This document shows positions 1-64,000 of a stretch of 64,000 bases of DNA, one piece after another. The DNA comes from an uncultured Bacteroidales bacterium. Lineage in GTDB: Bacteria; Bacteroidota; Bacteroidia; Bacteroidales; Bacteroidaceae. Both the position numbers and the translations under genes were made by a program. A model generated the notes under the pieces. That model was not told where the DNA came from, searched no databases, and saw only the letters and a program-made list of their open reading frames with translations. The stretch lies in the NCBI GenBank assembly GCA_902799655.1, contig CADCBH010000027.1, forward strand, positions 1 through 64,000. The letters run 5' to 3'. Every line of letters begins with the position of its first letter. Position 1 is the stretch's first letter.

Positions 1-132
1 GTGAAAGTTAACGGGCGCAATTTTGCGCTGGTTGAATACAAGGATGCAAAAGGTGAACTTCGCCCCTGCTACCAACTGACCAAGACCGAGTGCCTCTACC
101 GCCAACTACTGCAATTATCTTCAACTTTTTAA
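1..132 (+). pseudogene. Rha-family phage regulatory protein, truncated 3' fragment
   Basis: An open frame enters from the window edge and stops at the TAA at 130-132. The residues up to about codon 33 (NFALVEYKD..., RPCYQLTKTECLY) resemble the conserved stretch of Rha-family phage regulatory proteins, where the family normally continues for many more residues. Here the match ends abruptly at CLY, and the last ten residues (RQLLQLSSTF) come from the left copy of the direct repeat that brackets the neighbouring transposase. The reading is therefore a phage gene cut by the mobile element. The missing 3' half is not seen after the right repeat, so sequence was also lost. The family match is from memory of the motif, not from a search. 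Confidence 0.55.
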
Positions 133-163
133 CACATGAATGGCTGTGCAAGATGTTTTATCC
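101..163 (+). repeat. Left copy of 63-bp direct repeat flanking the transposase
   Basis: Positions 101-163 match 1201-1263 with only about four mismatches, at an exact offset of 1,100 bp. Weaker similarity extends left to about 94/1194. The transposase stop codon (158-160) lies inside this copy. The repeat looks like a pair of element ends or a duplicated target. Confidence 0.8.
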
Positions 164-1156
164 CTCAGTCAGTTCAAGAGCCATGAGGTTCATTTGCTGG
201 CAGTCGGAGGCTGTAAGCGGCAGGCGTTCGTTGGAGTGCTCCCAGGCGGAGAGTATCAGCAGGCGCCCATCGGCACAGGCATCGAACTGCTCACCCTTGG
301 GCTTGGACAACGGGGTGAAGCCGTTGCGGGCTACAACAATGATGGGAAGATGCTGGTTGAATGCCTGGCGCATGACTTCTTTTTCACCTGGGGATATGGC
401 TGGGGATATGAGCACTGCACCATTGTGTGCGGCATTGATGTACCGGGCTGCTTCGGCTTGTAGCTGCTGACCTGTTATGCGTCGTGATATGCGGACGGCC
501 ATACGGCATGGGACGGAGAGCAGCGCACGGTTGCCGATGCCGTTGTAGGTATGTGAGCCATGCTTCAATTCGAAGAAGGGTTTTAATAGTTCTGGGTGCT
601 CGCGCTTCATGAGCAACCGTCGGGGGTTGTCGCGCAGATAGTGTTTCCAGCGTTGGTACTCGTCATTGTCGCGTAGTACCAGGTCGTTGAAGCCTGGCTC
701 AAAGAGTAGTCCGTGCTTGGGGTGGCTTCCTTTCATGGTCCGTTGCGACTCAGTCGCAGCAGACAGTGGAGCGATTAGTTGACGGTAATACCGCCCGCAG
801 CCGGTCTTAAAGCCCCTGATGATACCGCTTAGCCCGCAGCTAAGAGGCTCGCTGATGAAGAGGATGCCATGCAGGTGGTCGGGCATCATCTGAAGCTCGA
901 ATATTTTGACTTCAGGATGGTAGCTTGGTATGTTCCACCATTCATCTCTGACAGCGCTGCCCAGAGGGGTCAATTCTATACGGGGGTCGTTGCTGGTGCC
1001 ATAGACACGACCAAACAAGTTCTTGCGCCCTTCAACGGTAAGAGTCACCATATAGATACCACGCCTGGTGTAGTCGTGTCCCACAAAGCGCCGTTTCATA
1101 GATGGTATCTTTTCGCCGGCAAAGGCTTTCCGTTTCTCGTAAGTCTCCTTATCCAT
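158..1156 (-). CDS. Y1 (HUH) REP-associated-type transposase with extra C-terminal domain
   Basis: Encodes about 332 residues. The N-terminal 190 or so residues are an IS200-like Y1 transposase domain of the REP-associated (RAYT) type. They carry the metal-binding HLH inside MMPDHLHGILF, and a probable catalytic Tyr region DEYQRWKHYLRDNPRR whose YLRDNP pattern is typical of the group. Enzymes of this family nick and rejoin single-stranded DNA. After about residue 205 comes a further block of about 125 residues (GAVLISPAISPGEKEVM, DACADGRLLILSAWEH) that is not part of Y1 transposases. It looks like a Rossmann/DprA-like fold, but that is a guess. I take ATG 1156 rather than GTG 1162. A TAATTTTG -7 box at 1162-1169 sits so close that the mRNA may be leaderless. 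The gene is bracketed by a 63-bp direct repeat. Confidence 0.75.
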   Translation of the reverse strand: MDKETYEKRKAFAGEKIPSMKRRFVGHDYTRRGIYMVTLTVEGRKNLFGRVYGTSNDPRIELTPLGSAVRDEWWNIPSYHPEVKIFELQMMPDHLHGILFISEPLSCGLSGIIRGFKTGCGRYYRQLIAPLSAATESQRTMKGSHPKHGLLFEPGFNDLVLRDNDEYQRWKHYLRDNPRRLLMKREHPELLKPFFELKHGSHTYNGIGNRALLSVPCRMAVRISRRITGQQLQAEAARYINAAHNGAVLISPAISPGEKEVMRQAFNQHLPIIVVARNGFTPLSKPKGEQFDACADGRLLILSAWEHSNERLPLTASDCQQMNLMALELTEG

Positions 1157-1161
1157 GCCCA

Positions 1162-1169
1162 CAAAATTA
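1162..1169 (-). promoter_or_regulatory. -7 box (TAnnTTTG) of the transposase gene
   Basis: The minus strand reads TAATTTTG, a perfect match to the Bacteroidota -7 consensus. It ends only five bases before the ATG at 1156, which implies a leaderless or nearly leaderless transcript. No clear -33 TTTG was found. Confidence 0.45.
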
Positions 1170-1200
1170 CAAAATTCCTCCGACTTTCATGCACTCTATT

Positions 1201-1263
1201 GCCTACTACTGCAATAATCTTCAACTTTTTAACACATGAATGTCTGTGCGAGATGTTTTATCC
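1201..1263 (+). repeat. Right copy of 63-bp direct repeat flanking the transposase
   Basis: Partner of 101-163. The two copies bracket an interior of about 1,037 bp holding one gene. No strong hairpin was found inside the repeat. Confidence 0.8.
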
Positions 1264-1290
1264 TCCATGATGATGTGTTTGACACCAACA

Positions 1291-1322
1291 GAGAGCCGCA
1301 AGGGAAATCCCCTGCGGCTCTC
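1291..1322. terminator. 10-bp-stem hairpin, probable terminator
   Basis: A perfect 10-bp stem (GAGAGCCGCA at 1291-1300, TGCGGCTCTC at 1313-1322) with a 12-base loop. On the plus strand it is followed by a short T-rich stretch; on the minus strand there is no U tract. By position it would end the minus-strand operon that finishes at 1353, but by its T tract it would work on the plus strand. Confidence 0.5.
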
Positions 1323-1352
1323 AACCTTTTTACCTAATAATAAACCTACTAG

Positions 1353-1511
1353 TCAGAAGCCTTCTTCGTATTCGTAGCTGCGAGACAGGTCAGTCATTGA
1401 ACCTGCATCGTATGTCTCACTGCTGACGCTGAGTGTGCTGCCAGCTAACAGTTGGTGCTGAGCTGCAATATTGTACACCTCAGTTTTTGGGCGAATATAT
1501 GTCTTTTTCAT
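1353..1511 (-). CDS. 52-residue LLAGS-motif peptide of unknown function
   Basis: A short gene of 53 codons with ATG at 1511 and a strong Shine-Dalgarno (TAGGAGGA, about 1517-1525), 16 bp downstream of the 471-residue secreted protein and so the last gene of that operon. The product begins MKKTYIRPKTEV, has the core QHQLLAGS and ends with an acidic, tyrosine-containing tail (YEYEEGF). A second peptide of the same layout lies at 36421-36585. There is no signal peptide or membrane segment. Short peptides of this pattern recur in Prevotellaceae from memory, but I know of no function. A leader/core organisation like a precursor peptide is possible and unproven. The start is well supported by the RBS. 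Confidence 0.65.
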   Translation of the reverse strand: MKKTYIRPKTEVYNIAAQHQLLAGSTLSVSSETYDAGSMTDLSRSYEYEEGF

Positions 1512-1527
1512 ATTTGTATCCTCCTAA

Positions 1528-2943
1528 TTATTTAATGATAACTTTACGTCCATTCACGATATACAGACCACGAGTGGGCTGAGCAACCTTACGGCCCTGC
1601 AGGTCAAAGAACTGGTTGTTGGTTATTGTTTCACGGTTATTGTTCGTGATACCAGTTGTCTCATCGTCGTCGAAAACGAGGGCAATGCGAGCACCAGAGG
1701 TTGGTGTAATGTCTGTAGCGATTTCCAAAAAAGCCTTGTGAGCACCAAGGAGATGGTATGGCTTTCCTCCTTCTGAATAGGTTGTGGACAACAAATGGAA
1801 CCCAATCTCGCTGCCTTTTTTTGCTAAAATATAGCGATATTTAGTCTTAATCTGTGTTTCTCTTGATCCTCCTTCGTCATAGTCACCATATACGGAGCGA
1901 TATACTTTAACGTCATTATCATCGCTTGTCCATATCAGATTGTTGAAAGCATCAAGCCATGTAGGTTCAGAATCAGCTACAGGAATCGAGTAATTGCCAG
2001 CAGTACCCTTTACGACATAACCAACCCAGTTGCGAGTTGTTTCCACGGGAGTTAGCGTTATTGAGCCTGTTGTTGTAGCTGATACGTAATAGGGAGTTGC
2101 TCCACTGATGCCCGAAAAATCGAGGTTTTTGCTACTGCTATAAGTGCAGATGCCGTCTTCGCCAATTTCTAGGGGCACTGCATCGAAGCGTCCTGTGCCT
2201 TTTAATAATTCAACTTTTGTAATGGTGATGTTTTTACCATATACAATAGCCCCCTTATGCTGAATACCTTCAAGAATTGTGGCATTGGGGATTGCAAAGA
2301 CAAAAACACCAGAGTTGCCGCTCGTTACACTTTTCTGAGAAGTGCTGTTATAGGCTTGCCATCCATCAGGGTTTGCTATACGTACTTCGCCATCACCTGT
2401 CGCTGCATAGGTGACAGCAACGAAATCATTCATGAGAGCAGTCGAAAAATCACCTTTATTACTCCATGCCAGATCTACTACATTCTCATAATTCCCTGTG
2501 CTAACACCTGTCCCATCAGAATAAAGAGTTTCACTGTCAGTGGTAGTCAGTAGTTCAACCTTTGTGATAGTAATGTAGTGTCCTTGAATGACTAGTCCAT
2601 TTTCCTTCAGGGCTGTGACGTCAGCAGCAGTCAGACGATGGCAGGCGTTCTCCGCACTTAGGGTAAGATTACCATCAACAAAGTTTGGTAGAACATTCCA
2701 ACTATTCTCATATTGCTTCAAGGAATACTGCCAATATGTTGCGTCTGTAGTGTTGTAATTAGAAATTGTTACTTTGATGATATTGCCTGCTACAGCACTG
2801 CTAAAACTTGCTTTGTCTACGACAGCATATTGGCCTTCTGATCCGCCCCAGTTCCCTGTGGTGGCAGTTCCTGTCCATAGTACTTCAGCTTTCACTCCCA
2901 CACTTAGGAGCAATGCCATAATAAAGAGTAATGTTTTCTTCAT
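1528..2943 (-). CDS. Secreted protein with two W-G-W beta modules and a sorting-type C-terminus
   Basis: 471 residues with a signal peptide (MKKTLLFIMALLLSVGVKA). Residues about 20-133 form a module starting VLWTGTATTGNW and ending VIQGHYITITKVELL; residues about 136-249 form a second copy ending IVYGKNITITKVELL. The same module recurs in the neighbouring proteins at 2980-4113, 5450-7597 and 10500-12530, so a carbohydrate-binding role in mannan use is likely but inferred. The middle part (about 255-430) is not recognised. The C-terminus, FFDLQGRKVAQPTRGLYIV then NGRKVIIK, has the GLYIVNG pattern seen in type A sorting tails of type IX secretion, so the protein may be surface-attached or released. 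It is the third gene of the minus-strand operon led by the GH26 mannanase, 36 bp after the previous stop. Confidence 0.7.
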   Translation of the reverse strand: MKKTLLFIMALLLSVGVKAEVLWTGTATTGNWGGSEGQYAVVDKASFSSAVAGNIIKVTISNYNTTDATYWQYSLKQYENSWNVLPNFVDGNLTLSAENACHRLTAADVTALKENGLVIQGHYITITKVELLTTTDSETLYSDGTGVSTGNYENVVDLAWSNKGDFSTALMNDFVAVTYAATGDGEVRIANPDGWQAYNSTSQKSVTSGNSGVFVFAIPNATILEGIQHKGAIVYGKNITITKVELLKGTGRFDAVPLEIGEDGICTYSSSKNLDFSGISGATPYYVSATTTGSITLTPVETTRNWVGYVVKGTAGNYSIPVADSEPTWLDAFNNLIWTSDDNDVKVYRSVYGDYDEGGSRETQIKTKYRYILAKKGSEIGFHLLSTTYSEGGKPYHLLGAHKAFLEIATDITPTSGARIALVFDDDETTGITNNNRETITNNQFFDLQGRKVAQPTRGLYIVNGRKVIIK

Positions 2944-2979
2944 AATGTTGTTGTTTTTAGTTAAATTATACGATAATGT

Positions 2980-4113
2980 TTATTTCGGTGTTTTGACGAC
3001 CATGACTTTGTTGAGGATGAAGCCACGGCCTGAGATGACGAGACCCTTGGTCTTGACCTTGTCGAGGGTCTGCTCGTCTAAGGGTAGTACGACGGTACGG
3101 CCATTGAGGGGACGCCACTGGGTCTCCTTGGCACCGCTGATGTCGGGCCATGAGCCGCGCTGCTCGCGGAAGCCGAGAACGGGACCCTCGACATCGGGCA
3201 TGAGACGGTAGCTGACGACAAGGGTGTAGTCGGTGGTGAGCTCCTGGAAGGGGGCGGCAGTGAGGCGCAGATTCTGACTGTAGTCTGCAGGGAATGCCTT
3301 CTCGCCACGGAATAGCTCGCCAGGGTGCAGGGCATATTCGCGAGGAGCATGCTGGGCTGTCGATTCATCGGGGTCGAGCTCGCTGGCATACCGTATGACG
3401 GTGATGCGGTTGAGCGTGAAGTCCTTGCCGCCCAGATGGGTGACGACACCATCGGCACCAGCCAGCTGTAGCTTGACGAGTTGCATCTGGTCGCTGATGG
3501 TCCATAGGAACTTGTCGCCCGACAAACGGGTGCCGTTGACATCGCTGCGCAAGGCCTCCCACTTGGTGTCGGCCAGCTTGAAGGCGGCATCGGCACCCAC
3601 CTCGCTGAAGTGGAAACAGAGGGCGTCGCCCATGCGGATGCCCTGGAAGACGGAGCGCTGCAGGTCGAGGTTGCGGCTCCAGTTGCTGGCAGCGGTAAAC
3701 GAGCCCTTCCATACCTCCGTCTCAGTCATGTCGGTGGCTGGCATCAGGGTGACGCGGACTATCTGGTAGTCGTGGCCGCCAATGCAGAGACCGTACTGCT
3801 TCAGACCAGCCAGCATGTCGCCGGTGAGGGTGACGCGTACAGGGGCTTTGACGCTGAAGTAGGCATACTGTGGAGCTATGGGCTGCCAGTCCTTGGGGCT
3901 CTGGAAGGCTGCCTGCGCTGTACCACGGGCAGGAATGGTATAGAGGGTCATGATGTCGCCCTCAACGGCCTTCTGGAACTGCTCGGGTTGTATCACGATA
4001 TTGTCTTTCCAACCCTTACCGATGGTCTTGGGACCAATGAGGATGGTCTTCTCGATGGCTGCGGCACTGAGCACGCAGACCGTCAACAGTAATAGAGTAG
4101 TCAGTCGTTTCAT
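2980..4113 (-). CDS. Secreted protein made of three W-G-W-type beta modules
   Basis: 377 residues with a signal peptide (MKRLTTLLLLTVCVLSAAA). The mature part is almost wholly three copies, each about 110 residues, of the module found in neighbouring mannan-locus proteins. Copies run about 21-128 (ends GLCIGGHDYQIVRVTLM), 132-245 (starts VWKGSFTAASNWSRN, ends GKDFTLNRITVI) and 258-375 (ends GLVISGRGFILNKVMVV). No catalytic domain or sorting tail is visible. The architecture fits a multivalent carbohydrate-binding protein that helps the adjacent GH26 enzyme hold mannan. That role is inferred from context and repetition, not from a recognised family. The ATG lies 8 bp after the mannanase stop, so the two are almost certainly co-transcribed and translated in tandem. 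Confidence 0.65.
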   Translation of the reverse strand: MKRLTTLLLLTVCVLSAAAIEKTILIGPKTIGKGWKDNIVIQPEQFQKAVEGDIMTLYTIPARGTAQAAFQSPKDWQPIAPQYAYFSVKAPVRVTLTGDMLAGLKQYGLCIGGHDYQIVRVTLMPATDMTETEVWKGSFTAASNWSRNLDLQRSVFQGIRMGDALCFHFSEVGADAAFKLADTKWEALRSDVNGTRLSGDKFLWTISDQMQLVKLQLAGADGVVTHLGGKDFTLNRITVIRYASELDPDESTAQHAPREYALHPGELFRGEKAFPADYSQNLRLTAAPFQELTTDYTLVVSYRLMPDVEGPVLGFREQRGSWPDISGAKETQWRPLNGRTVVLPLDEQTLDKVKTKGLVISGRGFILNKVMVVKTPK

Positions 4114-4120
4114 ATTGCTT

Positions 4121-5224
4121 CTATTTCAGTTTCTCCTTGATCATCTCACGTGTCACGACATAGGGTAGGGCAAAGGCATCGCGCCACCACTGCTCGCCAG
4201 CAAACTGGTGCTCCGTCTCCTCGCCTTGGTTGTAAGAGGCGTCGTACCACGGCATAAACCAGCTGAAGCGGGCGCCCTGTTCCCAGATTTTCTGCAATGG
4301 TGCCATGTTGACCTCGTCGCCATTGCCACACTCGGCGAGGGTTATCATCTTGTTGGGATACTGCTGGGAGAGCTGGCGGAACTCCTTCATCAGCGGATAT
4401 TGCAGGGCGTAGTAGCTGTCGCGTGCCACGATGTCAACGACATCATCGCCAGGATACCAGTCGTGGTCTTGCGTCTGTGAGGTCCATACCCAGATGAGAT
4501 TGTTGAGTCCCTGCTGGTTGACAAAGTAGTCGTAGGTGAAGCGCCACAGCTTCTTGTAAGCCTCAGAACCTTTGGCTCCCCACCAGAACCATGCACCGCC
4601 ACCATCATACTCATAGGTGTTGCCGGCAGCCTCGTGATAGGGACGCCAGATGACTGGAATCTTTGCCTTCTGCAACTTCTTCAGATAGCCCGCTACCTGA
4701 CTCATCTGCTTCATGGCCAGCTTGTTCTCGGCAGTACCAGGCGTCACTACCTTGGTGGCGTCGAACGATGTCTGACCAGGCTCGCTACCCGGTGAACAGG
4801 TCTTGTCGCTGCCATTGTTGGCAGGCACCTGCCAGTGCCACATGATGCTGACCAGTCCGCCTTGCTTCCACCAGTCGCGTACCACGGAGTCGTCGGAATA
4901 GTCCATCCAGCCGTTGGGGTTGACATCCTTGGAGGCGTGAATCTGCATGAAGTCGAACATGGTGAGTGCCGGCCAGCGACCAGTCCACTTATAGACGTTC
5001 TCGGCTTCGCGGATGTTCCAGTCGATGTTGCAGCATGCACCGGATATCACGTGCGTACCATAATACTCCTTGAGCACATCGAATACGCGCTGTGTCTCGC
5101 GGGTGGCATTCTTATTGCACAGCTGGAACTTCGACTTGTCCATCGGCTCAGACTGTTGGGCACGTGTGGTCTGCACGCCTCCGGTCAGAAGTGCCAGCAA
5201 TAGAAAAAGAAGTGACTTTTGCAT
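4121..5224 (-). CDS. GH26 endo-beta-1,4-mannanase, secreted
   Basis: 367 residues with a signal peptide (cleaved near residue 22, TTRAQQ). A single GH26 TIM barrel fills the rest. The acid/base Glu is at 198 in VIWRPYHEAAGN and the nucleophile Glu at 298 in ITLAECGNG; WFWWG and IWVWTSQ are typical substrate-cleft segments. It should cut internal beta-1,4-mannosidic bonds of mannan or glucomannan outside the inner membrane. Closest local relative is the GH26 half of the fusion at 7681-9975, which shares RPxHEAAGN and LAECGNG. It is the first gene of a four-gene minus-strand operon (4121, 2980, 1528, 1353). Its control region (5225-5449) is shared with the divergent esterase gene and carries AGTATCA-like sites. 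Confidence 0.92.
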   Translation of the reverse strand: MQKSLLFLLLALLTGGVQTTRAQQSEPMDKSKFQLCNKNATRETQRVFDVLKEYYGTHVISGACCNIDWNIREAENVYKWTGRWPALTMFDFMQIHASKDVNPNGWMDYSDDSVVRDWWKQGGLVSIMWHWQVPANNGSDKTCSPGSEPGQTSFDATKVVTPGTAENKLAMKQMSQVAGYLKKLQKAKIPVIWRPYHEAAGNTYEYDGGGAWFWWGAKGSEAYKKLWRFTYDYFVNQQGLNNLIWVWTSQTQDHDWYPGDDVVDIVARDSYYALQYPLMKEFRQLSQQYPNKMITLAECGNGDEVNMAPLQKIWEQGARFSWFMPWYDASYNQGEETEHQFAGEQWWRDAFALPYVVTREMIKEKLK

Positions 5225-5268
5225 AATTGTTTTTAGTTATTTGTACTTACTTGTCTCGATTTTGTCGG

Positions 5269-5276
5269 CAAATATA
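5269..5276 (-). promoter_or_regulatory. -7 box upstream of the GH26 mannanase operon
   Basis: The minus strand reads TATATTTG, matching TAnnTTTG, 45 bp upstream of the ATG at 5224. No good TTTG -33 box at the usual spacing, as might be expected for an activator-dependent promoter. Confidence 0.45.
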
Positions 5277-5312
5277 GTGATAAAATATGTAAACGTTGCA
5301 TATTTTGTTGCC

Positions 5313-5376
5313 TATTTATGATACTTTGTTGTTGAGGTTCCATAAAAGCACAGGAATGAGCAAAATAGTATCATGG
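5313..5376. promoter_or_regulatory. Pair of inverted AGTATCA-like sites, candidate operator
   Basis: The minus strand at 5313-5330 contains AAAGTATCATA and the plus strand at 5360-5376 contains GCAAAATAGTATCATGG. The two face each other between divergent mannanase and esterase promoters. The same core occurs twice in the other divergent control region of the locus (19100-19132). Binding by a locus regulator is inferred. Confidence 0.45.
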
Positions 5377-5394
5377 TTTCTTGATTATTTGTCT

Positions 5395-5402
5395 TAATTT
5401 TG
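5395..5402 (+). promoter_or_regulatory. -7 box upstream of the modular acetyl esterase
   Basis: TAATTTTG, an exact TAnnTTTG match, 48 bp before the ATG at 5450 and 22 bp after the plus-oriented AGTATCA-like site. No clear -33 TTTG. Confidence 0.45.
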
Positions 5403-5449
5403 CAGTTGAATCTAAAACACGTTAACAAGAAAGAGTTATCAAGTAAGGT

Positions 5450-7597
5450 ATGAAGAAACCAATGCTACTCATGATGTCAGTTGTGCTGACAGCGTTGACA
5501 ACAAGCGCACGAACCGTCTGGACAGGTACGCAGGAATTAGACTGGAACGTCAGCCCTGGTAAATACCTGCAGCTGGATGCCGCTGCTGTCGGAACCATCA
5601 ATGCAGGCGACTGCCTGGTATTTTCCTATGAAGTCACTGCGCCTGATACCAGTTGGCCCCAGTTCCAAGTATGCAACAGCTCTTGGAGCAAGCTGGAGGG
5701 CGTCAGTCTCAAGAACGGCATGACGTCGTCAAAGGTCTATGCTACGCCAACGATGGCTCAATCCCTGTCAGCAGGCATGGTCATCTCAGGCTATGGTGTC
5801 ACGCTCAGCAAAATAGAGCTGGTAGAAGGCGACGGCGGTGATTACAGCCATGCCGTATGGATTGGTGCAACAGTCATTGGCAACTGGACAGGCTATCAGC
5901 AGGTGGATGCCAGTGCCTTTGCCAGTGCACAGACCGGTCAGAAACTGCGCATCAAGTTCAAGGACCTTGGTGCCGGTGCCTATCTGTCGCTGCGCAATCC
6001 TGTTGAAGGCTGGCCCGATCTGTCGGGAGCTACAGGCACCAATATCTCGGGCGGCTATCATCAGTACGACATCACCTCAGCCATGCTGACAGAACTGAAG
6101 AGCAATGGTATGGTGGTCAGTGGCGTGAACTTTACCTGTACCGCTGTCGAACTGTGGAATGCAGACGAGCTGAAACCGCTGACGCTTCAGGTGCCTGTCA
6201 CCAACAACTGGGTGTTTACTGAATCCGTTCCAAGTTTTACCATTCAGGTGACGAATCCTTATGGCGAGGCTGTAACAGCCAAGGCGGTGGTGGAAATCAC
6301 TACTGACAAGATGGCGCCAGTCACCAAAGCAATAAACACTCAGGAAATAGCAGCAGGCAGCAGCGCTAACATGGCTGTGGCACTCAACGAGATGCCTGCT
6401 CCAGGTATCTACCACGCCACCATTACTGTCAATGACGACCTGGCACGTGGATTCTTCTTTGCTGTCAAACCCGAGCAGATCGTTTCTGCTGCTGACAAGC
6501 AGAGCGACTTCGACAGCTATTGGGCGGCAGCCAAACAGCAACTGGCTCAGGTGCCCATCAATGCCACGCTGACGGAGATTCCGTCCAAGTCGGGTGCCAA
6601 GCGCAAGGTGTATCTCGTAGAGATGCAGTCGATAGCCGATGGGCTGAGCGGCAATCCTGTGACCATTCGCGGCTACTATGCAGAGCCACAGGATGGCAAG
6701 AAACATCCGGTGCTCATCCACTATCAGGGCTATGACTCAGAATACCGTCCGGGTGGTGACAGTGCTACGCCCTGGTGCATCAATGCCAACTATGATACGG
6801 ATGAGAGTGCCAACTATGCGGAGTTCATCCTGTCGAATCGTGGACAAAGCGTCAATAACCGTCCTGCCAGCGGTCGTGACGACGGCATCAACCGCGACTT
6901 CGAGAATATCTATGGCGACTGGTTTGCCTATCAGTTTGGCAACAAGGACAGCTATTACTACCGTGGTGCCTATATGGACTGCCTGCGTGCCATCGACTTC
7001 ATGGCCAGTCGTGAGACCAGTGATATGCAGAACCTCTTTGCCGAGGGACAGAGCCAGGGTGGGGCATTCACCGTCGCTGCTGCTGCACTGAGCGACCGTC
7101 CGTTCAACGCCATTGCTCCTGCCATCACCTTCATGGGCGATTTCCCCGATTACTTCGAGATAGTCAGCTGGCCAGGATATGTCGCCTTCAACAACAAGGG
7201 TTCGATGACTGATGCCGAGATGTATGCCTTCATGTCGTACTATGACACGAAGAATCTGGCCACCAGCATCACCAGTCCCTACATCACCTCTATCGGACTG
7301 CAGGACAATGTGTGTCCGCCCCATACCAACATCGCCCCGTATAATAATGTGCAGACTCCTGCATCTGACAAGCAGATAGTCTATAATCCCGAGTTGCAGC
7401 ACGCCACCAACAGCAAATGGAACGATACCTACATGACGTTCTTCAAGAAGTATATGAAGGATACAACAGGCATCCGCTCAGTAGGTAGCAATTCAGTGGT
7501 AACAGACAACTGCTATTATGACCTCTATGGCCGTAAGGTAGTGAACCCGCAGAGAGGTATCTACCTGGTGAACGGACGAAAGAATATTATCCGTTAG
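5450..7597 (+). CDS. Secreted CE7-type acetyl esterase with two W-G-W modules
   Basis: 715 residues: signal peptide (1-20), two copies of the locus-wide beta module (about 21-128 and 134-237, each starting VW-G and ending G-V-SG..T...EL), a beta-rich linker (about 240-340), then an acetyl xylan esterase/cephalosporin deacetylase-type alpha/beta hydrolase (about 345-670). The likely triad is Ser535 in AEGQSQGGAF, Asp619 in GLQDNVCPPHT and His651 in NPELQHAT. The tail YDLYGRKVVNP...GIYLVNGRK is a type IX-type sorting signature. It probably removes O-acetyl groups from galactoglucomannan so that the mannanases can reach the backbone; xylan as substrate cannot be excluded. Divergent from the GH26 operon, single gene, ended by the hairpin at 7631. 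Confidence 0.82.
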   Translation: MKKPMLLMMSVVLTALTTSARTVWTGTQELDWNVSPGKYLQLDAAAVGTINAGDCLVFSYEVTAPDTSWPQFQVCNSSWSKLEGVSLKNGMTSSKVYATPTMAQSLSAGMVISGYGVTLSKIELVEGDGGDYSHAVWIGATVIGNWTGYQQVDASAFASAQTGQKLRIKFKDLGAGAYLSLRNPVEGWPDLSGATGTNISGGYHQYDITSAMLTELKSNGMVVSGVNFTCTAVELWNADELKPLTLQVPVTNNWVFTESVPSFTIQVTNPYGEAVTAKAVVEITTDKMAPVTKAINTQEIAAGSSANMAVALNEMPAPGIYHATITVNDDLARGFFFAVKPEQIVSAADKQSDFDSYWAAAKQQLAQVPINATLTEIPSKSGAKRKVYLVEMQSIADGLSGNPVTIRGYYAEPQDGKKHPVLIHYQGYDSEYRPGGDSATPWCINANYDTDESANYAEFILSNRGQSVNNRPASGRDDGINRDFENIYGDWFAYQFGNKDSYYYRGAYMDCLRAIDFMASRETSDMQNLFAEGQSQGGAFTVAAAALSDRPFNAIAPAITFMGDFPDYFEIVSWPGYVAFNNKGSMTDAEMYAFMSYYDTKNLATSITSPYITSIGLQDNVCPPHTNIAPYNNVQTPASDKQIVYNPELQHATNSKWNDTYMTFFKKYMKDTTGIRSVGSNSVVTDNCYYDLYGRKVVNPQRGIYLVNGRKNIIR

Positions 7598-7630
7598 GAT
7601 GTAATTGTTAGTTAGTTATTTTGAAGAAAG

Positions 7631-7658
7631 TAAATGGAGACCGTGAGGCCTCCATTTA
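7631..7658. terminator. Terminator between convergent genes
   Basis: Nine-bp stem (TAAATGGAG at 7631-7639, CTCCATTTA at 7650-7658). It sits between the convergent esterase (ends 7597) and the GH26-GH5 gene (ends 7681), and likely serves both. Confidence 0.6.
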
Positions 7659-7680
7659 TGATTTTCTGTCGTCTGATGAT

Positions 7681-9975
7681 TTATTCGTAGTAGGCTTTCT
7701 GCATGGCCTCTACCAGTTCGGGAATGGTCCACTGCGGCACGTTGCGGTCGTTGCCGTCGATGAGTGTCATCCAATAGAAGATGGGAATGTCGAGGGCCTT
7801 GCCCTGACGGATGACATCGGCAATATGCTTGCCGGCTTCCTGCTTCTTGGCCTTGATGGCGTTGATATCGACATCGTTCTCACCGATAATGCCACACTCG
7901 CCAACGATGACGGGGATGCCCTTGCTGACAAACTTGTCGTTCAGACGGGTGAACATCGTCGTGATGGCCTGACTCTGCGAGGTGCCCCAGGTTCCTGCCG
8001 TTGCCAGCCAGTTATAGGGGTCGTAAGAGTGAATCTCGGCAATGAGGTGGCCGCTGACATTGTCGGTGGGTACGACAAAGGGTGCCAGACCTTCCCAATA
8101 GGCTGCCGAATAGGTGGTGACGATGAGGTTACGCGTCTCGTTGTTGCCTCCTGTGGCACGTACGGTGTTGACAAAGCTCTGGGCAAACTGGTTGATAGCG
8201 GTATAGCTGCTGGCAGCCTTGGCGTTGGTCCATGTGTTGCTCTTGTCGAGCATCTCGTTGTAGCCTTCGAAGAGCAGGCGCTGGTCGTAGTCGCGGAAGC
8301 GGGTGGCTATCTGCTGCCATATCTTGACGAAGCGGGCATTCATCTGGTCGAACTTGTCGATGTCTGCCTTCAGCCAGTGCTCACTCTCAGGACCGCTGCC
8401 TGTGTCGTGGTGTACGTTGATGATGCAGTACATGCCGTTGTTGATGACATAATCGACAATCTCTTGTACGCGCTGCATCCAGTCTTCGTCGATATTGTTG
8501 TCGCTATCCAGGTGCTGCCACCAGGTGACGGGTACACGGATGGCGTTGAAGCCTTCTCGCTTGAAGAATGCCATCAGTTCGGGCTTGGTGACGGGCTGTC
8601 CCCAGCAAGTCTCGTATTTCTGTGCTGCCTTGTTGTTGCCGATGCTGGTGCTGAAGGCATCGAGCGTGTTGCCGAGGTTCCATGCCAGACGCATGTTCTT
8701 GACGGCATTGGCGGCACTCTCCTCGACATAGGTGACATCGAGGCGTACCTGGTCGCGGGTAATGACAAAGGGCTGGCTGAGGGCGTTGCTCCACCATGTG
8801 TTAGAGGGCATCGTGGCAGCGCCATACCAGGGCATGAACCACGACCAGCGGGCTCCGGCATTCCAGCAGTCTGCTATCTCGGCATAGCTGCCGCTACTAC
8901 CATTGCCACACTCGGCGAGGGTAATCATCTTATGGGGATAGCGGGCGGTGAGTTCACGATACTCCTGCTCGTTCTGCGCAGCCGAAGAACCATAGAGGTC
9001 GCGGCCAATGATATCGACAAGGGCATCGCCAGGATACCAGTCGCTGTCGTTGGCATACGAGGCGCTGTCGCCATTATAGTTCTGAGAGGTCCAAACGTAT
9101 ATGAGGTTGTGGACACCTTTCTCGCGCAGACGATCGTAGAGGGCCGTCCACAGCTGTTTGTAGGTGTCGGCACCATCGGCTCCCCACCAGAACCATGCCT
9201 TGCCCGGATAGCTCGTGGCTTTGGCATTGCCGGCAGCCTCGTGGAAAGGACGCCAGATGGCGGCGATGCCTGCTTCTTGCAACTTGAGCATGACGCTCGC
9301 CACCTTGTCAATCTGTGAATAGAACCACTCGTTCTCCCAAGTGCCGCTGACCAGGGCGTTGGAAGCCTTGAAGGTGGTCTCGCTGGGCGTACAGGTGACA
9401 TCAGTGGAGCCTTGGGATTTAGGAACGTTGAAGTGCCACATGAGTGAGACAATGCCACCGGCCTGGCTCCACGTGTTGACGGGTGTGATGTCTTCGTAGT
9501 TAATCCAGCTGTCAGGTGCAGAGTAGCAGATGTGGATAAAGTCGTAGCCGTTGATGGCGGGATACTTGCCTGTAGCCTGATAGATCTTGTCAGCTTCCTT
9601 GTTGTTCCAGTTGACTTCAGCAGTGACTGCCGACAAGGTCTTCACGCCATAATTAAGCCACAGGTACTTGTAGAGCTGCTTGGCACCATCGGTGGCGGCA
9701 TTGTCGGCCAGCGTGACATTGCTGACATCGCTGGGGTGGTAGATGTCGAAAGTGATGCTCGAGATATTGTCTATCGAGGCTCCTATCTTACTCGTCTGCC
9801 CAATCTTGTGGATATACTGCTTGTTGTCTTGATAGGTGATGCGGTCGTATTCTGTGAGGGCATAGTCGGTAGTGCTGCCGTCAGTACGCTTGACGGTAAA
9901 CTTGTCGTTGGCAGACTGGGCGCTGGCAGTCAGCGAGACCAGGACGGCCAATAGGGGAATGAATAGTCGCTTCAT
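7681..9975 (-). CDS. Secreted bifunctional GH26-GH5 mannanase/endoglucanase
   Basis: 764 residues. Signal peptide (1-19), a small N-terminal beta domain (about 25-80, TDGSTTDYALTEYDRITY), a GH26 catalytic domain (about 85-410; acid/base Glu246 in IWRPFHEAAGN, nucleophile Glu355 in TLAECGNG), then a GH5 domain (about 418-764; NLGNTLDA, acid/base Glu574 in FEGYNEM, nucleophile Glu693 in VIVGECG). The NLGNTLDA start suggests subfamily 4, known for endoglucanase and xyloglucanase activity. One enzyme can thus cut both mannosyl and glucosyl stretches of glucomannan. A GH26-GH5 fusion is known from Prevotella bryantii (from memory). It follows the 136-residue protein with a 4-bp overlap, and the small beta domain here resembles that protein. 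Confidence 0.92.
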   Translation of the reverse strand: MKRLFIPLLAVLVSLTASAQSANDKFTVKRTDGSTTDYALTEYDRITYQDNKQYIHKIGQTSKIGASIDNISSITFDIYHPSDVSNVTLADNAATDGAKQLYKYLWLNYGVKTLSAVTAEVNWNNKEADKIYQATGKYPAINGYDFIHICYSAPDSWINYEDITPVNTWSQAGGIVSLMWHFNVPKSQGSTDVTCTPSETTFKASNALVSGTWENEWFYSQIDKVASVMLKLQEAGIAAIWRPFHEAAGNAKATSYPGKAWFWWGADGADTYKQLWTALYDRLREKGVHNLIYVWTSQNYNGDSASYANDSDWYPGDALVDIIGRDLYGSSAAQNEQEYRELTARYPHKMITLAECGNGSSGSYAEIADCWNAGARWSWFMPWYGAATMPSNTWWSNALSQPFVITRDQVRLDVTYVEESAANAVKNMRLAWNLGNTLDAFSTSIGNNKAAQKYETCWGQPVTKPELMAFFKREGFNAIRVPVTWWQHLDSDNNIDEDWMQRVQEIVDYVINNGMYCIINVHHDTGSGPESEHWLKADIDKFDQMNARFVKIWQQIATRFRDYDQRLLFEGYNEMLDKSNTWTNAKAASSYTAINQFAQSFVNTVRATGGNNETRNLIVTTYSAAYWEGLAPFVVPTDNVSGHLIAEIHSYDPYNWLATAGTWGTSQSQAITTMFTRLNDKFVSKGIPVIVGECGIIGENDVDINAIKAKKQEAGKHIADVIRQGKALDIPIFYWMTLIDGNDRNVPQWTIPELVEAMQKAYYE

Positions 9976-10382
9976 GGCTTCATGAATTTGAGGGTGTTAC
10001 CATTGATGTTGATGATATAAAGGCCTGGAGCCAAGCCGTCGAGGTTGACCTCACCTTGGGATGCAGGCATGTTGACAGCCTTGCCGTCGAGCGTGTAGAT
10101 ACGTACACTGTCACTATTGACATGGATGTCGCTGACAGAGATGTTTCGGATGCCTGTCGAGGTGGCAAAGGTGAACTGCTTGACGCGCCAGAGCTCATAG
10201 GTGAGCGTGTTGCTGCCGGCTTCCACCGTCATGATGCCATCGGCCATCGAGATGGCAGGGTTGTCAGCCATCGCAAACTCGGCTTTGCTACCGTCGTTGA
10301 AGGTGATGAACAACGACTTGCCCTGAGCCTGTGTCACCAGCGTAGCGCAGACGACTGCCATGAGAAGTAATAATCGTTTCAT
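9972..10382 (-). CDS. Small secreted beta-rich protein with sorting-type tail
   Basis: 136 residues with a signal peptide (MKRLLLLMAVVCATLVTQAQ). Residues about 22-70 (ITFNDGSKAEFAMADNPAIS, then VKQFTF) match in pattern the N-terminal domain of the next gene's product (VKRTDGSTTDYALTEYDRIT, then SSITF). The last 45 residues (IYTLDGKAV, GLYIININGNTLKF) resemble a type A sorting domain of type IX secretion. It could be a surface-anchored partner of the GH26-GH5 enzyme, or the product of a split or duplication of an ancestral gene. It overlaps the enzyme gene by ATGA, implying translational coupling, and is first in a two-gene unit behind a textbook promoter at 10412-10443. Function unknown. Confidence 0.65.
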   Translation of the reverse strand: MKRLLLLMAVVCATLVTQAQGKSLFITFNDGSKAEFAMADNPAISMADGIMTVEAGSNTLTYELWRVKQFTFATSTGIRNISVSDIHVNSDSVRIYTLDGKAVNMPASQGEVNLDGLAPGLYIININGNTLKFMKP

Positions 10383-10411
10383 AATTATGTCGTGTTATAA
10401 TTTGCTGACAG

Positions 10412-10443
10412 CAAAAATACGGTTTATTTTGCAAATAGCCAAA
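10412..10443 (-). promoter_or_regulatory. Full Bacteroidota-type promoter of the GH26-GH5 unit
   Basis: The minus strand has TTTG (10440-10443), a 20-bp spacer, and TATTTTTG (10412-10419). This matches the -33/-7 consensus exactly, 30 bp before the ATG at 10382. The unit therefore has its own promoter, separate from the SusC unit. Confidence 0.7.
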
Positions 10444-10456
10444 CAATGAGAGAAAA

Positions 10457-10484
10457 AAGAGGCGCACACTGTGGTGCGCCTCTT
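10457..10484 (-). terminator. Terminator of the SusC-SusD-SGBP unit
   Basis: Eleven-bp stem (AAGAGGCGCAC at 10457-10467, GTGCGCCTCTT at 10474-10484). On the minus strand it continues into a run of six U residues. It lies 15 bp past the stop of the IPT/TIG lipoprotein. Confidence 0.75.
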
Positions 10485-10499
10485 GATAGAAATAGGAAT

Positions 10500-12530
10500 T
10501 TACTCTATAGTAATCTTTGTAAAGATGAAGCTTTCACCCTGTACAATACAGCAATAGCCCCAATCTATATCGTTAACAAGATGGTTAGCTATACTCTCAT
10601 TGAGTGTCATGGGAATAACGATGTCATTACCATCAGCGGTGTACAAGCTTGAAGATCCCGCATTGACGTTGTTTCTACTTCCTTCGTCACCATTCCAACC
10701 TGGAACATCCATCTTTCCCCAATGGCCGTCAAATAGCTGGAATTGCCACCAGTCAGCTGTCTTCTTTCCATAGAAACGTACTACTTGGCCGGCTTTTGCT
10801 CCAGCCTTTTTGAATATATCGTTAGGCTTGACTTCAAAATTAATACTCCATGCTCCCAGATCCTGCTCACCTTCCCATAGTGTAACCTCAGCAGGAACGA
10901 TGCTGAATGCCGGACCATCGAACTTGTTGCCGTCGTAGTCTTCCAATACAAACTTGTAGTCGCCTGCGGGAGCCTCAGGAACCTTGAAGGTAATCTCGGT
11001 GTTGCTCTTCGATGAGTAGCGCGTCACCTTATAAGTGCCGATATACAGGTTGGCAAGGTTGTTGAAGTTCTTGCCTTTGACTGTTATTACATCACCGGCA
11101 ACAGCCTTGGCTGGAGCCTCAGAGATAGCGGGATCACTGGCGGGCTTGATAGTCAGTATGCCTGAGATAGCTACTTCTGTTTCGTTCTTGAGTGCCAGCT
11201 TGAAGCCAGAACCTGAAGCGGCAGAGGGTACTGTTACCTGGATGCCGTCAGCCTCCTGGGCAGCGAAGTCCTTAGCCTCGACCTTCTGTTCAGCTTCACC
11301 TGGGAAGATGATGGCTGCCACGAGGTCAAGATTGGTACCGTAGATGACCGTTTCTTCACCAGCTGTGATGCTGGCGGGATCGGCGCTGGTAACAGTCGGC
11401 TTCACCAGTGTGTAAGCGACGGTGACCTCCTTGCCATTCTCCATCGTCAGGGTGAGGTTGCCATCCTGAGCCTTCTCGGGAACCTTGGCAATAATCACCT
11501 TGTCAGCGGCTACGTCAAGGTTGCCGTCGTAAGCACCGGCATTGGCAAACGATACGCTCTTCACAAGGTCCAAATCGGTACCGGTGACAGTCATGGCGAG
11601 ACCATTCTTAACGGTGCCTGCGACTGCCAATCCTGAAGGAGCAACAGTGGTCAGTGTACCAGCTGCAATCTTCTGGCCAGAGTAGGTGACGAGTGTGATG
11701 TCGCCATCCTTGGCAGCAGCGGGAATAGCAAACGAGAGTGATGTGCCGTCAGCAGCGCGAGTGATGTCCTCCTCAGCAATGGTGACACCTCCAGCCAGCT
11801 GAACGGTCTGAATCTGGTCGAGAGCAATACCCGTGATAGTCATGGTACTTCCTGCCTTCTGGTTGGCAGCAACAGGTGTGGGCACCTCAGGCAACTTGAT
11901 GGTAATCTCATCGTTGGCTTCCAGTTCGGTGGGCAACTCGGCCAGGTTGGTGAGGATAATCTTACCGCTGGCAGCCTCCTTTGGAATCTTGACAGACAAC
12001 TTGTAGCGTGTATGCTCTATCAGGTCGGTAACAGTATAGCCACCATTGAAGATAACACCCCACATCAGGTTCAAGTAGTCACCTTCGATAGTCAGCACGC
12101 TGCCTACCTCACCATTGAGGTTGCCCTCAGTGCCGATATAGACCTTGCTGATGGAGATGTCCTCGCGGAAGGTGAGCTTCGAGGATGATACCAGTTCAAG
12201 ACCAGTGCCGGTCTTCAGCGTTACCTGTCCCTCAGTACCGCCCTCAGCAGGAACGGTGATTGAAATCTTGCTGTGTGTGCCGCTCTCAAGGACGGTGATA
12301 TCGGTGACGGGCGATGTCTGGCCAGGAAGGATAATCTCCTTGACCTGGTCGAGGTTGCTGCCATAGAAGAACAGCGTACCGCCACGTAATACGGGACTTG
12401 GTCCGAATGCTCCAAGAGCCACACCATCGCTATACTGGTTAGTGCTCAAATCATCGTTGGAGCAGGCTGTCAGCGATAGCCCGGCAAGGGCTACCACCAA
12501 CAGAGTGAATATATAATGAATCTTTTTCAT
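10500..12530 (-). CDS. Surface glycan-binding lipoprotein with tandem IPT/TIG domains
   Basis: 676 residues. Lipoprotein signal with lipobox LSLTAC (Cys near residue 23). Residues about 35-535 are roughly six tandem immunoglobulin-like IPT/TIG domains (repeated patterns such as GGTLFFYGSNLDQVKEIIL, GSTMTITGIALDQIQTVQL, GEETVIYGTNLDLVAAIIF). The C-terminal part (about 540-676), starting VTLWEGEQDLGAW, is the W-G-W beta module also present in the secreted proteins of this locus. In polysaccharide loci, lipoproteins of this layout follow SusC and SusD, stand on the cell surface and capture glycan. Placing the module at the outer tip suggests it is the binding part. Last gene of the SusC unit; the terminator follows at 10457. 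Confidence 0.8.
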   Translation of the reverse strand: MKKIHYIFTLLVVALAGLSLTACSNDDLSTNQYSDGVALGAFGPSPVLRGGTLFFYGSNLDQVKEIILPGQTSPVTDITVLESGTHSKISITVPAEGGTEGQVTLKTGTGLELVSSSKLTFREDISISKVYIGTEGNLNGEVGSVLTIEGDYLNLMWGVIFNGGYTVTDLIEHTRYKLSVKIPKEAASGKIILTNLAELPTELEANDEITIKLPEVPTPVAANQKAGSTMTITGIALDQIQTVQLAGGVTIAEEDITRAADGTSLSFAIPAAAKDGDITLVTYSGQKIAAGTLTTVAPSGLAVAGTVKNGLAMTVTGTDLDLVKSVSFANAGAYDGNLDVAADKVIIAKVPEKAQDGNLTLTMENGKEVTVAYTLVKPTVTSADPASITAGEETVIYGTNLDLVAAIIFPGEAEQKVEAKDFAAQEADGIQVTVPSAASGSGFKLALKNETEVAISGILTIKPASDPAISEAPAKAVAGDVITVKGKNFNNLANLYIGTYKVTRYSSKSNTEITFKVPEAPAGDYKFVLEDYDGNKFDGPAFSIVPAEVTLWEGEQDLGAWSINFEVKPNDIFKKAGAKAGQVVRFYGKKTADWWQFQLFDGHWGKMDVPGWNGDEGSRNNVNAGSSSLYTADGNDIVIPMTLNESIANHLVNDIDWGYCCIVQGESFIFTKITIE

Positions 12531-12554
12531 AACTTAGTCCTTTTATTAGTTTGA

Positions 12555-13835
12555 TTACTCAGTAGGCGCAATACGAATATTGTCAACGTCCATTTGCAAC
12601 TCACTGGCTTCGCCTGCCGGACCACCCATGAAGTAGAAGGTCAGACCTCCCAGGAAGTCGGCCGTAAACTCTGTTGCGCACAAACTGCCGTCATGTGTCT
12701 TGTTAAATGTGGAGAGAGGAATGGAAACAGTACGCCACTGACCATCGGTATCGTATGCACCGCTGGAAGCATAGGGCGACCACAGTGAACGAGGATGTGT
12801 TGCATCCCAACAATAACTGTTGGTACCTGTCGTCGAAGCTTTGGTCAGCATAACCTGCAAGGCTGATGACGTCCAGTTCTGGTCAGCAGGTATGCGATAC
12901 TCAAACTTGATGGCTAACTGTGAGAGTTCGTACTTGGAAATGAGTTCTGAACAACCACTCATGTCACTGATGGCTGGGTCTGTGTCATTAGGCCAGAAGT
13001 TAAAACACCAGTCATCTTCACCAAGGCCCCATCCATCAGCAGTTGTAGTACCATGGAAACGAATGAATGCCCCATCAACGCCAGTACCGTCATCGACCTT
13101 CAGACCGGCACCTGTACGCCATCCATTGGCTTGTGCCATACCATACGTGCCGTCCCAGTCAAGAATCATGCCACGATGGTCGCGGTAGTAGAACTTCGAT
13201 TCGCTCTTACCATACTTGGTGGCTACTGTAATTTTGCCAGACTCAGTGACGCCCTCAGGGATGACAAACGTGACCGATGCCTTCTGGATACTCTTGATAT
13301 CGGTAACAGCAATACCTCCCGGCATCGTGATAGTCAGCGGGTCGCTATCGTAGCTGAGGAAATAGTCACCATAGATGGTGGCCTCCTCGCCAGCCACAGC
13401 CCACTCATTACTCATGCTGTTGACTGTTGCCGAGGGAATAAGTACCTCAAAGTCGTAGGTAACGACCTCACCAGACTTAGTCTTCATATAAATCTTGTCT
13501 GTGGGGTTGTCAGGCAACTCATTAGGAACATCACACAAGAGGGTGTTGTCAGTGATGAAACTGGTGTTCAACACAACTTTTTGGTCATTGAAGTACAACT
13601 CCACAATGCTGCGCAGATTATCACCCACCAGACAGACGGTATTACCCATGTAGGCACCTGTCAGCAATGAGTCTTTCTGTGATAAATATGGAGAACGCAC
13701 ATAGTAGACGGTAGGGATGCCGTCGGCTACCTCGTATTTGTCAGGCTGGTCTTTACACGATATCACGGTAAAGCTGGAAACGGCCAGTATTGCGACCAAC
13801 AGCCAATTGAAATATCTTCTTGTTTTCATAATCAT
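12555..13835 (-). CDS. Surface glycan-binding lipoprotein (SGBP-B type)
   Basis: About 427 residues from the MIMKTRRYF start at 13835; a frame open further upstream would overlap the susD stop and lacks a signal peptide. Lipobox SFTVISC (Cys near residue 25). Two IPT/TIG-like domains follow (GNTVCLVGDNLRSIVELYF; GEEATIYGDYFL), then a C-terminal domain of about 220 residues rich in Trp and Gly (GMILDWDGTYGMAQANGW, ELQMDVDNIRIAP). This is the pattern of SGBP-B proteins with a terminal glycan-binding domain. It should bind the imported polysaccharide, here probably mannan, on the outer surface beside the SusCD pair. Third gene of the susC operon. Confidence 0.78.
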   Translation of the reverse strand: MIMKTRRYFNWLLVAILAVSSFTVISCKDQPDKYEVADGIPTVYYVRSPYLSQKDSLLTGAYMGNTVCLVGDNLRSIVELYFNDQKVVLNTSFITDNTLLCDVPNELPDNPTDKIYMKTKSGEVVTYDFEVLIPSATVNSMSNEWAVAGEEATIYGDYFLSYDSDPLTITMPGGIAVTDIKSIQKASVTFVIPEGVTESGKITVATKYGKSESKFYYRDHRGMILDWDGTYGMAQANGWRTGAGLKVDDGTGVDGAFIRFHGTTTADGWGLGEDDWCFNFWPNDTDPAISDMSGCSELISKYELSQLAIKFEYRIPADQNWTSSALQVMLTKASTTGTNSYCWDATHPRSLWSPYASSGAYDTDGQWRTVSIPLSTFNKTHDGSLCATEFTADFLGGLTFYFMGGPAGEASELQMDVDNIRIAPTE

Positions 13836-13848
13836 TCGGTACTTTTGA

Positions 13849-15672
13849 TTAATAGCTATAAGTAGAACGTACATCTACGTGTACAGGATCCTGAAGCAAC
13901 ATCGGATTGTATTCTGCATCCTCAGTAGGCATAGGCAGTGTAAACATCTTATCGTTTACATTGATTGTAAAGTCTGTTGTGATATAGTCCTTCATCTTAC
14001 TCTTGGGAGTAATGGTTCCAGTCCAGCTGGCACCCTTTGTCTCCCAGTAGTTCTTGTAAAGTTCGGGTAACGACTCATTGGGCTTGTTATAGTAGCCTCG
14101 CATTTGGTTAGCGATAATCTCCTTGGCCCATGCTATATTATAGTATGAAAGACGAACAATATCATACCAATAGTCACCCTCGAAGGCCAGTTCCAGACGA
14201 CGCTCTTTCAGAACATCCTCCAATGTGATGCTGGCAGGCTTCGAATAGCTTGGAACAGAACGGTGGCGTACCTGATAGAATGCATCAATGGCATCGGCAT
14301 CAGATGTTGACGAGGTTTTGTCTTTGCCCTGAATCATGGCTTCTGCATATACCAAGTACACGTCTGCTAAGCGCAGCACATGGGTTGACATGCTAGAACG
14401 TTGTTGCGAAGGTGTTTGTCCAAACATCGTCTCGTGATCCTTGATGTTACCATACTGGTGCTTGGCAATGTTGGCACCACTCATGGATTGCAATCCCTGC
14501 TTCTTGATGCCAGCATAGTTGTCGTCGCAATAATAGTTGTCATCATACAGGAACTGTAAGTAGTCGAAACCATTGCCGCGACCATTGATCTCGTTGTTGT
14601 AAGTCTTGTCACGCCAGAAATAGCTGTAAACATCGCCAGCCATCATAAAGGATGCTTGACGTCGAGCGTCTATGTTGATGCGCTGGCTGGGATTGGTAAA
14701 GGGGTCAACATCGAAGGCTGCGAGCAAGTCGGCACTTGGGGAAACCCAGCCGCCCCATGAATATGAGCCGGTGAAACCGTCCATAATCAGCTCAGAACCG
14801 AGTGGATTGGCACAGGTGTAGATGTCAGGGTTACAATTCCAGCGCCATCCAATAAGACTTTCAGCACAGCAGTTGTTGGTACCGATGAAGATGTCGGCAT
14901 AGTTGGGCATCAATGCCTTACCACTATTCTTTATCACATCTTTGGCCAATTCTGCAGCCTTTGCTAAATCTTCAGCATTGCGTTCGCCGTCACCGCCAGC
15001 GTTGACACCGCTCTTTGTCAGATAAACTTTAGCCAACAAACCTTTTGCACCCCACTTGTCGATACGTCCTGTTCCATTTTGTTCAGGAAGCAGCTCAATG
15101 GCTTTCTCCAGTGTCATGACAATATACTCATAGATATCTGATTTCATGACCAGCGGTTTGTCATTATATGTGTTTGATGCAACATCTGCCGTATTATCGT
15201 GGACAATGGGGACATTGCCAAACATACGTACCAGATAAAAATATGCCATAGCCTTCCATGCCAGACACTCACCCATGGCAGCATTGCGAGCAGCTTCAGA
15301 GCATGTAGCGTCTTTCAGATACATATAAATGGTGTTGGCGTGTGCATTGGCAGCCCAAAGGCTCTGTGATGATGACTTGATGTCCTCGTCACTACCATTG
15401 ACGGTGAATGTCATATAAGGACTACCTCCAGAATAAACGTTGCCAGAAAGAACGTCGCCGACTTTGTAATAACCTCTGCTGACGAAGTCGTTCCAAACGG
15501 AACTATAGAGTGACAGGACGCCATTCTGAACTTCCATGTCATTGTGGTAATAGTTGGACATCGAAGGGTTGTCCTCATCGGGGCGGTCAAGGAAATCCTT
15601 ACAGGAGGTCGTCGTGACACCCAGTGTAAGGGCTAATACCGCATATTTGAAATATTTAGTGTTCATAATCAT
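13849..15672 (-). CDS. susD: SusD-like glycan-binding lipoprotein
   Basis: 607 residues with lipoprotein signal (lipobox TTTSC, then KDFLDRPDEDNPS). The N-terminal KDFLD-P start, the repeated helix pairs with AxAMGECLAWKAMAYFYLVRMFGNVPIV and the C-terminal ERRLELAFEGDYWYDIVRL block are hallmarks of the SusD/RagB family. (The helix segment spans about residues 129-155.) SusD proteins sit as lids on SusC channels and bind oligosaccharide before import. The gene lies directly downstream of susC with a 15-bp gap and upstream of two SGBPs. The specificity for manno-oligosaccharides is inferred only from the neighbouring GH26, GH130 and epimerase genes. Confidence 0.93.
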   Translation of the reverse strand: MIMNTKYFKYAVLALTLGVTTTSCKDFLDRPDEDNPSMSNYYHNDMEVQNGVLSLYSSVWNDFVSRGYYKVGDVLSGNVYSGGSPYMTFTVNGSDEDIKSSSQSLWAANAHANTIYMYLKDATCSEAARNAAMGECLAWKAMAYFYLVRMFGNVPIVHDNTADVASNTYNDKPLVMKSDIYEYIVMTLEKAIELLPEQNGTGRIDKWGAKGLLAKVYLTKSGVNAGGDGERNAEDLAKAAELAKDVIKNSGKALMPNYADIFIGTNNCCAESLIGWRWNCNPDIYTCANPLGSELIMDGFTGSYSWGGWVSPSADLLAAFDVDPFTNPSQRINIDARRQASFMMAGDVYSYFWRDKTYNNEINGRGNGFDYLQFLYDDNYYCDDNYAGIKKQGLQSMSGANIAKHQYGNIKDHETMFGQTPSQQRSSMSTHVLRLADVYLVYAEAMIQGKDKTSSTSDADAIDAFYQVRHRSVPSYSKPASITLEDVLKERRLELAFEGDYWYDIVRLSYYNIAWAKEIIANQMRGYYNKPNESLPELYKNYWETKGASWTGTITPKSKMKDYITTDFTINVNDKMFTLPMPTEDAEYNPMLLQDPVHVDVRSTYSY

Positions 15673-15687
15673 GATCTTATAATGTTA

Positions 15688-18600
15688 TTAGAATGCAAGA
15701 TTGAGACCAAAAGAATAGGTTGTCGGTGAGGGATAGCGGCCATTGTCGCATCCGTAGACATTCACATTCTGAGTGCTTGCACCTACTTCGGGATCATATC
15801 CTGAGTATTTGGTGAAGGTGTAGAGGTTCTGTATGTTGGCATATACACGAAGATTCTCCAGTTTGAAACGCTTGATAAGTTTCTTGGGGAAGGTATATCC
15901 CAGCGAGATGTTCTTGATACGCACATAGCTACCGTCTTCAATATAGCGGTCGCTCATGATGTCATTGTCGTTAGGATCACCGATGACGGCACGAGGAGTA
16001 CTAGTATCAGCGTTTTCTACCTTGACATTGGCTACATCATCATACCAGTTGTAAACCACTAGTCCTCCTATGGTGGATACACCTGCAGAGTAGTCTTTGG
16101 TTGGATCAATGGGGACTAAACGGGCACGGTTGTTGACATCTGTCAACTGATTACTCCATGCACTCTTCATGCTTGATAATGAGATGGCGTTGTAGTTGAG
16201 TACTTTGTTACCTATTGAACCATTGATGAAGATGTTCAGGTCGAAATTCTTATAGGTGAAAGTATTGTTAAAACCAAAGGTCATCTTGGGGAATGGTGAG
16301 CCCAGATTGGTGCGGTCGTTCTCGTCGATAACGCCATCGCCATTCTGATCCTTAAACTTGATATCACCTATGAATACAGTGCTGGTTCGAACATACTTGC
16401 CATCAGAAGGCGTACTCCATGTGGGTTTTGGTGAGTTCTGCAAATCATCCCAGTCCTTGTAGACGCCCTCAGTCTCATAACCATAGAAATTGAAGAGGCT
16501 TTCTCCTACAGAAGACTTGCTGACAATATCTCCCCACTGACCATATCCCCAAATGGCTGCCTGGGCAGTTCCATCGAGTGCTACGAGCTTGTTCTTGTTC
16601 CATGATGCCTGTATCTCTGACTCCCAAGTGAAATCCTTGTTCTGGATAGGACGTCCCTTGATAGTCAACTCAAAACCAGTATTACGGATGTGACCATAGT
16701 TACCCCATGGGGCGTCAATCTTTGAGTTCCAGTTACCTTGTGTACCCATGTAGGTAGGTGTCTGCAACTCCATCAGCATGTCCTTTGACTCCTTATTATA
16801 CCAGTCAAGAGTGATGCTGATACGGTCGTTCAGGAAACCAAGGTCTAAACCGATGTTGGTCTGCTCCTGTTTCTCCCAGTGAATGTCGAGGTTAGGTATG
16901 TTACGAGGACGTAAACCTGTTAAGGCCGATCCCATGTATGCCGTTACGTTGTGAGTGGCTGCACCCCACTTGAAACCACCGATCGAAGAGTTACCAGTCT
17001 GACCCCATCCGATACGCAGCTTACCATTAGAGAGCCATCCTTCAGTGAATTTCTGAATGAACTTTTCGTTTGAGAAGCGCCAACCTACTGCAAATGAGTG
17101 GAATCCTGCCCAGCGCTTGTTGGGACCGAAGTTCGAGCTACCATCGTAACGATAGGTATATGTGGCATTGTAGCGATTGTCGTAGTTATAGGTGAGTCGA
17201 GTGAAGAACGATGCCATTGATGAGCTGTCGTATTGGTCACTAAACTCTTTAGAGGTGGCTGTTCCAAGATAAGGATTGTGGATGTCGTCACTGGTCAGGT
17301 CCTTACCTTGTATCCACAGATTGTCCCACTTGCTTTCCCAGCATTCTTGACCGAGCATAGCGGTGTAGTAGTGCTGACCAAAGTTACCACTGTAGGTCAG
17401 GTAGTTCTTCAGCATCCAGAATGAGCTGTTGTTCTTTGACCAACGCGAGCGGTTGCCTTGTGCTGTGGTAGGTAACTGAATGATAGGCTCGTAGTTCTCA
17501 CCACGATTATAACTCAGGTCATAACCTAACTCAGTATGCCATACCAAATTCTTAATAGGTGTAACCTCTGCAAAGATGTTACCACTAAGTTTCTGTCTCT
17601 TCAAGGTGATTTCATTAGCCATAGCAACGGCAATAGGATTCTTCATAGTATAGTTCTCGCGCACGACGCTTGCGTACGAACCATCTATATTATAAATAGG
17701 CATGTCAGGAAGAGACATCAGCGAGTAGTATATGATACCCTCGGTACCGTCTGCCAACTTCAAGTCGTCCTTAGTGTTGGCATAAGTAACACTCAGACCC
17801 AGTTTCAGCCAAGGCTTCAGTTGTGCATCCAGATTGGTACGCAAGGTGAAACGCTTGAAATTGGAGCCGATGATGGTTCCTTCCTGATTCATGAAGTTAC
17901 CACTGACATAGTACTGGATGTTGTCTGTACCGCCTTGTGCTGCAACCTGATGGCTGTGCTGGAATGCTGTCTGGAAAACGGCGTCTTGCCAGTTTGTACC
18001 CTTACCAAGCAGAGAGATGTCAGAGTGGTAGGCATCTTCCTGTGGATAACCGGTTTTGACAAAATCGTTATAAAAATCTGCAAATTCGCGTAAGTTCATC
18101 AAGTCAAGACGCTTGGTCTGACGACTCCAGGCCATCTGGCCCTCATAAGTAAACTTGGCCTCACCAGCTTTACCGCGCTTGGTAGTGATAAGGACGACAC
18201 CGTTAGCACCCTGGGCACCATAGATGGCGGTAGCAGAGGCATCTTTCAGAATCTCCATGCTGACAATGTCGGCAGGGTTGATAGTAGAAAGAGGAGAGAT
18301 GGTTGATACAGAACCGTTACCCAGTCCGTCAACACCAAAGTCGTTTGCCGAGTGTCCGCTGCTTTGGAAGATGACACCATCGATGACATACAAAGGCTCA
18401 GCGCCTGCATTGATGGTAGCCTGACCACGAACACGGATAGACATGGAAGAACCAGGCGCACCAGAAGTGGCCATAGAGGTTACACCTGCTGCTCGGCCAG
18501 CGAAAGCTTGGTCAAGGTTTGTGATAACTGATCCCTTAAGTGCATCCTCGCCTAATGATACAGATGCACCTGAAATGTCGCTCTTCTTCATGGTACCATA

Positions 18601-18975
18601 ACCAACGACAACGACCTCGTCAAGAACTTTCTTGTCCTCCTCAAGGGTGATGTCATAGTGGGCTTGTGCGCCAATCTTAACCTCTTTGGTGATGTATCCG
18701 ATGTAGGAAATCACCAGAGTCTGGCCCTGACTGGCATTGAGCGAGAAGTTACCATCGAAATCGGTGGCGACACCATTCGACGTTCCCTTAATCACTACAC
18801 TGGCACCGATAACGGGACCCATGGCATCCGATACGGTACCAGTAACTTTTTTCGCCTGTTGTACGGTTGGTAAGGGCGATGTGCCTTCACCAGCATACAG
18901 TTGAGACGAATACCCTGACAAGACGATCGTACATAGTCCTGCCAGTAGCGTGCTCTTACTGATAATGAGATTCAT
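15688..18975 (-). CDS. susC: SusC-like TonB-dependent outer-membrane transporter
   Basis: 1,095 residues. Signal peptide to about residue 28; a carboxypeptidase-regulatory-like beta domain (about 43-115, VTGTVSDAMGPVIGASVVIK); the TonB-box region DEVVVVGYG near 118-126; a plug domain (about 130-240, with GAPGSSMSIRVRGQATI and YVIDGV); then a 22-strand barrel ending in a C-terminal aromatic (SFGLNLAF). It imports oligosaccharides across the outer membrane using TonB energy, paired with SusD. First gene of the four-gene import unit. Its promoter region is shared with the divergent intracellular mannan operon, so import and breakdown are probably switched on together. Confidence 0.95.
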   Translation of the reverse strand: MNLIISKSTLLAGLCTIVLSGYSSQLYAGEGTSPLPTVQQAKKVTGTVSDAMGPVIGASVVIKGTSNGVATDFDGNFSLNASQGQTLVISYIGYITKEVKIGAQAHYDITLEEDKKVLDEVVVVGYGTMKKSDISGASVSLGEDALKGSVITNLDQAFAGRAAGVTSMATSGAPGSSMSIRVRGQATINAGAEPLYVIDGVIFQSSGHSANDFGVDGLGNGSVSTISPLSTINPADIVSMEILKDASATAIYGAQGANGVVLITTKRGKAGEAKFTYEGQMAWSRQTKRLDLMNLREFADFYNDFVKTGYPQEDAYHSDISLLGKGTNWQDAVFQTAFQHSHQVAAQGGTDNIQYYVSGNFMNQEGTIIGSNFKRFTLRTNLDAQLKPWLKLGLSVTYANTKDDLKLADGTEGIIYYSLMSLPDMPIYNIDGSYASVVRENYTMKNPIAVAMANEITLKRQKLSGNIFAEVTPIKNLVWHTELGYDLSYNRGENYEPIIQLPTTAQGNRSRWSKNNSSFWMLKNYLTYSGNFGQHYYTAMLGQECWESKWDNLWIQGKDLTSDDIHNPYLGTATSKEFSDQYDSSSMASFFTRLTYNYDNRYNATYTYRYDGSSNFGPNKRWAGFHSFAVGWRFSNEKFIQKFTEGWLSNGKLRIGWGQTGNSSIGGFKWGAATHNVTAYMGSALTGLRPRNIPNLDIHWEKQEQTNIGLDLGFLNDRISITLDWYNKESKDMLMELQTPTYMGTQGNWNSKIDAPWGNYGHIRNTGFELTIKGRPIQNKDFTWESEIQASWNKNKLVALDGTAQAAIWGYGQWGDIVSKSSVGESLFNFYGYETEGVYKDWDDLQNSPKPTWSTPSDGKYVRTSTVFIGDIKFKDQNGDGVIDENDRTNLGSPFPKMTFGFNNTFTYKNFDLNIFINGSIGNKVLNYNAISLSSMKSAWSNQLTDVNNRARLVPIDPTKDYSAGVSTIGGLVVYNWYDDVANVKVENADTSTPRAVIGDPNDNDIMSDRYIEDGSYVRIKNISLGYTFPKKLIKRFKLENLRVYANIQNLYTFTKYSGYDPEVGASTQNVNVYGCDNGRYPSPTTYSFGLNLAF

Positions 18976-19036
18976 ACGTAGTTTTTATTTAGTTTAATAG
19001 TAAAGATGTATTATCAAGTTTTGTAGTTTTCGAGTG

Positions 19037-19068
19037 CAAAGATAGAGTAATAATTTGAAAGTCTCAGA
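19037..19068 (-). promoter_or_regulatory. Promoter of the SusC operon
   Basis: Minus strand: TCTG (one mismatch to TTTG, 19065-19068), 20-bp spacer, TATCTTTG (19037-19044). It lies about 60 bp before the susC ATG, leaving a short leader. Confidence 0.55.
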
Positions 19069-19099
19069 GTTTTTTTTGTCTTTTTTTTGTACTTTTTTG

Positions 19100-19132
19100 C
19101 GAAGTATCGAATATAAGCAAAAAAGTATCATA
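19100..19132 (+). promoter_or_regulatory. Two AGTATC sites 21 bp apart, candidate operator
   Basis: GCGAAGTATCGAA (19100-19112) and GCAAAAAAGTATCATA (19117-19132) are in the same orientation with GTATC cores exactly 21 bp apart, two helical turns. The second site matches 5360-5374 with one mismatch. They lie between the two divergent promoters of the mannan import and breakdown operons. Confidence 0.5.
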
Positions 19133-19160
19133 TTGTTTTCAGAAATATATGTTATCTTTG
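19132..19160 (+). promoter_or_regulatory. Promoter of the mannan breakdown operon
   Basis: TATCTTTG at 19153-19160 is a consensus -7 box. The nearest TTG-containing element (ATTG at 19132-19135) is at a short 17-bp spacing, so the -33 part is weak. It directly abuts the downstream AGTATCA site, consistent with activation from that site. Confidence 0.5.
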
Positions 19161-19189
19161 CATCGTGGAACTAAGAACCAAGTATAGAT

Positions 19190-20485
19190 ATGAGAAAAAC
19201 CAGACTGTTCATTCTGATGCTGACACTCCTTGGAGTCGTAGCTGCTTCTGCTCAGATTAAAGGTACCAATATCCAGGTGATGGTGACTCCCGATCATCAG
19301 GACTGGAACTATGAGGTAGGGCAGACAGCTGTGTTCAAGGTTAGCGTGTTGCGCTCTTCTACCTTACTTAATAATGTAACTGTTGATTACGAGGCAGGCC
19401 CGGAGATGTATCCAGAGGTCAAGAAAAATACTGTCGTATTAAAGGATGGCACAATGACCTGGAAAGGCAAGATGACCAAGCCAGGCTTTTATCGTCTGAA
19501 GGTGACGGCCCATGTCAATGGTAAAGACTATGATGGTGCATGTACGGCAGCATTCTCACCTGAGAAGCTACAGCCCACAACGATAGAACCCAAGGATTTT
19601 GATGCTTTCTGGGGAAAGACGCTTGAGGAGGCCCGCTGGACATCGTTGATGCCCCAACGCGAGCTGTTGGCTGATCGCAGCAACGAGGATGTCAATGTCT
19701 ATCAGGTTTCGTTTCAGAATATCCGCTGGGGCTCGCGTACATATGGTATCCTGTCAGTTCCTGCCAAGCCAGGCAAGTATCCTGCTCTGTTGAGAGTACC
19801 TGGTGCTGGTGTCCGTCCCTATTCTGGTGATACTTATACTGCTCCTACACAGGCAATCATATTAGAGATAGGTATACATGGTGTGGATGTCACCCAGCCA
19901 CAGACCTTCTATGATAACCTGATGAATGGTGCCTTGAACTGCTATTGGAACTTTGGCATGGATAATCGCGACGACAGCTACTACAAGCGGGTAGTCGTAG
20001 GATGTGTCCGTGCGGTCGATTATATTGCCACCCTGCCTGAATGGGATGGCAAGACGCTGGGCGTGACGGGAGCCAGTCAGGGAGGTTTCCTCTCGTATGC
20101 TACAGCAGCGCTCGACTCTCGCATCACCTTTGTAGCTGCTGTACATCCTGCACTCTGCGACCATACTGCCTCGCTAAAAGGTATCGCCTGCGGGTGGCCA
20201 CATTATTTCTATTGGAACAAAGGAAAGAATATGGAGAAGCAGATAGAGACGTCGCGCTACTATGATGGGGTGAATTTTGTGCGTCGTATCAAGTGTCCTA
20301 CATGGGTGTCGTTTGGCTATAATGACGACGTGGTGCCTCCCACCACAGCCTATGCCACCTATAATACGCTCACCTGTCCTAAAGTGCTGAGCATCTATCA
20401 GCAGACAGCCCACTTCTGGTATCAGGAACAATGGGATGAATGGCAAGCATGGATGAAAAAGGAATTAGGAGTTACGAATAAATAG
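19190..20485 (+). CDS. Secreted CE7-type acetyl esterase
   Basis: 431 residues with a signal peptide (MRKTRLFILMLTLLGVVAASA). An N-terminal beta-sandwich (about 25-125) precedes an acetyl xylan esterase (AXE1/CE7) alpha/beta hydrolase. The nucleophile is Ser296 in VTGASQGGFLS, acid Asp379 or 380 in YNDDVVPPT, and His408 in QTAHFWY. It likely removes acetyl groups from imported or surface manno-oligosaccharides, a second esterase besides the modular one at 5450; the two share the GxSQGG motif but not the W-G-W modules. First gene of a four-gene operon with GH26, GH130 and epimerase. Lacking a lipobox, it is probably periplasmic. True substrate unknown. Confidence 0.82.
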   Translation: MRKTRLFILMLTLLGVVAASAQIKGTNIQVMVTPDHQDWNYEVGQTAVFKVSVLRSSTLLNNVTVDYEAGPEMYPEVKKNTVVLKDGTMTWKGKMTKPGFYRLKVTAHVNGKDYDGACTAAFSPEKLQPTTIEPKDFDAFWGKTLEEARWTSLMPQRELLADRSNEDVNVYQVSFQNIRWGSRTYGILSVPAKPGKYPALLRVPGAGVRPYSGDTYTAPTQAIILEIGIHGVDVTQPQTFYDNLMNGALNCYWNFGMDNRDDSYYKRVVVGCVRAVDYIATLPEWDGKTLGVTGASQGGFLSYATAALDSRITFVAAVHPALCDHTASLKGIACGWPHYFYWNKGKNMEKQIETSRYYDGVNFVRRIKCPTWVSFGYNDDVVPPTTAYATYNTLTCPKVLSIYQQTAHFWYQEQWDEWQAWMKKELGVTNK

Positions 20486-20495
20486 TTTCAAAAGG

Positions 20496-21617
20496 ATGAA
20501 GTACTATATATATATAATAGGTGTAGCCATGATGATGGCTGCCTGTGGCCAGAAGGCTGTCGTAGAGAAGAGTCAGAGTGAACAATTGGCTGAGCGCCTG
20601 AAGACCCTGCAAGGCAAAGGCTATATGATGGGGCACCAGGACGACCCGATGTATGGTGTGACGTGGATGGGGACCTATCGGGGTGATAGTGCCGAGCTGA
20701 ACAGAAGTGACGTGCAGGCTACCGTTGGCGACTATCCTGCCGTGATGGGCTTTGACCTGGGCGGTATCGAGATGGGCGACAGCAAGAATCTGGACAGCGT
20801 ACCCTTCACCCGTATCCACGATGAACTGATTGCTCATCATGAGCGTGGTGGTATCGTGACACTCAGCTGGCATCCACGCAATCCCCTGACAACGGGCGAC
20901 AGAGGCGGACGATTCCCTAAAGGGTCAGCATGGGATGTAAGCGACTCGACAGTCGTCAAGAATATATTGCCTGGAGGTTCACAGTATGAGCTTTTCCAAG
21001 TATGGATGCAGCGTGTGGCTGACTTCATCGCTGAACTGAAAGACAAGGATGGAAAGCCCGTTCCCGTTATCTTCCGTCCCTGGCATGAGAACAATGGCTC
21101 ATGGTTCTGGTGGGGACAGAAGCTCTGCTCTGACGAGGAGTTCCGTAGCCTCTGGAATATGCTGCAGGACTATATGAATGAGCGTGGCCTTGATAACCTG
21201 CTTTGGAGCTATTCGCCCAATCTGGATGGTCAGTGGACGGAGGAGCGCTTCCTGGCCCGCTATCCAGGTAATGATCGCGTCACGCTGATTGGTGAGGATG
21301 CTTACCAGTGGGGTACGGAAGAGGACTTCGTCAAGCAACTTACTGCCGACCTTGACTTCCTGAGTGCCTTTGCCAAGAACAACGATAAGTTGTACGCCAT
21401 GACAGAGTGCGGCTACAAGAATATACCAGATTCAACATGGTTTACGAGGGTGCTGAAACCTGTCATGGATCGCTACAAACTGAGCTATTTCCTTTTGTGG
21501 CGCAACTACAAGGAAGAGTATTTCGGCCCGTCACCCGAGTTGCCCTGTGCTGCTGACTTCAAAAAGCTGTATGAGGCAGAGAACACGCTATTCCTAAAAG
21601 ATATCATTTCGAAATAA
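20496..21617 (+). CDS. GH26 lipoprotein beta-mannanase (mannobiose-releasing type likely)
   Basis: 373 residues with lipobox MMMAAC (Cys17). GH26 barrel: acid/base Glu198 in IFRPWHENNGSWFWWG and nucleophile Glu304 in YAMTECGY. The HENNGSWFWWG form differs from the HEAAGN form of the other two GH26 domains here and fits the subgroup that includes BfMan26A-like enzymes encoded beside GH130 and epimerase genes, which releases mannobiose. The next two genes consume mannobiose, which supports that role. Lipidated, so attached to a membrane; periplasmic or outer-surface side cannot be told from sequence. The start lies 10 bp after the esterase stop. Confidence 0.9.
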   Translation: MKYYIYIIGVAMMMAACGQKAVVEKSQSEQLAERLKTLQGKGYMMGHQDDPMYGVTWMGTYRGDSAELNRSDVQATVGDYPAVMGFDLGGIEMGDSKNLDSVPFTRIHDELIAHHERGGIVTLSWHPRNPLTTGDRGGRFPKGSAWDVSDSTVVKNILPGGSQYELFQVWMQRVADFIAELKDKDGKPVPVIFRPWHENNGSWFWWGQKLCSDEEFRSLWNMLQDYMNERGLDNLLWSYSPNLDGQWTEERFLARYPGNDRVTLIGEDAYQWGTEEDFVKQLTADLDFLSAFAKNNDKLYAMTECGYKNIPDSTWFTRVLKPVMDRYKLSYFLLWRNYKEEYFGPSPELPCAADFKKLYEAENTLFLKDIISK

Positions 21618-21630
21618 ATACTTTAATGTT

Positions 21631-22797
21631 ATGAGCAATTTTCAAGAAAGACTAAAAGCGCTGCGTGCACACCACGAGGAGTTGCTGACACGCAAGAATC
21701 AACCAGTAGAATGGGGCAATGGCATCTACGACAAGTGGCAGTACCCAATTTTAACCGCTGAACATACGCCATTGGAATGGCGCTATGACTTCTGTGAGCA
21801 GGACAATCCCTATCTGATGCAGCGCATCATGATGAATGCCACACTGAACTCTGGTGCCCTGAAATGGCAGGGAAAGTATGTGCTGGTAGTACGTGTGGAG
21901 GGTGCCGACCGCAAGTCGTTCTTTGCTGTGGCAGAGAGTCCTAACGGCGTTGACAATTTCCGTTTCTGGGAAGAACCCATTACCATGCCCGATACAGACG
22001 ACCCTGCTACCAATATCTACGATATGCGCATCACACAGCATGAGGATGGCTGGATCTATGGCGTATTCTGTGCTGAGCGCCACGACCCTTCACAGCCAGG
22101 CAATCTGAGTGCGGCAACAGCTACAGCAGCCATCGCCCGTACCAAGGACCTGAAGACCTGGGAACGTCTGCCCGATTTGAAAACCAAGTCGCAACAGCGT
22201 AATGTAGTGCTGCATCCGGAGTTTGTGGACGGCAAATATGCCTTCTATACACGTCCGCAGGATGGGTTTATTGACACTGGTTCTGGTGGTGGCATTGGCT
22301 GGGCACTTGTCGACGATATTACGAATGCCGAGATTAAGGAGGAGAAAATCATCTATGAGCGCAAGTATCATACTATCACAGAGGTGAAGAACGGTGAGGG
22401 ACCACACCCCATCAAGACCCCCCAGGGATGGCTGCATCTGGCTCATGGCGTGCGAGGCACAGCAGATGGCCTGCGCTACGTACTGTATATGTATATGACC
22501 GCCCTTGACGACCCCACAAAGGTGATTGCCCGTCCAGGAGGATTCTTCCTTGTGCCTACAGGCGACGAGTATCTGGGTGATGTGATGAATGTGGCCTTTG
22601 CCAACGGATGGATTGCTGACGAGGATGGCAAGGTGTTCATCTACTACGCCTCTGCTGACACTCGTATGCATGTGGCAACCTCAACCATCGACAAGCTTGT
22701 TGACTATTGCATGAATACACCTGAGGACGGCTACTATACGGCAGCCTCGGTAGAGACCATCAAGAAACTGATTGCAAAAAACAAACATAATGGATAA
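21631..22797 (+). CDS. GH130 4-O-beta-D-mannosyl-D-glucose phosphorylase
   Basis: 388 residues, no signal peptide, so cytoplasmic. The N-terminus (AHHEELLTRKNQP), the metal-free five-bladed propeller motifs and Asp131 in NIYDMRITQHEDGW match GH130 subfamily 1, where the equivalent Asp is the proton donor. The enzyme uses phosphate to split mannosyl-beta-1,4-glucose into mannose-1-phosphate and glucose. It stands between a mannobiose-releasing GH26 and the epimerase that makes its substrate, the known order of this pathway in Bacteroides fragilis-type clusters. Its 3' end overlaps the epimerase gene by 8 bp. Confidence 0.92.
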   Translation: MSNFQERLKALRAHHEELLTRKNQPVEWGNGIYDKWQYPILTAEHTPLEWRYDFCEQDNPYLMQRIMMNATLNSGALKWQGKYVLVVRVEGADRKSFFAVAESPNGVDNFRFWEEPITMPDTDDPATNIYDMRITQHEDGWIYGVFCAERHDPSQPGNLSAATATAAIARTKDLKTWERLPDLKTKSQQRNVVLHPEFVDGKYAFYTRPQDGFIDTGSGGGIGWALVDDITNAEIKEEKIIYERKYHTITEVKNGEGPHPIKTPQGWLHLAHGVRGTADGLRYVLYMYMTALDDPTKVIARPGGFFLVPTGDEYLGDVMNVAFANGWIADEDGKVFIYYASADTRMHVATSTIDKLVDYCMNTPEDGYYTAASVETIKKLIAKNKHNG

Positions 22798-24070
22798 TAT
22801 GACGATGAGGCAGGAAATGCAGGATGTGTTGAGAAACAATATCCTGCTTTTCTGGCTCGAAAAAATGCAAGACCATGAGCATGGAGGCTTCTATGGTCGT
22901 ATGGACGGACAGGGCGTGATACATCCTGAGGCAGAGAAAGGTGCCATACTGAATGCCCGCATACTATGGTCGTTCTCTGCTGCCTATCGGGTACTTGGAA
23001 ATGCTGAGTATCTGGAAGCCGCTACGCGTGCCAAGGAATACATCATCAACCATTTTATAGATAAAGAGTATGGGGGCGTGTACTGGAGCGTCGATTATCA
23101 GGGACGCCCCCTTGATACCAAGAAACAGTTCTATGCCATTGGCTTTGCCATCTATGGCCTGTCGGAATATGCACGAGCCACAGGTGACAGAGAGGCGCTG
23201 GAATATGCACTCGACCTGTATGACTCGATTGAGACGCATGCCTTCGACCATGAGCACAACGGCTATATAGAGGCGTGTACAAGAGAGTGGGGAGAAATTG
23301 CTGATATGCGTCTGTCGGAATTGGATGCCAACTATCCCAAATCGCAGAATACCCATCTGCATATCATTGAACCCTATACTAACCTGTTGCGCTGCCTGAG
23401 AGAACTGCAGGCTCGTCAGTCGTGCGACTATGTACCAGCCATTGGCTCCGTATTGCCTGTGGATATCAGTGTCCCTACGGAAACCATTCTGAGTGTCGAG
23501 GCTTCACTGCGTAATCTCATCGACATCTTCACAGATAAGATTCTGAATCCTGAGACATACCACCTCGACCTCTTCTTCGAGATGGACTGGACACGAGGTG
23601 CAGGCCATCTGGAGAGCTACGGACACGATATTGAGTGCTCGTGGCTGATGCACGAGGCTGCTTTGGTATTAGGCGACGGACAGGTGCTGGCGAAGGTGGA
23701 ACCCATCGTCCGCAAGGTCGCCCAGGCTTCTGCCAAGGGACTGCGCCCTGATGGTTCCATGATTCATGAGGCCAACCTCGATACAGGACATGTGGACGAC
23801 GACCTCCACTGGTGGGTGCAGGCAGAGAATGTGGTGGGATGGTTCAATATCTACCAGTACTTCCATGATGAAGATGCGTTGGTTAAGGCCCAGCGCTGCT
23901 GGGACTATATCAAGACGGAGCTCATTGACTACGAACATGGCGAGTGGTATTGGAGCCGTCATGCTGACGGAACGCTTAACCTCACCGATGATCATGCGGG
24001 CTTTTGGAAATGTCCCTATCACAACAGCCGCATGTGTCTGGAGATTTTAGAGAGAACGGAAGCATTTTAG
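22790..24070 (+). CDS. Cellobiose 2-epimerase (mannobiose to mannosyl-glucose)
   Basis: 426 residues of the N-acylglucosamine 2-epimerase superfamily, an (alpha/alpha)6 barrel. Markers are GGFYGRMDGQG near the start, NTHLHIIEPYTNLL, HDIECSWLMHEAAL and DDLHWWVQAENVVGWFN, carrying the conserved His residues. No signal peptide. It epimerises the reducing-end mannose of mannobiose to glucose, feeding GH130. I chose ATG 22790 because it overlaps the GH130 stop (ATGGATAA) and matches family length; an upstream ATG at 22772 adds six residues. The stop codon sits in the loop of the operon's terminator. Confidence 0.9.
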   Translation: MDNMTMRQEMQDVLRNNILLFWLEKMQDHEHGGFYGRMDGQGVIHPEAEKGAILNARILWSFSAAYRVLGNAEYLEAATRAKEYIINHFIDKEYGGVYWSVDYQGRPLDTKKQFYAIGFAIYGLSEYARATGDREALEYALDLYDSIETHAFDHEHNGYIEACTREWGEIADMRLSELDANYPKSQNTHLHIIEPYTNLLRCLRELQARQSCDYVPAIGSVLPVDISVPTETILSVEASLRNLIDIFTDKILNPETYHLDLFFEMDWTRGAGHLESYGHDIECSWLMHEAALVLGDGQVLAKVEPIVRKVAQASAKGLRPDGSMIHEANLDTGHVDDDLHWWVQAENVVGWFNIYQYFHDEDALVKAQRCWDYIKTELIDYEHGEWYWSRHADGTLNLTDDHAGFWKCPYHNSRMCLEILERTEAF

Positions 24071-24085
24071 CTTCCGTTTCTTTGT
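24055..24085 (+). terminator. Terminator overlapping the end of the epimerase gene
   Basis: Eight-bp stem (AACGGAAG at 24055-24062, CTTCCGTT at 24071-24078), with the TAG stop codon (24068-24070) in the loop, followed by a T-rich stretch. The left arm encodes the last residues of the epimerase. Confidence 0.7.
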
Positions 24086-24111
24086 CGTGTTGATAAATAA
24101 AGAGATAAACG

Positions 24112-24143
24112 TTTGGTATTTCGATTGTTTTTTTGTACTTTTG
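24112..24143 (+). promoter_or_regulatory. Full Bacteroidota-type promoter of the phosphatase gene
   Basis: TTTG (24112-24115), 20-bp spacer, TACTTTTG (24136-24143): an exact -33/-7 match, 25 bp before the ATG. It shows the phosphatase is separate from the mannan operon. Confidence 0.75.
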
Positions 24144-24168
24144 CGGAAAATAAAAACCTTAAGGAATT

Positions 24169-25671
24169 ATGAGAAAAACAATCGTATTATTGGTATCGCT
24201 GTTTTGTGCACTGACTCAGCTGCAGGCACAAGAGAAGTTTAATGATCGTCCTAAACTGGTCGTGGGAATCGTTGTCGACCAGATGCGTTGGGATTATCTC
24301 TCCCGCTATTATGACAAATTCGGAGAGGATGGTTTCCGCAGACTCATCACACAGGGGTATAGTTTCGACAATTGCCTAATTAACTATCTACCTACAGTGA
24401 CCGCTATTGGTCATACCAGTGTCTATACTGGTACTACTCCTGCCTTTCATGGCATCTGCGGAAATAACTTCTATATTGATGGCCGCAGTACTTATTGCAC
24501 GTCAGACCAATCAGTAAATCCCGTAGGTTCTGACAATCGCAAAGCAGGTTGTATGTCGCCTGTCAACCTGTTGAGTACCACCATAGGTGATCAACTGCGT
24601 CTGCATACAGACTTTAAATCAAAGGTGATAGGTGTCAGCTATAAAGATCGTGCGTCAATTCTCCCTGCTGGCCACTCTGCAACTGCTGCATACTGGCTGG
24701 ATACCCAAAACCGCCAGTTTATCACCTCTACCTATTATATGAAGGAACTGCCTCAGTGGGTTAAGGATTATAATAAGCAGTTGGCTAAGAACGAGGAGTT
24801 CAAGCGGGTAGGGAAAGATGTCGGACTGTATCCGTTGACAGGCCATATTACTACGGATATGGCTATCGCAGCCTTGAAGGGTGAGAAACTCGGAGAGGGT
24901 GGTGAGACTGATATGCTTTGTGTTAGCTATTCTCAGACAGACGTCATTGGTCATAAGTGGGGTACGCGTGGTGAACACACTGATGAGGCTTATTTGGAGT
25001 TGGATAAAGACCTGGCTCGTTTGTTTGCTGCCCTTGATGAACAAGTAGGACGTGGCAACTATCTTGCTTTCTTAACTGCCGATCATGCTGCTGCGCACAA
25101 CTATAAGTTCATGCAAGACCATAAACTGGCTGGTGGACAGTGGCTCTCCGAAAATGTCAAGGTGGAATTAGAGAAATATGTCTATCAACAGTTAGGTAAT
25201 AGTAAGCCCGTTTTGTTGGGCATTGCAGACTATCGTTTCTTCCTCGACCATCAGGGCATTGCCCAGCAAGGTCTGCAGCTCCAGCGCGTGAAGGAGGTTG
25301 TTATGGATTTCCTACGTCAGTATCCTAACATCCATTTTGTCGTTGATTTTGAGAAGGCTGCTACTGCTCCTGTTCCAGCATTCTTGCGCGAACGCATTCT
25401 CTGTGGCTACAATTTCCACCGCTCTGGTGATATTATTGTCTGTGTAGAGCCTGGATATTATGAATATGCAAGCTGGTCATCGCCGGTGGGTACTACCCAT
25501 GGAGAGTGGAATCCATACGATGCACATATCCCATTGCTTTTCTATGGATGGAAGATTCCGCATGGTGCTTCTTCTAAGGAAGTTCACATCACGGACATCG
25601 CTCCAACGGTCTGCTCGTTGATACATATTCAACAACCTAACGCTTGTATTGGAGAAAGTTTGCAATTTTAG
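24169..25671 (+). CDS. PafA-like alkaline phosphatase/phosphodiesterase, exported
   Basis: 500 residues with a signal peptide (cleaved after LQLQA-Q region, about residue 20). Alkaline phosphatase superfamily of the Elizabethkingia PafA type: metal ligand Asp in GIVVDQMRWDY, nucleophile Thr76 or 78 in YLPTVTAIGHTS, the Lys-x-Arg phosphate clamp in YKDRASILPAGH, and further zinc ligands in SQTDVIGHKWG, LTADHAAAHN and GTTHGEWN. It releases phosphate from a wide range of monoesters in the periplasm. Monocistronic between terminators or promoters. Relation to the mannan operon (for instance hydrolysing sugar phosphates) is not indicated by the sequence. Confidence 0.9.
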   Translation: MRKTIVLLVSLFCALTQLQAQEKFNDRPKLVVGIVVDQMRWDYLSRYYDKFGEDGFRRLITQGYSFDNCLINYLPTVTAIGHTSVYTGTTPAFHGICGNNFYIDGRSTYCTSDQSVNPVGSDNRKAGCMSPVNLLSTTIGDQLRLHTDFKSKVIGVSYKDRASILPAGHSATAAYWLDTQNRQFITSTYYMKELPQWVKDYNKQLAKNEEFKRVGKDVGLYPLTGHITTDMAIAALKGEKLGEGGETDMLCVSYSQTDVIGHKWGTRGEHTDEAYLELDKDLARLFAALDEQVGRGNYLAFLTADHAAAHNYKFMQDHKLAGGQWLSENVKVELEKYVYQQLGNSKPVLLGIADYRFFLDHQGIAQQGLQLQRVKEVVMDFLRQYPNIHFVVDFEKAATAPVPAFLRERILCGYNFHRSGDIIVCVEPGYYEYASWSSPVGTTHGEWNPYDAHIPLLFYGWKIPHGASSKEVHITDIAPTVCSLIHIQQPNACIGESLQF

Positions 25672-25727
25672 GTATTTTGCTAAAAAGAATTCTACAATAA
25701 TGTGCTGATATATTGAGATTTATTTCA

Positions 25728-25735
25728 TACCTTTG
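25728..25735 (+). promoter_or_regulatory. -7 box of the small HTH gene
   Basis: TACCTTTG, a consensus -7 box, 47 bp before the ATG at 25783. No clear -33. Confidence 0.5.
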
Positions 25736-25782
25736 CAGCCGAGAAATTCTAAAAGAATAGAAACTAAATCAAGACTGCAAAA

Positions 25783-25995
25783 ATGAACATCGGTAAGCAC
25801 ATCGAAGAGATTCTCAGAAAACAAGGCAGGTCAGCCGCATGGCTGGCTACACAGATACCTTGTGAACGCACGAACGTATACAACATCTTCAAGAGAAAGA
25901 GTCTGGACGTTCGTCTTTTGATGAGGATAAGTGTTATCTTGGAATATGACTTCTTCAAAGAACTATCTGAAGAAGCATTTCCGAAAGCAAAATAA
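25783..25995 (+). CDS. Small XRE-type helix-turn-helix protein
   Basis: 70 residues consisting of one helix-turn-helix domain: IGKHIEEILRKQGRSAAWLA, then TNVYNIFKRKSLDVRLLMRI, then a C-terminal helix ending near ELSEEAF. This is the size and pattern of a minimal XRE/lambda-Cro-like DNA-binding protein with no effector domain. Own promoter at 25728 and own terminator at 25998, so it is a single-gene unit. No target can be named. Similar stand-alone short HTH proteins are common in Bacteroidales. Confidence 0.72.
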   Translation: MNIGKHIEEILRKQGRSAAWLATQIPCERTNVYNIFKRKSLDVRLLMRISVILEYDFFKELSEEAFPKAK

Positions 25996-25997
25996 AT

Positions 25998-26036
25998 AAG
26001 GCCGCTACCTTTGAAGTAGCGGCTTTTATTTTTTTT
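25998..26036 (+). terminator. Terminator of the small HTH gene
   Basis: Eight-bp GC-rich stem extended by wobble and A-T pairs (GCCGCTAC at 26001-26008, GTAGCGGC at 26016-26023), followed by a long T tract. Confidence 0.85.
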
Positions 26037-26058
26037 ATGCTTTTTATTCAAATTCTTT

Positions 26059-26079
26059 ATTCTTCATTCTTCATTCTTC
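26059..26079 (+). repeat. Three ATTCTTC heptamers upstream of nuo
   Basis: Three exact tandem copies of ATTCTTC (GAAGAAT on the minus strand) within a T-rich stretch just upstream of the nuo -7 box. A related heptamer (TAAGAAT) repeats between nuoCD and nuoH. Confidence 0.7.
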
Positions 26080-26090
26080 TTTTTTATTCG

Positions 26091-26098
26091 TACCTTTG
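26091..26098 (+). promoter_or_regulatory. -7 box of the nuo operon
   Basis: TACCTTTG, consensus -7 box, 40 bp before the nuoA ATG. The usual -33 position falls next to the heptamer repeat and shows no TTTG. Confidence 0.55.
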
Positions 26099-26137
26099 CA
26101 GTCGAAATAGAATATATATAATATTATTATACATTTT

Positions 26138-26407
26138 ATGAACTTTACTTTGTTAATTACCGTCTTGCTGACGGCTATTACATTGGTGGTGGCGGCTTAT
26201 GTCGTAGCCAAGCTGATAGGACCTCGTTCCTACGCGAAGGTGAAAGGTGAGCCGTATGAGAGTGGTAAAACGGTGTTTCTGTATCCATGGGCAGTGGTAG
26301 TGAAGGAGTTTGGCGCAGCAGCCCTGTTGAGCATTGGCTTCTTCCTGGTAGTTCTGGTATTAGGCTTGGCGTATGCCTGGCGGAAAGGAGACCTGGAATG
26401 GAAGTAA
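26138..26407 (+). CDS. nuoA: NADH-quinone oxidoreductase subunit A, internally shortened
   Basis: 89 residues; NuoA in related genera is about 116. The N-terminal helix and the last 47 residues are well kept (YESG at 40-43; then [11 protein letters not shown] and [13 protein letters not shown]). Between them about 28 residues are missing, exactly the loop and second membrane helix with the conserved FDxE acid. The frame is preserved, with the join at about 26266/26267. NuoA is a small membrane subunit of complex I at the quinone/proton channel interface, so loss of helix 2 should be damaging. Either a true deletion allele or an assembly gap. First gene of the nuo operon; its 3' end overlaps nuoB by 10 bp. 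Confidence 0.85.
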
Positions 26408-27138
26408 GGAAACCGCACATCAAGAGTATTCCCTATGAGGAGTGGAACGACAATGCCTCATTGGAGAAGATTGTTGACGAGCTCCATGAGGGTGGCGTCA
26501 ATGTGGTGACGGGAACACTGGACCAGCTGATTAACTGGGGACGTTCCAACTCACTTTGGTCTCTGACCTTTGCCACCAGTTGCTGTGGTATCGAGTTTAT
26601 GGCCTGCGGTTGTGCACGTTACGACTTTGCACGCTTCGGTTTCGAGGTGACGCGTAACTCTCCCCGTCAGGCAGACCTGATTATGTGTGCAGGCACCATT
26701 ACCCACAAGATGGCTCCCGCGTTGAAGCGTCTCTATGACGAGATGGCTGAGCCTAAGTATGTGATTGCTGTCGGTGGTTGCGCCATCAGCGGTGGTCCGT
26801 TCAAGTCGAGCTACCATGTAGTGAAAGGTATTGAGGAAATCGTACCTGTCGATGTGTTTATCCCAGGTTGTCCTCCGCGTCCAGAGGCTATCATGTATGG
26901 CATGATGCAGCTGCAGCGTAAGGTGAAGATTGAGAAATTCTTCGGTGGTGCCAACCACAAGCAGACTGCTGAGGAGAAGGCACTTGGCGTATCCAACGAG
27001 GAGTTGACATTCCGTTCTAAGCATGGCGACCATCGTCGTGAGCCAATGGTCATCACGGATGTCCCCCAGGAATTTGTTGAAGAGATGAAAGCTGCGACAG
27101 AATCGCAGCCCACAGTAAAAGAGGAGGGCAAGGCATGA
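26398..27138 (+). CDS. nuoB: NADH-quinone oxidoreductase subunit B
   Basis: 246 residues. NuoB carries the N2 4Fe-4S cluster that hands electrons to quinone. Its ligands are visible: the adjacent Cys pair in [12 protein letters not shown], a Cys in IMCAGTIT and one in [11 protein letters not shown]-terminal extension of about 60 residues (after KIEKFFGG) is polar and charged, longer than in E. coli. I start at ATG 26398, which overlaps the end of nuoA; earlier starts in this frame lie inside nuoA and add unrelated residues. Coupled to nuoCD by a 4-bp overlap. Confidence 0.95.
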
Positions 27139-28745
27139 AATTAGAATTCTTATCATTCGATTTTGACAAGTTCGCCTCTGAGATGCAGAACTTGAAGGAC
27201 AAGAAGGGCTTTGACTATCTTGTAACCATCGTCGGCGAGGACTTCGGTGAAGAAGGTTTGGGTTGTGTTTATATCCTTGAGAATACCAAGACCCACGAGC
27301 GTTGTTCGGTGAAGATGATTGCCAAGAGCCAGGTTTGTGGTGATGGCATGTCATCGAATGGTAGCTGTGATTTGGAAGGCCAGATGGTGGCTTACATCCC
27401 TACCGTTTCTAACATTTGGAAGGTTGCCGACCTGCTGGAGCGTGAGGTATATGACTTCTATGGCATCGTGTTCCTGGGTCATCCCGATATGCGCCGTCTG
27501 TTCCTGCGCTCAGACTTCAAAGGCTATCCCTTCCGTAAGGACTGGCAGTTTGACGATAAGTACACCCTTGAGGATGATGTGGAGCCCGACTACGGTCTGG
27601 AGTATTTCCTCGACAAGGACGGCTGTCTGCAGAGCAAGCAGAACAAGCTGTTCGGCGCTGATGATTACGTCATCAACATTGGTCCTCAGCACCCTGCTAC
27701 CCATGGTGTGCTTCGCCTGCAGACTGTGCTCGACGGTGAGACCGTGAAGCGCATTTATCCTCATCTGGGATATATCCATCGTGCTATCGAGAAGATGTGG
27801 GAAGGCATGACCTATCCTCAGACACTGGCTCTGACAGACCGTCTGAACTATCTGGGTGCTATGCAGCATCGTCATGCGCTGGTAGGTGTCATCGAGGAAG
27901 CATTGGAGGTTGAGCTGACAGACCGCATCAAGTACATCCGTACCATTATGGACGAGTTACAGCGTCTTGATTCTCACCTGCTTTATACCTCTTGTGTGGC
28001 TCAGGACCTTGGTGCCCTGACAGGTATGCTCTATGGCATGCGTGATCGTGAGCATGTGCTGAACTGTATGGAGGAGACCACTGGTGGTCGTCTGATTCAG
28101 AACTACTACCGCATTGGTGGCTTGCAGGCTGATATCGATCCTAACTTTGTCAAGAACTGTAAGGCCCTTGTGAAGTATCTGCGTCCAACCATTCAGGAGT
28201 ATATGGACATCTTCGGTGACAACATCATCACCCACAACCGCTTGGAGAATTGTGGTCCGATGAGCCTTGAGGATTGTATCAACTATGCTGTGACGGGTCC
28301 TGCCGGACGTGCTTCTGGCTGGAAGAACGATGTGCGCAAGAACCACCCGTATGACATGTATGACAAGGTGGAGTGGGAGCAGTGCACACTGAATGGCTGC
28401 GACTCTATGGACCGCTATCTGGTTCATATCAATGAGATGTACCAGAGTCTGAACATCATCGAGCAGCTGATAGACAACATCCCCGAGGGTGACTTCTACG
28501 TGAAGCAGAAGCCTATCATCAAGTGCCCTGAGGGACAGTGGTACTACTCTGTCGAGGGTGTTGCCGGTGAGTTTGGTGTTTACCTCGATTCTCGTGGCGA
28601 CAAGAGTCCTTACCGCATGAAGATGCGTCCGATGGGCCTCTCGCTGGTAGGTGCCTTCGACCCGATGCTGCGTGGTCAGAAGATTGCCGACCTCATCGCA
28701 ACGTGTGCCGCTATTGACGTTGTAATTCCTGATATTGACAGATAA
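27135..28745 (+). CDS. nuoC: NADH-quinone oxidoreductase fused subunits C/D
   Basis: 536 residues. Residues 1 to about 145 are the NuoC (30-kDa) part with EREVYDFYGIVFLGHPDMRR; residues about 175-536 are NuoD (49-kDa) with INIGPQHPATHGVLRL and SPYRMKMRPMGL, ending VIPDIDR. NuoC and NuoD form part of the peripheral arm lining the quinone site. The fusion is known in several bacteria, including Bacteroidota. Intact, with no gaps noticed. Starts inside the nuoB stop. A short heptamer repeat separates it from nuoH. Confidence 0.95.
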   Translation: MKLEFLSFDFDKFASEMQNLKDKKGFDYLVTIVGEDFGEEGLGCVYILENTKTHERCSVKMIAKSQVCGDGMSSNGSCDLEGQMVAYIPTVSNIWKVADLLEREVYDFYGIVFLGHPDMRRLFLRSDFKGYPFRKDWQFDDKYTLEDDVEPDYGLEYFLDKDGCLQSKQNKLFGADDYVINIGPQHPATHGVLRLQTVLDGETVKRIYPHLGYIHRAIEKMWEGMTYPQTLALTDRLNYLGAMQHRHALVGVIEEALEVELTDRIKYIRTIMDELQRLDSHLLYTSCVAQDLGALTGMLYGMRDREHVLNCMEETTGGRLIQNYYRIGGLQADIDPNFVKNCKALVKYLRPTIQEYMDIFGDNIITHNRLENCGPMSLEDCINYAVTGPAGRASGWKNDVRKNHPYDMYDKVEWEQCTLNGCDSMDRYLVHINEMYQSLNIIEQLIDNIPEGDFYVKQKPIIKCPEGQWYYSVEGVAGEFGVYLDSRGDKSPYRMKMRPMGLSLVGAFDPMLRGQKIADLIATCAAIDVVIPDIDR

Positions 28746-28753
28746 TGGGAAAT

Positions 28754-28781
28754 TAAGAGTTAAGAATTAAGAATTAAGATA
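28754..28781 (+). repeat. TAAGAAT heptamer repeat between nuoCD and nuoH
   Basis: About four tandem 7-bp units (TAAGAGT, TAAGAAT, TAAGAAT, TAAGATA) fill most of the 38-bp gap. They occupy the nuoH ribosome-binding region, which has no classic Shine-Dalgarno. Confidence 0.7.
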
Positions 28782-28783
28782 AA

Positions 28784-29872
28784 ATGTTTGATTTCTCAAT
28801 TATAACACAATGGTTCGACCAACTGCTGCAGGTGACACTGGGTTGTCCTGAATGGTTGGCGATATTGATTGAGTGCGTGCTGGTTGGCGTAGGCATCCTC
28901 GTAGGATATGCGCTGATAGCTATCGTACTGATTTTCATGGAGCGTAAGGTGTGTGCCTACTTCCAGTGCCGCCTGGGCCCGATGCGCGTAGGCTACTGGG
29001 GTCTGCTGCAGGTGTTTGCCGATGTGCTGAAGATGCTCATCAAGGAGATCTTCATCGTTGACCGTGCTGACAAGCTGCTCTATCTTGTTGCTCCGCTTCT
29101 GGTGATTATCGGTTCTGTAGGTGCCTTCTCGTTCCTGCCTTGGAATAATGGCGCTACGGTGCTCGACTTCAACGTAGGTGTATTCCTGCTCACCGCTATC
29201 TCTTCGATCGGCGTGGTGGGTATCTTCCTCGCTGGTTGGGGTTCTAACAATAAGTACTCTGTGGTTTCTGCCATGCGTGGTGCTGTGCAGATGATTTCTT
29301 ACGAGATGTCGCTCTGCCTCTGTCTGATTACTGCCGTCATCCTGACTGGTACGATGCAGATGAGTGGTATCGTCGAGGCACAGACCGGTCCTTGGAAGTG
29401 GCTCATTTTCCAGGGTCATATTCCTGCCATCATCGCCTTCTTTGTCTTCCTTATTGCAGGAAACGCTGAGGCTAACCGTGGCCCGTTCGATATGGCTGAG
29501 GCTGAGAGTGAGCTGACAGCAGGTCATCATACTGAGTATTCAGGTATGGGCTTCGGCTTCTTCTACCTCGCTGAGTTCCTGAACCTGTTTATCATCGCAG
29601 GTATTGCCGCTACGGTATTCCTTGGCGGTTGGGCACCTGTGAACATCGGTATTGCCGCTTTCGACCAGGTGATGAACTACATCCCGGGTATCGTATGGTT
29701 TATGGGCAAGGCCTTCTTCCTGGTATGGATTCTGATGTGGATTAAGTGGACGTTCCCTCGTCTGCGTATCGACCAGATTCTGAAGCTGGAGTGGAAGTAC
29801 CTGATGCCTTTGGCTCTTATCAACTTGGTGATAATGACTGTCGTTGTGGCCTTGGGCCTATATATTAAATAA
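28784..29872 (+). CDS. nuoH: NADH-quinone oxidoreductase subunit H
   Basis: 362 residues with about eight to nine membrane helices. Family motifs: IFMERKVCAYFQCRLGPMRVG, split here as IFMERKVCAYF and GPMRVGYWGLLQ, AEANRGPFDMAEAESEL near residue 230, and the C-terminal WIKWTFPRLRIDQ. NuoH joins the membrane arm to the quinone site of complex I. Full length for the family. ATG at 28784 has an AT-rich leader made of heptamer repeats. Confidence 0.95.
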   Translation: MFDFSIITQWFDQLLQVTLGCPEWLAILIECVLVGVGILVGYALIAIVLIFMERKVCAYFQCRLGPMRVGYWGLLQVFADVLKMLIKEIFIVDRADKLLYLVAPLLVIIGSVGAFSFLPWNNGATVLDFNVGVFLLTAISSIGVVGIFLAGWGSNNKYSVVSAMRGAVQMISYEMSLCLCLITAVILTGTMQMSGIVEAQTGPWKWLIFQGHIPAIIAFFVFLIAGNAEANRGPFDMAEAESELTAGHHTEYSGMGFGFFYLAEFLNLFIIAGIAATVFLGGWAPVNIGIAAFDQVMNYIPGIVWFMGKAFFLVWILMWIKWTFPRLRIDQILKLEWKYLMPLALINLVIMTVVVALGLYIK

Positions 29873-29881
29873 GGTGTAGAA

Positions 29882-30427
29882 ATGGAAGATAATAAAACAT
29901 ATTTCGGAGAAATCGGGCACGGCTTGAAGACGTTGGCTGTGGGTATGAAGACCTCTTGGAAGGAATATTTCAAGGACTTCTTCACCAACAAGTCAACGGA
30001 GCAGTATCCCGAGAACCGCAAGACTACACTCCATGTGGCCAAGCGCCATCGTGGTCGCCTTGTATTCAAGCGCAACGAGGATGGTAGCTACAAGTGTACT
30101 GCTTGCACATTGTGCGAAAAGTCCTGCCCCAACGGAACCATCAAGATAGTAAGCCACATGGCTGAGGATCCTGAGACAGGCAAGAAGAAGAAGGTGCTCG
30201 ACGACTATCAGTACGACCTTGGCGACTGCATGTTCTGCCAGCTCTGTACCAACGCCTGCAACTTCGATGCTATCGAGTTTACAAATGATTTCGAGAACGC
30301 CGTGTTCGACCGTTCTAAGCTGGTGCTCCACCTTGACAAGGAAGTTTATCAGGGCGGTTCTCTGCCAAACCTCATCGAGGGCGGTGCCGAGTGGGAAGTC
30401 GGTAAGTTTAACACTAAAACGAAGTAA
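29882..30427 (+). CDS. nuoI: NADH-quinone oxidoreductase subunit I (2x 4Fe-4S ferredoxin-like)
   Basis: 181 residues. Two CxxCxxCxxxC cluster motifs are seen: CTACTLCEKSCPNG (about 76-89) and CMFCQLCTNACNFDAIEF (about 118-135). They bind clusters N6a and N6b, relaying electrons to NuoB. The N-terminal amphipathic region (LKTLAVGMKTSWKEYFKD) contacts the membrane arm. Nine bp after nuoH and six before nuoJ. Confidence 0.95.
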   Translation: MEDNKTYFGEIGHGLKTLAVGMKTSWKEYFKDFFTNKSTEQYPENRKTTLHVAKRHRGRLVFKRNEDGSYKCTACTLCEKSCPNGTIKIVSHMAEDPETGKKKKVLDDYQYDLGDCMFCQLCTNACNFDAIEFTNDFENAVFDRSKLVLHLDKEVYQGGSLPNLIEGGAEWEVGKFNTKTK

Positions 30428-30433
30428 CGCAAT

Positions 30434-30949
30434 ATGGCAAATACAATCATGTTTATCATTCTCGCGGTGCTCATCATCGGTTCAGCGCTGATGTGTGTCA
30501 CCACAACGAGAATCATGCGCGCTGCAACATTCATGTTGTTTGTGCTCTTTGGTGTGGCAGGCATCTATTTCCTGCTCGACTACACCTTCCTGGGAGCGGC
30601 CCAGATTTCAGTATATGCCGGTGGCGTTACGATGATTTATGTCTTCGCCATTCAGCTGGTGAGCAAGCGTACCCTTCAGGGCTTGGAGGAGCGTGTGAAG
30701 TCCAGCAAGATGATTGGTGGCGCTCTGGCTGCCCTTCTGGGCTTGGTCGTCGTAGGTCTCATTCTGCTGAAGACTGGTTTCTATACGCTGGCTCCTGCTA
30801 ATGTTGAGGTGCCTATGAAGGAGATCGGTACTGCTCTGGTAGGCAGTGGCAAGTATCAGTATGTGCTGGCCTTCGAGTTTATCTCGCTGTTCCTGCTGGC
30901 ATGTATTATTGGTGGTTTGGTAGTAGCAAGAAAGGAGGACAAGCAATGA
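30434..30949 (+). CDS. nuoJ: NADH-quinone oxidoreductase subunit J
   Basis: 171 residues with five membrane helices. LLDYTFLGAAQISVYAGGVT corresponds to the conserved third-helix segment that holds the pi-bulge in complex I. Antiporter-linked membrane subunit. Stop overlaps nuoK start (ATGA, 30946-30949). Confidence 0.93.
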   Translation: MANTIMFIILAVLIIGSALMCVTTTRIMRAATFMLFVLFGVAGIYFLLDYTFLGAAQISVYAGGVTMIYVFAIQLVSKRTLQGLEERVKSSKMIGGALAALLGLVVVGLILLKTGFYTLAPANVEVPMKEIGTALVGSGKYQYVLAFEFISLFLLACIIGGLVVARKEDKQ

Positions 30950-31254
30950 TTCCCATAGAATGTTATTTCGCGCTTAGCGCCCTGTTGTTCTTCATCGGTG
31001 TCTATGGTTTCGTGACACGTCGCAACCTCATCGCCATGCTCATCTCTGTCGAGCTGGTGCTCAACGCCGTTGACATCAATTTCGCAGCTATCAACCGTCT
31101 GCTTTATCCCAATGGTATGGAGGGTATGTTCATGACCTTGTTCGTCATTGGTGTGGCAGCTGCTGAGTCGGCTGTGGCTATTGCTATTATCATCAATGTC
31201 TACCGCAACTTCCGTAGCGATAGCGTTGACAGTATCAAGAACATGAAATGGTAA
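30946..31254 (+). CDS. nuoK: NADH-quinone oxidoreductase subunit K
   Basis: 102 residues, three membrane helices. Conserved membrane Glu residues are present in ISVELVLNAVDINF (helix 2) and AAAESAVAIAI (helix 3), both used in proton transfer. I start at MIPIECYF (30946), giving the family length of about 100; the frame opens further upstream inside nuoJ. Overlaps nuoL by 7 bp. Confidence 0.94.
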   Translation: MIPIECYFALSALLFFIGVYGFVTRRNLIAMLISVELVLNAVDINFAAINRLLYPNGMEGMFMTLFVIGVAAAESAVAIAIIINVYRNFRSDSVDSIKNMKW

Positions 31255-33239
31255 ATGGTTATGTGATCCTTCTGCTGCCTGCGCTGTCCTTCGTGATTCT
31301 TGCGCTTGCTGGCATGAAGATGTCGCATAAGACAGCTGGTCTTATCGGCACCACATCATTGGGACTGGTTACCGCGCTCTCTTACCTGACGGCATTCACC
31401 TATTTCGGTGCCGACCGTCTGGCTGATGGCACATACGCTACCATCGTTCCCTATAACTTCACCTGGCTGCCTCTGGGCAATCTGCACTTTGACATGGGTA
31501 TCCTGCTGGATCCTATCTCGGTCATGATGCTCATTGTCATTTCGACAGTCTCGCTGATGGTACATATCTATTCGTTCGGCTACATGCACGGTGAGAAAGG
31601 CTTCCAGCGTTACTACGCTTTCCTGAGCCTGTTCACCATGTCAATGCTCGGACTGGTTGTTGCCACCAACATCTTCCAGATGTACACCTTCTGGGAACTC
31701 GTGGGTGTCAGCTCTTACCTCTTGATTGGATTCTACTATCCGCTGAAGCCAGCTATTGCCGCTTCCAAGAAGGCATTTATCGTGACGCGCTTTGCCGATA
31801 TGTTCTTCCTCATCGGTATTCTGATGTTCGGTTACTATACCGATTCGTTCAGCTTCTCGTTTGCTGGCAACATCGTGATGGGCGAGGGTACTACTCCGTT
31901 CATCGCTGGCAATGCTGCCAAGGCCGTTGCTGCCGCAGGCTTTATTCTGCCTACCGCCCTGGTGCTGATGTTCATCGGTGGTGCCGGTAAGAGTGCGATG
32001 TTCCCGTTGCATATTTGGCTGCCCGATGCCATGGAGGGTCCTACGCCTGTTTCTGCACTTATCCACGCAGCCACGATGGTGGTAGCCGGTGTGTTCCAGA
32101 TAGCCCGTATGTTCCCCTTGTGGATTGAGTATGCCCAGCCTCAGATGAGCATCGTGGTATGGGTGGGCGTGTTCACCGCTTTCTATGCCGCTGCCGTGGC
32201 CTGTGCCCAGAGCGATATCAAGCGTGTGCTGGCCTTCTCGACCATCTCTCAGATTGCCTTCATGATGGTGGCACTGGGCGTCTCGCTGCCAGGCCACCAC
32301 GGTGTGCTCGACAACCATGCACAGCTGGGTTTCATGGCTGGTATGTTCCACCTGTTCACCCACGCTATGTTCAAGGCTTGCCTGTTCCTCGGTGCCGGCT
32401 GTATCATCCATGCCGTCCACTCCAACGAGATGGCTATGATGGGTGGTCTGCGCAAGTATATGCCGATAACGAACATCACCTTCCTGATTTCGTGCTTCGC
32501 CATCGCAGGTATCCCCTTCTTCTCGGGCTTCAGCTCGAAGGATGAGATTATCACCGCCTGCTTTGCCTACAGTCCTGTGGTAGGTTGGATTATGACAGGT
32601 ATTGCTGCCATGACTGCCTTCTACATGTTCCGTCTGTACTATGGTATCTTCTGGGGTACAGAGAACAAGGAAGCTCATGAGCATCATACACCGCATGAGG
32701 CTCCTGCTACGATGACCATTCCTCTCATTGTGCTTTGCGTCATTACGATGGGTGTAGGTATCTACTCAACTATTGCAGGCTTTGCAGAGTGGGGTGGTTC
32801 GTTCGGTCAGTTTGTCAATGCCGAAGGTACCAACTATACCATTCACTTCGATACGCAGATTGCTGCCACCTCGACGATTATTGCCATTCTGAGCATTTGT
32901 CTGGCCACTTATATATATAAAGGTGAGAGCCAGCCTATCGCCGACCGCCTGTACAAAGCGTTCCCCAAGCTGCACCGCGCAGCCTACAAGCGCTTCTATC
33001 AGGACGAGATATGGCAGTATGTCACTCATCGCATCATCTTCCGCTGCATCTCTACGCCTATTGCCTGGTTCGACCGCCACATCGTTGACGGCACGTTCAA
33101 CTTCCTGGCTTGGGGTGCGAACGAGGCTGGTGAGTCGATTCGTCCTTGGCAGAGTGGTGATGTCCGTCAGTATGCCGTTTGGTTTTTGACGGGTACGGTA
33201 GCTTTAACGTTAATTTTATTGGGTGTATGGGGCCTATGA
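31248..33239 (+). CDS. nuoL: NADH-quinone oxidoreductase subunit L
   Basis: 663 residues, one of the three antiporter-like proton pumps. Key residues: FWELVGVSSYLLIGFYY (helix 5 Glu), GGAGKSAMFPLHIWLPDAME (helix 7 Lys), and a long C-terminal lateral helix region (about 510-600). Appears full length and uninterrupted. Its stop codon lies inside a 9-bp tandem repeat tract (33229-33264). Confidence 0.95.
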   Translation: MVNGYVILLLPALSFVILALAGMKMSHKTAGLIGTTSLGLVTALSYLTAFTYFGADRLADGTYATIVPYNFTWLPLGNLHFDMGILLDPISVMMLIVISTVSLMVHIYSFGYMHGEKGFQRYYAFLSLFTMSMLGLVVATNIFQMYTFWELVGVSSYLLIGFYYPLKPAIAASKKAFIVTRFADMFFLIGILMFGYYTDSFSFSFAGNIVMGEGTTPFIAGNAAKAVAAAGFILPTALVLMFIGGAGKSAMFPLHIWLPDAMEGPTPVSALIHAATMVVAGVFQIARMFPLWIEYAQPQMSIVVWVGVFTAFYAAAVACAQSDIKRVLAFSTISQIAFMMVALGVSLPGHHGVLDNHAQLGFMAGMFHLFTHAMFKACLFLGAGCIIHAVHSNEMAMMGGLRKYMPITNITFLISCFAIAGIPFFSGFSSKDEIITACFAYSPVVGWIMTGIAAMTAFYMFRLYYGIFWGTENKEAHEHHTPHEAPATMTIPLIVLCVITMGVGIYSTIAGFAEWGGSFGQFVNAEGTNYTIHFDTQIAATSTIIAILSICLATYIYKGESQPIADRLYKAFPKLHRAAYKRFYQDEIWQYVTHRIIFRCISTPIAWFDRHIVDGTFNFLAWGANEAGESIRPWQSGDVRQYAVWFLTGTVALTLILLGVWGL

Positions 33240-33264
33240 GCCTAATGGGCCTAATGAGCCCTAT
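33229..33264 (+). repeat. Four 9-bp units (GRGCCTAAT-like) at the nuoL-nuoM junction
   Basis: GGGGCCTAT, GAGCCTAAT, GGGCCTAAT, GAGCCCTAT in tandem, starting inside the last codons of nuoL and filling most of the gap to nuoM. The unit is near-identical to the GGGGCTAAT repeat found inside nuoN. Confidence 0.75.
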
Positions 33265-33280
33265 AAGAAAATAAAGAATT

Positions 33281-34765
33281 ATGAGTATATTATCATTATT
33301 CGTAGTAATTCCCGCACTGATGCTTGTTGGCCTTTGGCTGGCCAAGAGCCTGAATCAGGTGCGTGGTGTGATGGTGGCTGGCGCCTCTTGTCTGCTGGCG
33401 CTGTCTGTTTGGCTGACCATCTATTTTGTTCAGCAGCGTGCTGCCGGTAATAGCGACGTGATGCTGTTGACGGCTTCTACACCTTGGTTCAAGCCGCTTA
33501 ATATAGCCTATAGTGTTGGTGTGGATGGTATCTCTGTGGTGATGCTGCTTCTGTCGAGCATCATCGTCTTCACGGGTACCTTTGCCTCTTGGCAGCTGAA
33601 GCCTTTGACCAAGGAGTATTTCCTTTGGTTCACCCTGCTTTCTACGGGTGTCTATGGTTTCTTTATCTGCACCGATATGTTCACGATGTTTATGTTCTAC
33701 GAGGTGGCTCTGATTCCCATGTACCTTCTGATTGGTGTGTGGGGCTCGGGCAACAAGGAGTATGCTGCCATGAAGCTGACGCTGATGCTGATGGGAGGTT
33801 CGGCCCTGCTGATTCTCGGTCTGCTGGGCATCTACTACTTCAGCGGTGCCACCACGATGAATGTGAACGAGATTGCTGCTATGCACAACATTCCGGTTGA
33901 TGTTCAGAAGGTGTTCTTCCCCTTCATCTTCATCGGTTTCGGTGTGCTGGGCGCTCTGTTCCCCTTCCACACATGGTCACCCGACGGTCATGCCTCTGCC
34001 CCCACTGCAGTGTCGATGCTGCATGCCGGTGTGCTGATGAAGCTGGGAGGCTATGGCTGCTTCCGTGTGGCTATGTATCTGCTGCCCGATGCTGCCAATG
34101 AGCTGGCGTGGATATTCCTGATCCTGACCACCATCTCGGTAGTCTATGGTGCCTTCTCGGCCTGTGTGCAGACCGACCTGAAGTATATCAATGCCTACTC
34201 GTCGGTGTCGCACTGCGGTCTGGTGCTCTTCGCCCTGCTGATGATGACCAAGACGTCTTGCACCGGTGCTATCCTGCAGATGCTCTCTCACGGTCTGATG
34301 ACGGCGCTCTTCTTCGCCCTCATCGGTATGATATACGGTCGTACCCACACCCGTGACATCCGCTACCTGGACGGTCTGATGAAGATTATGCCGTTCCTGG
34401 CTGTGGGCTATGTCGTAGCCGGTTTGGCCAACCTGGGTCTGCCGGGCTTCTCGGGCTTTATTGCTGAGATGACCATCTTCGTGGGTTCGTTCGAGAATGC
34501 CGACACGTTCCACCGTGTGGCAACCATCATTGCTTGTACGTCGATTGTGGTGACCGCCGTGTATATTCTGCGCGTTGTGGGTAAGATACTGTATGGCGAG
34601 GTGAAGAACCCGCACTTCCTGGAGCTGACCGATGCCACTTGGGACGAGCGCGTTGCCGTGATCTGCCTGATAGCCTGTGTGGCCGGTCTGGGTCTGTTCC
34701 CCTTGTGGGCCAGCAATGCCATCAGCGATGCCGTTGGCCCTATCCTCGAAAACATTATTAAATAA
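33281..34765 (+). CDS. nuoM: NADH-quinone oxidoreductase subunit M
   Basis: 494 residues, antiporter-like proton-pumping subunit. Family motifs: MFYEVALIPMYLLIGVWG (helix 5 Glu), FPFHTWSPDGHASAPTAVSM (helix 7/8 region) and SHCGLVLFAL. Full length. Followed 14 bp later by nuoN with a good ribosome-binding site. Confidence 0.95.
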   Translation: MSILSLFVVIPALMLVGLWLAKSLNQVRGVMVAGASCLLALSVWLTIYFVQQRAAGNSDVMLLTASTPWFKPLNIAYSVGVDGISVVMLLLSSIIVFTGTFASWQLKPLTKEYFLWFTLLSTGVYGFFICTDMFTMFMFYEVALIPMYLLIGVWGSGNKEYAAMKLTLMLMGGSALLILGLLGIYYFSGATTMNVNEIAAMHNIPVDVQKVFFPFIFIGFGVLGALFPFHTWSPDGHASAPTAVSMLHAGVLMKLGGYGCFRVAMYLLPDAANELAWIFLILTTISVVYGAFSACVQTDLKYINAYSSVSHCGLVLFALLMMTKTSCTGAILQMLSHGLMTALFFALIGMIYGRTHTRDIRYLDGLMKIMPFLAVGYVVAGLANLGLPGFSGFIAEMTIFVGSFENADTFHRVATIIACTSIVVTAVYILRVVGKILYGEVKNPHFLELTDATWDERVAVICLIACVAGLGLFPLWASNAISDAVGPILENIIK

Positions 34766-34779
34766 AGGAGATAAAGATT

Positions 34780-36227
34780 ATGGGATATAGTCAATTTTTA
34801 AATATGGTGCCCGAGTTTTATCTCGTTTGCATTCTGTTAGTAGTGGAGGAGTGACCATCGGACTGATGCTCGTGCTGCCTGTCCGCATTGCTTTGCTGTC
34901 GGAACCTACTGAGGCTTTCGGTGGCATGTATGTTGCCACGCAGGCTGCCAATGTCATGAAGGTGATTCTGAGCATTGGTGCGGTGATCGTGCTGATTATG
35001 GCCGAGCCGTGGCTGAAGAATGAGGCTCAGAAGCATCGCGGCGAGTTCTATCTGCTGATGCTCTCTACGCTGCTTGGTATGTTCATCATGGTCAGCAGCG
35101 GCTCGTTCCTGCTGTTCTTCCTCGGTCTGGAGACTGCTTCGGTGCCTATGGCCTGTCTGGTGGCTATGGACAAGTGGAAGAAGAAGAGTGCCGAGGCTGC
35201 TGCCAAGTATATCCTGGTGGCTACGTTCTCGAGCGGTATCATGCTCTATGGCATGTCGTTTGTGTATGCCGCCACGGGTACGCTCTACTTCAATGATGTT
35301 GCCGAGGTCATGATGGGCAACTACCCGCTGTACGAGGGTGCCACGCCGCTCACCATCATGGGTCTGGTATTTGTGTTCAGCGGTCTGGGCTTCAAGCTGT
35401 CGCTGGTGCCCTTCCACTTCTGGACGGCTGATACCTACGAGGGCGCTCCTACACCCGTCACGGGTTATCTGAGTGTCTGCTCGAAGGGTGCCGCTGCCTT
35501 TGCCACGATGGTCATTCTGATGAAGGCCTTCGCTCCGCTGTACGAGTATTGGGACTATCTGCTGTATATCGTCATCGTGCTGAGCATCACTATTGCCAAC
35601 CTGTTTGCCATCCGCCAGTCGGAGCTGAAGCGCTTCATGGCGTTCAGCTCTATCTCGCAGGCCGGCTATATCATGCTGGCAGTGATTGGTGCTTCGCAGA
35701 CGGGTATGGCGTCGCTGATGTACTACGTGCTGGTGTATGTGGTGGCCAATATGGCTGTGTTCACGGTGATTTCGGCTGTTGAGCAGAGTAATGGGGCTAA
35801 TGGGGCTAATGGGGCCAATGGGCTTGGGGCTAATGGGGAACTCACCTCTATGAGGGCCTACGACGGTCTGTATCAGACCAACCCCCGTCTGGCTTTCCTG
35901 ATGACGCTGGCGCTGTTCTCGCTGGCCGGTATCCCGCCGTTTGCCGGTATGTTCTCTAAGTTCTTCGTGTTCATGGCCGCTGCCGAGCAGGGTTCGTTCT
36001 GGGCTTACTTTGTGGTGTTCATCGCCCTGGTCAACACGGTGGTGTCGTTGTACTACTATCTGCTCATCGTCAAGGCGATGTACATCAAGCCGAGCGATTC
36101 GCCGCTGCCTACGTTCCGCACTGACGGCATGACGCGTCTGGCTCTGGTGCTCTGCACCGCGGGCATCGTGCTCTTCGGCGTCTGCTCGTGCATCTACGAC
36201 TGGCTCTTCGCAGTCTCTGCGCTGTAA
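34780..36227 (+). pseudogene. nuoN: NADH-quinone oxidoreductase subunit N, frameshifted near the 5' end
   Basis: The natural start is ATG 34780 (RBS AAGGAG at about 34765-34770) and reads [13 protein letters not shown]..., the family's N-terminus, but hits TGA at 34852 after 24 codons (LLVVEE). From about 34845 the rest of NuoN continues in another frame to 36227 ([45 protein letters not shown]). Compared with relatives, about 28 residues, much of the first helix region, are missing at the join and the frame is lost. The 3' part (about 450 codons) is intact and could be made only from an internal start such as ATG 34866. NuoN is a proton-pumping subunit. It also holds an in-frame Gly-Ala-Asn repeat (35793-35838). 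A sequencing or assembly fault is possible. Confidence 0.75.
35793..35838 (+). repeat. GGGGCTAAT 9-bp repeat inside nuoN
   Basis: Units GGGGCTAAT, GGGGCTAAT, GGGGCCAAT, a six-base partial, GGGGCTAAT. Read in frame it gives [17 protein letters not shown], an insertion in a cytoplasm-side or loop segment that relatives lack. Confidence 0.8.
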
Positions 36228-36248
36228 GGGGCTGTCCGATATCGATAT

Positions 36249-36288
36249 ATCCGCCGAGATTCCGCTTGGAGTCGCGGCGGATTTTTTG
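36249..36288 (+). terminator. Terminator of the nuo operon
   Basis: Outer stem ATCCGCCG (36249-36256) with CGGCGGAT (36275-36282), inner near-perfect stem of six pairs, then seven T residues. 22 bp past the nuoN stop. Confidence 0.88.
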
Positions 36289-36343
36289 TTCGACTTGTTA
36301 ACATACTTTAAGGGGGGGTGACACTCGTTAACAAATTTCTTTG

Positions 36344-36351
36344 TACCTTTG
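36344..36351 (+). promoter_or_regulatory. -7 box of the LLAGS peptide / fimbrillin-like unit
   Basis: TACCTTTG, consensus -7 box, 70 bp before the peptide ATG at 36421. Upstream, GTTAACA occurs twice (about 36298 and 36327), and a run of seven G residues lies between. No TTTG -33. Confidence 0.5.
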
Positions 36352-36420
36352 CATGCAAGTTGTGTTGAAGACAATAAGTCGAAGAAACTATATTTACTTT
36401 TAATTAAAATGATAAACAAC

Positions 36421-36585
36421 ATGAAGAAAAAAGAGTATCAGAGTCCGACGATAGATATCGTCGAGCTGAAGCAACAGCAGCACTTGCTGGCTGGTTCGGT
36501 CACAGCTGAGTTTGTAGACTATCAAGATGGTGACTTCTCATGGGCCCGAGAGGATGATTTCCAGGATTTCGACCTGGATGAGTAA
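36421..36585 (+). CDS. 54-residue LLAGS-motif peptide of unknown function
   Basis: A short product, MKKKEYQSPTIDIVELK then QQQHLLAGSVTAEFVD and a strongly acidic tail (EDDFQDFDLDE). Same layout as the 52-residue peptide at 1353-1511: MKK start, Tyr and Pro near residues 6-9, a Val-rich strand, Gln-rich stretch, LLAGS at about 22-26, variable acidic tail. I start at 36421 to match that family; an in-frame ATG at 36409 adds four residues. It is followed 26 bp later by a fimbrillin-like lipoprotein and probably co-transcribed with it. Function unknown; precursor peptide or small regulator are possibilities. Confidence 0.6.
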   Translation: MKKKEYQSPTIDIVELKQQQHLLAGSVTAEFVDYQDGDFSWAREDDFQDFDLDE

Positions 36586-36611
36586 TTGTAAGTATTAACC
36601 CTTTAAAACAG

Positions 36612-37403
36612 ATGAAGACAATGAAGAAATATATCTTTATGGCTGTGGCAGGCATGCTTGCACTCAGCAGTTGCTCGAACGACGACAACGACGTACAGAA
36701 CGCTAACGCTCCCCGACAGATGACCTTCACCGCTGGCTTTGGTGACGAGGCTCAGACCCGCGCCGCGTTGGATGGCTCCACCAAGAAGGTCAGCTTCGAG
36801 ACTGGCGATGACATCAGCATCCTCAGCGCCAATAATACCAACACGAGGTTCGCCACCACGGAGGACGGCGCATCGGTCACGTTCACAGGTACGGCTACGG
36901 CCGACTCGAAGTTCTATGCCGTCTATCCCTACACCGACGGCCTGACTCTCGACCCCAGCACCGGCATCATCTCAGGCGTGGAAATTCCCACCGTTCAGTT
37001 TGAAGCTGCCGGGTCAACCTGTGGTTGGGACCCAAGAGCCCCCATCGCCTATGCCACTACCACAGGCACGAGCCTTCAGTTCCACAATGCTTGCGCCCTG
37101 CTTAAAATAACTCAGGTTATTGAAGTATCATGTCATGAAGCATTGACAGGAACATTCTCCCTCAATACTGAGAGCGGGGCACTATCAGGTTCAGATGGTA
37201 CCGCTCCTTTTGCGGCGGTAATGCAAGTGCCTTGGAAAAAAACGATATATATTGCCATCGCACCGGGTGAAAAGACTGGTTTCGGGGTTAATTGGACGGG
37301 GACGGATCATAGTTTTGCATCAAAAGTGAAACATTTACCCGTCACCTTCGAGAAAGGCAAGATTTACGACTTAGGTAATACGAGTACATGGGATGCGCAT
37401 TAA
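36612..37403 (+). CDS. Fimbrillin-like (Mfa-like) lipoprotein
   Basis: 263 residues with lipobox ALSSCSND (Cys near residue 21). The following MTFTAGFGDEAQTRAALDG and VSFETGDDISI pattern is the usual N-terminus of Mfa-like/fimbrillin-family surface proteins of Bacteroidales, whose Arg site near residue 48 is cut by a protease in true pilins (TRAALD here). The C-terminal part ends in KGKIYDLGNTSTWDAH. It may be a minor pilus subunit or a stand-alone surface protein; no other pilus genes are nearby. The start could be 36612 (MKTMKK) or 36621 (MKKYIF). Follows the LLAGS peptide; terminator at 37473. Confidence 0.65.
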   Translation: MKTMKKYIFMAVAGMLALSSCSNDDNDVQNANAPRQMTFTAGFGDEAQTRAALDGSTKKVSFETGDDISILSANNTNTRFATTEDGASVTFTGTATADSKFYAVYPYTDGLTLDPSTGIISGVEIPTVQFEAAGSTCGWDPRAPIAYATTTGTSLQFHNACALLKITQVIEVSCHEALTGTFSLNTESGALSGSDGTAPFAAVMQVPWKKTIYIAIAPGEKTGFGVNWTGTDHSFASKVKHLPVTFEKGKIYDLGNTSTWDAH

Positions 37404-37472
37404 GCGAGTCATAGTTACTATGTATAACGGAGGGACTCTTTTGTTATATGTTCCCCAAAGATGAGTATAGAG

Positions 37473-37503
37473 AAACGGAAGTCCGCGCGGCTTCCGTTTT
37501 TTT
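37473..37503 (+). terminator. Terminator after the fimbrillin-like gene
   Basis: Nine-bp stem (AAACGGAAG at 37473-37481, CTTCCGTTT at 37491-37499) then a T tract. The stem sequence is close to that of the terminator at 24055. Confidence 0.82.
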
Positions 37504-37526
37504 GATGGGCGTGGCTCCCTTTTTCT

Positions 37527-37772
37527 ATGAATAAAAACAGTAAGACGATGAAAGAGAAAAAGAACGGCGGGCAGCCTGCTGGGCGGCGGCTGCGCGAGAA
37601 GGTGGACGGCCCTATCATCGAGAAATGGTATGCACGGATGCCTACGGCTGAGCTGGCTCGACGGATGGGGCTGACGGTGAAGCAGATTGAGAACTATGTA
37701 TATAGGCACAACACTGAACCGTGGGCGCGGAAGCTGGCGTCGGTGCGGTCGGCGATGAACAGCGAGAAGTAA
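37527..37772 (+). CDS. Small helix-turn-helix protein of unknown role
   Basis: 81 residues, basic. The middle (IIEKWYARMPTAELARRMGL then TVKQIENYVYRHN) has the spacing of a homeodomain-like or sigma-type helix-turn-helix, so DNA binding is likely. The N-terminus (KEKKNGGQPAGRRLREKV) is lysine- and arginine-rich. An in-frame ATG at 37548 could also be the start. Short proteins of this type are common in Prevotellaceae near HU-like genes from memory. It is followed by the 22-bp array and the HU-like gene. Confidence 0.55.
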   Translation: MNKNSKTMKEKKNGGQPAGRRLREKVDGPIIEKWYARMPTAELARRMGLTVKQIENYVYRHNTEPWARKLASVRSAMNSEK

Positions 37773-37826
37773 CACTTTTTTTCTTCAGCGATATTTTTGT
37801 TTATTTGCAGCGTGAGTCGGGAGAGT

Positions 37827-37958
37827 GACCACGCTCGGTTGGCGTATCGACCACGCTCGATTGGCGTATCGACCACGCTCGACTGCTGAATCGACCACGC
37901 TCAATCGCTGAATCGACCACGCTCGGTCGTTCAACCGACCACGGTCAACCGTTATATT
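37827..37958 (+). repeat. Six tandem 22-bp repeats upstream of the HU-like gene
   Basis: Six consecutive units of exactly 22 bp, each beginning GACCACGCTC or GACCACGGTC and ending in a variable half (GGTTGGCGTATC, GATTGGCGTATC, GACTGCTGAATC and so on). The first ten bases are nearly invariant while the last twelve drift, and drift increases toward the gene. The array ends 27 bp before the HU-like ATG. A possible -7 box (TATTTTTG, 37792-37799) lies before the array, so it may be transcribed as leader. No CRISPR spacer structure. Confidence 0.9.
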
Positions 37959-37985
37959 ATTGTTTAACTTAAAAAACTTTTAACT

Positions 37986-38468
37986 ATGGCACAATTGAAA
38001 TTGCGTATCAAGAAGATTAGCAGCAAGAAGCCTGTGACCAAGGAACCGGGCTTCGCTACTCGTGTACTGACCAACGGCACGGCAGCCTTTGACGACATCG
38101 TGAAGGAGGCTGGCCGCAACACGACGATGCACAAGGCTGAGCTGCGCATGGCCTTCGAGCTGTGCATGGACTCGGTGACGGAGATGCTGAAGCAGGGCTA
38201 CATCGTGGACCTGGGGCCTATCGGCAAGATTTATCCGAGCTGTTCGAGCGGCTGGTACGAGCATGAGGAGGACATGAAGCTGGCCGACGTGAAGCCGCAG
38301 CTGTACTACCGTGCCGGCGACGAGGTGGAGGCTGCCATCAAGAGCGCCAAGGTGGTATGGGCCAAGGCTGGCGACGAGGAAGAGGACGATGAGGGCGGCA
38401 CTACGCCGACACCCGGCGGTGGCGGTACGACGCCTGGCGGCGGCACCGAGTACAACGAAGGCGATTAA
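37986..38468 (+). CDS. HU-family (HU-HIG type) DNA-binding protein
   Basis: 160 residues. Residues 1 to about 125 fit the Bacteroidota-specific HU/IHF-like family: KEPGFATRVLTNGTAAFDDI, VKEAGRNTTMHKAELRMAFE, LKQGYIVDLGPIGKIYPS. The tail is acidic and then low-complexity (EEEDDEGGTTPTP, GGGGTTPGGG), typical of this group. It probably bends or packages DNA, or acts as a nucleoid regulator. The 22-bp repeats immediately upstream may be its own binding sites (autoregulation), but that is inference. Terminator follows at 38470. Confidence 0.82.
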   Translation: MAQLKLRIKKISSKKPVTKEPGFATRVLTNGTAAFDDIVKEAGRNTTMHKAELRMAFELCMDSVTEMLKQGYIVDLGPIGKIYPSCSSGWYEHEEDMKLADVKPQLYYRAGDEVEAAIKSAKVVWAKAGDEEEDDEGGTTPTPGGGGTTPGGGTEYNEGD

Positions 38469-38469
38469 G

Positions 38470-38515
38470 AAAAAAAAAATCTGTGCTATACATCGGGTAG
38501 CACAGATTTTTTTTT
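38470..38515. terminator. Bidirectional terminator between HU-like gene and sensor kinase
   Basis: Stem of 12 or more pairs around AATCTGTGCTA (38478-38488 region) and TAGCACAGATT, flanked by A and T tracts on both sides, so it can work on both strands for the convergent genes. Confidence 0.88.
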
Positions 38516-38519
38516 TGTT

Positions 38520-40535
38520 TTAGCAGGGCAGCGTCATGACGAAGCGGGCACCGGGGGCGTAGCTGGTGTCGAGGGTGATGTCGCCACCCATGTGGCGAAC
38601 GAGCGAGCGGGCGATGGAGAGGCCGAGGCCTGTGCCGTCGGTATATTCGTTGAGCTGTACGAACTCGGTGAAGATGTTCTCGGCCTGCTCGGGGGGAACG
38701 CCGATGCCCGTGTCCTCGACGACGAACTGCAGCTGCTGGCCGTGGCGGCTGATGCAGAGCGCCACGTGCTGCCGCTCGGGGCGCTCCTGCTGGGCGGTGA
38801 AGGCCAGCGGATGGGTGAACTTGATGGCATTGTCGAGGAGCATGGCGAGGGCCTTGGCGGCCTTCTTCTGGTTGGTGAGGAAGGTGAGCGACTCGAGTCC
38901 CGGCTGCTGCTGGAGCTCGAAGCCCAGATGACGGGCCTGGCGGATGCCGCTCCATACAATGGCCAGGTCGGCGATGTCGGCGGGCTTGACGGTGTCGCTG
39001 ATCTTGATATTCTTGTTGCTATAGACCTCGCTCAGGTCGAGCATCTTATCCACCAGACGGGTGATGCGCTCGCTGTTGTCCACAATCTTCTGACTGATAG
39101 ACTGCAGGTCGTCGCTGCTGATCTCGATGTTGGGCGATGCCAGCACCTGCGTGAATCCGGAGATCACGTTGAGCGGTGTGCGCACCTCGTGGGATATCTG
39201 CTGGATGAACTTGGTCTTCATGCGCGACGACTCCTCGGCACGCTCGTTGGCCAGCTTCAGCTTGCGGAAGGCCCTGTTGCGCTGGATGGTGTAGGTGAGG
39301 AAGAAGACGATGAGGATGATCATCACGACGACGATGTAGAACAGTCGCTGCTGCGACAGCTTGGCGCGCTGCTCGGCAATCTGGCGCTCCTTGCCCTCGG
39401 TATCATAGACCGTAGAGATCAGGTCGGCATCAATCTTCTTCTGATGCACCAGGGCACTGTCGTAGGCCATGGCAATCTGCGTGGCCACTTGCAGGGCCGA
39501 GTCGCGACGACCGGCCATCAAGTTGACGTGGAACTTGGGAATCATGAAGCGACCGATGTTCTCGAGGTCGGGCTCGTAGCCGCTCTCGCTCATGAAGGCA
39601 TCGAGCATCTCCATCTTGCGGGCAGCCTCGTCATAGCGACGGGTGGCCATCAGATAGCGGCAGCTGTTGATGATGTTGCCCGGCTGCTTGGCCGACTGGG
39701 TAGAGAGATAGTCGGCGTAGGCCTTCTCAGCCTCGGCCGTTCGCCCCTGGGCATGAGCCAGCATGGCGCGGCAGTAGCTGATCTCGGCCTTCATCTCGTC
39801 GAGATAGATGGAGTCGGGGCGCGGATGGGCCACGGCCAGGGCATACAGCGAGTCCTCCCGGGCAATCCACGGCGCCGCCTTGTCGATCTGCCGGCAGCGC
39901 ATATAGACGGTAGCTATGGCATTGATGGTCTTCTGACACTCGCGCAGGTCGAGCGGGTCGGCATGCTTGGCCAGTCGGGCCTTGATGCTCTGCAGCGACT
40001 TCTGGAAACTCTTCGCGGCCTCGGCATCCTGACCCAGACAGAGCTGGCTCTCGCCGATAATCTGTGCGATGTCGTGGTGACTCACAAACGATTCGTGACC
40101 GGCAGCCCTGAGCTTGTGGTCGGCATTGTAGGCCTCGCGCAGGGCACGGTCGTAGCGACGCATATCGCAGAGCAGTCGCACATAATCCTTGTAAGAATAG
40201 ATGTAGCACTCGAGGTCGGCCTCCGACTGCAACTTGCTGACATCCATCTTGGCCAGTTCGTAATACAACTGGAGCGATTGGCGGTATTGTCCCATCAGGT
40301 TGTAGGCGATGGAGCTATAGAAGATGCTCCTCACCTTCGGCAGCTTACCGGCCTTTTCCATACTGTCACAGACAACGAGCAGCCGCTCGAAGTCGCGCTC
40401 GTCGCCAATGTCCGATACAATCGTGTCGGCGCTGTTGTAGCCCTTATCGTTCGACGACGATGGCTGAAGGCGTGAGCAACTCATCACGGCCGTCAGCAGC
40501 AATCCCAAGAATAGATACAGAGTCTTGATGGTCAT
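38520..40535 (-). CDS. TPR-containing membrane sensor histidine kinase
   Basis: 671 residues. N-terminal signal with a lipobox-like end (TAVMSC, Cys20), a periplasmic helical TPR-like region (about 45-370), one membrane helix (399-417), a short coiled coil, then HisKA with His449 in QQISHEVRTPLNVISG and a HATPase (MLLDNAIKF N box; EDTGIGVPPEQ and GTGLGLSIARSLV G boxes). It has no receiver or output domain and no response regulator is adjacent. Signal and target unknown. It overlaps the uvrA stop by 4 bp, so it is the last gene of a three-gene minus-strand run. Higher GC and low A-T codons compared with the mannan locus. Confidence 0.88.
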   Translation of the reverse strand: MTIKTLYLFLGLLLTAVMSCSRLQPSSSNDKGYNSADTIVSDIGDERDFERLLVVCDSMEKAGKLPKVRSIFYSSIAYNLMGQYRQSLQLYYELAKMDVSKLQSEADLECYIYSYKDYVRLLCDMRRYDRALREAYNADHKLRAAGHESFVSHHDIAQIIGESQLCLGQDAEAAKSFQKSLQSIKARLAKHADPLDLRECQKTINAIATVYMRCRQIDKAAPWIAREDSLYALAVAHPRPDSIYLDEMKAEISYCRAMLAHAQGRTAEAEKAYADYLSTQSAKQPGNIINSCRYLMATRRYDEAARKMEMLDAFMSESGYEPDLENIGRFMIPKFHVNLMAGRRDSALQVATQIAMAYDSALVHQKKIDADLISTVYDTEGKERQIAEQRAKLSQQRLFYIVVVMIILIVFFLTYTIQRNRAFRKLKLANERAEESSRMKTKFIQQISHEVRTPLNVISGFTQVLASPNIEISSDDLQSISQKIVDNSERITRLVDKMLDLSEVYSNKNIKISDTVKPADIADLAIVWSGIRQARHLGFELQQQPGLESLTFLTNQKKAAKALAMLLDNAIKFTHPLAFTAQQERPERQHVALCISRHGQQLQFVVEDTGIGVPPEQAENIFTEFVQLNEYTDGTGLGLSIARSLVRHMGGDITLDTSYAPGARFVMTLPC

Positions 40536-43411
40536 GGTCTTTCCAATTCTTCTTTTAAATATCGGGGAGTATAGCCTTTCTCCGAGCGGGCCACCTCTTC
40601 TGGCGTGCCCGTAGAGAGGATGGTGCCACCGCCACGGCCTCCCTCCGGACCCATGTCGATGATCCAGTCGGCCTGACGGATGACGTCGAGGTTGTGCTCG
40701 ATGACGACGATGGTGTTGCCGCGGTCCACCAAGCGGCGCAGCACCTCCATGAGGATGCGGATATCCTCGAAGTGCAGACCGGTGGTGGGCTCGTCGAGGA
40801 TGTAGAAGGTCTTGCCCGTATCCTTCTTCGACAGTTCGGCAGCCAGCTTGATGCGCTGGCTCTCGCCGCCGGAGAGGGTCGTCGAGGGCTGTCCGAGCTT
40901 GATATAGCCAAGACCCACATCCTGGATGGTCTTGATCTTGCGCAGGATGTCGGGCACGTTCTCGAAGAACTCGCAGGCCTGATTGATGGTCATGTCGAGC
41001 ACGTCGGCAATCGACTTGCCCTTGAACCTCACCTCCAGCGTCTCACGGTTGTAGCGCTTGCCGTGACACTCCTCGCAAGGCACCTGGATGTTCGGCAGGA
41101 AGTTCATCTCGATCGTCTTATAGCCATTGCCGCCACACGTCTCGCAGCGTCCGCCCTTCACATTGAACGAGAAACGACCGGGCTTATAGCCACGAATCTG
41201 CGCCTCGGGCAGGTTGACAAACAGCGAGCGGATGTCGCTGAAGACACCCGTATAGGTGGCAGGATTGGAGCGGGGCGTGCGACCGATAGGCGACTGGTCC
41301 ACATTCACCACCTTGTCTATATATTCCAGACCCTCGATGCTGTCGTAGGGCAGCGGCGCCTGCAGCGAACGGTAGAAATGCTTGGAGAGGATGGGGTAGA
41401 GCGTCTCGTTGATGAGCGTCGACTTGCCCGAACCGCTGACGCCCGTCACGACGATGAGCCTACCCAAAGGAAACTCTGCCGTGATGTTCTTCAGGTTATT
41501 CCCTCGGCAGCCACGCAGAACCAGACTGTGGCCCGTGGCGATCGTTTTCTTTGCTGCGACTGTGTCGCAGCGTACGGTCCCATTCAGATAGCGGGCCGTC
41601 AGCGTATCCGTCTTCAGCAGGTCGGCAGGTGTACCTTGGAAGACCACCTCGCCGCCCTTGCGACCGGCCCGCGGCCCAATATCGACTACGTAGTCGGCAT
41701 TGAGCATCATGTCGCGGTCGTGCTCCACCACAATCACCGTGTTGCCCAGGTCGCGCAACTCCTTGAGTGAACGAATCAATCGGTCGTTGTCGCGCTGGTG
41801 CAGACCGATGCTGGGCTCGTCGAGGATGTAGAGCACGTTGACCAGTTGCGAGCCTATCTGTGTGGCCAGTCGGATGCGCTGACTCTCACCACCCGAAAGC
41901 GATGCCGACGAGCGGTTCAGCGCCAGATAGTCCAGTCCCACCTCCAGGAGGAAGTCGAGTCGTGTGCGTATCTCTTTCAGAATCTCGGCAGCAATCTGCT
42001 GTTGCTGATGGTCGAGGTGCCCCTCGGCTTCGTCAAGCCACTGGCGCAGTTCAGAAAGGTCCATGGCTGTCAGCTCAGAGATGTTCTTGTCCCAGATACG
42101 ATAGCTCAGGGCTTCTTTGTTAAGACGCTGTCCGTGGCATACGGGACATTCACATTCTGCCAAGAACTGCTCGGCCCATTTCGATCCACTGGCTGTGTCG
42201 TCATTCTCCATCACCGAGCGCAGGTATTTGACGACACCGTCGTAGTCGACAAAGTAGTCACTGCTGGTATGTACCAGTTCCTTGTCAATGCGTACGGAAT
42301 CCAACGTGCCGTATAGAATCTCGTTGAGGGCATCCTCAGGAATCTCCTCGACGGGCGTCTTCAGAGTACACTCGTAGTTATGGAGAATAGCATCAATCTG
42401 CCAGAAAATCATCTGGCTCTTATATTTACCCAGAGGCACAACGGCACCATCGTGGATAGACAGCTTGCGGTTAGGAATGACCTTGGTGAGATCGATCTCG
42501 TTGATATAGCCCAGACCTTTACAGCGCGGACAGGCACCTTGAGGTGAGTTGAACGAGAAGGTATTGGGAGCCGGGTCGCTATACGAGATACCCGTAGTAG
42601 GGCACATCAGTCGGCGCGAGAAGTGCTTGATGGCACTAGTCTCGTAATCCATAATCATAATGAGACCCTCGCCCTGCTTCATCGCTATCTGTACGCTCTT
42701 CTTCAGGCGGTCTCCTGCCTTCTCCGTGTTCTTGAGGCTGTCTCCGGCCTTTTCTGTAGGTTCCGGTTTTGCCGGAACCGCCAACCGGTCAATCACCACT
42801 TCGATGTCGTGGCTCTTATAGCGGTCAACCTTCATGGCGGGCACGAGTTCCTTGACTTCCCCGTCAATACGCACATGCAGATAGCCCTTGCGGCGCATGC
42901 TTTCGAAGAGTTCACGGTAGTGACCCTTTCGCCCTCTTACCAGAGGCGCCAATATGAGAATCTTGCGACCACTATAGTCGTTTTGTATCATCTCAATGAC
43001 TTTCTCCTCGGTGTATTTCACCATGGCCTCGCCCGTCTCATAGCTATAAGCACGACCTGCTCGGGCAAAGAGCAGTCGCATGTAGTCATAAATCTCGGTC
43101 GTGGTGCCTACCGTTGAACGGGGATTCTTGTTGGTGGTCTTCTGCTCGATGCTGATGACCGGCGACAGACCGGTAATCTTATCGACATCAGGACGCTCCA
43201 TGCCGCCCAGAAAGTTGCGGGCGTAGGCTGAGAAGGTCTCGATATACCGACGTTGGCCCTCTGCAAAGATGGTGTCGAAGGCCAGCGATGATTTACCCGA
43301 GCCACTGAGCCCGGTGATGACGGTCAGCGAGTGGCGTGGTATCTCTACATCAATATTCTTCAAATTGTGGACACGTGCCCCCCAGACCTGAATCTTGTCA
43401 TCTTTGCTCAT
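40532..43411 (-). CDS. uvrA: Excinuclease ABC subunit A (UvrA)
   Basis: 959 residues. Two ABC ATPase halves: Walker [16 protein letters not shown] and [16 protein letters not shown], signature [13 protein letters not shown] and [13 protein letters not shown], Walker [12 protein letters not shown] and [11 protein letters not shown]. The second zinc module ([12 protein letters not shown]...[10 protein letters not shown]) is complete; in the first, the CPxxG stretch reads CPTTGISY, so one Cys pair is partial, as is usual in Bacteroidota from memory. UvrA finds bulky DNA damage and loads UvrB. Around residues 218-240 there is an in-frame insertion of two decapeptides ([20 protein letters not shown]) not expected in the family. 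Starts inside the stop of the CHU_C gene. Confidence 0.95.
42694..42779 (-). repeat. Duplicated 30-bp unit plus palindrome inserted in uvrA
   Basis: Two related 30-bp units (about 42694-42758) encode the decapeptide pair, and right next to them is a perfect 8-bp palindrome with a 5-base loop (GGTTCCGG at 42759-42766, CCGGAACC at 42772-42779). Frame is kept throughout. Confidence 0.7.
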
Positions 43412-44085
43412 GGATTGCCGCCCTCCAAAACGTTGAAATTGCGCAACAGATTGACGTCACGGCGGATGTTATATTCGATGCCGTCGGCACCGCGAGCTTT
43501 CACATAGACATAGTAGACACCGTCTTTTACCGGACTTCCGTTATAGGTGCCGTTCCAACCTGCCTTCTCGTTGGTGTAGTCTGTCCAGTCATACAGTTTC
43601 TGGCCATGACGGTTGAAGATGTATGCATGGAATTCTACAATGTTCTTGTAGTTGCTCTTGGCCTGGAAATAGTCGTTGATGCCGTCACCGTTGGGCGAGA
43701 AGGCATTGGGCATCTCCAAGTGGCTCTCAGCGACCGTGATGGTCAGCGATGCACTTTCAACGACTTCATTTTCGAACATCACCTGAAGGAGAATCTCCGT
43801 CTTGCCCGCCACGGTGAGGTCGAACTCGGTATCTTGCTCATAGCGGGTGATGTTGATGCCTGCCTGCGTGTTCTTGATGTGCCACTCTACAGTAGCTTCG
43901 GGGTCAAGACCGGAAGGGTTGGAGGTCAGACGGATATGCAGCGGAACCTCAGCAGTAAAGTTCTCGTCCTCTACAACCTCGTGGCCGTCCTTGTCGATAT
44001 ACGTCACCTTTAATTCGATGGTGGCATTGGCCGTCGATGCGAGCAGCCAAAGGGCAAATAACGTTAATATTTTCCTTATTTTCAT
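43408..44085 (-). CDS. Secreted protein with CHU_C (gliding-motility type) C-terminus
   Basis: 225 residues from ATG 44085, where a signal peptide begins (MKIRKILTLFALWLLASTANA); the longer open frame adds 26 residues without signal character. The middle (about 25-130) is beta-rich with an Ig-like pattern. The C-terminal 85 residues (PNAFSPNGDGINDYF, FNRHGQKLYDW, GWNGTYNGSPVKDGVYY) are the CHU_C/type B sorting domain used by type IX secretion. Likely exported to the cell surface. Adjacent to and translationally coupled with uvrA, an odd pairing with no obvious functional link. Confidence 0.82.
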   Translation of the reverse strand: MKIRKILTLFALWLLASTANATIELKVTYIDKDGHEVVEDENFTAEVPLHIRLTSNPSGLDPEATVEWHIKNTQAGINITRYEQDTEFDLTVAGKTEILLQVMFENEVVESASLTITVAESHLEMPNAFSPNGDGINDYFQAKSNYKNIVEFHAYIFNRHGQKLYDWTDYTNEKAGWNGTYNGSPVKDGVYYVYVKARGADGIEYNIRRDVNLLRNFNVLEGGNP

Positions 44086-44106
44086 TTCGATATGCGAATA
44101 TTTGTG

Positions 44107-44114
44107 CAAAATTA
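44107..44114 (-). promoter_or_regulatory. -7 box of the CHU_C-uvrA-kinase unit
   Basis: TAATTTTG on the minus strand, 22 bp before ATG 44085. -33 not clear. Confidence 0.5.
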
Positions 44115-44147
44115 GCGAAAAAAGTAGAACTTCCGCATCTTTTTTTG

Positions 44148-44155
44148 TAATTTTG
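44148..44155 (+). promoter_or_regulatory. -7 box of the LysM-protein unit
   Basis: TAATTTTG on the plus strand, 27 bp before ATG 44183. Divergent partner of the box at 44107, only 34 bp apart, so the two promoters are nearly back to back. Confidence 0.5.
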
Positions 44156-44182
44156 TAGCGCAAAACGAAAAAATAGGCGAAT

Positions 44183-45559
44183 ATGAAACGATTATTAAGA
44201 TATTTCCTCTTACTGACGCTTGCTTGTTTCGTTGCTGAAACAGCTACCGCACAGGTGCAAAACTACAAGGAATTGCACAAGGTGAAGCGCAAGGAGACTA
44301 TTTTCGGCATTGCCCGTGAGAACGGACTGACCATTGAAGAACTCATCAAGGCTAATCCCGAGATGAACGAGCCTGGCTACGAGCTGCACAAGGGAGACTA
44401 TATCAAGATACCTTTCCCCTCTAATCATGCTGCCGAAGCTGCCAGTAAGACGCAACAGCCCCAGATGCCGACAAAGCCCGTTGTGACGGAGCGCGACATG
44501 CGCAATCGGGAAATCCGTGTAGGTGTCATGTTGCCTCTGCATAATGAAAACGGAGATGGTCGTCGCATGGCAGAATACTATCGTGGCGTGCTGATGGCGT
44601 GCGACAGCCTCAGAGTAGGGGGCATCTCGACCGATATCCGTGCCTGGAACGTGACCGAGCAGACTGACATCCAGAAGATACTGAAGGACCCCAAGGCTGC
44701 CGAGTGCGACCTCATCATCGGTCCGCTCTATTCGAAGCAGGTGAAGGCTTTGGGCACCTTTGCCCAAGCCAACGACATCCGTGTGCTGATTCCCTTCTCG
44801 ATTAATTCTGACGAGGTGATTAACAATGGTAATCTCTTCCAGGTGTTCCAGAACGGCAACCAGACCAATCAGGCTTATGTATTCCGTTTCTATCAGCGTT
44901 TTAAAGACTATCACGTCGTCATCATCGATTGTAACGACTCGACGAGTACGAAGGGTAGCTTTACGACGGTGCTGCGCCGCAAGCTTGATCAGGAAAGTGC
45001 ATCCTATTCACTGACGAACTTGAAGTCAAACGAGGCCAAGTTCAAACAAAGTTTCTCTACGACAAAGCATAATGTGGTTGTGCTTAACACCAGCCGTTCG
45101 GCAGAGTTGAATGTTGCCTTTGCCAAGCTTAACGGATTGCTGATGACAGTACCATCGCTGAAGATATCCATGTTTGGCTATCCTGAATGGCTGATGTATA
45201 TCAACAAGCATCTTGATAACTTCTATAAGTTCGACACCTATATTCCGTCAACCTACTATATGAGTCCATTGTCACCCCGTGTCGAGCATTTCAAGAAAAA
45301 GTACCGCTGGAATTTCCACCAGGATATGCAGCCTTACCACCAGCGCTATGCCGTGACGGGCTTTGATCAGGCTTACTTCATGATCAAGGGGTTGCACATG
45401 TATGGTACCAAGTTTACAGGTGCTTCGGGTATGGTGGGCTATACACCCTTGCAGACACCGCTTCATTTCGAACGTATCGGTAATGGTGGCTTGCAGAACC
45501 GGGCCATCCTGTTCGTACATTATACCACAGACAACCGCATTGAAACTATCAACTTCTAA
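44183..45559 (+). CDS. Secreted LysM protein with periplasmic-binding-type fold
   Basis: 458 residues with a signal peptide (to about residue 24). A LysM peptidoglycan-binding domain (about 31-78: HKVKRKETIFGIARENGLTI, ELHKGDYIKIP) is followed, after a Pro/Gln linker, by a type I periplasmic-binding-like fold (about 110-455: IRVGVMLPLHNENGDGRRMA, DLIIGPLYSKQVKAL, HNVVVLNTSRS). This layout, LysM plus a ligand-binding fold, is seen in Bacteroidota and is reminiscent of LpoA-like activators or cell-wall sensing proteins. Ligand unknown. First gene of a five-gene plus-strand run. Confidence 0.75.
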   Translation: MKRLLRYFLLLTLACFVAETATAQVQNYKELHKVKRKETIFGIARENGLTIEELIKANPEMNEPGYELHKGDYIKIPFPSNHAAEAASKTQQPQMPTKPVVTERDMRNREIRVGVMLPLHNENGDGRRMAEYYRGVLMACDSLRVGGISTDIRAWNVTEQTDIQKILKDPKAAECDLIIGPLYSKQVKALGTFAQANDIRVLIPFSINSDEVINNGNLFQVFQNGNQTNQAYVFRFYQRFKDYHVVIIDCNDSTSTKGSFTTVLRRKLDQESASYSLTNLKSNEAKFKQSFSTTKHNVVVLNTSRSAELNVAFAKLNGLLMTVPSLKISMFGYPEWLMYINKHLDNFYKFDTYIPSTYYMSPLSPRVEHFKKKYRWNFHQDMQPYHQRYAVTGFDQAYFMIKGLHMYGTKFTGASGMVGYTPLQTPLHFERIGNGGLQNRAILFVHYTTDNRIETINF

Positions 45560-45563
45560 CAGC

Positions 45564-46319
45564 ATGCGACGCATACTCTTCTTGTTATTGTTGATGCCAT
45601 CAGTGTTGATGGCGCAGGTGGGCGAATATCGCAACGACCTGGCAGTCGGTGGTAGTGTAGGTTACGTCATGAGCAATGTTGGTTTTGTGCCCGATGTGCC
45701 TCAGGGATTCTTGAAGGGAATGACGGCAGGACTGTCTGTGCGTTATACCTGTGAGAAGTATTTCATGAGCGTTTGTTCTATCGTGGCTGAGGTTAACATT
45801 ACACAGACGGGATGGAAAGAAGACATCCTCGATGTCGACAACGAACCTGTTTACTATATTGACGACCCCAATAAGACGTCTCCACTTAGCTACGAGCGGA
45901 AAGTCACATACCTACAGATTCCATTCCTAGCTCGCCTTGGATGGGGAAGAGAACGTAAGGGCTTGCAGGGATTCTTCCAAGCTGGTCCCCAAATAGGATT
46001 CTATCTTGATGAATCAACTAAGTCGAATGTCGTGATTGGAAAGAAGACTGCTAATACTCGCGCTTCACAGGTCGTTGCACAAGATTCTATGGCTATTCAG
46101 AATAAATTTGACTATGGTATTGCGGTAGGTGCTGGCATTGAATTCTCCCTGCCTAAGATGGGACACCTCATGCTTGAAGGCCGCTACTACTATGGCTTGG
46201 GCAACATCTTCAAAAACTCGAAGAGCGACTACTTCGGCAAGTCCAACTACGGACAGATTGTCATCAAGGCCACCTATCTTTTCGACATTGTCAGAACACG
46301 AAATTCTAAAATAAAATAA
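45564..46319 (+). CDS. PorT-like outer-membrane beta-barrel protein
   Basis: 251 residues from ATG 45564, which begins a signal peptide (MRRILFLLLLMPSVLMA); the open frame extends back into the LysM gene but that part has no support. The rest has the alternating strand pattern of the PorT/OMP_b-brl_2 family (GGSVGYVMSNVGF, VTYLQIPFLARLGWG, GIAVGAGIEFSLP, LMLEGRYYYGLGNIF). PorT is a type IX secretion component in Porphyromonas, but many paralogues have other roles, so the exact function is open. Five bp after the LysM gene. Confidence 0.72.
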   Translation: MRRILFLLLLMPSVLMAQVGEYRNDLAVGGSVGYVMSNVGFVPDVPQGFLKGMTAGLSVRYTCEKYFMSVCSIVAEVNITQTGWKEDILDVDNEPVYYIDDPNKTSPLSYERKVTYLQIPFLARLGWGRERKGLQGFFQAGPQIGFYLDESTKSNVVIGKKTANTRASQVVAQDSMAIQNKFDYGIAVGAGIEFSLPKMGHLMLEGRYYYGLGNIFKNSKSDYFGKSNYGQIVIKATYLFDIVRTRNSKIK

Positions 46320-46322
46320 GTT

Positions 46323-47855
46323 ATGTTTGAGAATCAACCGAAAGGTCTTTTTGCGTTGGCATTAGCCAACACGGGCGAGCGCTTTGGTTACTATACCATG
46401 CTGGCTGTCTTCGCCCTGTTTCTGAGAGCTAACTACGGATTGTCGCCTGCTATGGCTGGTACTATCTATAGTGCGTTCCTGATGTTAGTGTATTTCTTCC
46501 CGCTTATCGGTGGTATGATGGCTGATAGGTTTGGTTTTGGCAAGATGGTGACAACGGGTATCATCATCATGTTTGCCGGATACCTGTTGCTGTCAGTGCC
46601 CTTGGGTGGCGACAGTGTCGCATTGGTAGTGATGCTGGCAGCCTTGTTGCTGATCGGTTTTGGTACCGGTCTGTTCAAGGGCAATCTGCAAGTGATGGTG
46701 GGCGACCTCTATAATGATCCGCAGTATAAGGACAAGCGCGATGCTGGTTTCTCTATCTTCTATATGGCTATCAACATCGGTGCCCTCTTTGCTCCTACTG
46801 CTGCCATTAAGATTAAAGAGTATGCAGAGACATCATTGGGCTACTCGTCGAATGATGCCTACCACTTCTCGTTTGCTGTGGCATGCGCCTCGCTGATTCT
46901 GTCTATTGCCATCTATTACCTCTTCCGCAGCACGTTCCGTCATACGGAAGGTGGCACGAAGAAGGATGCCAAGGCTGCTGATGCCGCTCCTGTCGAGGAG
47001 TTGTCAAAGGAGGAGACCAAGCAGCGCATCGTGGCACTCTGCCTCGTGTTTGCCGTGGTTATCTTCTTCTGGATGGCCTTCCACCAGAACGGACTGTCGC
47101 TGACCTACTTTGCTGACGAGTTCACCGCTCAGTCGGCTGAGGGCTTGCAGGCCATGTGCTTCAACGTATGGAACCTCGTAGCCGTCATCTTCATCGTCTA
47201 TGCCCTGTTCTCACTGTTCCAGTCGAAGACGTCAAAGGCAAAAGGTATCTCTGCTGTTGTCATCATTGCCGCATTGGCTTTCCTCTGCCTGTCTTATGAT
47301 GTGGAAGGCAACGTTACGGTATCTGCACCAATCTTCCAGCAGTTCAATCCATTCTATGTGGTAGCCCTGACACCTGTGTCGATGGCTATCTTCGGCTCGT
47401 TGGCTGCCAAGGGTAAGGAACCCTCTGCTCCGCGTAAGATTGCCTATGGTATGATTGTGGCGGCTATAGCCTATGCACTCATGGCCTTTGCTTCATTTGG
47501 CCTGCCAATGCCTCAGACTGAGATGGGACCCGACGGCAATCCTGTTGCTGTTCATGTGGCCGACGTAACGCCCAACCTGCTGATCAGCGTCTATCTGATT
47601 CTTACCTTTGGTGAACTGTTGCTGTCGCCTATGGGCATCTCCTTTGTTTCGAAGGTTGCACCTCCTAAATATAAAGGTATGATGATGGGTGGCTGGTTTG
47701 TGGCAACTGCCATTGGTAACCAGCTCGTTGTCGTTGGTGGTCTGCTCTGGGGCGCTGTTCCTCTTTGGCTGTGCTGGAGCGTATTCTTAGGCGTCTGCCT
47801 CGTTGCTGCCATCTTCATGTTCGCTATGATGAAGCGTTTGGAGAAGGTATGCTAA
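46323..47855 (+). CDS. POT/PTR family proton-dependent oligopeptide transporter
   Basis: 510 residues, about 14 membrane helices. Family signatures: ANTGERFGYYTMLAVFALFL at the N-terminus (the ExxERFxYY motif), FPLIGGMMADRFGFGKMV and DAGFSIFYMAINIGALFAP. It imports di- and tripeptides with protons through the inner membrane. The N-terminus starts directly with MFENQPKGLFAL. The 3' end overlaps the antiporter gene by 7 bp. Confidence 0.9.
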   Translation: MFENQPKGLFALALANTGERFGYYTMLAVFALFLRANYGLSPAMAGTIYSAFLMLVYFFPLIGGMMADRFGFGKMVTTGIIIMFAGYLLLSVPLGGDSVALVVMLAALLLIGFGTGLFKGNLQVMVGDLYNDPQYKDKRDAGFSIFYMAINIGALFAPTAAIKIKEYAETSLGYSSNDAYHFSFAVACASLILSIAIYYLFRSTFRHTEGGTKKDAKAADAAPVEELSKEETKQRIVALCLVFAVVIFFWMAFHQNGLSLTYFADEFTAQSAEGLQAMCFNVWNLVAVIFIVYALFSLFQSKTSKAKGISAVVIIAALAFLCLSYDVEGNVTVSAPIFQQFNPFYVVALTPVSMAIFGSLAAKGKEPSAPRKIAYGMIVAAIAYALMAFASFGLPMPQTEMGPDGNPVAVHVADVTPNLLISVYLILTFGELLLSPMGISFVSKVAPPKYKGMMMGGWFVATAIGNQLVVVGGLLWGAVPLWLCWSVFLGVCLVAAIFMFAMMKRLEKVC

Positions 47856-49258
47856 GTTTTATCCCATTCCTCGTACTGATAGTACTCGTCACGTGTTGTA
47901 TTGCCGTTTTTGGCAATGCAACGCTTGACGGTGCATCACAAGTGTCACTCCTCGTGGCTTCGGCTGTGAGTGTGCTGATAGGTCATTTCTCAAAACGACT
48001 GGAATGGGAGAAATTGGAAAAGGAAATCTCTGACAAGATTGCCAGTTGTACGCCAGCTATCATTATCCTGCTGCTGATTGGTGCCATTGGTGGCACATGG
48101 ATGGTGGCAGGTATTGTGCCCACCATGATTTATTATGGTATGCAGATTATACAGCCGGAGGTATTCCTAGTTAGCAGCAGCGTACTTTGTGCATTGGTTA
48201 GTCTGATGATTGGCTCGTCGTGGACGACTGTTGCAACCATCGGTTTGGCATTGATGGGTATTGGTAAGGCCCATGGCTTTGACGATGGGTGGATTGCTGG
48301 TTCTATCATTACTGGCGCCTATTTCGGTGATAAACTTTCACCACTCTCAGACACCACCGTGTTAGCATCGAGCGTGTCGGGAACGCCATTGTTTACGCAT
48401 ATCCGTTATATGCTATTTACCACCGTACCGACGTTTTGCATCTCGCTGACCATCTTCTTAATTGCCGGTTTCACGATGAACGTCTCTGGACAAGGCAATG
48501 TTGCTGAGTTTATGGATGGTCTGCAGAATACCTTTGTCATCTCGCCTTGGCTTCTCATAGTTCCTGTATTAACAGGCGTAATGATAGCACGCAGATGGCC
48601 GTCGATGGTGGTATTGTTTATGGCCATCTTGCTGGCTGTCGTTGTTGGACTCGTCGTACAGTCAGAACTGGTGCTTCGCATAGCCGGTAATGACGGACAG
48701 GGACTGTTGACATCATATAAAGGAATGATGCGCGTGTGCTATGGCAGTACAGATATAGAGACTGGTAACAGTGTACTGAACGAGTTGGTGCATACCAGTG
48801 GTATGTCAGGCATGATGCCTACCATTTGGCTGATTATCTGTGCCCAGACCTTTGGTGGCGCTTTGACGGCTACAGGTCAACTACAGGACTTGATGCGCCT
48901 GTTGTTACGTTTTGTTCGTGGCACAGCCTCGTTGGTGGCATCAACGGTAGGTACGGCATTGTTCTGTAACATAGCCACTGCTGATCAGTATCTGTCTATT
49001 ATGCTTTCTAGCTCTGTATTCAAGGACACTTATCGAGAGCGCGGTTACGAACCACAACTGTTGAGCCGTTCTTGTGAGGATGGTGCTACGGTTACCTCCG
49101 TCCTTGTGCCTTGGAATACTTGTGGATTGACGCAAAGCACAGTACTTGGCGTTGCTACGCTGACTTATCTGCCATACTGTTTCTTTAACTATCTGTCGCC
49201 TTTGATGAGTATCTTTATTGCGTCAATAGGCTGGAAAATCAAAAGAAAATGTTCTTAA
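47849..49258 (+). CDS. nhaC: Na+/H+ antiporter, NhaC family
   Basis: 469 residues from ATG 47849 (MLSFIPFLVLIVLV); the frame opens earlier within the peptide transporter, but this start overlaps that stop by 7 bp and gives family length. About 11 to 12 membrane helices. Motifs: GGTWMVAGIVPTMIYYG, SSWTTVATIGLALMGI, GAYFGDKLSPLSDTTVLASS. The last matches NhaC-type exchangers that swap Na+ (or malate/lactate in MleN-like members) for H+. The 3' end overlaps the next gene by 10 bp. Confidence 0.86.
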   Translation: MLSFIPFLVLIVLVTCCIAVFGNATLDGASQVSLLVASAVSVLIGHFSKRLEWEKLEKEISDKIASCTPAIIILLLIGAIGGTWMVAGIVPTMIYYGMQIIQPEVFLVSSSVLCALVSLMIGSSWTTVATIGLALMGIGKAHGFDDGWIAGSIITGAYFGDKLSPLSDTTVLASSVSGTPLFTHIRYMLFTTVPTFCISLTIFLIAGFTMNVSGQGNVAEFMDGLQNTFVISPWLLIVPVLTGVMIARRWPSMVVLFMAILLAVVVGLVVQSELVLRIAGNDGQGLLTSYKGMMRVCYGSTDIETGNSVLNELVHTSGMSGMMPTIWLIICAQTFGGALTATGQLQDLMRLLLRFVRGTASLVASTVGTALFCNIATADQYLSIMLSSSVFKDTYRERGYEPQLLSRSCEDGATVTSVLVPWNTCGLTQSTVLGVATLTYLPYCFFNYLSPLMSIFIASIGWKIKRKCS

Positions 49259-50175
49259 GTCTGTTATTAACGGGCTTCTTAACGCTTGTTGAGTTGAACT
49301 GCGAGAATATGTTTGACTGCAAGCATGACTCATTGAAAGATGATACTGAGTGGATGCCTGAAGGAAAACGGAAGTGGACACCTGCCCGCTATTGGGGCAA
49401 GCTCAACCATATCGGACAGGAGATTCTTTCGTGTCAAGAATATGGCGTACCAGACTTGGTGGCATTGGTTGAAGTGGAAAACGACAGCGTGCTCTTCGAT
49501 TTGACACGTCGTTCACTTTTACGAGGGGCAGGCTATGAGTACTTGATGACTGAGTCGCCTGATGTTCGTGGCATTGACGTCGCATTACTCTATCAACCTT
49601 TCTCTTTTCGTCCAGTCTGTTATGACTTTCTATCTATTTCTCCGCTAAAGGATATGCGTCCTACGCGTGATATCCTTTATGTTCAAGGAGAAACCGTCAA
49701 TAGAGATACGTTACACGTCTTTGTGGTGCATGCGCCTAGCCGTTATGGGGGAGAGAAGAAAACACGCCCCTATCGTCAGTTGGTTATTGACCGCCTCTTG
49801 GCTGCAGTCCGCCAGTTACCGCCTGCAGCTAAGGTCGTCATCTGTGGTGATTTCAACGATGGTGTGGAGAACAAACCATTACAACATCTTATTGCTTGTG
49901 GTTTGCATCCTGTCACCGCATCGCTTCAAGGCAAGCATGGTGCCAAGGGTACCTATCGCTATCAGGGCGAGTGGGAACATATTGATCATATCTTCGTCAG
50001 TCACTCCCTCAACAACCTTCTTGATGAGGCCGTTCTCCATGATGCTCCCTTCCTACTTGAGGAAGACAAAAAATACGGAGGAGTAAAACCCCTCCGTACC
50101 TATAATGGTTATCGCTACCAACGTGGATTCAGCGATCATCTGCCGCTGATAGTTCGTTTTCGTCTGCCTCAATAG
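49249..50175 (+). CDS. Endonuclease/exonuclease/phosphatase (EEP) family protein
   Basis: 308 residues. EEP-fold motifs: LNCENMF near the start, PDLVALVEVEN (metal-binding Glu), IDVALLYQP, HVFVVHAPSR, VVICGDFNDG and the C-terminal FSDHLPLIV with the catalytic Asp-His. The family covers DNases, sphingomyelinases and inositol phosphatases; the substrate cannot be named. An N-terminal hydrophobic run (MFLSLLLTGFLTLV) may be a signal peptide, which would place it in the periplasm. Convergent with the RidA-like gene, with a 7-bp 3' overlap. Confidence 0.85.
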   Translation: MFLSLLLTGFLTLVELNCENMFDCKHDSLKDDTEWMPEGKRKWTPARYWGKLNHIGQEILSCQEYGVPDLVALVEVENDSVLFDLTRRSLLRGAGYEYLMTESPDVRGIDVALLYQPFSFRPVCYDFLSISPLKDMRPTRDILYVQGETVNRDTLHVFVVHAPSRYGGEKKTRPYRQLVIDRLLAAVRQLPPAAKVVICGDFNDGVENKPLQHLIACGLHPVTASLQGKHGAKGTYRYQGEWEHIDHIFVSHSLNNLLDEAVLHDAPFLLEEDKKYGGVKPLRTYNGYRYQRGFSDHLPLIVRFRLPQ

Positions 50176-51305
50176 GCGGGCATCGTACTGTTGTCCATAG
50201 GCTTAATTGCCATACACTCCATTTCGATGAGCCAGCCTGAGCGACATACTGCAGCATGTACGATGATGCGTGGCGTGTTGGGGAAACGCTCTTCGTAGAG
50301 ACGATTAACAACGTCGTAGTCTGCAATGTCTCTTAGATAGACAATCATCACACCAACCTCATCGTAGCTGCAGTCGGCCTCTTTCAATAGCGCCTCCACA
50401 TTGTCCCACATACGATGGGCCTGTTTCACGATATCCTTGGGGTGCTCTATCTGTCCTTTGTTATTGATACTGGCAGTACCTGAAATGATGACATGGCGGC
50501 GGTCCTGATAGTCGACATAGGTGCCTCGCTCGAAACTCACGCCATAGTCACTGGTGCGGTTCAGATGAGTAGGCGCATATAGATAGTGTATCTGCTCCTT
50601 TTTGATGCCAGCAATGGCATAGTTATCCATTTGTGTCATCACGGCAGCTTCCAGTCCTCTTCCTCCTATTCCTGTTGAGGCGATATAGTGAGTGTCCTCA
50701 GTGAGTCCTTGTGTGAAGAATATCTTGTTTCGGGCAGCAACGACACCGCCATAGTTCACATCGACGTCATTGACGAAGAGCCAAGTGCGGATACAGTTGT
50801 CTGCCAGCGTACAGCCTTCCTGAGCCAATTGCATTACATACTCATTGAAGAGCAGACGCGTCTGATACTCCGAATTCTGTGCCGTGTTATGGGCACTACC
50901 GTTCCACAAGTGGCGGAGGTTGCCGTGACAGACCTCGTACAAGCCACTAGGCAATTGCCTGGTGATGACATGGGTCTGCATATACACCCACAGTCCAATC
51001 TTAGAGCCATCAAGTGGCGCCTGTCCGATGATACTCTTGGCACAGTCGCTGGTATCAGCCAACAGCACTTCGTCAGCCTGATTAGCAACATCGCTCAGGA
51101 AGTATCGCTTGAAGACGGCAACAGCCTCTTTCAGTTCCTCTCGCTTCAGTGCCTCATAGCAGTCGAGCACAGCATCCAGTTGTTGCTGAAAGGTGCGTCC
51201 TCCTGCCTGGGCATGTATCATCACGTGATATTCTCTGACGTCACCAGTGCTGGTAAACGAGAATATCTCAGCAGTAGCATATTCTTTTCTTATCGTCTTT
51301 GTCAT
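50169..51305 (-). CDS. RidA/YjgF-like protein, chorismatase-type layout
   Basis: 378 residues from MTKTIRKEY (51305); a longer frame overlaps the MFS gene. The last 130 residues match the YjgF/RidA fold (VIISGTASINNKGQIEH, then VGVMIVYLRDIADY and IIVHAAVCRSGWLIEMEC, with the Arg near the active site). The N-terminal 200 residues have a related fold without typical RidA motifs. This two-part layout resembles chorismatase-type (FkbO/Hyg5) proteins, though substrate assignment is uncertain. It follows the MFS transporter by 4 bp, suggesting a joint function. No signal peptide; cytoplasmic. Confidence 0.6.
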   Translation of the reverse strand: MTKTIRKEYATAEIFSFTSTGDVREYHVMIHAQAGGRTFQQQLDAVLDCYEALKREELKEAVAVFKRYFLSDVANQADEVLLADTSDCAKSIIGQAPLDGSKIGLWVYMQTHVITRQLPSGLYEVCHGNLRHLWNGSAHNTAQNSEYQTRLLFNEYVMQLAQEGCTLADNCIRTWLFVNDVDVNYGGVVAARNKIFFTQGLTEDTHYIASTGIGGRGLEAAVMTQMDNYAIAGIKKEQIHYLYAPTHLNRTSDYGVSFERGTYVDYQDRRHVIISGTASINNKGQIEHPKDIVKQAHRMWDNVEALLKEADCSYDEVGVMIVYLRDIADYDVVNRLYEERFPNTPRIIVHAAVCRSGWLIEMECMAIKPMDNSTMPAY

Positions 51306-51309
51306 AGGT

Positions 51310-52932
51310 TTACTCCTTGATATTCGGTTCTTCCAGTCCGATACCCTTCTTCTTGTCAACGGCTTTCAGTATGAAACCAAGGATGAGGGCAGCGACACCT
51401 AGACCGGCCAGCATTACCAGGGGGGCAGTATAGTCAAACTGTGTAGGATCGGTGACATCTGGATTGGTGGCGTCAAGTACCTTACCGATGAGCAACGGGA
51501 ACAGCCACAGACCTATGTTCTGAATCCAGAAGATGAGTGCGTAGGCCGAACCGATAACCTTGGCATCAACCAACTTAGGTACAGATGGCCACAGTGAGGC
51601 TGGTACCAGCGAGAAACTGGAACCAAGCACGAGGATGGTGACATATGCGATCACGATACCTCCTACTGCTGAACCTTTGAACATGGGCAGGATGAAGGCA
51701 AAGGTCAGATGACAGCCGATAAGCAGCAGCGAGCCGAGAATCAGCATCGAGGCAGCTTTACCCTTGTGATCGACATACGAGCCGAGAATGGGGGTGATGA
51801 GAACAGCCAACAGGGGGAATACTGCAAAGATGGACTCTGCAGACTGACGCATAAAGCCCATATAACAATAGGTGATGAGGGCCACGATAGAAATGCCCAA
51901 CATACCATATTGGCGACTCTTCTGCTTCTGGAAATTCGAAGCAAATCCAAAGCCAGCTACCAACAGCATGATAATATACTGTGCGATGGTCACACTCGAA
52001 GATGCCCAGAATGAATCAGCTGCAGGCTCAGTCAGCGTCAGGTTACACTGTAACATGTTGACAGCATATTTCTGGAAGGGGAATATAGCCGAGTAATACA
52101 GTACACAGAGCAGGGCTACCAGCCAGAAGCCGCTATCAGAGAGAATCTTTCCGATATCCGATACCTTGAAGGGATCATCCTTCTCTTCTGCCTCACCAGT
52201 TTGTGCGTCGAGTTTCTGATCCATGAAGAAATAGACGATGGTCATGATGAGGGCGATGCAAATCAGCACGACACCAAAGGCTACCGAGCGGCTGACGCTG
52301 ACCTCACCACCCAACTTGGCGAAGAACGGTGAGAAGATCATACAGGTGGCCACACCCAGACGGGCCAGTGCCATTTCAGAACCCATAGCCAATGCCATCT
52401 CGCGGCCTTTAAACCATTTCACGATACCTCGTGATACAGTGATGCCTGCCATCTCACAGCCACAACCGAAAATCATGAAACCGCAGGCTGCAAACTTAGC
52501 TGATGCTGCCATACCCTCATAGAAGGGGCTGACACCCAGTTCGTCGAAGACGGGGATATAGTTGAGGTTGTTGTTGAACCATGTCTCCAGTCCACTGCCA
52601 ATAAAGGCTTCACTAACAGCATACCATTTGATGATGGCTCCTACGAGCATCACACTGGCAGAGAGTATAGCAGTGAAGCGCACACCCATCTTATCAAGGA
52701 TGATACCTGCAAAGATGAGAAAGAATACGAATACGTTGAGGAATACCTCAGAGCCCTGCATGGTGCCGAAGGCGGTAGAGTCCCAGCCGCGTGTCTCCTG
52801 CATCAAGTCCTTGATGGGCGAAAGGATATCCATGAAAATATAGCTGCAGAACATGGCCATCGCCAGCAGCAGCAAGGCCAGCCAGCGTATGGCGGCCGAG
52901 TCTCTCAAAGTTTTCTGAATTGCTTGAGTCAT
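51310..52932 (-). CDS. Major facilitator superfamily transporter
   Basis: 540 residues with 12 or more membrane helices. MFS markers: LLAMAMFCSYIFMDILSPI in helix 1, AGIILDKMGVRFTAI (the Asp-Lys-Met loop of motif A), ILGSYVDHKGKAASML in the second half. The large extra loop between helices 2 and 4 (about 95-130) is unusual. Substrate unknown. Fourth gene of the yidC run. Confidence 0.8.
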   Translation of the reverse strand: MTQAIQKTLRDSAAIRWLALLLLAMAMFCSYIFMDILSPIKDLMQETRGWDSTAFGTMQGSEVFLNVFVFFLIFAGIILDKMGVRFTAILSASVMLVGAIIKWYAVSEAFIGSGLETWFNNNLNYIPVFDELGVSPFYEGMAASAKFAACGFMIFGCGCEMAGITVSRGIVKWFKGREMALAMGSEMALARLGVATCMIFSPFFAKLGGEVSVSRSVAFGVVLICIALIMTIVYFFMDQKLDAQTGEAEEKDDPFKVSDIGKILSDSGFWLVALLCVLYYSAIFPFQKYAVNMLQCNLTLTEPAADSFWASSSVTIAQYIIMLLVAGFGFASNFQKQKSRQYGMLGISIVALITYCYMGFMRQSAESIFAVFPLLAVLITPILGSYVDHKGKAASMLILGSLLLIGCHLTFAFILPMFKGSAVGGIVIAYVTILVLGSSFSLVPASLWPSVPKLVDAKVIGSAYALIFWIQNIGLWLFPLLIGKVLDATNPDVTDPTQFDYTAPLVMLAGLGVAALILGFILKAVDKKKGIGLEEPNIKE

Positions 52933-52961
52933 AATTTATAGTGTTATTTCTATGTTTCGAA

Positions 52962-55130
52962 TCATTTTTTCAGCCAGCGGTCGAGGAAGTCGAAGAATGT
53001 GCGCTGCCAGAGCACACCGTTCTGGGGCTTCAGTACCCAGTGGTTCTCATCAGGGAAGATCAGCAGCTCAGCAGGAATCCCCTTCATACGGGCGGCATTG
53101 AAGGCCGACATGCCTTGTGTGGCATTGATGCGGTAGTCCTTCTCGCCATGGATGCAGAGAATAGGGGTGTCCCACTTCTCCACCATCTTGTGCGGAGAAT
53201 CGTGGTAGGTCTGTTTGGCGCGAGGCATCTGCGGACGGTGCCAGTAGGCCTCGTCGTATTCCCAGTTCGAGAACCAGTTCTCCTCGGTCTCCGTGTACAT
53301 AGCTGCCAGATTGAAGGCGCCGTCGTGGGCGATGAAAGCCTTGAAGCGCTTCTCGTGGATGCCAGCCAAGTAGTAGACACTGAATCCGCCAAACGAAGCA
53401 CCAACGGCACCAAGACGGTTCTTGTCAACGAAAGGCAAGTTCTCAGCAGCGTCGTCAATAGCTGCCAGATAGTCCTTCATGCACTGACCAGTCCAGTCAC
53501 CACTGATTTCTTCCTTCCATTCCTGTCCGAAACCAGGCAAACCACGACGGTTAGGCGCAATCACGACATATCCGTTGGCTGCCATAATCTGGAAATTCCA
53601 GCGATAGCTCCAGAACTGGCTGACAGGACTCTGTGGACCACCCTCGCAGAAGAGCAGGGTGGGGTACTTCTTGCCTTCTTCGTAGTTGGCGGGCAGCATC
53701 ACCCATACCAGCATTTGCTTGCCGTCGCTGGTGGTTACCCAGCGCTGATGCATCTTACCGAAGGTCAGCTGGTCGAGGATATGCTTGTTCTCAAAGGAGA
53801 GCTGTTCAATCTTGGTCTTCTCAATGCTCTTACCAGGTGTTACCATATAGATGTCGGTAGGTGCTGAGAGACTCTGACGGGTAGCCAGAATGCGCTTGCC
53901 GTCATTGGCCAGTTGCAGACTTGTCCAGTCTGCCCAGTCCTCCGTGAGTTGCTTCACTTCGTCTTTCGCTGTGACGCTGTACATATTGACGCAGCCATGC
54001 CATACGCTGAGGAAATAGATCTTGGCCTGCTTGTCTTTCTGGGGAGCCCAGCAGAAAGCATCCACGTCCGACTGCCAGCTGATATAACGCTTCTCACCGC
54101 TCTGCAGGTCGCAGATACACAGGCGGTTGAGGTCAGCCTCATAACCATCGCGCTCCATTGACAGCCAGGCAATATACTTGCCGTCGGGCGAGAATTGCGG
54201 GTTCTGGTCGTAGCCCACATTGTTCTTCAGATTCTCCTTATCGTTGACAGCCTGGATGGCCAGTGTGCGTGTAGGATCTACCTTCGGAGCCACGTAGTCT
54301 GCGGGTTTGCAGAGGTTACGGGTTGTCTTGGCATCTACGTCATACAAGAAGATATCAGAGTCAGTAGAGATGCTGTACTCCAGTCCAGTCTTCTTACGAC
54401 AGGTATAGGCAATCTGCTTGGAGTCGTTGCTCCATGCCAACTGCTCGATACCACCAAAAGGCTCCATGGGACACTCGAAGGGCTCACCCTCCAGAATATC
54501 CTTGCCGTTACCTGTGATGGCAAAACCGTCACCAACAGAGAATATGAAGGGATGCTGGATGCTCTCCACATAGTGGTCCCAGTGGCGATACATCAGGTCT
54601 GTCACACGACGACCAGTAGCCTTGGGCAGGTCATCGGGATTCTTCTTGATAACCTCATGGAAGGGGATGCTCTTAAGGATGATGACCTTGCTGCGGTCAG
54701 GCGAGAACTTAAAGCCCTCCACCTTGCCGTCAGTCTTTGAGAGTTGTTGGCGCTGGCTGCCATCAGCCTTCATCGACCAGAGCTCACCACCACTGATAAA
54801 GGCGATGGTCTCAGCATCCAGCCATGTTGGATCTGACTCACTCTTGCTGCCAGTGGTCAGCAGACGCTGGTTCTTGCCGTCAGCATCCATCACGTAGAGC
54901 ACCTGACGACTCTTATTCTGCTTGACGCTATAGTAGCCCACCTGATAGACAATCTGGCTGCCGTCTGCCGAAGCTTCGACAGTACCGATGCGTCCCATGG
55001 CCCACAAGGCCTCAGGTGTCATCATGCGGCTCTTCAGCTTGATATTACTCTTTCCTATCACGTTGTCTTGCGCATTCATGCTGCCCAGCAGTACGAATGT
55101 CGTGACTGCTAGCATTAATATTCTTTTCAT
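52962..55130 (-). CDS. S9 family prolyl oligopeptidase-like peptidase, exported
   Basis: 722 residues with a signal peptide (MKRILMLAVTTFVLLGSMNA). A beta-propeller (about 40-460) precedes the catalytic alpha/beta hydrolase: nucleophile Ser in GAVGASFGGFSVYYL, Asp in CIHGEKDYRINATQG, His in FPDENHWVLKPQN, plus TWLRY-like FWSYRWNFQI. This fits DPP5-type dipeptidyl peptidases, which in Bacteroidales free dipeptides from protein fragments in the periplasm. Compatible with a peptide-using organism and with the POT transporter nearby. Confidence 0.88.
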   Translation of the reverse strand: MKRILMLAVTTFVLLGSMNAQDNVIGKSNIKLKSRMMTPEALWAMGRIGTVEASADGSQIVYQVGYYSVKQNKSRQVLYVMDADGKNQRLLTTGSKSESDPTWLDAETIAFISGGELWSMKADGSQRQQLSKTDGKVEGFKFSPDRSKVIILKSIPFHEVIKKNPDDLPKATGRRVTDLMYRHWDHYVESIQHPFIFSVGDGFAITGNGKDILEGEPFECPMEPFGGIEQLAWSNDSKQIAYTCRKKTGLEYSISTDSDIFLYDVDAKTTRNLCKPADYVAPKVDPTRTLAIQAVNDKENLKNNVGYDQNPQFSPDGKYIAWLSMERDGYEADLNRLCICDLQSGEKRYISWQSDVDAFCWAPQKDKQAKIYFLSVWHGCVNMYSVTAKDEVKQLTEDWADWTSLQLANDGKRILATRQSLSAPTDIYMVTPGKSIEKTKIEQLSFENKHILDQLTFGKMHQRWVTTSDGKQMLVWVMLPANYEEGKKYPTLLFCEGGPQSPVSQFWSYRWNFQIMAANGYVVIAPNRRGLPGFGQEWKEEISGDWTGQCMKDYLAAIDDAAENLPFVDKNRLGAVGASFGGFSVYYLAGIHEKRFKAFIAHDGAFNLAAMYTETEENWFSNWEYDEAYWHRPQMPRAKQTYHDSPHKMVEKWDTPILCIHGEKDYRINATQGMSAFNAARMKGIPAELLIFPDENHWVLKPQNGVLWQRTFFDFLDRWLKK

Positions 55131-55143
55131 ATCTTGTTATAGG

Positions 55144-56607
55144 TTATTTTTTTCTGACCGGATCACAGGTGAGACCACAACCCAATTTCTTGAAAATCTT
55201 GCGGTCCACCTCGGAGAGCATTACAGTAGAGTGTACCTGGCAACCACGCAGTTTGGGCAGTTGGGCCAAGGCCATACGGCACTGGTCGTCATCTTTCGAC
55301 AACACGCTCAGGGCTACCAATACCTCATCGGTATGCAGTCGGGGGTTCTTGCCGCCCAGATATTCTATCTTCGTCTTCTGCACGGGCTCGATGAGACTCT
55401 GAGGAATCAGCTTAGCCTCGTGAGAGATGCCTGCCAGATGCTTGGTGGCATTCAGCAGCAATGCTGCAGAGCACCCTAACAAAGGCGAACTCTTGGAAGT
55501 GATGATGGTGCCGTCTTCCAGTTCCATAGCGGCAGCAGTATGCTCGCTGAGCTCCTGCTTGGCCTGGGCAGCCACCGTAACGCGGCGATAGGCCGTTGTT
55601 ATCTTGGCCTGGTTGAACAGCATCAGTATCTTGTTGACCTCGCGCTCGTTGTCCTCACCATCAGCCATTTTGTTGGTGGCGTCATAGTAGCGTCGGATAA
55701 TCTCGTCGCGTGAGGCATTGCAGCACACCTCGTCGTCCGAGATGCAGAAGCCAACCATATTGACGCCCATATCAGTAGGCGACTTATAGGGATTTTCGCC
55801 ATAGATACCTTCGAAGAGGGCGTTGAGCACGGGGAATATCTCGATGTCGCGATTGTAGTTGATGGCAATCTTGTCGTACGCCTCCAGGTGGAACGGATCA
55901 ATCATGTTGACATCGTTCAAGTCTGCAGTAGCAGCCTCGTAGGCAATATTGACAGGATGCTTCAACGGAAGGTTCCATACGGGGAAAGTCTCAAATTTGG
56001 CATAACCGGCACGTATGCCGCGCTTGTTCTCGTTATAGAGTTGTGACAGACATACTGCCATCTTGCCTGAGCCAGGACCAGGGGCTGTCACGATGACCAG
56101 CTCGCGACTGGTCTCTACATAGTCGTTCTTGCCAAAACCATCGTCAGAGGCGATGAGCTCCACATTGTGGGGATAGCCGTCAATCAGGTAATGGACGTAG
56201 GAACGGATGCCCATACGCTCCAGGCGATGACGGAACTGGTCGGCAGCCTGCTGGCCGTTGTAGTGGGTAATCACCACTGAGCCCACCATGAAGTCACGGC
56301 TCTGGAACTCTTCGCGCAGGCGAAGCACGTCCTCGTCGTAGGTGATGCCAAGGTCGGCACGTACCTTGTTCTTCTCTATGTCATCAGCAGATACCACGAT
56401 GACAATCTCTAGCTGGTCGCGCAGCTGAGCCAGCATGCGTAGCTTGGAGTCGGGCTTGAAGCCTGGGAGTACACGTGAGGCGTGATGGTCGTCAAACAAC
56501 TTGCCGCCTAACTCCAGATAGAGCTTTCCGTCGAACTGTGCAATACGCTCGCGAATATGCTCCGATTGTATCTTCAGATACTTCTCGTTGTCAAAACCAA
56601 TTTTCAT
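55144..56607 (-). CDS. DUF1846 family protein
   Basis: 487 residues, close to the family length of about 495. The start (GFDNEKYLKIQSEHIRERI) and blocks LYLELGGKLFDDHHASRVLPGF, written here as LYLELGGKLFDDHHAS, TAPGPGSGKMAVCLSQLYNE and NYNRDIEIFPVL match the DUF1846 family, which has structures but no settled function. The GPGSGK segment looks like a nucleotide-binding loop. No signal peptide; cytoplasmic. Coupled to yidC by a 4-bp overlap and followed 13 bp later by the peptidase. Confidence 0.82.
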   Translation of the reverse strand: MKIGFDNEKYLKIQSEHIRERIAQFDGKLYLELGGKLFDDHHASRVLPGFKPDSKLRMLAQLRDQLEIVIVVSADDIEKNKVRADLGITYDEDVLRLREEFQSRDFMVGSVVITHYNGQQAADQFRHRLERMGIRSYVHYLIDGYPHNVELIASDDGFGKNDYVETSRELVIVTAPGPGSGKMAVCLSQLYNENKRGIRAGYAKFETFPVWNLPLKHPVNIAYEAATADLNDVNMIDPFHLEAYDKIAINYNRDIEIFPVLNALFEGIYGENPYKSPTDMGVNMVGFCISDDEVCCNASRDEIIRRYYDATNKMADGEDNEREVNKILMLFNQAKITTAYRRVTVAAQAKQELSEHTAAAMELEDGTIITSKSSPLLGCSAALLLNATKHLAGISHEAKLIPQSLIEPVQKTKIEYLGGKNPRLHTDEVLVALSVLSKDDDQCRMALAQLPKLRGCQVHSTVMLSEVDRKIFKKLGCGLTCDPVRKK

Positions 56608-58481
56608 CGCTGATTTCTTTGTTTCTTTAACTCCTCAGCCTGCTTCTGCATGGCTTCCAGACGGGCAGCAAAGCCCGACTGCTTCTTGGGATTGTTCTTG
56701 TTAGCCTGATAGTTGGCCTCAAGGATGGCCAGCAATTTCTCGTCATCGGTGGTCTTGCGCAGCGTCCACATGATGGCAGCCGACATGAACAGCGAAATGA
56801 AGTAGTAGAAGTTCAGACCTGAAGAGTAGTCGTTGAAGATGAAGAAGAACATCAGCGGCATGATGTACATCATCCATTGCATCACCTTCATCTGCTCAGC
56901 CTGGGCACCTACCATCTGGTCGCGCTGCTGGCGCATGGATATCCAGGTGTAAACCAGCTGGGCACCGCAGAAGAGGATACAGGTCAGCGACAGGTGGTCG
57001 CCGATACCCCAGATGTTCGTGCCCCATTCCCAGATGGGATCGTAGGTTGACAGGTCGGCCATCCACAGGAAGCTCTCGCCACGCAGCTGGATAGCGTTTG
57101 GTACGAAGAAGAACATAGCCAGCCAGATAGGCATCTGGATGAGCATGGGCAGACAGCCGCTCAGCGGACTGACGCCATACTTCGAATACAAGCTCATCAT
57201 CTCCTGCTGTTTCTTCATCTGGTCCTCGGGCTTGTCGAGGTGTTTGGTAGCCTCTTCAAACTTAGGTTTCAGCACACGCATCTTGGCTGATGACATATAG
57301 CTCTTCTTCACCATAGGGAAGGTGATGCCTTTCAGCAACAGAGTGATGAGGATAAGAACGATACCCATGTTGAAGCCAAAGCCTGTCAGCCAGTCGAAGA
57401 CATACAGCGTGAACCAGCGGTTGATCCAGCGCAACAGCCACCATCCGAGGTTAACCAGCTGCTCCAGGTCGAGGTCTTTGTTAAACTGGCTCTGCTGCTC
57501 CACATCCTGAATCAGACGGAAGTCGTTAGGACCGATATACATCTCAAACTCAGAGGCATTCTTGCCTGTGGGGTCGAAGGCTGTCTTCAGTTTGGCATCA
57601 AACTGCTTCAGATAGCCCGTGCCTTTCTCGTCCTGAATGCTCGAGAGTGTGGCGTTCTGTGAGAAGTCGTCTTTGGAGATGAGGGCTATTGAGAAGAACT
57701 GGTTACGGAAGGCTACCCAGTCGAGACGCTCCTCGATATCCTCTGTCTTGTCGGCAGTCTCCGACAGATTATCGGTGCTGCCCTTGGCCTCCTTGTAGAA
57801 CAGGCCCGTATAGCGGCTCTCAAATGAGAAACCCTTCTCCTGCTGGCGGCAATGGTCGCTCCATTCCAGGTCCAGCTCCTTGTATGACGGAGCAAAGAAT
57901 CCTGCCAGACCTTTCGTCTGCAGCGACATCGACAGCATGTAGTCTTGGCCCAGACGATAGTCGAGGACTACCGAACCGCCGTTGCTGGCTGCTGCCGTCA
58001 TCGTGACGGTGCTGTCGGTCACATTGGAAGGTGTGAAGTAGAGATCCTGCGTGACAATATTCTCCTGCTTGCCAGCCAACATGAAGTTCAGCTGCTGGTC
58101 TTTGCCGTCGAAGAGCGTCACGTCGGGCTTACCGTCGATGCTGGTATAGTTCTTGATGACAGCCTTGCGCAGCGTGCCACCCTTGGTGTCGAGTGTCAGC
58201 TCCAGCTTGTCGTTCTTCAGCGTAATCTGTTTCGAGGTGCCGTTCTGTGCCTGATAGAAGAGGGCAGTGGTGTCAGCTGCAATCTCGGCTGAGTCTGCCT
58301 TGGCCTTCTTCTGTTGGTCGGCCAGTTCCTGCGCCTTCTTCGCGTTTTCTTTCGTGACAGCGGCAATGCTATCCTGCTTACGGGCGGCTTCTATCTCCTC
58401 TGCCGATGGCTGGTTCCACCAACTGAAACCAATCAGTACCAGGGCAATCAGAATGAAGCCGATAATGTTGTCTTTGTTCAT
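56604..58481 (-). CDS. yidC: Membrane protein insertase YidC
   Basis: 625 residues. The N-terminal helix (MNKDNIIGFILIALVLIGFSWW) is followed by a large periplasmic beta-sandwich (about 90-340) and a C-terminal Oxa1/YidC core of five helices (from GFGNMGIVLILITLLLK-type segment near 370, with FPMVKKSYMSSAKMRVL and SPLSGCLPMLIQMPIWLAMFF). It inserts and folds inner-membrane proteins with or without Sec. The C-terminal tail is basic (NNPKKQSGFAARLEAMQKQA), helping ribosome contact. First gene of the minus-strand run that follows it. Confidence 0.95.
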   Translation of the reverse strand: MNKDNIIGFILIALVLIGFSWWNQPSAEEIEAARKQDSIAAVTKENAKKAQELADQQKKAKADSAEIAADTTALFYQAQNGTSKQITLKNDKLELTLDTKGGTLRKAVIKNYTSIDGKPDVTLFDGKDQQLNFMLAGKQENIVTQDLYFTPSNVTDSTVTMTAAASNGGSVVLDYRLGQDYMLSMSLQTKGLAGFFAPSYKELDLEWSDHCRQQEKGFSFESRYTGLFYKEAKGSTDNLSETADKTEDIEERLDWVAFRNQFFSIALISKDDFSQNATLSSIQDEKGTGYLKQFDAKLKTAFDPTGKNASEFEMYIGPNDFRLIQDVEQQSQFNKDLDLEQLVNLGWWLLRWINRWFTLYVFDWLTGFGFNMGIVLILITLLLKGITFPMVKKSYMSSAKMRVLKPKFEEATKHLDKPEDQMKKQQEMMSLYSKYGVSPLSGCLPMLIQMPIWLAMFFFVPNAIQLRGESFLWMADLSTYDPIWEWGTNIWGIGDHLSLTCILFCGAQLVYTWISMRQQRDQMVGAQAEQMKVMQWMMYIMPLMFFFIFNDYSSGLNFYYFISLFMSAAIMWTLRKTTDDEKLLAILEANYQANKNNPKKQSGFAARLEAMQKQAEELKKQRNQR

Positions 58482-58511
58482 GTTCTTACCTTATTATTAA
58501 AAATCAAGGTG

Positions 58512-58519
58512 CAAAGGTA
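58512..58519 (-). promoter_or_regulatory. -7 box of the yidC operon
   Basis: TACCTTTG on the minus strand, 30 bp before ATG 58481. Confidence 0.5.
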
Positions 58520-58561
58520 AGAAAAAAATAGGAGACCTGCAAGGCTTTAAGATTTTTTTCG

Positions 58562-58569
58562 TACCTTTG
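58562..58569 (+). promoter_or_regulatory. -7 box of the DUF3078 gene
   Basis: TACCTTTG on the plus strand, only 9 bp before ATG 58579, so the transcript has a very short leader or none. Confidence 0.5.
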
Positions 58570-58578
58570 CTGCCAATT

Positions 58579-59880
58579 ATGAAACAGAGATACATTTTTA
58601 TCGTGATAGTGCTGCTGTCGATGGCAGTCAGCATGCAGGCTCAGCGTAAAGGACGAAATGCTGTTAGGGAACAAACGACTTATACGGAAAAGGTCGTGAA
58701 TAACTATATCGACTCGCTGGCCGTGATGCGTCAGCGCCTCGACTCCCTGCAGCAAGTCAACGAACAGCTGCGTAGTGAACAGAACGACGGACGCTACTTC
58801 CGCCTCTTTGTGCCTACGACGTTCTACCATTCCGGTGCCAACAAGTGGTTGTCGTTGCAGCCCAAGTCTGGTGATGACATCTCCAATGCCATTGATGAGG
58901 CCATGATGAACATCTACCTGCGTCGTCCTGATCTGGTGGTGAATAACGAGAGCCGTCTGCAGGCTGCCGGCTCCATTCGTGAGGATGTCAACCAAGAGCT
59001 CTCACAGGAAGTGGACCTCACCGACTATGCAGCCCCTGTTCCTGACGAACCTGAAGCCATTCCTGTACAATTGGTGGTGCAGAAACCCAATTTCTGGAAG
59101 TTCAAGGGCGAGGGCTATCTGCAGTTCCTGCAAAACTATGTGTCAAACAACTGGCATAAGGGTGGTGAGAGCAACTATTCGGCAGTGGCTGCTGCTACGC
59201 TGGAGTACAACTATAACGACAAGGACAAGATTACCTTCGACAATAAGCTGGAGATGAAGCTGGGCTTCCAGACATCGCCCTCAGATACCGTTCACCATTT
59301 CAAGACCAACAACGACCTGTTGCGTCTTACCAGTAAACTGGGTATCCAGGCGCATAAGCGTTGGTACTATACCCTGCAACTGTTGGCCTATACGCAGTTT
59401 GCCAGAGGCTTGAAGGCCAACGACGAGAGAGTCTATTCAGACTTCATGTCGCCCTTCGACCTCAATATCGGTATTGGTATGCAGTATAATGTCGATGCGC
59501 TGGGTGGCCGTCTGAAAGGTACGCTCAACTTCTTGCCTTTCGCCTTCAACTTCCGCTATGTTGATCGTGAGGCGCTGAGAGCAGACAATGGTATTCGTGG
59601 CGACCACAATACCACAGAGAATTTCGCCTCTCAATTTACTGCTGAGCTGAAGTGGAACATCATCGACCAGATATCTTGGAAGACGCGCCTGTTTGCCCTG
59701 GGAACCTATCGCCAGACAAAGGTGGAATGGGAAAACCAGTTCGAGCTGAAGGTGACGAAATATATCTCTGCCAACCTCTTCGTCTATCCGCGCTTCGACG
59801 ATGGCAACGCCAGAGACGACAAAATGGGCTACTTCCAGTTGCTCGAGTGGAGCTCTATAGGTTTGACTTACAGCTTCTAA
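58579..59880 (+). CDS. DUF3078 family outer-membrane protein
   Basis: 433 residues from ATG 58579 with a signal peptide (MKQRYIFIVIVLLSMAVSMQA). After a coiled-coil-like stretch (about 35-65), the C-terminal 260 residues are the DUF3078 domain: FWKFKGEGYLQFLQNYVSNN, NWHKGGESNYSAV, VDREALRADNG, ending in LLEWSSIGLTYSF. The terminal Phe and amphipathic strands suggest an outer-membrane beta-barrel. Function unknown but conserved across Bacteroidota. Confidence 0.82.
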   Translation: MKQRYIFIVIVLLSMAVSMQAQRKGRNAVREQTTYTEKVVNNYIDSLAVMRQRLDSLQQVNEQLRSEQNDGRYFRLFVPTTFYHSGANKWLSLQPKSGDDISNAIDEAMMNIYLRRPDLVVNNESRLQAAGSIREDVNQELSQEVDLTDYAAPVPDEPEAIPVQLVVQKPNFWKFKGEGYLQFLQNYVSNNWHKGGESNYSAVAAATLEYNYNDKDKITFDNKLEMKLGFQTSPSDTVHHFKTNNDLLRLTSKLGIQAHKRWYYTLQLLAYTQFARGLKANDERVYSDFMSPFDLNIGIGMQYNVDALGGRLKGTLNFLPFAFNFRYVDREALRADNGIRGDHNTTENFASQFTAELKWNIIDQISWKTRLFALGTYRQTKVEWENQFELKVTKYISANLFVYPRFDDGNARDDKMGYFQLLEWSSIGLTYSF

Positions 59881-59886
59881 CCCAAT

Positions 59887-59918
59887 AAAAAAACGCTGCC
59901 AATCGGCAGCGATTTTTT
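59887..59918. terminator. Bidirectional terminator
   Basis: Stem CGCTGCC (59894-59900) with GGCAGCG (59905-59911), a 4-base loop, and A and T tracts on both sides, between convergent genes. Confidence 0.85.
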
Positions 59919-59921
59919 ATT

Positions 59922-60314
59922 CTATTGTGCTTCTGTCATATCGCCTTCAATGTATAGTCGCGTCATCTCGACGGCCCCATTGGTGCGAACGGTTATCGAC
60001 TTCTTGAAGTGACCGGGGAACTTGCCCTCACCATTGTACGTCACCTTAATCTCACCCTTCTCACCAGGCTTCACAGGTGTCTTAGTATATTCAGGCACTG
60101 TGCATCCGCATGAGGCGATAGCCTGATTGATGACCAACGGCTGCTCGCCGATATTGGTATAGGTAAATACACAAGTCACCACGGGCTCCTTCTCCGAGAA
60201 TGTGCCAAAGTTATGGGTGGTCTTATCAAACTTGATTTGTGCAGGAGTCTGGGCCATAGCCATCATCACTCCGCATACCAGCAACAAGGCTGAACATATC
60301 ATCTTTTTCATCAT
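59922..60314 (-). CDS. DUF1573 family secreted protein
   Basis: 130 residues with a signal peptide (MMKKMICSALLLVCGVMMAMA). The mature part matches DUF1573: THNFGTFSEKEPVVTCVFTY, then IASCGCTVPEY (conserved Cys-Gly-Cys) and GEIKVTYNGEGKFPGHFKKS. The fold is Ig-like. Common in Bacteroidota, periplasmic or surface; function unknown, and the CGC pair may be redox- or metal-active. Single gene with a -7 box at 60346. Confidence 0.85.
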   Translation of the reverse strand: MMKKMICSALLLVCGVMMAMAQTPAQIKFDKTTHNFGTFSEKEPVVTCVFTYTNIGEQPLVINQAIASCGCTVPEYTKTPVKPGEKGEIKVTYNGEGKFPGHFKKSITVRTNGAVEMTRLYIEGDMTEAQ

Positions 60315-60345
60315 CTTTCAGTTTTAATGAGTCAATTAATGGCTG

Positions 60346-60353
60346 CAAATGTA
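60346..60353 (-). promoter_or_regulatory. -7 box of the DUF1573 gene
   Basis: TACATTTG on the minus strand, 31 bp before the ATG. No TTTG at -33. Confidence 0.45.
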
Positions 60354-60424
60354 GGAGATTTTCTCCATAACTGTATCATTTCGCTGACTATTTTTAGTTA
60401 ATTTAACTCATGAAAGAGCCGAAA

Positions 60425-60557
60425 TTACCATTTGAAGGTGAAGTACGAGCCTTCGAGGGTCATGAATGAGGGAGAAGCTCAACTTATTGATGGAGTCCGA
60501 CTGTGCCCAGCATGCTGTAGATGTCATCAGCAACATCATGATGCAACATCTTTTCAT
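60425..60557 (-). pseudogene. Remnant of a secreted or outer-membrane protein gene
   Basis: From ATG 60557 the frame gives a signal peptide (MKRCCIMMLLMTSTACWAQS) and a few residues (DSINKL). In the next frame, shortly after, comes MTLEGSYFTFKW and a TAA at 60425, which looks like the terminal strand of a barrel protein. The two parts read like the two ends of one gene with nearly everything between them deleted and the frame lost. A reading of 49 codons in the first frame alone also exists and gives no sensible protein. The call rests on pattern only. Confidence 0.4.
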
Positions 60558-60652
60558 AGGCAAGACGATTGGTTTATTCGAATTCGAAGAGACTGATGAA
60601 TCCCGTCAGTTTGAAAACATTCATTGTTGTTTTTAAATATTTTTAATGAGTG

Positions 60653-61533
60653 TCAGTATATTCTTTCCGTGTCTGTTTTTCCACCCACTGGCGTTAGAAT
60701 ACGTGCAGCTTGTTGCCGTTCTGGTCTTCCATTGTAAAGTAGGCGGTATAGTCATCGTCAGCTTTCAGCACCTTGAGCACCTCTCTCATGACGGGTGTAT
60801 CCTGACCTGCCAGCCAGGTGTATTTGCTGGTCACCAGATAGCGCTGTGTCGATTGGTATATCTTCTCGTCGTTCATGAGCTCGTTCAGCCATCCCAGTGA
60901 GATGTCAGCATGGACGACAGCCACAAACTTGTTGTCGCTCGAATACACAGGCACGCTATAGGTTGTCACCTCAGCCTTGGCACCTTCATTGTCCATGTAG
61001 GGCTCACACCAGTTGCCCTTGCCTGTATTCTTTGCCAGGTTATAAAAGTCAGCCTTGAAGTAGTCGTGTTGGGCCGATCCCAGCTGCATGGTCTCGATGG
61101 TGCCGTTGGCCCTGCGCACGGCATAGGGCTCAAACCATCGCCCCTTCTGTGGGTAATAGTAGGGTGCGAACGAGATACCGAATCCCAGGATAAAGGAGTT
61201 GTATTGCGCCAGCATCTCGGGCGTCTCGAACATCCAGTCCGCGCTCTCCAGGTCGCGGTTGACTACCCATGCCATATTGTCGATAGTCACCTCTACATTA
61301 GCCAGTTTGTTGCGAATGTTCATATAGGTAGCATCCATCTCGCGCTTCACCGTATGTTCCATGGTCCGCTGTATGAATTTCTGGGCGGCGATGTACATGA
61401 TGCCTGTTGTCAGTTCTAGGAGCAGTGCAGCAACGATGATGACAATGACGCTGGTATAGGTCTTCATGACCGTCCTCATATTCTGCCACCATTCTTTAGG
61501 ATTGGTGTTTATCTTGATATGGCTTCTCCGCAT
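60653..61533 (-). pseudogene. Cache-type sensor protein, frameshifted and truncated
   Basis: The open frame gives 279 residues: a membrane helix (about 27-48, TSVIVIIVAALLLEL), then a Cache sensor domain (LGFGISFAPYYYPQKGRWFE, WCEPYMDNEGAKAEVTTYSV, VAVVHADISLGWL) and stops at LHVF. Families with this domain go on to a second helix and a HAMP plus phosphatase or kinase domain. One base is missing at about 60696: restoring it gives HVFYTPVGGKTD, the expected continuation, for about 14 residues before another stop at 60653. So a 1-base deletion and a larger 3' deletion have removed the output domain. As it stands it could sense but not signal. Confidence 0.65.
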
Positions 61534-61562
61534 TTTCTGTCAAATCGTTTAGTTTTTTGATG

Positions 61563-61570
61563 CAAAGATA
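61563..61570 (-). promoter_or_regulatory. -7 box of the Cache sensor remnant
   Basis: TATCTTTG on the minus strand, 29 bp before ATG 61533. A CAAA (TTTG) sits about 25 bp further, slightly too far. Confidence 0.4.
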
Positions 61571-61647
61571 CAAAAAAAAGTATTTATTTCGAATGCAAAG
61601 TTTTAAAAAAAAAATATAGAATCAGCAAATTATAATGAAAATATTTG

Positions 61648-61655
61648 TACCTTTG
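61648..61655 (+). promoter_or_regulatory. -7 box of the C10 peptidase gene
   Basis: TACCTTTG, 38 bp before ATG 61694. Confidence 0.5.
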
Positions 61656-61693
61656 TGCACTCAGATTATGGTTAAATAAAAAAACATACTATA

Positions 61694-64000
61694 ATGAAAA
61701 ATTTACTGATACGGATGTTTGTTGCCGCATTCTGCCTGCCATCGGTAGTGCTGGGTGCAGAGATTAGTCAGCAGGAAGCCAAGGAAAAGGCTTGTGCCTT
61801 TATGCAGCAGCTGCAGGGACGAAGGGCTCAGAATCTTGGAGGTGTCAACAGTCAGAAGTTGCAGTCCGTAGAGGTGGGTCTGCAGGCGCTCTACGCATTC
61901 AACTGCGAGGGTGGGGGCTATGTCATCGTCAGCGGTGACGACGCTACAACGCCTATCCTGGGCTATTCGCCCGATGGTGCACTCAATGTTGACGAGATGC
62001 CTGCCAACCTCCGTACGTGGCTGGAGGGCTATGCCGACCAGATACGCAGACTGCAGCGGGGCGAGGCAAAAGTGGCTGCACGCAGAGCTCCCGTACAGCG
62101 CGAAAATATCAATCCTCTCATCGAGAGCCTATGGAACCAGCGAGCCCCCTTCAACTGGGAGTGCCCGAAGGATATTAGAGCTGATGTGCTGTCAGCCTCA
62201 GGCTGTGTGGCGACCGCGATGTCGCAGGTGATGTATTTCCACAAGTGGCCACAAGAGGCTACGACAGCCTATACGACTATTGGTAAGAAGAATGTGCCTT
62301 CAACGACTTTCGACTGGAATAATATGCTGCCCGTCTATGAAGAAGGGAAATACACGGATGCTCAAGGCAATGCCGTTGCTCACCTGATACGATGGGCTGG
62401 CTGGAGTGTCGATATGGAATATACTGCAGAGATGTCTGGTGCAGTGTCAGGTCGTGTCGAGAAGGCTTTACGCCTGTGTTTCGGCTATGACAAGAATACA
62501 CATTGGGTGAATTACAACAACTACTCATTAGACGAGTGGGAAGAACTCATCTACAATGAACTGGCCAACCGCCGTCCCGTCATCTACAGTGGCTACAACT
62601 CCAACCACGAGGGACACTGTTTCGTCTGCGATGGCTACAAGGATGGCAAGTTCCACTTCAATTGGGGATGGGGTGGCAAGGCTGATGGCTTTTTCGAGAT
62701 CCGTGTGCTCAATCCCTCCTTCTCGGGTGTGGGCGGCAGCACGGTCAATCTCAGCTGGTCAGACCTGAACGATGCTACCATAGGCATTCAGAAACCTACT
62801 GACGATGCTGCTATCGACTATCCTCCCTCTACGGAGACCAACGAGGGGTTCTATGTCTTTGGCCCCACAGAACTGACACGAAACTCTACCAAAGAGGCCT
62901 TCCCTCGTATCTGGACCCACTTCTATGTCTGCAGCGCTACCAACGCTTATATCAACCAGTGGGCTTACCGTTATGCGCTGTTGAAGGGCGACCGCATCCA
63001 CTGCATGCTCTGGGGTGGCAGGAATAAGATAGATCTCAATAGCTACGACTTGATCTCGATAGCCAATTTCAGCGTGGTACTGCCCGATACGCTATCTGAC
63101 GGAGAATATCGCATGGTGCCGATGCACGAAACGGGTAAGGAACCTACCATCAAGGATGTCGTCGCAGGTTCTCAGTATAATTACATCGGTGTCAAGATAG
63201 AGGGTACCAAACTGACTCTGAAGAGCCATCCTGAGGCACACTTGGAGGTGAGCAATCCGCGCAAGACATTCCATGAGGACGACGGGTCGGTGCGTACCGT
63301 CACCTTTACTGTCAAGAATACGGGGCAGGAGGAATACATAGGCTATATCAATCTGTATATCCCTGAGTCGCAGATACTCTGGAGCTATGAACGCATACGC
63401 CTCTATCCTGGTGAGACGCGCGACTTCACCGTGACTTCGAAGGGAAAGACATCCAAGTTGTACACCACGTTGTTGCCCAATGCTGATTTCAGCGTTTATG
63501 CCGACCGCTCGTTTGCCAACTGGCTCTATGGCAAGAAAGTCAATCTCCAGCAGTACGCCTTCGGCAATCTCACGATTACTAGTCCATATATTGACCACGA
63601 GAAAAAAATCATCAAGGGCAACCAGCTGGAAGCATCCGTCAGCGTCACCAACCAGTCAGCAGCTGATTACAATAAGTTTTGCGAATTCCTGATTCTGAAT
63701 GCCGACAGCCTCTATGACGAAATGATGCTCCTGTCTAATACGCCGGAGATTGGCGCAGGAAAGACCTATGCCGGTGAGGGTAAGAAGACCCTCAGCTCAA
63801 ATTGGAAAAAAGTGGTGTTTAGCTTCCGCTACCGAACAGGTGGAAACTTCATGGGCGAAATCTATTCTGATGTCTATACCGTCCAGCCTGTCATCTATTC
63901 TTTTACGAAGGATGGTAAGGAACAGCGACATGAAGACTGTGAGGTCTTCGAGACTCCAGAGAATGTCACACTCGTCATGCTCCAGAATACGAATGTGAAG
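61694..64000 (+). CDS. C10 family (streptopain-like) cysteine peptidase, 5' part
   Basis: At least 769 codons, open to the window edge. Signal peptide (MKNLLIRMFVAAFCLPSVVL then GA), a propeptide of about 120 residues (EAKEKACAFMQQL, GGYVIVSGDDATTPILGYS), then the C10 papain-like domain. Catalytic Cys171 is in SASGCVATAMSQVMYFHKWP and His308 in HEGHCFVCDGYK, followed by FHFNWGWGGKADGFF. Beyond residue 350 there are beta-rich domains of unknown type, probably leading to a sorting tail outside the window. An exported proteinase like Streptococcus SpeB or Prevotella interpain. The propeptide keeps it inactive until secretion. Confidence 0.9.
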   Translation, partial: MKNLLIRMFVAAFCLPSVVLGAEISQQEAKEKACAFMQQLQGRRAQNLGGVNSQKLQSVEVGLQALYAFNCEGGGYVIVSGDDATTPILGYSPDGALNVDEMPANLRTWLEGYADQIRRLQRGEAKVAARRAPVQRENINPLIESLWNQRAPFNWECPKDIRADVLSASGCVATAMSQVMYFHKWPQEATTAYTTIGKKNVPSTTFDWNNMLPVYEEGKYTDAQGNAVAHLIRWAGWSVDMEYTAEMSGAVSGRVEKALRLCFGYDKNTHWVNYNNYSLDEWEELIYNELANRRPVIYSGYNSNHEGHCFVCDGYKDGKFHFNWGWGGKADGFFEIRVLNPSFSGVGGSTVNLSWSDLNDATIGIQKPTDDAAIDYPPSTETNEGFYVFGPTELTRNSTKEAFPRIWTHFYVCSATNAYINQWAYRYALLKGDRIHCMLWGGRNKIDLNSYDLISIANFSVVLPDTLSDGEYRMVPMHETGKEPTIKDVVAGSQYNYIGVKIEGTKLTLKSHPEAHLEVSNPRKTFHEDDGSVRTVTFTVKNTGQEEYIGYINLYIPESQILWSYERIRLYPGETRDFTVTSKGKTSKLYTTLLPNADFSVYADRSFANWLYGKKVNLQQYAFGNLTITSPYIDHEKKIIKGNQLEASVSVTNQSAADYNKFCEFLILNADSLYDEMMLLSNTPEIGAGKTYAGEGKKTLSSNWKKVVFSFRYRTGGNFMGEIYSDVYTVQPVIYSFTKDGKEQRHEDCEVFETPENVTLVMLQNTNVK

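Follow-up and report, generated by a model that had tools for sequence, protein, structure and literature searches.

What is the module that recurs in four proteins of a mannan locus of an uncultured Bacteroidales bacterium, and do its copies share a ligand? The locus lies in a window of 64,000 nucleotides (the whole stretch of DNA that was analysed; contig CADCBH010000027.1 of assembly GCA_902799655.1). An earlier note had described a W-G-W beta module on enzyme, receptor and non-enzyme partners, and considered that it was not a named carbohydrate-binding family. This last statement has been overtaken by CBM112, a family of beta-mannan-binding modules published in May 2026 (PMC13357471). The repeated unit is very probably a CBM112 module, and the two most divergent copies are CBM112 or a close sister. 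The core finding is therefore already known as CBM112, and some of the module arrangements are new.

According to the available text of PMC13357471, the CBM112 founders are GH26 enzymes of Bacteroides cellulosilyticus WH2 and B. uniformis, and the founding module of B. cellulosilyticus sits inside its GH26. The role of tryptophan stacking in this module was demonstrated by mutation. The founding enzyme without its module showed no significant change in activity, which counts against the reading given here. The published carriers include CE7 esterases with two repeats, the tips of SGBPs, GH5 enzymes and non-enzyme proteins, so a CE7 with two copies, an SGBP tip and a non-enzyme protein are already described there, together with a C-terminal extension of 30-40 aa. 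The three-module protein of the window was not seen described in the same text.

The (gluco)mannan locus

Four proteins of the locus carry the module. The two-module protein (471 aa; 1528..2943, minus strand) has a signal peptide, as judged by eye, followed by two CBM112-type modules, a domain of about 190 aa and a C-terminal tail. No Pfam or NCBIfam model scored above its cut-off on this protein, the domain of about 190 aa included. The three-module protein (377 aa; 2980..4113, minus strand) is non-catalytic and also has a signal peptide by eye. A CE7 acetyl esterase (5450..7597, plus strand; PF05448 3.5e-40) has two modules at its N-terminus and a tail at its C-terminus. The fourth is an SGBP-like lipoprotein with TIG domains (10500..12530, minus strand; PF01833 1.5e-17) and a lipobox, LTAC, seen by eye; its module is at the C-terminus.

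The neighbouring genes on the minus strand encode a GH26 beta-mannanase-like enzyme without an inserted module (4121..5224; PF02156 6.9e-55), a bifunctional GH26-GH5 enzyme (7681..9975; PF02156 2.2e-46, PF00150 3.3e-55), a second SGBP with an SGBP_B_XBD glycan-binding domain (12555..13874; PF18329 5e-37), a SusD-like protein (13849..15672; PF07980 4.7e-24) and a SusC-like transporter (15688..18975; PF07715 and PF00593). On the plus strand are a second CE7 esterase (19190..20485; PF05448 3.8e-41), a third GH26 (20496..21617; PF02156 2e-42), a GH130 mannoside phosphorylase (21631..22797; PF04041 8.2e-24) and a sugar 2-epimerase (22772..24070; PF07221 4.7e-32). The SusC/SusD pair, two SGBPs, GH26-GH5 enzyme, two further GH26, GH130, two CE7 and epimerase identify this as a (gluco)mannan locus. 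While the CBM112 founders are modules in GH26 enzymes, the CBM112-type module is absent from all three GH26 genes that were identified in this assembly (one of them fused to GH5).

Likened by its kinds of enzymes, the locus resembles PUL7 of S. copri, which shares SusC/D, a GH26-GH5, two further GH26, a GH130, a CE7 and an adjacent epimerase (PMC12704710, available text). In S. copri glucomannan can induce the GH26-GH5 enzyme, and the CE7 is able to deacetylate this polymer. The terms "CBM" and "carbohydrate-binding" are absent from the main text of that paper.

Homologs of the three-module protein were found in 17 of 299 genomes of the same genus, counting its own, and one match is partial. 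In three of the other 16 genomes, 20 kb of the surrounding sequence was inspected. A GH26 is close by in all three, as is a protein like the two-module protein (weak in one). The CE7-module protein and a SusC/SusD pair are each nearby in two of the three.

Detection of the repeated units

We found eight related units in the four proteins. The two-module protein contains A1 (2548..2883, minus) and A2 (2203..2529, minus). The three-module protein contains B1 (3742..4047, minus), B2 (3394..3717, minus) and B3 (2995..3318, minus). The CE7 protein contains C1 (5513..5824, plus) and C2 (5852..6157, plus), and the lipoprotein contains D1 (10503..10883, minus). The earlier count of two, three, two and one copies, and their places, thus hold, and the length of 105-115 residues given then widens to 102-127.

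The units were compared in a leave-one-out test, in which a profile of seven was searched against the held-out eighth and 2000 shuffles. Every unit ranked first. The E-values of A1 to C2, in the order above, are 3e-13, 3e-9, 9e-7, 2e-12, 5e-10, 3e-12 and 5e-16. D1, at the tip of the receptor, is the most divergent copy with an E-value of 0.005, against 0.089 for the best of the shuffles. In unit-against-unit comparisons, 19 of the 28 pairs outscore all of 300 shuffles and nine do not, so that some pairs are joined only through other units. Three columns show no variation among the eight units (G5, W62 and G101 in A1 numbering). No Pfam or NCBIfam model reached its cut-off on the units, and overlaps were at chance level (E 0.1-0.2).

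The eight-unit profile finds nine places in the whole assembly at E<=0.1, eight of which are in this locus; the second CE7 esterase has none. The ninth place is on contig 1, in a protein with a C-terminal unit and the tail, which is labelled GH5-type from its sequence and not from a domain scan. A second profile, in which canonical sequences make up a larger share, adds one place on contig 9 (44490-44801, E 1e-5). With the eight-unit profile (E<=0.001), relatives turn up in 12 of the 295 order-level genomes searched, and with the second profile in 78 of 399 genomes from the family.

Relationship to CBM112

A scan of named genomes for the founder sequence gave 26 loci. One of these, from B. cellulosilyticus DSM 14838, codes for a GH26 of 558 aa that has all 12 of the published BcWH2_GH26 residues at the published positions, and the runner-up matches eight of the 12. 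The reference used here is therefore from the same species as the published CBM112 protein and from a different strain.

The founding module alone, searched by single-sequence blastp with the database size set to 1e6, matches C2 (38%, E 1e-13), B1 (30%, E 6e-9), A1 (34% over 116 columns, E 8e-8) and B3 (E 0.003). We also used a CBM112-only profile, built from 28 modules of the named loci and no window sequences. It matches the three-module protein in three stretches (E 6.3e-40), the CE7 protein (1e-22) and the two-module protein (3e-15). The receptor is matched only with the filters off, at a whole-protein E of 0.001. The best of the remaining sequences (the other 352 of the 356 window ORFs, and 200 shuffles) is a shuffle with an E of 0.25.

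Homology to the founding CBM112 is thus seen by blastp for C2, B1 and A1, and by the CBM112-only profile for A2 (domain E 2.9e-5), B2 (1e-11) and B3 (3.9e-8). By this profile C1 (domain E 0.027) is borderline, as is D1 (domain E 0.002), and neither counts as a secure member. They are joined to the family by way of the other window units, in the leave-one-out profiles. Comparison of single units with a five-sequence CBM112 profile by hhalign was weak, with probabilities of 2 for C1, 9 for A2 and 72 for D1 (over 41 columns). In common with the founders, as these are described in the available text of PMC13357471, the units have sequence homology, length, the W257/W301 pair and a beta-mannan PUL context. 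They differ in that most of the mannose-selecting residues are changed and two copies are borderline members.

Predicted fold

Two of the eight units were modelled with AlphaFold2, and both C2 (pLDDT 97) and D1 (pLDDT 85) are predicted beta-sandwiches. The nearest solved fold to both is the C-terminal domain of SGBP-B, a glucan receptor. We take the ligand of the B. ovatus SGBP-B to be located on this domain. The units share its fold at 15-18% identity (PDB 6e57 and 6e9b; mixed-linkage glucan), and differ in that the B. ovatus domain comes from a glucan locus and the units from a mannan locus. A beta-sandwich is also the fold expected if the units were an Ig-like or TIG spacer family that lacks glycan binding and resembles CBM112 by fold only, and TIG domains do adjoin D1. 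We hold this explanation to be very improbable.

A tree of the units parts them, with weak support (82/70), between a CBM112 half and a glucan-receptor half, and A1, C1 and D1 group in the half of the glucan SGBP-B domain. Together with the nearest fold, this grouping would fit a broader superfamily that binds beta-1,4-hexosans, in which the ligand of A1, C1 and D1 would be glucan, or the stretches of glucomannan rich in glucose, and not mannan. We hold this to be possible and somewhat doubtful, since the locus itself is a mannan locus and A1 matches the mannan-binding module by blastp and keeps six of its eight ligand residues checked. The preferred reading of the units, as CBM112 modules with mannan as the likely main ligand, draws further on the residues of the binding site.

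Ligand-site residues

The ligand residues were checked on an alignment of 29 rows (the eight units and 21 reference rows). The second stacking tryptophan (W301) is kept in all eight units. The first stacking position (W257) is aromatic in all eight, with tryptophan in six and tyrosine in A2 and B3. The proposed mannose-selecting residues are much less conserved: Q293 is kept in four of the eight units, S295 in two, K297 in one, Y310 in one and H339 in two, and no unit has these five together. Q262 is kept in two. The 21 reference rows hardly vary at these mannose-selecting residues, which is in part an effect of selection, as the DNA patterns of the search contained part of the motif. Conservation of the cleft residues within CBM112 is said to vary (PMC13357471, available text). 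A1 keeps the most, with equivalents of W257, Q293, S295, K297, W301 and H339. The changed selectors also count in favour of glucan binding by some of the copies.

A2 and B3, in addition to the tyrosine, keep none of Q262, Q293, S295, K297, Y310 and H339. It might accordingly be that some copies no longer bind and act as spacers between other domains. We hold this to be unlikely, and for B3 the homologs of the three-module protein speak against it. In 16 full-length homologs (the window's own included) the first position of B3 is tryptophan in 14, tyrosine in the window protein and phenylalanine in one, and the second tryptophan is present in all 16, a pattern which indicates that an aromatic is kept at the first position. 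Over the six aromatic positions of this protein, tryptophan is found in 16, 16, 16, 15, 14 and 16 of the homologs. Both tryptophans and the histidine of B1 are kept in all 16, and its tyrosine (at the Y310 position) in five.

The CE7 homologs were aligned in 20 rows, including the window's own and two rows from one genome. Among aligned residues, the two positions are tryptophan in 19 of 19 and 18 of 20 rows for C2, and in 13 of 16 and 15 of 16 for C1. The K297 and H339 positions are variable among these rows.

A common glycan-binding module on enzyme, receptor and non-enzyme partners, as first proposed, is supported by these data, and mannan is its likely ligand. The proposal of one shared ligand has to be qualified: the stacking aromatics are kept, but the mannose selectors never occur together, so the copies may differ in the part of (acetylated) glucomannan that they prefer.

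A short C-terminal tail and type IX secretion

The two-module and CE7 proteins end in a tail with the pattern YDLxGRxVxxPxxGxYIVNGxKxxxK. The tails (1531..1629, minus, and 7496..7594, plus) are candidate type IX secretion signals, with tail-profile E-values of 9e-21 and 1.5e-19 from a profile that includes both sequences. The genome itself has PorU, with PorV adjoining. Neither such a tail nor, by eye, a lipobox is apparent in the three-module protein.

On 121 family genomes at least 90% complete, taken as the same set, a seven-tail profile and a PorU model were each searched under identical settings. Tail and PorU occur together in 87 genomes, the tail only in one (one weak hit), PorU above cut-off only in five, and neither in 28. 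PorU is thus present in 87 of the 88 genomes with the tail (Fisher's p 3e-21, shared ancestry ignored). In genus g190 the two occur together in one genome and are both missing from five. According to a review (PMC10202324, available text), C-terminal signals follow the T9SS genes with few exceptions, conserved lysines near their end are required, and the last 22 residues of one signal suffice for secretion. For five tails, no T9SS model of Pfam or NCBIfam, PF18962 and TIGR04183 included, was listed at E<=10, a range in which HMMER filters drop most matches above 0.1. The tail was therefore not filed as a T9SS type A C-terminal domain.

The tail is a putative short T9SS-type signal. In the available text of PMC13357471, the CE7, GH5 and non-enzyme CBM112 proteins bear a C-terminal extension of 30-40 residues, called a domain of unknown function, which by its length and place we read as this tail. 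The CE7-CBM112 proteins are predicted there to be periplasmic. In contrast, the association of the tail with the T9SS points to the cell surface as the likely destination of the CE7 esterase and the two-module protein.

A CBM112-type module on a regulator

One genome of the family encodes a 336-aa protein whose start resembles a signal peptide and which also has a CBM112-type module, a transmembrane-like stretch and a DNA-binding domain of the AraC type. The module scores E 9.6e-16 with a profile that contains no window sequences. The gene lies near GH3, GH31 and BNR-repeat genes, a setting that again favours glucan binding by some members.

We tentatively suggest, at rather less than even confidence, that CBM112-type modules are a general reader of beta-1,4-hexosans in Bacteroidales. 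They would act in T9SS-exported surface arrays that hold glucomannan for deacetylation and cutting, and in a periplasmic AraC-type sensor of beta-glucan or xyloglucan fragments; the tail on the esterase and the two-module protein would then be a short T9SS signal missed by the Pfam and NCBIfam models. In the literature as far as available, we have not seen described the three-module protein, the loss of most mannose selectors, the link of the tail to the T9SS or the AraC sensor, and we found no published report of binding at this locus.

A proposed model of glucomannan capture

The model is based on the homology of the units, their predicted fold and conserved aromatic pairs, the surrounding locus and the link of the tail to the T9SS; from these we infer ligand, avidity and location. 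As in the B. cellulosilyticus module, two exposed tryptophans of the beta-sandwich would stack on a beta-1,4-linked hexose chain, and the modules would hold the polymer at successive places in the (gluco)mannan PUL. The lipid-anchored TIG receptor would catch the polymer at its tip. Two copies would keep the CE7 esterase on acetylated glucomannan during acetyl removal, and the two non-enzyme proteins, with two and three copies, would retain chains through weak but multivalent binding. The short tail would bring the esterase and the two-module protein to the cell surface.

The analysis extends CBM112 to a locus with non-enzyme arrays and without a module-bearing mannanase. If the tail is a T9SS signal, glucomannan is deacetylated outside the cell, before import, contrary to the location predicted in the available text of PMC13357471. 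The tie to the glucan SGBP-B domain and to the regulator sensor would widen a mannan family into a beta-1,4-hexosan reading head.

Module copies outside the window and the C-terminal tail

Copies of the CBM112-type module are also found elsewhere in the genome from which the window derives. One copy, on contig 1 (95689-96018, minus strand; locus L017), is carried C-terminally by a GH5-like protein, and a second on contig 9 (44490-44801, minus strand) was found only by the second profile, which is richer in canonical sequences. In a related genome, a 946-aa open frame (locus L123, 17063-19903) contains five module matches, one of which is only partial (E 4e-4), and lies near a SusC/SusD pair.

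The GH5-like protein bears the same C-terminal tail as two of the window proteins (1531-1629 and 7496-7594). No T9SS model in Pfam or NCBIfam matched this tail; its occurrence follows the T9SS sortase PorU across 121 genomes. The tail has 42 matches in the window's own genome, and the highest count for any genome among the matches listed is at least 65.

Other proteins of the window

The minus-strand 334-aa protein at 158-1162 had no Pfam match at E<=0.001. It contains an MPDHLHGI-type motif, which we take to be reminiscent of REP-associated tyrosine transposases. The third GH26 (20496-21617, plus strand), as read by eye, retains Glu in its HEN and ECG motifs, whereas GH26B of S. copri PUL7 is described as missing both catalytic residues (PMC12704710).

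A putative module-bearing AraC-type regulator

A candidate regulator is encoded on contig 104 of G321, a genome of the same family (L059 1426-2436, the same place as L156 9395-10405). The protein comprises a signal peptide-like start, a CBM112-type module, a transmembrane-like stretch and an AraC-type DNA-binding domain. GH3, BNR-repeat and GH31 genes lie close by. Here the module appears to be the sensor of a one-component regulator.
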